IMG/VR virus record: IMGVR_UViG_3300031227_000566
Coordinates: 1 to 20,074 of that record
DNA length: 20,074 bases
Origin: a virus
Direction: 5' to 3' (one strand)
Part shown: piece after piece, positions 1-20,074 of the stretch
How positions within the stretch are numbered: the stretch's first letter is position 1
How the letters are laid out: the number at the start of each line of letters is the position of its first letter
Made by a program: the position numbers and the translations under genes
Notes under the pieces: generated by a model
Seen by the model: the letters and a program-made list of their open reading frames with translations, nothing else
Databases searched by the model: none
Told to the model about the DNA's origin: nothing

Positions 1-1216
1 TGTTTAAGATTGGTGGTAGACTTCGATTTTTCATTTTTTTTTGTGTGAGCGGTGCTGGTGGGGTGCTAATTGTTAACATCGTGATCCAGAGGAACAGGAC
101 TGCCGGGGAGCGGAACGGGCAGTCGAACGTCGAGTGGATAAATACCAGGGTAAGTCCGATTGCGATCGCGATCGATGCGTGGTTTCTCCACGCGGTGCGA
201 ATCAATATTACCAGTGTTCCGGCCAGGCAGGCGGTTCCGATTAGGCCGAACTCGGCCAAGAACTGGACCGGGTCGCAATGATTGTTCGGAGCGGCGGCGA
301 GGAGCGCCTGCTGATCCATCGTCGCAACCAGGCTCGGGAAATATCTGCAACCCCATCCGCCGGTTCCGAAGATTGGGAATTGTTGCCAGACTTTAAAATT
401 GACGATGATCTGCCACCAGCGATCCGCGAGAGCGTAACTAATTGTTTTATCGCTCAGCCAGAGTCCAGTTGCCCCGCCCAGCGCGCCGGCCAAACAACAA
501 AAAATGATGACCAGTTTTTTTGATTTTATTTTTATTAGCATGGGGAGCGAAACCAGTATGAGCCCAGGAATGAGCAGCATTATCGTGGTTGCGTTGCAGC
601 CTGCCAACCAGACAGCCCAGGCGAACAGCGCGGCCAGCACGAGCTGACGCCGGGACATTGCCAGGCAAAACAACAGAAAAAAGTAATCACCCGCTGAATT
701 CTCGTATTGAAACGTGGCGAAAAATCGTTTACTGAATGGAATGAACCAGAACATTGCATGCGCCTTGCACAGCTCTTGAATGATGCCCACAACGGCCAGT
801 GCAGCGCCGTTAATCAGAACTACCCGGATCAACCTGGATGGATTAATGTAGGCGTGCCTGACGGCCAGGATGATGGCGAACGCGGGGAGGAACCAGGCTA
901 TCATTTCCCACGCTTCCCAGCCGACTACGGAAAACGGGATACACGTCGGAATGTCGCGGCCCAGCCAAACTCGGCCGTCCGGATCCGCTGAGCTGTAAAG
1001 TCCGGCGTTGATCCACTGCAATAATAGCAGAGTTAAAAACACTGCTGCGAGATAGAAAACAGGATCGCGCAGTAATTCCGCGCGCCGCCCTCGATCCCGC
1101 AACAACATTATCAGCATGATCACGGCCAGGCCGACGACCGGAAATAACAGCGCCGGCACATGTCCGGCGAACGCCCAGGAGGTATATCCTATTATAAGGT
1201 ATAGGCAAGTTTCCAT
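1..1216 (-). CDS. O-antigen ligase/polymerase (Wzy_C) family membrane protein, partial at window edge
   Basis: The frame is open from an ATG at 1216 to base 1 with no stop (405 codons seen), so the C-terminus is missing. A strong Shine-Dalgarno (GGAGGAA) lies in the last codons of the upstream gene, whose stop is one base before this ATG, so translation is probably coupled. The protein has many hydrophobic segments. Its second half carries the Wzy_C signature: FATFQYENSAGDYF (the usual F-x-N-x-N-x-A-x-Y pattern), IFGTGGWGCRYF (usual G-x-G-x-G-x-F), and NNHCDPVQFLAEFGLIG (usual HN-x-Y-L-x-x-x-E-x-G-x-x-G). Family members polymerise O-antigen units or ligate glycan to lipid A on the periplasmic face of the inner membrane; which activity applies here cannot be read. 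Its place at the end of a phage early operon suggests lysogenic conversion of the cell surface. It could instead be another Wzy_C glycan ligase. Confidence 0.8.
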   Translation of the reverse strand, partial: METCLYLIIGYTSWAFAGHVPALLFPVVGLAVIMLIMLLRDRGRRAELLRDPVFYLAAVFLTLLLLQWINAGLYSSADPDGRVWLGRDIPTCIPFSVVGWEAWEMIAWFLPAFAIILAVRHAYINPSRLIRVVLINGAALAVVGIIQELCKAHAMFWFIPFSKRFFATFQYENSAGDYFFLLFCLAMSRRQLVLAALFAWAVWLAGCNATTIMLLIPGLILVSLPMLIKIKSKKLVIIFCCLAGALGGATGLWLSDKTISYALADRWWQIIVNFKVWQQFPIFGTGGWGCRYFPSLVATMDQQALLAAAPNNHCDPVQFLAEFGLIGTACLAGTLVILIRTAWRNHASIAIAIGLTLVFIHSTFDCPFRSPAVLFLWITMLTISTPPAPLTQKKMKNRSLPPILN

Positions 1217-1217
1217 C

Positions 1218-1406
1218 TTATATTTCCTCCGTAAACATACAGCGCGTTGCTTGCGAGACAACGCGAGCGTAGAGTCCGGGATGATCGCGCCGCATCTGTT
1301 GGTTAATCGTTATTTTACTGCCGTCAGCGAAAAAAAAAGTTTGGGTTCTTGCATCATTGCATGGTAGTGCAATAACGGAATTAGGTACGCCATTTTTTTG
1401 TTTCAT
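1218..1406 (-). CDS. Small hypothetical protein, 62 aa
   Basis: I do not recognise this protein. It starts in an ATGA overlap with the stop of the TSCPD gene, and its final codons (ACG GAG GAA ATA TAA) form the ribosome binding site for the O-antigen ligase-like gene. The middle contains a short TFFFADGSKITINQQ stretch that looks like two beta strands. There is no signal peptide or membrane segment. Its tight packing between two better supported genes is the main argument that it is real; it may partly act as a translational coupler. Confidence 0.6.
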   Translation of the reverse strand: MKQKNGVPNSVIALPCNDARTQTFFFADGSKITINQQMRRDHPGLYARVVSQATRCMFTEEI

Positions 1407-1816
1407 ATTTTTTTCTCTCCTTTTTTGTTAAAATAATGATCCATCCAGCGGATTACATAATCTACTATACTTTTGGCGGTTCTGATTTCCGGGTTGTCTG
1501 TAAAGCCGGACGGCTCGAATAACTGGAACGAGAATTTCTCGACCAGTTTTGAAAGAGGGACGCCCTCGCGGAGGCAGAGCGATATTGCAAGCGCCCATGA
1601 TTTTGCAAAACCGTCTATTACGCTCCCGCTCCGGTCCATGTGCAGGAACAGCTCCGCCGGGCTGCCGTCCTCGAACAGTCCCACCGTGAAAAAAAACTTA
1701 ATGCGCGAATCCGATGTTTCCGCACCGCAGGCCAGGCAGGTTGTCGGCGCGCACCGGATCACAGCCTTGTGTGTTATAGATAATCGATCAGGGTTGAGTT
1801 TTTTCATTTGTTTCAT
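1403..1816 (-). CDS. TSCPD-domain protein resembling the C-terminal domain of B12-dependent ribonucleotide reductase
   Basis: This 137-aa protein has a short N-terminal cysteine cluster (C22, C27, C30). From about residue 40 it fits the TSCPD pattern of class II ribonucleotide reductase C-termini: KFFFTVGLFEDGSPAELFL, then GS near 64-65, a helix ending SLCLREGVPL, and a terminal SIVDYVIRWMDHYF helix. The catalytic barrel of the reductase is absent, so it cannot reduce nucleotides alone. It may regulate or replace part of a host reductase, or be a domain reused for another task. The start at 1816 overlaps the preceding gene by 29 bases; an alternative ATG at 1807 gives MKKLNPD and reduces the overlap. 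The stop is shared in an ATGA with the next gene. The family call is by eye. Confidence 0.7.
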   Translation of the reverse strand: MKQMKKLNPDRLSITHKAVIRCAPTTCLACGAETSDSRIKFFFTVGLFEDGSPAELFLHMDRSGSVIDGFAKSWALAISLCLREGVPLSKLVEKFSFQLFEPSGFTDNPEIRTAKSIVDYVIRWMDHYFNKKGEKKI

Positions 1817-2177
1817 TCTTTACAAATCCCAGGGAGGGATGATTCTTCAATTCTTCGTGGTCTTTATAGCCCGATTCCATCTCGTTAAGTAACCTGTTCC
1901 ACCTTTTGATTAGTGGTTGGTTTTTACGTGGGTTTTTTACGTTGGCTACTCTCGGCTTCAGGGTTTTATAACTTTTTTGCAACCGAGAAAATCGATTTAC
2001 GAGATGAATAAACGAATGCACAATTAAGATTGTGTATATCGTGTGTGATCTGAATCCTGTTGTTAATTCTGCAAGCACATCAACAAGCGCCTGTTTCGGC
2101 ATTTGATTAATGATTCGTTCTCTTTCTTTTTGAGTTAGGTTTGATATTGTGTCGGGGTATTTTTTTGGAGTATCCAT
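1788..2177 (-). CDS. Hypothetical protein, 129 aa
   Basis: No family is recognised. The start is supported by a GAGGA motif six bases upstream, which overlaps the end of the preceding gene (gap of one base). The N-terminal half includes a helical, fairly hydrophobic stretch (SHTIYTILIVHSFIHLVNRF, about residues 44-63). It is not long or uniform enough to be called a membrane segment with confidence. The C-terminal half is basic and rich in Lys, Asn and Arg, suggesting nucleic acid or protein contact. Composition is more A+T-rich than the transposase genes upstream. It sits mid-operon. Confidence 0.6.
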   Translation of the reverse strand: MDTPKKYPDTISNLTQKERERIINQMPKQALVDVLAELTTGFRSHTIYTILIVHSFIHLVNRFSRLQKSYKTLKPRVANVKNPRKNQPLIKRWNRLLNEMESGYKDHEELKNHPSLGFVKNETNEKTQP

Positions 2178-2178
2178 A

Positions 2179-2475
2179 TTACATCCTCATTCCCGGAACG
2201 CCGAAGGCCCTGATCCATTGCTCTTCGGTCACTGGCTCGACATTTACAATTTCAGTTGCGAGGGTTTTCAGCATGCCTTTTCGCCTGGCGGTGATTTCTG
2301 TCAGCCCACACCAGTGGAATTTTTTTTCTTTACCGTACATGAATTTAACGGTGACTTCATAACCGAATGATTTGTATTTTCGCGCCGGTGAATATTTATT
2401 GCAGCGCGGCTTTTTGCCTTGTGCGCAGACTTCACCGCCACATCTTCCTTTAGCAAACTCTATGCATTGGATCAT
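2179..2475 (-). CDS. Small cysteine-containing protein, 98 aa, possible zinc knuckle
   Basis: Four cysteines near the N-terminus (C4, C12, C17, C25) are spaced C-x7-C-x4-C-x7-C, compatible with one bound metal ion, and are followed by a basic, beta-rich middle (YEVTVKFMYGKEKKFHWCG). The spacing recalls CCCH zinc fingers, but the last ligand is Cys rather than His. The C-terminal part, VTEEQWIRAFG, looks like an amphipathic helix. The start has an AAGGAAG ribosome site placed over the stop of the preceding gene. I infer an RNA-, DNA- or protein-binding accessory role; no specific function can be read. Confidence 0.65.
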   Translation of the reverse strand: MIQCIEFAKGRCGGEVCAQGKKPRCNKYSPARKYKSFGYEVTVKFMYGKEKKFHWCGLTEITARRKGMLKTLATEIVNVEPVTEEQWIRAFGVPGMRM

Positions 2476-2478
2476 TTT

Positions 2479-3054
2479 TCACTTCCTTTCTGTGTTTTCC
2501 TTGTTCGGTTTATGAGTTTCGCACAGATATTTTCCCTTTCTGATCGCGGTGTGCACCCGCGTAACGTGATCCTCGATGGCGGCTATCTCAGGTGGTATCC
2601 AGATTGAGAAGGTCTCATCTCCGCAGACATCGCACGGAAACGGCCCGTCAGCCTCTCCGATTTCAAACCGAACAAGGCGGTGGAGCATACTGCCATCTTG
2701 CGCGTTTTTATTTTTGACAACCTCTATGACTTTCGTTTCCGTGCGAGTTTTTCGCATGCAGACTGAGCACCAGTCTGTTATAATGCGCGTCGGCCAAGGT
2801 AGATTTGCCTCTATTACCATTCGGTGTCTTTCTCCGCATTCCTGGCATGTTTCGACCGTATGCCGGCGCGCCATAAAAAACGCAACGTCTGTAGATCCCT
2901 CCCTTAGTGTAAACTTCCTTTTGTAGTTGTTGTTTTTACAATTCAGCAACATCTCGCGCCATTTAACGCAGGGCGCACAATCCCTGAAAACCTCACAATA
3001 ATTCTTTTCGCATCTTGATAGATGTAAAATTAAAGAGTTGTTTTTTGTTTTCAT
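2479..3054 (-). CDS. Zinc-ribbon-like cysteine-rich protein, 191 aa
   Basis: The protein contains several CxxC pairs: CAPC in the N-terminal third, CQECGERH and CSVC in the middle, and CDVCGDE followed by a late C-x-x-H (CETH). These fit two or more zinc ribbons, of the kind phages often use in small nucleic-acid-binding or host-takeover proteins. It has no enzyme motif that I recognise, no signal peptide and no membrane segment. It lies between a winged-helix-like protein upstream (gap of three bases) and another cysteine protein downstream (gap of three bases), all in one operon. The ribosome site is weak, so coupling to the upstream gene is likely. Confidence 0.7.
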   Translation of the reverse strand: MKTKNNSLILHLSRCEKNYCEVFRDCAPCVKWREMLLNCKNNNYKRKFTLREGSTDVAFFMARRHTVETCQECGERHRMVIEANLPWPTRIITDWCSVCMRKTRTETKVIEVVKNKNAQDGSMLHRLVRFEIGEADGPFPCDVCGDETFSIWIPPEIAAIEDHVTRVHTAIRKGKYLCETHKPNKENTERK

Positions 3055-3057
3055 ATT

Positions 3058-3405
3058 TCAAAACCCGAGCAGGATTTGGTTTGAATCGCGCTCGGTGGTT
3101 ATTGTTTTTAATTTTTTAACTAACGAATGGCGCTTGAATTCCAGGCGGCGGACTCGGATGAGCTCTGCTATTCCGTGCCGCCGCAGGCGGTGCTTGAATT
3201 GGAGCCATTCTTTTTTTGATGCGCACTCAACGTGCAAAAAACCTTTGTCTCCCGAAATAGCGAAATCACTGCACAGGCCGGGGCGCTTCCCGATCGCGCG
3301 GAGCGCGCGGGTGTCCGGCACGGCGAACTTGGCACAGATATCCTGGGAGGACACCCATGTGCCGTGTTCGAGCAGATATTTTTCTATTTCAGTTTCGAGG
3401 CTCAT
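3058..3405 (-). CDS. Winged-helix-like DNA-binding protein, 115 aa
   Basis: I chose the start at 3405 (MSLETEIEKYLLEHG) because it forms a TAATG overlap with the stop of the polymerase X-like gene; the longer upstream reading is only a shadow of that gene. Residues 1-65 have the layout of a winged helix: helix EIEKYLLEHG, then SSQDICAKF as helix 2, DTRALRAIGKR as recognition helix, and a strand-rich wing (FAISGDKGFLHVE). The C-terminal 50 residues are very basic (HRLRRHGIAELIRVRRLEFKRH). It may be a local regulator or a small replication accessory factor. The family is not recognised by name. Confidence 0.7.
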   Translation of the reverse strand: MSLETEIEKYLLEHGTWVSSQDICAKFAVPDTRALRAIGKRPGLCSDFAISGDKGFLHVECASKKEWLQFKHRLRRHGIAELIRVRRLEFKRHSLVKKLKTITTERDSNQILLGF

Positions 3406-3896
3406 TACATGTTTCTTTTGCCGGGTTCCGTCCAGGGGACGCCAGCGATTTCGAAAACATCTGCTTCGTTCGGAGTCGGCACCAGGAAGCCGCGCGGATC
3501 GCAGAGCATGCCGCATACGCTGTGGTATCCGCGCGCTGACCAGCCTGCCGCGAGAACGTGATGTCCAAACTCGGCGCTGCCGGTCCGGATTGCGAGGATC
3601 AATCCCCAGTTATCCTCCCGTGCGAAAAACAGATCCAGATCAATGCCCTGGGGTAGCTTGCGCCTGGTGTATTTGCCGGGCAGATACCCGCGCACCCGTT
3701 CCCATTGTTCCACCACCCCGGCAATCCCGGACTCGAACAGCCCGACCCCATAGGGTTTAGGTATGGCGACTATCTCTATATCGTTCACTTCCGGCCGCCC
3801 TCGCCGGATACTGCCGGCGATTTCGATTTTGATGCAATGGGGTTTGAGTTGCAGTTTAACTAATTCCGCTATCGGGTACGCTTTGTCGAGTTTCAT
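3405..3896 (-). CDS. Minimal DNA polymerase X-type nucleotidyltransferase, 163 aa
   Basis: The palm of family X polymerases is visible. GSIRRG (28-33) matches the GSxRRG substrate loop, NDIEIV supplies the first acidic pair (D39, E41, where Asp is usual at both), and GIDLDLFF supplies the third acid (D86 or D88). RTGS (104-107) matches the YTGS motif near the nucleotide site, and the C-terminal ADVFEIAGVPWTEPGKRN matches the family's F-x-x-L-G-x-x-x-x-x-P-x-x-R ending. The 8-kDa lyase domain and most of the fingers are missing, so it is about half the usual length. It may fill gaps left by transposition or add nucleotides to ends; that is inference. The first 41 bases overlap the preceding gene, and an AAAGG ribosome site supports the start. 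Confidence 0.78.
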   Translation of the reverse strand: MKLDKAYPIAELVKLQLKPHCIKIEIAGSIRRGRPEVNDIEIVAIPKPYGVGLFESGIAGVVEQWERVRGYLPGKYTRRKLPQGIDLDLFFAREDNWGLILAIRTGSAEFGHHVLAAGWSARGYHSVCGMLCDPRGFLVPTPNEADVFEIAGVPWTEPGKRNM

Positions 3897-4338
3897 AAAC
3901 CACCGCCTTTCGTTTTATGTGGCGGTCGATGGCGATCCATACGCGCCACATTTGTTTTGCCGGGAGATCCTGCCACTCGGGCCGGAACCCCATGTTTGCG
4001 CAGATCCCGTTGACGTATCTCTCGTCAATGTCTGCCGTAGCCATTGCCCGGGTGATTATGTGCCTGATCCTGACCTCGTCTCCCACCGCCGCGCGTAATT
4101 GCCAGTAATCCGCACCGTCGTTGATCAACTCCTCTATGCGGCCCATGAGTACGTCGTAATCCCGGCCCTTGTTAGCCTGTTTTGTTGTGTAAATTCCGAG
4201 CGTGTCCATGAGCAATGCGCGATACCATTGCTGATACGCGCCCTGCTGGTTCGGTGCAAGCCCGGACCGCGCGCAATGCGCGAGCCAGGCGTGCTTGAGT
4301 AGCGGCCGGTAATATTTCTGCTGGGCGGGCGAAAACAT
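3856..4338 (-). CDS. Phage early protein, possibly GemA/gp16-like (DUF1018), 160 aa
   Basis: The protein is mostly helical. It starts SPAQQKYYRPLLKHAWLAHC and ends with a region (YVNGICANMGFRPEWQDLPAKQMWRVWIAIDRHIKRK) that resembles the C-terminus of Mu gp16/GemA proteins, where a similar helix precedes a short Arg/Lys tail. Its place two genes after the MuB homologue also fits Mu order. GemA modulates gyrase and early gene expression in Mu. The resemblance is weak, so the name is tentative. The start is well supported by GGAGGTGTGAT directly upstream, inside the previous stop region. Its last 41 bases overlap the next gene. Confidence 0.6.
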   Translation of the reverse strand: MFSPAQQKYYRPLLKHAWLAHCARSGLAPNQQGAYQQWYRALLMDTLGIYTTKQANKGRDYDVLMGRIEELINDGADYWQLRAAVGDEVRIRHIITRAMATADIDERYVNGICANMGFRPEWQDLPAKQMWRVWIAIDRHIKRKAVVYETRQSVPDSGIS

Positions 4339-4339
4339 A

Positions 4340-4798
4340 TCACACCTCCGGGTTGTCCTTTGTTTCGAACGCTACGCGCGGGTTTGCCTTTGACTCGCAG
4401 AGTTTTATGAGCTTGCTGGCGTCGCACCCGAGCGTCGGATTTATGTTTTTCAAAAGCGTGCGGAAATCAGGCGCGAGCTTATATTTTGGCTCGTATTTAA
4501 ACAGCGTTGCAAGCGCGTTTCCGGCCGCTTTCCGGATAGCTGCAAACGTTTTGCTTTTCCCGTCAAGAGAGTCTTTCAGCGTCTTTCCCGGAAACGTTAC
4601 GCGCACAATATTGCCGTTATTGCCATCGTGAGTCCACGACGTGCCGCCGCCGTCGGTTTTAACGTGCTTAGTCTTGTGTTTCTTCGCCTCGGCAATGAGC
4701 GTTTTCTTCGTCGTTTTCAGGCGCTCTTTGCGATCCGCGATTTCGCGGTCTAGCGCGATCGCCAGATCAACCAGCGTTTTGAGTTGTTCTGTTTTCAT
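4340..4798 (-). CDS. Basic helical phage protein, 152 aa, unknown
   Basis: The gene begins in an ATGA overlap with the stop of the MuB-like gene and has an AAAGGGA ribosome site. The first 45 residues form a charged helix, likely a coiled coil (LAIALDREIADRKERLKTTKK). A glycine-rich middle follows (DGGGTSWTHDGNNGN) with a strand (IVRVTFPGK), and then a basic helical C-terminus. The position after MuB is where Mu carries kil and later gam, and a coiled-coil DNA-end-binding role would fit. I cannot align it with Gam, so no function is assigned. Confidence 0.65.
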   Translation of the reverse strand: MKTEQLKTLVDLAIALDREIADRKERLKTTKKTLIAEAKKHKTKHVKTDGGGTSWTHDGNNGNIVRVTFPGKTLKDSLDGKSKTFAAIRKAAGNALATLFKYEPKYKLAPDFRTLLKNINPTLGCDASKLIKLCESKANPRVAFETKDNPEV

Positions 4799-5844
4799 AC
4801 CGCATCCCTTTCGCTTAATTTTGCAAACGCATCATGCGCGTGGACAAAATGTTTCCAATCCAATTTGGTTTTTGTCTTGTTGCTGTATCTGCTTGCCGCC
4901 TGGAGAAATTTCACGAATTTACCGAGGCCGCTCTCGTGGATAATAGTTTTCATCAATTCCCGCGCCTCGCCCTCCGCCGGCGGCAGACCGAACGCCTTAG
5001 CTACCGCGTCCAGATCGCGCACTGGCGGCCTACGCGGGAGCTGCAACTGCACTATCCCGCGCCGCTGCAACTGGTCCAGCATCTCCTTATCTTTACCGCG
5101 TTGGATCTCCTCCCGGAAAACGTTGGTGCCGCAGAGCACCATCCCGCAATGCGTCCGGTCGTGTATCTCGCGCAGCAGTTCCAGGCAAGTCACCCGCGCT
5201 TGCTTATGATACGAGAGCATTGCCTGGTGTATCTCATCCACAATCACCAGCGTGTTTTTGTCGAGATGATTGAGGACAGTGTCTCGTAATTTCTCGAAAC
5301 TACAGTTCGGGCTCAGGTTACATGATCGCGCCAGCGTTTTCATCATGAGCTGGACGCCGGCAGTCGCCGGCATCCGGAAAAATTTTGTCTGGCCGTGATT
5401 GTTTCTTTTCGCGTACACCTCTAACGCCGTTGTTTTCCCGATTTGGGAATCGCCGAAAATAAACACGATGGAATTAGAAACCAGCGCCCATTCGCACACC
5501 TGCCATATTTTTTTCGCGATAGACGTCTCCACAAAATCAGAGGTATCCATCAACGCGCGCTCGATAGCCACCGATTTAAATTCCTGAATATCGCGCACCA
5601 CCTTATCAAGCCCGGCCGCATACTGGTTCCGAAACATCCGGTGCAGCGTTGAACCGTCTCTGTGTATACACGCTGCCATATCCTTTAAAGAGAGCCCCTC
5701 GTTGCGCATATAATGGAAAGCCCATCTGATCGCCTCGCGCTGATCCTCCGGCAGGGCCGACGTGGCCTCATGCACTGTTGTAGCGCTGACTGTGTGCCCC
5801 TTTTTATCTCCGCGCACCGCTATACTGTTGTTTTGATCTACCAT
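4795..5844 (-). CDS. MuB-like transposition ATPase (AAA+ target-DNA activator), 349 aa
   Basis: Walker A is GDSQIGKTT (131-139), Walker B is LVIVDEIHQ (199-207) and a sensor-like CGTN lies at 238-241. The first 80 residues form a helical DNA-binding domain (HYMRNEGLSLKDMAACIHRDGSTLHRMF). Length and layout match Mu B (312 aa) and related ATPases. These proteins bind target DNA, deliver it to the transposase and give target immunity. It is 25 bases downstream of the transposase with an AAGGAAGGG ribosome site, the usual A-B order. The C-terminal 90 residues are basic and helical, like the MuB C-terminal domain. Confidence 0.9.
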   Translation of the reverse strand: MVDQNNSIAVRGDKKGHTVSATTVHEATSALPEDQREAIRWAFHYMRNEGLSLKDMAACIHRDGSTLHRMFRNQYAAGLDKVVRDIQEFKSVAIERALMDTSDFVETSIAKKIWQVCEWALVSNSIVFIFGDSQIGKTTALEVYAKRNNHGQTKFFRMPATAGVQLMMKTLARSCNLSPNCSFEKLRDTVLNHLDKNTLVIVDEIHQAMLSYHKQARVTCLELLREIHDRTHCGMVLCGTNVFREEIQRGKDKEMLDQLQRRGIVQLQLPRRPPVRDLDAVAKAFGLPPAEGEARELMKTIIHESGLGKFVKFLQAASRYSNKTKTKLDWKHFVHAHDAFAKLSERDAV

Positions 5845-5869
5845 GATTTTTTTCCCTTCCTTGTCCTTA

Positions 5870-7894
5870 TTATAGAAACGCCGTTATATCCCCCGCGTCA
5901 TCATCCTCCTCATCCGCCCCCACGCATACCGGTTCCGGGATAAAATCCTCAACCGATCCAGTATTCCGCGCCAGCCTCTGTTTCGTGTTTCGTTGCACCT
6001 CCTTTTCCTCTTTTGTCATCGGTTTGTCCGCCAGCACACCCGCATTCCATTTCGCGTCGGCAATGCGCCGCCGCGTAATATCCCCGCCGCGCCTGGCGAC
6101 CGGGGCCAACAGTGTCGCCTCCAGTTTTGCGGCCTGTCCCATCCGCCTATGCAACGCGTCAACATCATCTCGCCTGATCTTGGTCCACGGCGCACACGCG
6201 CCGACATAGGCCCCGCGTGCGTCGCACACATGGAGCTGCGCCGGATCGAACGGGTTGATATACGTCAGATAAGTTTCACCTTCCTTCAAAAGCTGAGGCA
6301 CCCTGTATTGCGTCTGCACCTGCGCCAGATACCGATGCGTGCCCGGCCCGACCTCGCGGTCCTGGAACTCGAACATGCTTCCCTCCACGCGCCGCTCGAC
6401 AGCCAGCTCCTGTCCCAGGAGTATCGGTATAACGCAACCCTGGAGCTTGGTGAGCGACCGCGAGCCGCGATCCCACACCTCGCGCGGACTGAGTTTGCGG
6501 ATCTGCGTGAGTGCCGACGCCGAATTGATCAGCACCTCCACCGTAGCCCTCTCGCCCTCCGGCAACGCCATGTAACGTTCGACCGGCATCCATGGCATAT
6601 CGCGATTCACTCGCCACTCCTTCGCGATCAGCCCGGCCTGCTCCCAGCCTTCCAGATCATGTTTCGTCCGCCTATTAATTTGCTCATATATCTCCGCACA
6701 CAAACCCTGAAACTCGCCCATCTCCAAAAACGGCGCGCGCAGCAACTCGCGCCGCTCCGGCGGCATTGCAACCAACGCCTGGAGCAACGCCTCGTTATGT
6801 TTGTCGCGGCCATAGAGTTCCTCCGGCGAATGATTTCGGTCCATGCCCAACTGTCCCGTCAGAGCAGCCAGCTCGTTATGCGCCAGCGCGTGAATACTCT
6901 CCAGCGCAGCCTTTAAACGGAAATTACCTTTTTTTCTCCCGCGATACTGTCCTGCAAACGCCGGGGCCCCCTCGATTCCGCTTCGGTTAACCGTCACCGC
7001 GCCGCCCGTGCAATCCGCCAGGATTTTTTCTATATTCGTGCGGACCGCCGCAGTACCATGCTCGACAACCAGCGTAGTTCCCTCCGCCCGATAGCCGAAT
7101 TTGGTCAACACATACGCCAGCAAGAATAGCATCTCGCGATCTTTCAATTTTTCCTTTTTCTCCTTTACCTCGTTCCAGATCATCGGTTTCATGCCATACG
7201 CAAATTTGCAGGCTGAGAACACATCGAGCGCCGCCAGCTCCAGCGGGCGCAGTGCCTTCATGTTTACCCCGAGCATATTAACCTTGTGGTCATGCTCCAC
7301 ATCATCGAACATGTAGAACTGCCCCACCTCCAGTCCAACGCGCGTGGTATAGACAAGCGGCCTATGCGCTGCCGCAGCGCTCCGTCCGATCCTCGCCGCC
7401 GTCAGCTCGTATTTAGTTGGCGCATGCCGCATTAGATTAGCGTATCCCCAGCCCGGCGGGATTCCATCCGGCCCAGCCGTCGGCGACTCATCGTAGCCAG
7501 GGATTGGCAACCCCGCCCGCCAGTCAGCAATTAACCGCCGATGTGCCGGTTTACATTTGCGTTGATTCCGCTCGCACAGTCCGCGCCAGTGCTCGATGAA
7601 CTCATCCGGCAGGCCCTTCGCCGAGCCGGAAAGCTTTGCTCCATTCACCAGTCCACGCCAACCGCCCCGCCGCACCGCGCGCCATTTGCGCGCGATATTA
7701 ACCGCCGAGAACCCTCGCCGATGCACCATGCGCTGCGCCTGCTGCGCAATCACCTCCGTGAGAGCACATCCCTCCGCGACCGACGCGTTGACCACGCGCA
7801 ACACATCAATCCACACCGCAACATCGCTCTTAACCGCATCGGGAAGGGCGGCATAACTGATCATATCGTTTTGGGGGATTGTTAATTCTGTCAT
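5870..7894 (-). CDS. MuA-like DDE transposase, 674 aa
   Basis: Length and layout match Mu A (663 aa). An N-terminal helical DNA-binding region (about 40-130) is followed by an RNase H-fold core starting at YMFDDVEHDHKV (D197/D198), with LDVFSACKFAYG as the next strand. The strand TTLVVEHGTAAV places Glu278 where the family usually has Asp, and E332 in LKAALESIHALAHN is the likely third acid. The 278-332 spacing is close to the Mu D336-E392 spacing. A beta-barrel-like region and a charged C-terminal tail for MuB contact follow. It catalyses strand cleavage and transfer for integration and replicative transposition. The start overlaps the previous stop as TAATG. The catalytic residue assignment is by eye. 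Confidence 0.9.
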   Translation of the reverse strand: MTELTIPQNDMISYAALPDAVKSDVAVWIDVLRVVNASVAEGCALTEVIAQQAQRMVHRRGFSAVNIARKWRAVRRGGWRGLVNGAKLSGSAKGLPDEFIEHWRGLCERNQRKCKPAHRRLIADWRAGLPIPGYDESPTAGPDGIPPGWGYANLMRHAPTKYELTAARIGRSAAAAHRPLVYTTRVGLEVGQFYMFDDVEHDHKVNMLGVNMKALRPLELAALDVFSACKFAYGMKPMIWNEVKEKKEKLKDREMLFLLAYVLTKFGYRAEGTTLVVEHGTAAVRTNIEKILADCTGGAVTVNRSGIEGAPAFAGQYRGRKKGNFRLKAALESIHALAHNELAALTGQLGMDRNHSPEELYGRDKHNEALLQALVAMPPERRELLRAPFLEMGEFQGLCAEIYEQINRRTKHDLEGWEQAGLIAKEWRVNRDMPWMPVERYMALPEGERATVEVLINSASALTQIRKLSPREVWDRGSRSLTKLQGCVIPILLGQELAVERRVEGSMFEFQDREVGPGTHRYLAQVQTQYRVPQLLKEGETYLTYINPFDPAQLHVCDARGAYVGACAPWTKIRRDDVDALHRRMGQAAKLEATLLAPVARRGGDITRRRIADAKWNAGVLADKPMTKEEKEVQRNTKQRLARNTGSVEDFIPEPVCVGADEEDDDAGDITAFL

Positions 7895-8571
7895 TACGCC
7901 AGCGCCTTTCTTATCTCCCGTTTTAGATCCGTGAGTAAACCGTCGATCAGCTGAATCTGGACTTTAGGAAGATACGCCCAGGTCTTTTTCTCAAGTCCGG
8001 CCTTATGCATATTCTCCATCAGCACGCGCCACTCAGCCTCTGCGTTGATGCGTTTCAATTCCTCTGTCGTTTCTGTCTTCCCGTTCTTTGCGGGATGATG
8101 CCCGCCCAACGGCAACCCCTGCCGGATCCCGTAACGCCGAAAAACATCGTTCAGAGATCCCTCCCCAAGAAAATCGAACGCAAGCTGTGTTATTTTTTTT
8201 GCCTTTGGATCTTCGTCTTTCTCCGGCGCACAGAGAAGGAACGCCGCGCCGCCCTTTAATTTTTTTCTCCTTATAAAGGCTTCCGCGAGTTGCCGGAAAT
8301 TGTACGCCTGAGTGCGTCTGATATCTTTAATGTTTTCCGCTACCCATTTATCAAACTCGCCATGCGGTAACATCTCTTTTATCCGGATCAGATTTGTTCC
8401 GATTCTAAGCGCCCGGAACGCGGCTTGATTTTCGAGTTTTCCAAACTCCTGAAAATCTTCATCTATTTGCTGTGCAATAAATAATAAATGTTCACTGCGG
8501 TGAACATTTGCCTCTTTTTCAGGCATAACTTCCGGCGTTAAAGTCTCGATTTTTTTAATTGATTTTGACAT
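7894..8571 (-). CDS. DUF3102-like phage protein, 225 aa
   Basis: The central part (about 45-95) reads AFRALRIGTNLIRIKEMLPHGEFDKWVAENI followed by RRTQAYNFRQLAEAF. This is the DUF3102 pattern found in phage and plasmid proteins: A-x-x-x-G-x-x-L-x-x-x-K-x-x-L-x-H-G-x-F-x-x-W, then a helix that reads like an HTH. The rest is charged and helical. A DNA-binding or regulatory role is usual guesswork for the family. An AAGGA ribosome site supports the start. A perfect 10-bp inverted repeat sits inside the early codons (8486-8509), so the gene may be regulated at its own 5' end. It ends in a TAATG overlap with the transposase. Confidence 0.75.
   Translation of the reverse strand: MSKSIKKIETLTPEVMPEKEANVHRSEHLLFIAQQIDEDFQEFGKLENQAAFRALRIGTNLIRIKEMLPHGEFDKWVAENIKDIRRTQAYNFRQLAEAFIRRKKLKGGAAFLLCAPEKDEDPKAKKITQLAFDFLGEGSLNDVFRRYGIRQGLPLGGHHPAKNGKTETTEELKRINAEAEWRVLMENMHKAGLEKKTWAYLPKVQIQLIDGLLTDLKREIRKALA
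8486..8509. promoter_or_regulatory. Perfect 10-bp inverted repeat with 4-base spacer inside the DUF3102-like gene
   Basis: The arms AAATGTTCAC and GTGAACATTT pair perfectly around TGCG. The element lies about 20 codons into the DUF3102-like gene and a little over 590 bases before the transposase start. It could be an operator for a dimeric repressor, or an RNA hairpin that pauses translation or transcription ahead of the transposase. I found no second full copy in the window. Confidence 0.5.
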
Positions 8572-8598
8572 GTTTTTTTCCTTGTTTACGCTGCTGTT

Positions 8599-8787
8599 TT
8601 ACTGCTGAGATACTCCATCTGCTAATACGCGCTCAGCCTCGGCAAGCAGACCTCGAACCATCCGGCTCACACTCACCATCGCCGCCGCATCATCCGCCAG
8701 CGCATCCATCAGCTCCGCGCGCGCCAAAAAAGCGGCGGCGTCGGTCAGGGAATTAGCGGCCAGTTTGGTTGTTTCCCATTTACTCAT
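8599..8787 (-). CDS. Small alanine-rich helical protein, 62 aa
   Basis: The product is almost wholly helical and acidic to neutral (SLTDAAAFLARAELMDALADDAAAMVSVSRMVRGLLAEAERVLADG). It has no membrane segment and no motif that I recognise. The start has a clear AAAGGA ribosome site and follows the preceding gene by 14 bases. Composition and heptad-like spacing resemble the next gene upstream (8802-9110), so the two may have arisen from one helical module or may interact; that is inference. It may be a small structural or regulatory phage protein. Confidence 0.6.
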   Translation of the reverse strand: MSKWETTKLAANSLTDAAAFLARAELMDALADDAAAMVSVSRMVRGLLAEAERVLADGVSQQ

Positions 8788-8801
8788 TGAAGAGTCCTTT
8801 C

Positions 8802-9110
8802 TTACGCCGACATTTTTTCTTTGAGTTCGCAGTCTTCCGGTACCGACCTCTGCCAGCCGATCACGTCCGGCAGGTTCGGGACGCTGATCGTCGCCGCCAC
8901 GGCGGCGGCCTGGAACTCCATAACCTCTCCGCGTATTTTCTCCAACCGCGCCGCGTCGCGCGCATGCATTGAGTTCCGCCAGGTAGATTCCTCTCTGATT
9001 GTTCGCGCCGCCTCGTCTATGAGTTTCCCCGCCTCGCGGATCATCCGCGCCGCCGCCACGAGCTGCGCCCCCGCTGTCCTGATCCTGTTATCAATCACAC
9101 ATGCGCTCAT
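8802..9110 (-). CDS. Helical hypothetical protein, 102 aa
   Basis: The protein is helical in its first 75 residues (AGAQLVAAARMIREAGKLIDEAARTIREES), with a repeating pattern of small and charged residues that suggests a coiled coil, then a short polar tail. No family is recognised. Its ribosome site (AAGGAAGGAG) and first codons (ATGAGCG) are part of the 68-bp sequence that is repeated near 9583-9650. The start is therefore firm, but the leader is shared with another copy. It also overlaps the stop of the minus ORF upstream as ATGA. Confidence 0.65.
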   Translation of the reverse strand: MSACVIDNRIRTAGAQLVAAARMIREAGKLIDEAARTIREESTWRNSMHARDAARLEKIRGEVMEFQAAAVAATISVPNLPDVIGWQRSVPEDCELKEKMSA

Positions 9111-9171
9111 AATGACTCCTTCCTTTTTTCTTGCTTTTTCGCGTTTGATTTTTTACTCTGCCCGGATGAAA
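9104..9171. repeat. 68-bp duplicated leader, copy 1
   Basis: This segment is 64/68 identical to 9583-9650, and the two starts are 479 bases apart. On the minus strand it holds the ribosome site and start of the 8802-9110 gene. On the plus strand it ends at the ATG (9166) of a rightward ORF. TTGCTT and TACTCT, 17 bases apart and preserved in both copies, could be a weak plus-strand promoter whose transcript would start at about that ATG. Confidence 0.85.
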
Positions 9172-9589
9172 ATTTCCGACCTGGCAAACGAGATTTCGCG
9201 CCGGACAAATCCGGGTGAGCCTTACAATGAAATGGACATTTCCCGCTTAGAGCTAATCGACATTGAAGCGCTTCTTCTGGAAACGGAAGTTGCGACTCAA
9301 GGCACGCTCGACACTCTGCTCGCGGCATCTTGTTCCGGCGAAAAAACTCATCACGCTCTGACACGCGCCGAGAGCTGGTTCCTTTCCCAGCGCTGGGAAT
9401 GCGCCGCTGATTTTTTGGCGCGCTTAGCATCATCCCAATCTGAGCAAGATTTTCCACTCTCGCTTTCCTCCGATAATGACCGCCTGATTTATCACTGGCT
9501 TCTGATTGACGTGTGGCGCGAGTGGCGCGGTTATTGGCTCCACAACACCGCCCGCCGTCTTTTTCGTGAACAACATTCCTGACGCTCAT
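9107..9589 (-). CDS. Doubtful minus-strand ORF, 160 aa, antisense to a rightward ORF
   Basis: This ORF keeps the operon chain intact: ATGA overlaps at both ends and an AAAGGAG ribosome site from the duplicated leader. Against it, the interior is low in hydrophobic residues, rich in Arg, Ser and Cys, and looks like the shadow of the plus ORF 9166-9582. Its C-terminal tail (SSGQSKKSN-KKQEKRKESL, one residue varying) recurs in the next minus ORF because both are written by the 68-bp repeat. Several differences between repeat copies are silent in this frame, for example AGG versus CGA for Arg. The tail may therefore be under selection even if the body is not. A real fused or degenerate gene remains possible. 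Confidence 0.3.
   Translation of the reverse strand: MSVRNVVHEKDGGRCCGANNRATRATRQSEASDKSGGHYRRKARVENLAQIGMMLSAPKNQRRIPSAGKGTSSRRVSERDEFFRRNKMPRAECRACLESQLPFPEEALQCRLALSGKCPFHCKAHPDLSGAKSRLPGRKFSSGQSKKSNAKKQEKRKESL
9166..9582 (+). CDS. Rightward ORF A, acidic 138-aa protein inside the leftward operon
   Basis: The product reads like a folded protein: acidic N-terminal helices (SDLANEISRR, LELIDIEALLLETEV), then a tryptophan-rich helical half (ESWFLSQRWECAADFLARL, YHWLLIDVWREWRGYW). It has no known family to me, no signal peptide and no Shine-Dalgarno at its ATG, so it would be leaderless or weakly translated. The frame is also open from an ATG at 9112, which would add MTPSFFLAFSRLIFYSAR from the repeat. 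It ends one base before the second leader copy. Residues around LID...ET-EVATQGTLDTLLAA align loosely with ORF B, suggesting diverged paralogues. The opposite-strand ORF competes with this call. Confidence 0.5.
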   Translation: MKISDLANEISRRTNPGEPYNEMDISRLELIDIEALLLETEVATQGTLDTLLAASCSGEKTHHALTRAESWFLSQRWECAADFLARLASSQSEQDFPLSLSSDNDRLIYHWLLIDVWREWRGYWLHNTARRLFREQHS

Positions 9590-9650
9590 AATGACTCCTT
9601 TCGTTTTTCTTGCTTTTTCCCGTTTGATTTTTTACTCTGTCCGGATGAAA
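9583..9650. repeat. 68-bp duplicated leader, copy 2
   Basis: This is the second copy of the leader at 9104-9171, differing at four positions. It again carries a minus-strand ribosome site plus ATGAGCG, and ends on the plus strand at the ATG (9645) of rightward ORF B. The block between the two copies is ORF A. Confidence 0.85.
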
Positions 9651-10128
9651 TCTTCCTGGTCTGATTTAATGGACGAATTATTTGACGCATTAAGCGTAGT
9701 CCCGAAGACAGAATATTCGCCGCCATATTTTTCGTTCGACGAAAAACTGATTGATGAACTCCGCTCGGACGAATTGAAATATCGGGAATCTGTTGATTCC
9801 CTATGCATAGCCTTCGCTCGATTCGGAATGCCGAAACTTGATGTTCCGGCAGAAAGATACTATTTTTCAATGCGGATTTGTTATGGTCACAAAATATGTA
9901 TGCCGCTGACAATTCCTCTCCGGTATCAACATAAACGCACGGATGAGCATTTCCCTTTCTTCGCAGCCAAGCCTGATATACTTGACTGGCTTCTCGTTCG
10001 TACATGGCCCGGCGTATCTCTCGAGCCCTTTTTGCAATCGGAGCAAGCAGTTGCTCTGAAATCTCCTGAGTCCTTTCCATGTGCCGACGCATTTCTGTGC
10101 CAGCATCGAATGAATTAACCTCCCTCAT
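9586..10128 (-). CDS. Hypothetical protein, 180 aa, with likely genuine N-terminal half
   Basis: The first 70 or so residues (EMRRHMERTQEISEQLLAPIAKRAREIRRAMYEREASQVYQAWLRRKG) form a credible charged helix. The start has an AAAGGA ribosome site and an ATGA overlap with the HTH gene upstream. The second half loses protein-like character where it runs antisense to ORF B and ends in the repeat-encoded tail SSGQSKKSNGKKQEKRKESL. My reading is an early-operon gene whose 3' part was replaced or overrun when the leader plus rightward ORF unit was inserted. The full 180-aa frame may still be translated. No family is recognised. Confidence 0.45.
   Translation of the reverse strand: MREVNSFDAGTEMRRHMERTQEISEQLLAPIAKRAREIRRAMYEREASQVYQAWLRRKGNAHPCVYVDTGEELSAAYIFCDHNKSALKNSIFLPEHQVSAFRIERRLCIGNQQIPDISIRPSGVHQSVFRRTKNMAANILSSGLRLMRQIIRPLNQTRKISSGQSKKSNGKKQEKRKESL
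9645..10118 (+). CDS. Rightward ORF B, 157 aa, possible diverged paralogue of ORF A
   Basis: About the first 90 residues look like a real acidic protein (SDLMDELFDALSVVP, FSFDEKLIDELRSDELKYRE, DSLCIAFARFGMPKLD). The remainder overlaps the better half of the opposite gene and looks less natural, so the true end may be shorter or the gene may be decaying. As with ORF A it lacks a Shine-Dalgarno, begins right after the 68-bp leader, and has an in-frame upstream ATG at 9591. SDL-x-x-E near the start and LID...DELKYRESVDSL match ORF A in order. The function is unknown. Confidence 0.4.
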   Translation: MKSSWSDLMDELFDALSVVPKTEYSPPYFSFDEKLIDELRSDELKYRESVDSLCIAFARFGMPKLDVPAERYYFSMRICYGHKICMPLTIPLRYQHKRTDEHFPFFAAKPDILDWLLVRTWPGVSLEPFLQSEQAVALKSPESFPCADAFLCQHRMN

Positions 10129-10355
10129 CTGAATTTCCTTTCTACCTGGTTGAATGAATCCCGCTCCTCGAAGAACGCCATTAACGACTCTCTGTATATC
10201 CTCCAGCGCGGCTGATCAGCCGCGCTTGTGTTTACTGCGCGGAGTTCTCCGCTTTCGATTTGCCGCCGGATAGAACGCTCCGATGTATCCAGCAGCTTCG
10301 CAACCTCATCTACGCGAAGCAGGTTTTTTTCCGGCACTGCCACGGTTTGGGTCAT
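10125..10355 (-). CDS. Excisionase/MerR-type helix-turn-helix protein, 76 aa
   Basis: The core LLRVDEVAKLLDTSERSIRRQIESGELRAVN is the classic HTH_17 pattern: VAKLLDTSERSIRRQI as the HTH and GELRAV as the wing start. PRWRIYRESLMAFF then closes the winged helix. Such small proteins act as excisionases or as Ner/Cro-like early regulators. As the second gene of the leftward operon, in the place of Mu ner, it may control the divergent promoters; that is inference. The ribosome site (GGAGGGAAAGG region) is strong. Its stop overlaps the next start as ATGA. Confidence 0.8.
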   Translation of the reverse strand: MTQTVAVPEKNLLRVDEVAKLLDTSERSIRRQIESGELRAVNTSAADQPRWRIYRESLMAFFEERDSFNQVERKFR

Positions 10356-10387
10356 GATTCCTTTCCCTCCTTTTTAATGGTAAAAAA

Positions 10388-10609
10388 TTACCAGGATTTT
10401 AAAATGGTTTGATTACGCTTATCTGCTTTCTTTGCGTTTGTGCCACGCCCAAAAGAAACATATCCTCTGCCGACTATTTCATTCGAAGGTGGATTTATCT
10501 CGTGTTTTTTTTCGCTAATTTGCGGTATTGCTTCTATATTCTCGTTAAGCTTGGAAACAGAAATTCCATATTGACTTTCAAACAAATTGTACACCGCTGA
10601 TGGTAACAT
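10388..10609 (-). CDS. First gene of the leftward operon, unknown 73-aa protein
   Basis: The start at 10609 is chosen because a GGAGGG site lies about seven bases upstream; the longer frame to 10672 has no such site. The protein starts MLPSAVYNLFESQYGISVSKLNENIEAI, possibly two helices, and ends in a basic tail (GRGTNAKKADKRNQTILKSW). It shows no clear HTH and I do not recognise it. As the promoter-proximal gene, an early regulator would be expected here, but nothing in the sequence proves that. Confidence 0.6.
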   Translation of the reverse strand: MLPSAVYNLFESQYGISVSKLNENIEAIPQISEKKHEINPPSNEIVGRGYVSFGRGTNAKKADKRNQTILKSW

Positions 10610-10684
10610 GATTAACCCTCCGTTTTTCCTTTCCTTTCCCTGCCCCGAATGTATGAACAACGTAAAACACATTGTCTATACAAC

Positions 10685-10698
10685 GCTTCAATAGAAGC
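10685..10698. promoter_or_regulatory. 14-bp palindrome, candidate operator
   Basis: GCTTC and GAAGC flank AATA and overlap the proposed -10 element of the leftward promoter, where a dimeric repressor would block initiation. A partial echo (AATAGAAGC) occurs next to the rightward start at about 10897-10905. Confidence 0.35.
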
Positions 10699-10848
10699 AG
10701 ATTCCTGGAATAACACAATGTAATATTTAATAATACCTGAAATTATTTTTTTGGTCTTTTTCGCCACTCCGCGCTGATATTTCAAAAAAGCCTGATTTTA
10801 TTGGGTCTTTCCGCGTTTTACCCCGAAAAAACAGCCCTGAATTTAACT

Positions 10849-10871
10849 GGACAAAGCGGACAAAGCGGACA
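10849..10871. repeat. Tandem 9-bp repeats GGACAAAGC
   Basis: Two perfect units (10849-10857 and 10858-10866) are followed by a partial third (GGACAT). They sit about 35-55 bases before the GTG of the first rightward gene, where an activator or repressor of the late promoter would bind. The function is inferred from position only. Confidence 0.5.
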
Positions 10872-10904
10872 TCGGCTTTTCCCGATTCATGCAAGAATAG
10901 AAGC

Positions 10905-11615
10905 GTGAAAAATGAAAAACTAATTTCTGAAATCAACGGAGGTGTGTCATGTAACAATCACAATACTCCCCACACGCCACAGAGCGCAGTTTCTGAACTC
11001 CTGCGCTCCGGCGGTGCCAGGCGATTCCTTTCCGCCTGCGCCGCCACTCCCGGCGGCAGTGCGCGTTTCCTGTCCGCCGCTGCCGCCATCTTTTTTCACC
11101 TGAACCCATACGCAGATCCAATGCGTCGCGGACCCGGCGGCGGCAGATGGCTATTTCCTTCCGCCACTGCCGCCGTTCTTTTTTTGCTTGCGGCTCGCGG
11201 GGACGCTCGCCCTCCAGAAATGTTTTTTGCGGATGGAATAGTTGCGGCGCAGATGCTGCCCGATCCCTCCGCGCTGGGAAGCTGGATTCTTGCCGCCGGA
11301 ATCATCATCACCGCAGCCGCTGCTCTGGTCCTGATTTTCCGGCGCACCCCCCCGATAGAGTCCGAATTTGCAACTAAGGCCGAGCTGGACGCAGTCCGCT
11401 CCTCGCTCGACACACGCTTCTCGAATCTCGACAAGCGCCTCGAAAATATGCAGCAGGAATTCACCCGCTCCGCAAATTACAACGCACGCGCCGAAGAAAG
11501 CCGCGCCGGAAAAATCCATAACCGCGTCGACCTGATCCTTGGCGCGGTAAGCGATCTCAACGGAACAATTCGAAACCTGCCATGCCTGAAAGGGGGCAAA
11601 TGTGAACAATCTTGA
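10905..11615 (+). CDS. Membrane-anchored coiled-coil protein in the place of Mu gp25 (DUF2730-like), N-terminus repeat-derived
   Basis: The C-terminal 120 residues are credible: a membrane helix (SWILAAGIIITAAAALVLIF), then a coiled coil (FATKAELDAVRSSLDTRFSNLDKRLENMQQEF) and a short tail. That layout and the position two genes before the small terminase match the DUF2730 proteins of Mu-like phages; a holin role is an alternative. The first 115 residues are mostly written by repeats: three 36-bp palindromic units giving GGARRFLSACAA-like peptides, and a 27-bp unit giving ARGDARPP. The listed start is a GTG without a ribosome site. In-frame ATGs at 11121, 11220 and 11253 are alternatives, and 11220 would drop all the repeats. 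Confidence 0.6.
   Translation: MKNEKLISEINGGVSCNNHNTPHTPQSAVSELLRSGGARRFLSACAATPGGSARFLSAAAAIFFHLNPYADPMRRGPGGGRWLFPSATAAVLFLLAARGDARPPEMFFADGIVAAQMLPDPSALGSWILAAGIIITAAAALVLIFRRTPPIESEFATKAELDAVRSSLDTRFSNLDKRLENMQQEFTRSANYNARAEESRAGKIHNRVDLILGAVSDLNGTIRNLPCLKGGKCEQS
11010..11045 (+). repeat. 36-bp palindromic repeat, unit A
   Basis: This is the first of three 36-base units with the form GGCGG-x(26)-CCGCC. Its ends pair over eight positions with one G-T pair. It shares TTCCTTTCCGCC with the other units and encodes GGARRFLSACAA in the reading frame of the first late gene. Confidence 0.75.
11052..11087 (+). repeat. 36-bp palindromic repeat, unit B
   Basis: The ends GGCGGCAG and CTGCCGCC pair perfectly over 8 bp around a 20-base loop. 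The unit has the same length and frame as unit A and encodes GGSARFLSAAAA. Confidence 0.75.
11139..11174 (+). repeat. 36-bp palindromic repeat, unit C
   Basis: The ends GGCGGCAG and CTGCCGCC pair perfectly, and the loop keeps the TTCC-x-TCCGCC core. It lies 51 bases after unit B and encodes GGRWLFPSATAA. It is followed 16 bases later by the 27-bp repeat at 11191. Confidence 0.75.
11191..11217 (+). repeat. 27-bp repeat encoding ARGDARPP, copy 1
   Basis: This segment is identical over 27 bases to 18810-18836 and is read in the same frame in both places (ARGDARPP). The reverse strand reads WRASVPASR. The core contains two direct GCTCGC words around GGGGAC. Confidence 0.9.
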
Positions 11616-11868
11616 TAGACAATTCATCGTCCGGATACAAATTCTTTCAGTGCTCAATGATTGCGGCGGACATCTTCTGCCAGAAGGTACGCTTCTCACG
11701 CAAACACAACTGTCGCTGCAACCCGCACCACTGCAGAGCGAGTTTTCCGAAGCACTCGCGTTCCTCGACTTCTCCAAAATGGTTACAGGCGTCCGCCCCG
11801 CGCTCGGCGGGAATGCTAAATGGCGGATCACAGACAACGGCCTCGCGGAACTCGCAAACCAAAAGTGA
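11602..11868 (+). CDS. Mu gp26-like phage protein (winged-helix type), 88 aa
   Basis: The gene starts at GTG with an AGGGGG ribosome site and overlaps the upstream gene by 14 bases. The protein has helix RQFIVRIQILSVLNDCG, then LPEGTLLTQTQLSL, a helix SEFSEALAFLDFSKMV, and a wing ending KWRITDNGLAELANQK. This order resembles the short winged-helix proteins that occupy the gp26 slot in Mu-like phages, just before the small terminase. Function in those phages is unknown. Identification rests on layout and position, not on an alignment. Confidence 0.7.
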   Translation: MNNLDRQFIVRIQILSVLNDCGGHLLPEGTLLTQTQLSLQPAPLQSEFSEALAFLDFSKMVTGVRPALGGNAKWRITDNGLAELANQK

Positions 11869-11870
11869 TT

Positions 11871-12401
11871 ATGAAAAAACCACGGTCAGACAGCAAACTT
11901 ATGAACATTGACGACGACCAGAGAGAACAGCTCATCAACTGGATGCTCTCCGGCCTGCCATATCACAAAATCAAAACCATGCTCAAGGATCAGTTCACGA
12001 TATCAACATCATTCGGTGCGCTATCGAATTTCTACGAAAAAATCGTTACTCCCGCGCTGATAGCCAGGCGTCAGCGCGCCGTTACTACGGCCGATCAGAT
12101 AGCACGGGAGGCGAGCCAAACGCCTGGCAAATTTGACGCCGCCACGATCGACGCACTAAAACAGCGCGCACTCGAAATGAGCATTTCGCCCGGCGTGGAG
12201 CCGCGTGATGTTAAGCAGATTTTTTCGCTTGTCCTGAAGGCGCGCGACCAAGACCTCGCCGAGCGCCAGCTCGAACAGAAAATCCGCGAGTACGAACAGA
12301 AAATAACCGCTACCCGCGACGCCATGACCCGCGCAGTCGCTAAGGGCGGCATCACGAAAAAGACCCTCGGAGAAATCGAAAGGGCAATGAATTTACTATG
12401 A
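11871..12401 (+). CDS. Small terminase subunit (Mu gp27-like, DUF3486 type), 176 aa
   Basis: I start this gene at 11871 (MKKPRSDSK), two bases after the upstream stop; the longer frame to 11820 overlaps that gene without reason. The N-terminus contains an HTH-like segment (LINWMLSGLPYHKIKTMLKDQF), a helical middle follows (RRQRAVTTADQIAREA), and a long coiled coil ends the protein (ARDQDLAERQLEQKIREYEQKI). This matches the DUF3486 packaging proteins in size and shape. The small subunit recognises DNA for packaging and recruits the large one. The next gene overlaps it as ATGA. Confidence 0.8.
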   Translation: MKKPRSDSKLMNIDDDQREQLINWMLSGLPYHKIKTMLKDQFTISTSFGALSNFYEKIVTPALIARRQRAVTTADQIAREASQTPGKFDAATIDALKQRALEMSISPGVEPRDVKQIFSLVLKARDQDLAERQLEQKIREYEQKITATRDAMTRAVAKGGITKKTLGEIERAMNLL

Positions 12402-13801
12402 GCGAAACCTCAAAAAAAGAGACCCGTTTCCTGCCGTATCAGGCACGCTGGATCACCGATACTGCGCGGCTGAAACTGATGGAAAAAAGCCGTCAGATCG
12501 GCCTTTCATGGGCCACAGCTTACTCCATTGTCCGGCGCAAAGCGCAGGTCGATGCCGCGCTCGATGCGTGGGTTTCGAGTCGCGACGATATCCAGGCAAG
12601 ACTGTTTTTGGAGGATTGCAAAAGCTTTGCCGGGATCATGCATGCCGGCGCGCAGGATCTCGGCGAAGTCGTTATGGACCCGGAGAAAAAAATCAGTGCG
12701 TATGTGATGAGCTTCGCGAACGGGTTGCGGATACATTCGATGAGCTCCAATCCGGATGCGCAGGCAGGAAAACGCGGCGACCGCGTGCTCGATGAATTCG
12801 CCCTCAACCCCGACTCCCGCAAGCTCTACGCCATCGCATATCCCGGCATCACCTGGGGCGGCCAATTAGAGATTGTCTCAACGCATCGCGGCAGTAATTC
12901 CCTCTTCAACGAACTTGTCAACGAGATCAAACACAAAGGCAATCCAAAGGGTTTTTCGCTCCACACAGTGACCCTGCAAGACGCTCTCGACCAGGGTTTT
13001 CTTGACAAGCTCAAAGCCAAACTCCCGCAGGACGACGAACGCCAGGCGATGGACGTGGCCGAGTATTTTGATTTCATCCGCGCCGGATGTCCGGACGACG
13101 AAACGTTCCAGCAGGAATATATGTGCAACCCGTCGGACGATAATGGCGCGTTTTTGTCCTACGACCTCATCTCATCCTGCGAGTATAAGCACGGCGATAT
13201 ATGGGAGCAGCCGATCAATCCTGCCGGCGAATATTATCTTGGTGTTGACGTTGGCCGCTCTCACGATCTGACAGTGCTCTGGCTAGTTGAAAAGCTCGGC
13301 GGCGTATATCACACCCGGCGGTTAATCTCGCTGTTCAATACTCCGTTCGCCGCTCAGGAAACAGAACTTTACACGCTTTTGGAGAACCCCGCAATCCGGC
13401 GCTGCTGCATTGACAACACAGGCATTGGCTTGCAGTTCACCGAGCGCGCACAAAAACTTTTTGGCGAATATCGCGTTGAGGCTGTAACGTTCACCGGCCC
13501 GGTCAAGGAGGCACTAGCGTATCCGCTCCGCGCAGCGTTCGAGGACAAGTCAATCCGGATCCCTAACGATGACAAAATACGCTCAGATTTACGCGCAATC
13601 AAAAAAGAAACCACTGCTGCGGGCAACATACGGTTCACTGCCGATCGCAGCAAAAACGGGCATTCTGACAGGTTCTGGGCGCTTGCGCTGGCGCTGCATG
13701 CCGGTAGCAATCAAGCGGCGGTCGGGAGTTTCCGCAGAGTAAAATCAACGCGCGTCGGACGCGCTGTCCGCTCACGGCGGAGGAGGGCATGCGCCGCATG
13801 A
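12398..13801 (+). CDS. Large terminase subunit (Mu gp28-like), 467 aa
   Basis: The N-terminal ATPase has a variant Walker A, MEKSRQIGLSW (28-38), and Walker B RVLDEFA (129-135, D132 and E133). The C-terminal RNase H-like nuclease shows LGVDVGRSHDLTVLW (D284, D290), CIDNTGIG (D339) and GHSDRFWALALA (D424), the usual three-acid arrangement. Family members pump DNA into the head and cut it; in Mu, cutting is headful into host DNA next to the phage. The last 25 residues are very basic (RAVRSRRRRACAA) and are encoded by a G+C-rich stretch that also supplies the portal ribosome site. Confidence 0.92.
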   Translation: MSETSKKETRFLPYQARWITDTARLKLMEKSRQIGLSWATAYSIVRRKAQVDAALDAWVSSRDDIQARLFLEDCKSFAGIMHAGAQDLGEVVMDPEKKISAYVMSFANGLRIHSMSSNPDAQAGKRGDRVLDEFALNPDSRKLYAIAYPGITWGGQLEIVSTHRGSNSLFNELVNEIKHKGNPKGFSLHTVTLQDALDQGFLDKLKAKLPQDDERQAMDVAEYFDFIRAGCPDDETFQQEYMCNPSDDNGAFLSYDLISSCEYKHGDIWEQPINPAGEYYLGVDVGRSHDLTVLWLVEKLGGVYHTRRLISLFNTPFAAQETELYTLLENPAIRRCCIDNTGIGLQFTERAQKLFGEYRVEAVTFTGPVKEALAYPLRAAFEDKSIRIPNDDKIRSDLRAIKKETTAAGNIRFTADRSKNGHSDRFWALALALHAGSNQAAVGSFRRVKSTRVGRAVRSRRRRACAA

Positions 13802-15324
13802 AAAATTTACATCTGGTACATCAAAAAATAATGGAAATCTGGCGCGCAGGATACAACCCATTGCGCCGGCTCACAATCGCCCGCGTGGTGCAGCTTTTAG
13901 AAGCTGGCGAGCGCGGCGAATACGCTAATCTTACATGGTTTTTCCGGTTCATCGAGAAACGCGATGCAACGTTGCGCGCCCTCAAACGCCGCCGCATTTC
14001 CGCGCTGGCGGAACTGGACTGGAACATCAAGACAACACCCGAAAACGAGCTGCCGAAAAACGCAACGAAGGACATGGCCGAACGCCAGGCAGTGACGCTC
14101 CGTACCGCATACGATCGCGTTGATAATCTCAATGCAGCGATCAAGTTTTTGGCGGTGGCAGAGTTCCGGGGATTCTCGCATTTGGAGAAACATTTTGACG
14201 CCGCCGGCGACGTGATCCACATGGAGCCGGTGGAGCAGTGGTACTGGGTGCGCAAGCGTCCGTTCGGCCCGTGGAAATACGATGCCAAAGCTAACAGCTC
14301 GCTCAACAACGCCAAGGAAATTACGCTGGAAAATTTTGTTATCCGCGAAGTTGAGGATCCCATCGATGAGATCGGCGCAGTGAGTTTCATGCGGAAAAAT
14401 CTCTCGCAGAAAGACTGGGATGGCTTCATTGAGGTCTTCGGGATCCCCGCGTTGTTCCTGGTGGGCCCACCGGGCGTCAGCGCGGAAAAAGAAACGGAAT
14501 ATCAGGAAATTGCAGAAGAGATTCTCGCTGACATGCGTGGGTATCTCCCGAACGGCGCGACAGTTGAAACAGCGGGCGGCGACATACGCGGCACAGCGCC
14601 GTTCCGGGAACATATCGACTACCAGGATTCTCAGCTTGTTCTCGCCGGCACCGGCGGCAAATTAACGATGCTCAACGACCCTACCGGGCTCGGCTCCGGA
14701 CAGAGCGATGCGCATCAGGACACGTTCGATGCAATCGCCCGCGCCGAGGCAATGGAGATCTCCGAAATTTTGCAGAAACAATTTGACGCCGCCGTGCTCG
14801 AAAAACATCACCAGGGCGAACCGGTACTGGCATATTTCCAGCTCGCCGCCGACGATACCGAGGACACAATCACGCTAATCGATAACGCTGTAAAACTCTC
14901 ATCCGCCGGGCTGGAGATGGATGCCGACGATCTCGCCGAACGCACCGGCTACAAGCTCACCCGCACTGCAACGCCGGTGTTTCAGCCGAAGCCGTTCGGC
15001 AACCGCGCAAGCGGCTCAGGAGCGTCCGGTACTGCCGCGAAAAACGATGTTGATCCGCTGATTGCATCTGCCCGGAAAGCGGCTGGAATCGCGCTTGCAA
15101 ACGACATGCAGCCGATCCGCGAACGGCTGGAATATATCATGGGTTTGTCCGAGGAAGCCATCCCCGGCGCTCTCCGGAATTTCCGCACGGAACTGCCGCG
15201 CTATCTCTCCGAACTCAACGCTGATCCGGCGTTTGCGAAACAGCTTGAAAACGCAATGAGCGCCGGGCTGCTGAACGGTTATTTCCAAAAAATCGAAACA
15301 GAAAAACGAGGACAAAAAACATGA
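13789..15324 (+). CDS. Portal protein (Mu gp29-like, DUF935), 511 aa
   Basis: The sequence matches DUF935 portals. An early stem reads LKRRRISALAELDWNI, the core has FRGFSHLEKHFDAAGDVIHMEPVEQWYWV, the wing-clip part has FIEVFGIPALFLVGPPGV, and a later region has LTMLNDPTGLGSGQSDAHQDTFD followed by FDAAVLEKHH. The portal ring is the head vertex through which DNA enters and leaves. GGAGG lies just before the ATG at 13789; a second in-frame ATG at 13798 has more usual spacing and may be the true start. It overlaps the terminase by 13 bases. The C-terminal 110 residues are helical and may be a fused minor domain. Confidence 0.9.
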   Translation: MRRMKNLHLVHQKIMEIWRAGYNPLRRLTIARVVQLLEAGERGEYANLTWFFRFIEKRDATLRALKRRRISALAELDWNIKTTPENELPKNATKDMAERQAVTLRTAYDRVDNLNAAIKFLAVAEFRGFSHLEKHFDAAGDVIHMEPVEQWYWVRKRPFGPWKYDAKANSSLNNAKEITLENFVIREVEDPIDEIGAVSFMRKNLSQKDWDGFIEVFGIPALFLVGPPGVSAEKETEYQEIAEEILADMRGYLPNGATVETAGGDIRGTAPFREHIDYQDSQLVLAGTGGKLTMLNDPTGLGSGQSDAHQDTFDAIARAEAMEISEILQKQFDAAVLEKHHQGEPVLAYFQLAADDTEDTITLIDNAVKLSSAGLEMDADDLAERTGYKLTRTATPVFQPKPFGNRASGSGASGTAAKNDVDPLIASARKAAGIALANDMQPIRERLEYIMGLSEEAIPGALRNFRTELPRYLSELNADPAFAKQLENAMSAGLLNGYFQKIETEKRGQKT

Positions 15325-16331
15325 ATATGAAACCATTACTCAACAGAGAATCGCAACTGCCGGCTGATAATTGGTACGAGATCGCGCCAGCCGGGAAACA
15401 CCCGATAACCATTCTCGCAAACGCCAAACCTACCACGCTCATGCAGGTGATCGACGCCGCCGCAAGCCAGGCGATGGCCAACAGTTTTACCGGCGATCTG
15501 CTTGTTGATTACGATCATTTCTCGATGGACGTTAATCACCCGAGCGAGGCCGCCGGCTGGATCAAGGAGCTCGCCAACCGTGACGGCTCGCTATGGGCGC
15601 GGATTGAGTGGACCGACAACGGCGCAGCCGCTGTCACCAACAAACGCTATCGCTACATCAGCCCGGCGTGGATGCCGGCGGATTGCGAGACACTGCCAGG
15701 CGGCGCGGTCCGCCCGCTGAAACTTAAAAACGCCGGACTAACAAACGACCCGAATCTCAAGGGCATGCGCCCACTCTCGAACCGTGAACAAACCAATACA
15801 GCACAAGGAGAAAATGCAATGGATTACAAAACTGAATTAATCAAAATACTTGCCCTGGCAGCGGATGCCACTGACGAGCAGATCAGCGCGGCGCTCACCA
15901 AGCTCGCGCCGAAAATCGAGGCCGCAGAAACAACGGCGACCGAGAACGAAACACTCACTAACCGCAACAAAACGCTCGAGACCGAAAACAAAGCGTTTCT
16001 CGCCGACCAGGTCGAGAAAGACTTAAACGAATTCGCGCACGTAATCACCAACCGCGAAGGCATGAAAACGCTGCTGATGGCGAACCGCGCTGAGCACATC
16101 AAAACGCTTGAGACATTGTTGAAAAGCGTGAAGAAACCGGAAGCGCAGACACCTCTGCACAACCGCGCTGCTGCTGGGAATCCGGATCCTGTTTCGGGCG
16201 TGAACGAAAAAGAAGTGAACACCGCCCGTGCGATCTCGAACCGCGCTAAGCAGATCCAGTGCGATACCCCCGCGCTGCAATGGCCGCAGGCATTCAACCA
16301 GGCGGCAAGCGAATTCGCGTTGAAGGGATAA
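15321..16331 (+). CDS. Head maturation protease with scaffold domain (Mu gpI-like), 336 aa
   Basis: The N-terminal 150 residues fit the Mu I protease: VDYDHFS (62-68) with a likely catalytic His, EAAGWI (76-81), EWTDNGAAAV, RYISPAW (111-117) and AGLTNDPNLKGM. The rest is scaffold: a helical region with a coiled coil (ETTATENETLTNRNKTLETENKAF) and a C-terminal basic helix. The protease processes the scaffold and head proteins during assembly. The start overlaps the portal stop as ATGA. A strong internal start at 15819 should yield the scaffold alone. Confidence 0.88.
   Translation: MNMKPLLNRESQLPADNWYEIAPAGKHPITILANAKPTTLMQVIDAAASQAMANSFTGDLLVDYDHFSMDVNHPSEAAGWIKELANRDGSLWARIEWTDNGAAAVTNKRYRYISPAWMPADCETLPGGAVRPLKLKNAGLTNDPNLKGMRPLSNREQTNTAQGENAMDYKTELIKILALAADATDEQISAALTKLAPKIEAAETTATENETLTNRNKTLETENKAFLADQVEKDLNEFAHVITNREGMKTLLMANRAEHIKTLETLLKSVKKPEAQTPLHNRAAAGNPDPVSGVNEKEVNTARAISNRAKQIQCDTPALQWPQAFNQAASEFALKG
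15819..16331 (+). CDS. Internal in-frame scaffold product (Mu gpZ-like), 170 aa
   Basis: An AAGGAG site at 15805-15810 precedes an in-frame ATG (Met167 of the protease gene) by eight bases. The resulting protein MDYKTELIKILALAADATDEQ carries only the scaffold half, with a coiled coil and helical C-terminus. Mu and other phages make protease and scaffold from nested frames in this way. The ribosome site lies exactly at the domain border, which argues that it is used. Both products would share the C-terminus that binds the capsid protein. Confidence 0.75.
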   Translation: MDYKTELIKILALAADATDEQISAALTKLAPKIEAAETTATENETLTNRNKTLETENKAFLADQVEKDLNEFAHVITNREGMKTLLMANRAEHIKTLETLLKSVKKPEAQTPLHNRAAAGNPDPVSGVNEKEVNTARAISNRAKQIQCDTPALQWPQAFNQAASEFALKG

Positions 16332-16336
16332 ACATC

Positions 16337-16440
16337 GGGCCTGCTGAGTAACGGCGGAGGACCGCCGTCTCCAGGCAAAACAAATGGACCCGGCGGTCCC
16401 CGCCGGGAAAAGAAAAATGGAGCCGGCCGTCCCCGGCCGG
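16337..16440 (+). repeat. Cluster of three GC-rich hairpin repeats before the decoration gene
   Basis: Three palindromes lie in a row: ACGGCGG-AGGA-CCGCCGT (16351-16368), CCCGGCG-GTCCC-CGCCGGG (16389-16407) and CCGGCC-GTCCCC-GGCCGG (16423-16440). The first 70 bases recur almost unchanged at 16910-16978. The gap ends in a strong GAGGAG ribosome site. They could stabilise or process the mRNA, or be mobile palindromes. None is followed by a T tract, so they are poor intrinsic terminators. Confidence 0.85.
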
Positions 16441-16468
16441 AAAAACAAGAAACTGAGGAGAAAATAAA

Positions 16469-16903
16469 ATGTCAGCATACGAACAAAGCAACACACAGCA
16501 GGGCGATATCGTCCTGCCGTCCGGCGAGGATCTGAGCGAATCGAACGGCTATCTCGCGAAAATCACACACGACAGCGGCGAGGCCGAGCTTAAGCTCCCC
16601 GACGATAATTCCGACCACGCCTATTACCTGATTCTCGACGGCGGTGAGGATGAGAAAAACACATCGGTGCGCCCCCTGGAGGGCGGCCGCCAGACCCGCA
16701 TCAAAGCCAAAGGCACCGGCAATCCCGGTGACGTACTTGTCCTCGCCGACACAGCCGTCAGCGCAGACAAGGGCAAAGTGCGCGCACTGCCATCGACCGC
16801 CGGAACATACCGTGGCCTGGCGATCGCGGAGGAATCGTTTGTGGACGAGCAGCTTGTTAAATGCCGCCCGGCGAACATCGGGAACATAACAGTAAGCGAA
16901 TAA
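16469..16903 (+). CDS. Putative head decoration protein, 144 aa
   Basis: The gene lies between the protease/scaffold and the capsid gene, where Mu-like and lambda-like phages place decoration proteins. The protein is small and beta-rich, with no signal peptide. LKLPDDNSDHAYYLILDGGEDE, IKAKGTGNPGDVLVLAD and YRGLAIAEESFVDEQLVKCRPANIG resemble DUF2190-like and decoration proteins that cover capsid three-fold sites. The start follows GAGGAGAAA by seven bases. The gene is flanked by near-identical 70-bp repeats, so it may be exchangeable. The family call is by layout. Confidence 0.7.
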   Translation: MSAYEQSNTQQGDIVLPSGEDLSESNGYLAKITHDSGEAELKLPDDNSDHAYYLILDGGEDEKNTSVRPLEGGRQTRIKAKGTGNPGDVLVLADTAVSADKGKVRALPSTAGTYRGLAIAEESFVDEQLVKCRPANIGNITVSE

Positions 16904-16909
16904 AACAAT

Positions 16910-16978
16910 GGGCCTGTGAGTAACGGCGGAGGACCGCCGTCTCCAGGTAAAAACAATGGACCCGGCGGTCTCCGCCGG
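16910..16978 (+). repeat. Second copy of the 70-bp double-hairpin repeat
   Basis: The segment repeats 16337-16406 with few changes, keeping both palindromes: ACGGCGG-AGGA-CCGCCGT (16923-16940) and CCGGCGG-TCT-CCGCCGG (16962-16978). It lies between the decoration gene and the capsid gene. A short tandem of AAACAGAAAC (about 16981-17002) and a GAGGAG ribosome site follow. Confidence 0.85.
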
Positions 16979-17019
16979 ACAAACAGAAACAAACAGAAAC
17001 AAACTGAGGAGAAAAAATC

Positions 17020-17955
17020 ATGTCAAGATTATCTGATATTTCGGCCAGCCCGATACTGCGCGAATACGCGCAGGGCGCGGCGCAGAGCGCAACTCAACCC
17101 GTTGCCGATTTCCTGGCGCCGGCGGTTAACGTCGGCACAAGCGTCGGCAGGTTTAAGGTCTACACGGAAAAGAACCGCTTCCGCGTTCCGGACACACTCC
17201 GCGCGCTTGGCGGCAAGGCCACGCGGATCGGATTCGGCGCAGGCGATGCAACATACAACTGCGAGCCACACGCGCTCGACGCCGCGCTCGACAATCTGGA
17301 GAAACTCGAAACGGCGGATATCGAAAACATTATGAAAGAATCCGCCGACATGGTCGCCGAGGTTGCCGGGCTGAGCCACGAGCAGCGCGTGATCAACGCC
17401 GCGCTTACAGCGCTGGGCGCCGGCACGGATACGACATGGAATGATGCTGCCGACCCGATAGACATTATCGACGGCCATATACTCAACGTCATCAAGGCGG
17501 CCAAATACGGCTCGCTGATGGGCGTCGGGATGTTGTTCGGGCCGTCCGCGTTCCGGATTTTCAAAAACCATAGCAAGGTTCGCGGTAGGTTTATCGTAGG
17601 GAATTCAAAACGGTCGAATACGCAGGCTATTTCCATCGACGATATTTCCACGTTGTTTATGGGTAAGCCGGAATCGAAACTGAGCATGATGGTTTACGAC
17701 GATGCGCCCGAGGGCAAGACTGAGGATATCGAATTCCTGCTCGATGACGAGCTGCTCATTTTCGCGCGCAAAGCCAACCCTAGCAGGCGCGATCCTTCCT
17801 TTATGAAAACGTTCCGGTTGAACGGCCAGTGGATGGTTCCCGGAACGTATGAGACGGAAGACGGCCGTGGCGAAGTTGCGAAGCTGGACTGGTCCGAGGA
17901 TGTCCAGGTGAGCAACGCATCGGCGGCGATCCGATTGAACGTCGCAGCGGCGTAA
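17020..17955 (+). CDS. Major capsid protein (Mu gpT-like, HK97 fold expected), 311 aa
   Basis: Length (Mu T is 305 aa) and position after protease, scaffold and decoration genes fit. Typical features are an N-terminal arm ending in FLAPAVNVGTSVGRFKVYTEKNRF, a spine-helix region LDNLEKLETADIENIMKESADMVAEV, an A-domain part with AKYGSLMGVGMLFGPSAFRIFKNH, and a late beta region with TFRLNGQWMVPGTYE. It forms the icosahedral shell. The ribosome site GAGGAGAAA is strong, as expected for the most abundant virion protein. I see no propeptide, so cleavage, if any, would remove little. Confidence 0.85.
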   Translation: MSRLSDISASPILREYAQGAAQSATQPVADFLAPAVNVGTSVGRFKVYTEKNRFRVPDTLRALGGKATRIGFGAGDATYNCEPHALDAALDNLEKLETADIENIMKESADMVAEVAGLSHEQRVINAALTALGAGTDTTWNDAADPIDIIDGHILNVIKAAKYGSLMGVGMLFGPSAFRIFKNHSKVRGRFIVGNSKRSNTQAISIDDISTLFMGKPESKLSMMVYDDAPEGKTEDIEFLLDDELLIFARKANPSRRDPSFMKTFRLNGQWMVPGTYETEDGRGEVAKLDWSEDVQVSNASAAIRLNVAAA

Positions 17956-17966
17956 GGAAAACGAAA

Positions 17967-18188
17967 ATGAATGTCATTAAACTTGCGGGCCTGTTGGTGA
18001 TAGCGCTGATAGCGGTGATTATTTTTGCCGGGATCAAAACTGCGGAATGGGCCTGCAAGGGCAATGGCGGGAAAACGGCGGCGGACCGCCGTCTCCAAAA
18101 AATGAATCGGGCAAACGACGGAGGAACGGCCATAGGCCGTCAGGCCTTTGTCTCCAAAATAAAAATGATGATAACGAGGAGAAAATAA
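17967..18188 (+). CDS. Small single-span membrane protein with repeat-derived tail, 73 aa
   Basis: An AAGGA site eight bases upstream and an N-terminal hydrophobic helix (LAGLLVIALIAVIIFAGI, about residues 6-23) make this a plausible membrane protein, perhaps a holin-like or exclusion protein. The remaining 45 residues are written by two palindromic repeats (TAADRRLQK and GGTAIGRQAFVSK) and look incidental, so the original gene was probably shorter. Its stop overlaps the next start as TAATG, in the ribosome site of that gene. Confidence 0.55.
   Translation: MNVIKLAGLLVIALIAVIIFAGIKTAEWACKGNGGKTAADRRLQKMNRANDGGTAIGRQAFVSKIKMMITRRK
18075..18157 (+). repeat. Two hairpin repeats inside and after the small membrane gene
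   Basis: ACGGCGG-CGGA-CCGCCGT (18075-18092) is the same 7/4/7 palindrome as at 16351 and 16923, again followed by CTCCA. A related unit, ACGGCC-ATA-GGCCGT (18126-18140), follows and also ends in TTTGTCTCCA. Both lie within the coding frame of the membrane protein and just before the secreted-protein gene. Confidence 0.8.
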
Positions 18189-18586
18189 TGAGAAAATTCG
18201 TTTTGAAAACAGCAACGTTTTTGTTGCTTGTAGCGATGTTAGCCCTGGGCGTATCGCGATTGCTGGCGGCTGATCCGGACACTGTCTCGCGGGAGAAGTG
18301 GCGGGTTGGCGCGGTAACGTTATCGGCTGTAGTCAACGTGACCAACGGCCAGGCTATCGTTGTGACCGATCCGATCATGCTGATTAACCCGACCGAGGAC
18401 AGCACTAACACGCTGACCGCCAGCACGGCGATTGGTATGCGCGCTGATCTGGTCAACATATCAACACAGTATTCGTTTAGCGTTGCGCAGAGCGGTACGT
18501 TTGCCTCTGACGCGGTTACTGTGAGCCCGCGCTACGGCAGGATATCGATCCTTGCAATAGCGGCCAGTCTCTGGGCCGGGGATTAA
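18188..18586 (+). CDS. Secreted protein of unknown function, 132 aa
   Basis: A classic signal peptide is visible: basic MRKFVLK, hydrophobic TATFLLLVAMLALGV, and a likely cut after LLAA (about residue 28). The mature part is Thr/Ser/Val-rich and probably beta-sheet (VGAVTLSAVVNVTNGQAIVV, NTLTASTAIGMRADLV, SFSVAQSGTFASDAVTVSP). I do not recognise it. A Sec-exported product is unusual within a head gene block; a periplasmic or surface role in exclusion or lysis is possible. The start at 18188 is chosen for GAGGAGAAA and the TAATG overlap; the longer frame upstream is repeat sequence. A long hairpin follows the stop. Confidence 0.7.
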   Translation: MRKFVLKTATFLLLVAMLALGVSRLLAADPDTVSREKWRVGAVTLSAVVNVTNGQAIVVTDPIMLINPTEDSTNTLTASTAIGMRADLVNISTQYSFSVAQSGTFASDAVTVSPRYGRISILAIAASLWAGD

Positions 18587-18599
18587 CGACAACATGGCG

Positions 18600-18625
18600 G
18601 CGGGCGGGCCGGTTGGCCCGCCCGC
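18600..18625 (+). repeat. 11-bp perfect GC hairpin after the secreted-protein gene
   Basis: The arms GCGGGCGGGCC and GGCCCGCCCGC pair perfectly around GGTT. There is no T tract, so it is at best a weak or Rho-assisted terminator. It sits 14 bases after the stop and could protect the upstream mRNA end. Confidence 0.7.
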
Positions 18626-18643
18626 TTCCGGGAGCGAAACAAA

Positions 18644-18910
18644 ATGAAAAAAACAATTACAATACCAGCGGGCGAATCGATGATCGGGTTGCAGGGCATG
18701 CGTGCAAGTGTGCGCGGCGGCAAGGCGGTTCTGGATCCGGACGGCGATTATCAGATCGTCCAGGGCGCGGGCGTTGGGGTGAATGTGGTGTTGGCAGGGG
18801 GAGCTGATACGGCTCGCGGGGACGCTCGCCCTCCAGTGGAATCGAAAACAGTGGAATCGAAAACAGTGGGATCGAAAAAAGCGGCGGATGAGAAACAGGG
18901 GGATGAATGA
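18644..18910 (+). CDS. Small hypothetical protein with inserted repeat peptide, 88 aa
   Basis: The first 55 residues look like a compact beta protein (MKKTITIPAGESMIGLQGMRASVRGGKAVLDPDGDYQIVQ), perhaps a small virion or linker protein. The frame then passes through the 27-bp repeat (ARGDARPP), a 15-bp tandem repeat read as three SKTVE-like units, and a charged tail. The tail is likely disordered and tolerated. The ribosome site is GGGAGCG. Its stop overlaps the next start as ATGA. No family is recognised. Position suggests the Mu gp35 slot, but I cannot show homology. Confidence 0.6.
   Translation: MKKTITIPAGESMIGLQGMRASVRGGKAVLDPDGDYQIVQGAGVGVNVVLAGGADTARGDARPPVESKTVESKTVGSKKAADEKQGDE
18810..18836 (+). 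repeat. 27-bp repeat encoding ARGDARPP, copy 2
   Basis: This copy is identical to 11191-11217 and lies in the same reading frame relative to the repeat, inside an unrelated small protein. It is directly followed by a 15-bp tandem array. Confidence 0.9.
18834..18878 (+). repeat. Tandem 15-bp repeat, three units
   Basis: CAGTGGAATCGAAAA occurs twice and then once with one change (GGATCG). Because the unit is a multiple of three, copy number changes keep the frame of the small protein and vary only the length of its tail. Confidence 0.85.
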
Positions 18911-19329
18911 GCTGGTCAGCAATAACTGAGGCGGATGTGTTGACGGTTCTGGCCGGGAAGGAACTCTCGGCTTATCGGACGGCCGCGCTTGCATCCGGCC
19001 AGGCTGATCCTGTCGCGCCGGTTATTACGCAGGTTACTGACCTGGTGCGCGGGTATGTTGCCGGGTGCGCCAACAATGAGCTTACCGACGGCGATGTTGT
19101 GCCGGACAAACTCAAGGCGATGGCGCTGGATATTATCGCTGTCCGGATCCCGCAGCGCGTCGGCAAGGATCCAAAGCAGGTTCGCAAGGACGCGGCAACG
19201 CAGGCATTTAAAATACTGGAACAGGTGGCTGCGTGCCGGATAAGCATTCTCGATGTGTCGGCGTCCGGTACGCCGTCGATAGCCAAACCAACGCGGCCGT
19301 GGTCGCGTGTTAACCAGGACGGGATCTAA
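18907..19329 (+). CDS. Head-tail connector protein (Mu gp36/DUF1320-like), 140 aa
   Basis: The N-terminal SAITEADVLTVLAGKELSAYRTAAL is followed by ITQVTDLVRGYVAG, then VPDKLKAMALDIIAVRIPQRV and DAATQAFKILEQVA. This is the helical pattern of DUF1320 proteins, where a repeating set of helices ends in a short loop. They sit between portal and tail and complete the head. The order (capsid, small proteins, gp36, gp37) supports the call. It starts in an ATGA overlap and stops two bases before the next gene. I judge the family by pattern, not by alignment. Confidence 0.75.
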   Translation: MSWSAITEADVLTVLAGKELSAYRTAALASGQADPVAPVITQVTDLVRGYVAGCANNELTDGDVVPDKLKAMALDIIAVRIPQRVGKDPKQVRKDAATQAFKILEQVAACRISILDVSASGTPSIAKPTRPWSRVNQDGI

Positions 19330-19331
19330 TC

Positions 19332-19808
19332 ATGGGATTGATGACGGAAATTCAAACAGCGGTGCAGGCGGCGCTTCAGGCGGATGATTATTTTGCTGAT
19401 ATCCCCGTGCTAGTCGAAGACACAGCGGATATCGAAAACGAGATAGCGCGTGCGCTGGGGCCGTTGACAGAGGGCGATACCGGCAAGTCCGGAGTTGTTG
19501 CTGTTGTCATGACAGCATCCGGAGATGTCGCTAAGCCGAACCTGCCCGGCCCGGATTTTGAAAACATTAAAATTTTTGTGAATATAATCGAAACGCCGCT
19601 AATCAATCGCAGTGATGACGGCACAAACAAACGCGCCAGCGCGATTGCAGAGCAGGTTGCAAGGACATTGCATCATCACACGCCGACAGGCGGCAGGCTG
19701 ATCTACGCTGATATGCCGACGATCAGAATGACCGAACCGCCCGAGGACGGCATGGTGAGCTGGCAGGCAGCGTTCCGCACAAGCGGATCGGCAGCGGCAG
19801 CAGAATAA
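19332..19808 (+). CDS. Tail completion/terminator-type protein (Mu gp37-like), 158 aa
   Basis: The start LMTEIQTAVQAALQADDYFADIPVLVEDTADIENEI, the central VVAVVMTASGDVAKPNLPGPDFENIKIFVNIIETPLINR and the helix ASAIAEQVARTLHHHTP match the layout of gp37-like neck proteins: alpha, beta strands with an N-x-P-G-P turn, then E-x-P-x-x-N-R and a helix. They join the tail to the connector. The gene is two bases after gp36 without a strong ribosome site, so coupling is likely. Tail type cannot be decided from it. Confidence 0.7.
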   Translation: MGLMTEIQTAVQAALQADDYFADIPVLVEDTADIENEIARALGPLTEGDTGKSGVVAVVMTASGDVAKPNLPGPDFENIKIFVNIIETPLINRSDDGTNKRASAIAEQVARTLHHHTPTGGRLIYADMPTIRMTEPPEDGMVSWQAAFRTSGSAAAAE

Positions 19809-19820
19809 AAACTTATGGAG

Positions 19821-19837
19821 CCGGCGGTCCCCGCCGG
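19821..19837 (+). repeat. GC hairpin repeat before the last gene
   Basis: CCGGCG-GTCCC-CGCCGG follows ATGGAG, as in the third hairpin at 16423, and is followed by the same AAAAACAA run. Compared with that copy the innermost pair is G-C instead of C-G, so pairing is kept while bases differ. Confidence 0.8.
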
Positions 19838-19866
19838 AAAAACAAAAAAACGAGGAGAAACGAAAA

Positions 19867-20074
19867 ATGACAAATCCGAGAGCAAGCGTTGTACAAGGCC
19901 CGGCAATAGTTAAGATGGCCGATTACTCATATTATTTTGACGGTGATCTCACGGTGCGGCTTGTCCGCGAGACAACGCCGATCAAAACATCGATGCACGG
20001 CCAGATCGATGAACGGCTGAAAAGCCAGATCTGGCAGATCAGCGGCACGCCATCCGGCATGGCTGATACTGTCG
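19867..20074 (+). CDS. Probable tail structural protein, partial (69 codons seen)
   Basis: The gene starts at 19867 after a GAGGAGAAA site and is cut by the window end. The visible part reads MTNPRASVVQGPAIVKMADYSYYFDGDLTVRL, then HGQIDERLKSQIWQISGTPSG. The opening, where a short tail precedes a strand-turn-strand carrying a G-D-L/I motif and then R-x-x-x-x-W-x-I-S-x-T-P-x-G, resembles structural proteins that follow gp37 in siphovirus-like transposable phages, where Mu itself would have gp38 and the sheath. It may be the tail tube. Without the rest this stays tentative. Confidence 0.55.
   Translation, partial: MTNPRASVVQGPAIVKMADYSYYFDGDLTVRLVRETTPIKTSMHGQIDERLKSQIWQISGTPSGMADTV

Follow-up and report, generated by a model that had tools for sequence, protein, structure and literature searches.

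A putative exopolysaccharide-type Wzy polymerase gene at the distal end of a B3-type Mu-like early operon

The left-edge gene and its phage

The window analysed here is an entire viral contig of 20,074 bp, so that the gene at its left edge, referred to below as wzy, cannot be followed beyond nucleotide 1. Its frame begins with an ATG at position 1216 and runs on the minus strand to nucleotide 2, free of stop codons up to the contig edge. The first-pass annotation had placed an O-antigen ligase/polymerase gene of the Wzy_C type at 1-1216, which is correct for the frame, the gene itself continuing off the contig. Since close homologues stop within a few residues of the cut, the protein appears to be nearly complete, and the gene probably overruns the contig by only a few codons. 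At its other end, the stop codon of the preceding 62-aa ORF lies 1 bp from the wzy start (TAA-G-ATG), a GGAGGA ribosome site stands in front of the ATG, and from MuB to nucleotide 2 all adjacent gene pairs either overlap or are at most 3 bp apart. The one-base coupling and the unbroken leftward operon reaching the transposition genes, both proposed from the first reading, can thus be read directly in the sequence. In codon usage, wzy resembles the core genes of the phage (RSCU r 0.72; GC3 0.63). No promoter-like site was found near its start, and shuffled sequences contain more such sites than this region does. The features of the window are collected in Table 1.

Table 1. Position, strand and assignment of the features discussed in the 20,074-bp window.
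Feature	Coordinates	Strand	Remark
Wzy_C-family (exopolysaccharide-type) polysaccharide polymerase gene, putative	2..1216	-	405 codons, 3' end cut by contig edge
62-aa soluble ORF (o62), no known family	1218..1406	-	1 bp upstream of wzy
Stand-alone TSCPD domain	1403..1816	-	like C-terminus of class II ribonucleotide reductase NrdJ
129-aa ORF (o129)	1788..2177	-	weak PHROG 5620
98-aa ORF (o98), no assigned function	2179..2475	-	
191-aa Cys-rich ORF (o191), no assigned function	2479..3054	-	
152-aa ORF common to related Mu-like phages	3058..3516	-	last shared gene before accessory block
Small polymerase-beta-like protein	3405..3896	-	conserved in relatives, 51% in L218
160-aa ORF in GemA position	3856..4338	-	conserved in relatives
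152-aa ORF, possibly Gam-like	4340..4798	-	conserved in L218 and L255
MuB-type transposition ATPase	4795..5844	-	
MuA-type transposase	5870..7894	-	
DUF3102 protein	7894..8571	-	adjoins MuA in phage B3 too
HTH_17 DNA-binding protein	10125..10355	-	near start of leftward operon
Large terminase (B3-type)	12398..13801	+	query for finding relatives

MuA (PHROG 310, E 3e-13) and MuB (PHROG 296, E 2e-28) were confirmed in the window together with a Mu portal and the Mu I protein (protease), and the terminase shares 65% identity with its phage B3 counterpart. These genes, which stand in B3 order, mark the phage as a B3-type Mu-like phage. As in the window, the leftward early operon of Pseudomonas phage B3 carries the DUF3102 gene, MuA, MuB, small genes and a GemA-position gene toward the left end, with terminase and portal rightward; unlike the window, B3 has GemA and Mor at its left end and no Wzy. 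In related prophages, MuB is followed by the GemA-position ORF and, in some, by the polymerase-beta-like ORF and the 152-aa ORF, all common to the window, and the leftward operon is often closed by a D12-class DNA methylase. What lies left of the 152-aa ORF in the window, namely o191, o98, o129, TSCPD, o62 and wzy, is specific to it. The TSCPD protein is 54-56% identical to the NrdJ C-terminus of Verrucomicrobiota and may be a domain that was acquired from a host and acts on the enzyme of that host; a stand-alone copy was also found in another phage-like locus (L243).

Regarding the host, Opitutae, Verrucomicrobia and Lentisphaerae bins head the list of bacterial genomes with terminase relatives, and the nearest MuA copies recovered belong to genomes of the Verrucomicrobiota phylum (51% and 46%). 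The phage probably infects Verrucomicrobiota-type bacteria. Lentisphaeria were set aside as host class, no MuA having been recovered in a search run without a positive control and Wzy having been seen in 1/198. A 20-nt repeat searched for a host link was uninformative. Single-sequence patterns returned no relatives of TSCPD or MuA from viral contigs, MuA relatives appearing once an alignment was used, and none of the defence-system models run gave a match.

Family and type of the left-edge protein

Compared directly with the PF04932 (Wzy_C) profile, the phage protein scores 16.5 bits, below the curated cut-off of 31.7, with an E-value of 7e-5 in a one-record search and a match spanning profile positions 4-148 of 149; hmmscan of the same protein returned no family. 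Taken by itself, this hmmscan is the absence of a Wzy_C hit that the first-pass annotation had named as fatal to its assignment, a verdict that the homologues overturn. Homologues were found in 78 of the 388 Verrucomicrobiota genomes searched (best E 5e-37), the best one in a later search matching at 35% over residues 5-398 (E 4e-42). All 25 homologues scanned match PF04932 (best E 1.5e-18), and four near homologues reach 41-68 bits, above the cut-off. The Wzy_C identity is thus recovered through relatives rather than by the plain profile search. In an alignment with 34 homologues, to which its overall identity is about 30%, the phage protein keeps all 14 invariant columns, the H motif included. 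Of the 43 columns with at least 85% conservation it keeps 36, namely the 14 invariant ones and 22 of the 29 others. It has lost a periplasmic loop of about 20 residues and a conserved Glu, and the arginine of the SRAG motif is replaced, an arginine that two homologues (L169 and L143) lack as well. Its branch in the tree is long (1.98 versus a median of 0.54), which leaves its exact origin within the family unsure; a structure prediction made without an alignment was unusable (pLDDT 47.5). On these comparisons, the left-edge protein is a member of the Wzy_C family, and its gene an intact if divergent copy of a bacterial one.

The slot between an exporter and a chain-length kinase is the usual place of Wzy in exopolysaccharide operons. 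At the chromosomal loci examined, the homologues are found in this position, between a Wza-type exporter (Poly_export/SLBB) or a beta-barrel and a Wzc/Wzz chain-length kinase (Wzz/GNVR/AAA_31), with a Wzx flippase (Polysacc_synt) nearby in some. The nearest relatives at these loci are exopolysaccharide-operon polymerases and not O-antigen polymerases or WaaL ligases, and the initial label of O-antigen ligase/polymerase was refined. Since the homologues neighbour Wza, Wzc and Wzx, "exopolysaccharide-type Wzy" appears to be the better name. The chromosomal Verrucomicrobiota proteins from such operons (e.g. G516:C438 and G190:C249) are homologous to the phage protein over nearly the full length and have all invariant residues in common with it. 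In comparison with them, the phage copy is shorter because of the lost loop, and the phage locus itself holds no Wza, Wzc or Wzx partner.

A different activity could nevertheless be considered, in which the protein would be an O-antigen-ligase-like enzyme or an O-glycosylation ligase transferring a finished glycan to a lipid A, protein or exopolysaccharide acceptor. The Pfam title of the PF04932 family is indeed "O-Antigen ligase", 4 of 26 alignment members match TIGR03097 (exosortase-associated O-glycosylation ligase), one further match each being to a repeat-unit polymerase and to TfpM, and a second multi-pass protein encoded at the G516 locus could be the real Wzy there. However, the usual neighbours of the homologues are those expected of a Wzy, and this reading is considered unlikely; ligase and polymerase are not separable from sequence alone. 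Even less credence is given to the idea that the gene is inactive captured cargo, or a dominant-negative decoy that would block the host Wzy without polymerising. The long branch, the missing loop and Glu and the replaced SRAG arginine would fit either idea, but the intact set of invariant columns, the 405 stop-free codons and the strong ribosome site argue against it. The gene is accordingly best described as a putative exopolysaccharide-type polymerase that is likely functional.

Occurrence among phages and possible role

Neither exact peptide patterns nor tblastn brought up close relatives of wzy in viral contigs, phage records or the contigs of genomes. No second viral contig carrying the gene emerged beyond one probable chimera (L222), whose positions 1-888 hold part of a gene of this Wzy family followed by a different phage type, and which was for this reason set aside as a second carrier. 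Among 50 terminase-related viral records, many of them fragments that may miss the relevant end, none gave a Wzy_C match above the cut-off. One sub-threshold match in such a record (L082, G044:C1:9265-9567), where a 134-aa frame scores 15.4 bits, is probably due to chance. In about 20 MuA-bearing viral contigs, the ORFs past MuB, as taken by a simple ORF choice, include no many-span membrane protein, and in 36 MuA-positive genomes the Wzy matches, if any, are on a different contig from MuA or separated from it by 280 kb or more. The earlier remark that no Wzy was known from a Mu-like early operon is supported to this extent, no convincing case having been seen beside the transposase in the relatives examined.

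This rarity, together with the position of the gene at a contig edge and the chimeric appearance of the other IMG/VR contig with a fragment of the family, would be compatible with wzy being host flank, or the product of a chimeric assembly, rather than phage DNA. Such an origin is nonetheless regarded as quite improbable. The gene shows the one-base coupling and a strong ribosome site, there is no non-coding gap to accommodate MuA sites, the codon usage resembles that of the phage core, and the upstream neighbours are not exopolysaccharide genes, one of them, the stand-alone TSCPD, recurring in another phage-like locus. In the same line, no non-coding stretch able to hold a phage end exists within the block from o191 to wzy, so that an end lying between wzy and TSCPD, which had been named initially as a possible objection, is very unlikely. 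The early operon of phage B3 comes to within 124 bp of its left end, and B3 and the related prophages share this leftward operon with genes almost to the phage end. The ends of Mu-like phages begin with TG, as do the first letters of the contig; this occurs by chance one time in sixteen and was given no weight. Mapping the end of one prophage (G445) by target duplication yielded no credible pair.

Phage-borne Wzy proteins are already known from phage D3, whose Wzy-beta requires Arg254, Arg270, Arg272 and His300 (PMC4815439); it is the Mu-like early-operon setting that is new. Like D3 Wzy-beta (386 aa), the phage protein (at least 405 aa) would be a phage-borne membrane polymerase with Wzy_C motifs and of comparable size, and its R266, R291 and H313 seem, by eye, to follow a similar Arg...His order and spacing, although no homology between the two was detected by tblastn or hhalign. 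In D3, which is not Mu-like, the serotype-converting unit consists of iap, an O-acetylase gene and wzy-beta, thereby including an inhibitor and an acetylase; no Iap-like membrane peptide or acetylase was seen among the window ORFs, the left side lying beyond the contig. In contrast to D3, the wzy of the window lies in the early transposition operon and resembles the Wzy of exopolysaccharide operons. Matches to D3 Wzy-beta were obtained in 12 of 50,697 phage records, comprising D3-like phages, a few other Pseudomonas phages and VarioGold (PMC9658991), and none of the 12 was recognised as Mu-like. Among Mu-like phages with surface or virulence cargo, BcepMu has an acyltransferase, and not a polymerase, as its putative conversion gene (cited in PMC2628397).

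Taken together, these data favour, with a probability of roughly 0.6, a reading in which a B3-type Mu-like phage took up an exopolysaccharide-type Wzy from a Verrucomicrobiota-like bacterium and has retained it as the distal accessory gene of the leftward early operon, where it would alter the coat against further phages. Translation would start at the strong ribosome site of the gene itself, probably on the transposition-gene transcript, and the product would most likely insert in the inner membrane. There it could polymerise or re-link the lipid-linked sugar repeats of the host in competition with the host Wzy, so that an altered capsule or exopolysaccharide would let fewer further phages adsorb, early in infection or in lysogens. 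It is plausible that the gene would change the surface in this way or exclude superinfecting phages. A changed serotype in lysogens, one of the outcomes suggested at first, may not follow, as an early-operon gene lacking its own promoter could stay silent while the prophage is repressed. A more specific variant, in which the host-derived polymerase is turned on with the transposase and rewires the coat early, and not in a silent lysogen, so as to exclude competitors during transposition, is rather doubtful. If the capture reading is true, coat conversion would extend to a Mu-like phage, to exopolysaccharide-type polymerases and to the Verrucomicrobiota group. The phages of this group and their receptors have been little studied, and exopolysaccharide is suggested here as a receptor or barrier for them.

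Repeats and tRNA neighbours

Several repeats were observed elsewhere in the window. Dispersed palindromic repeats, GGCGGAGGACCGCCGTC and CCGGCGGTCCCCGCCGG, occupy spacers of the late region just before gene starts (16345-16417, 16917-16989, 18074-18097, 16385-16411 and 19815-19842). An exact 27-nt repeat, which was not found in any other viral contig, lies inside two unrelated ORFs at 11191-11217 and 18810-18836. Two 74-nt copies that are 92% identical (9104-9177 and 9583-9656) are located at the ends of neighbouring small ORFs, giving them near-identical C-terminal tails. Finally, a tRNA-Ala gene stands beside 2 of the 10 related prophage regions examined (L213, 7407-7482; L218, 13322-13400), an adjacency that is unexpected for a random inserter and may be due to chance.
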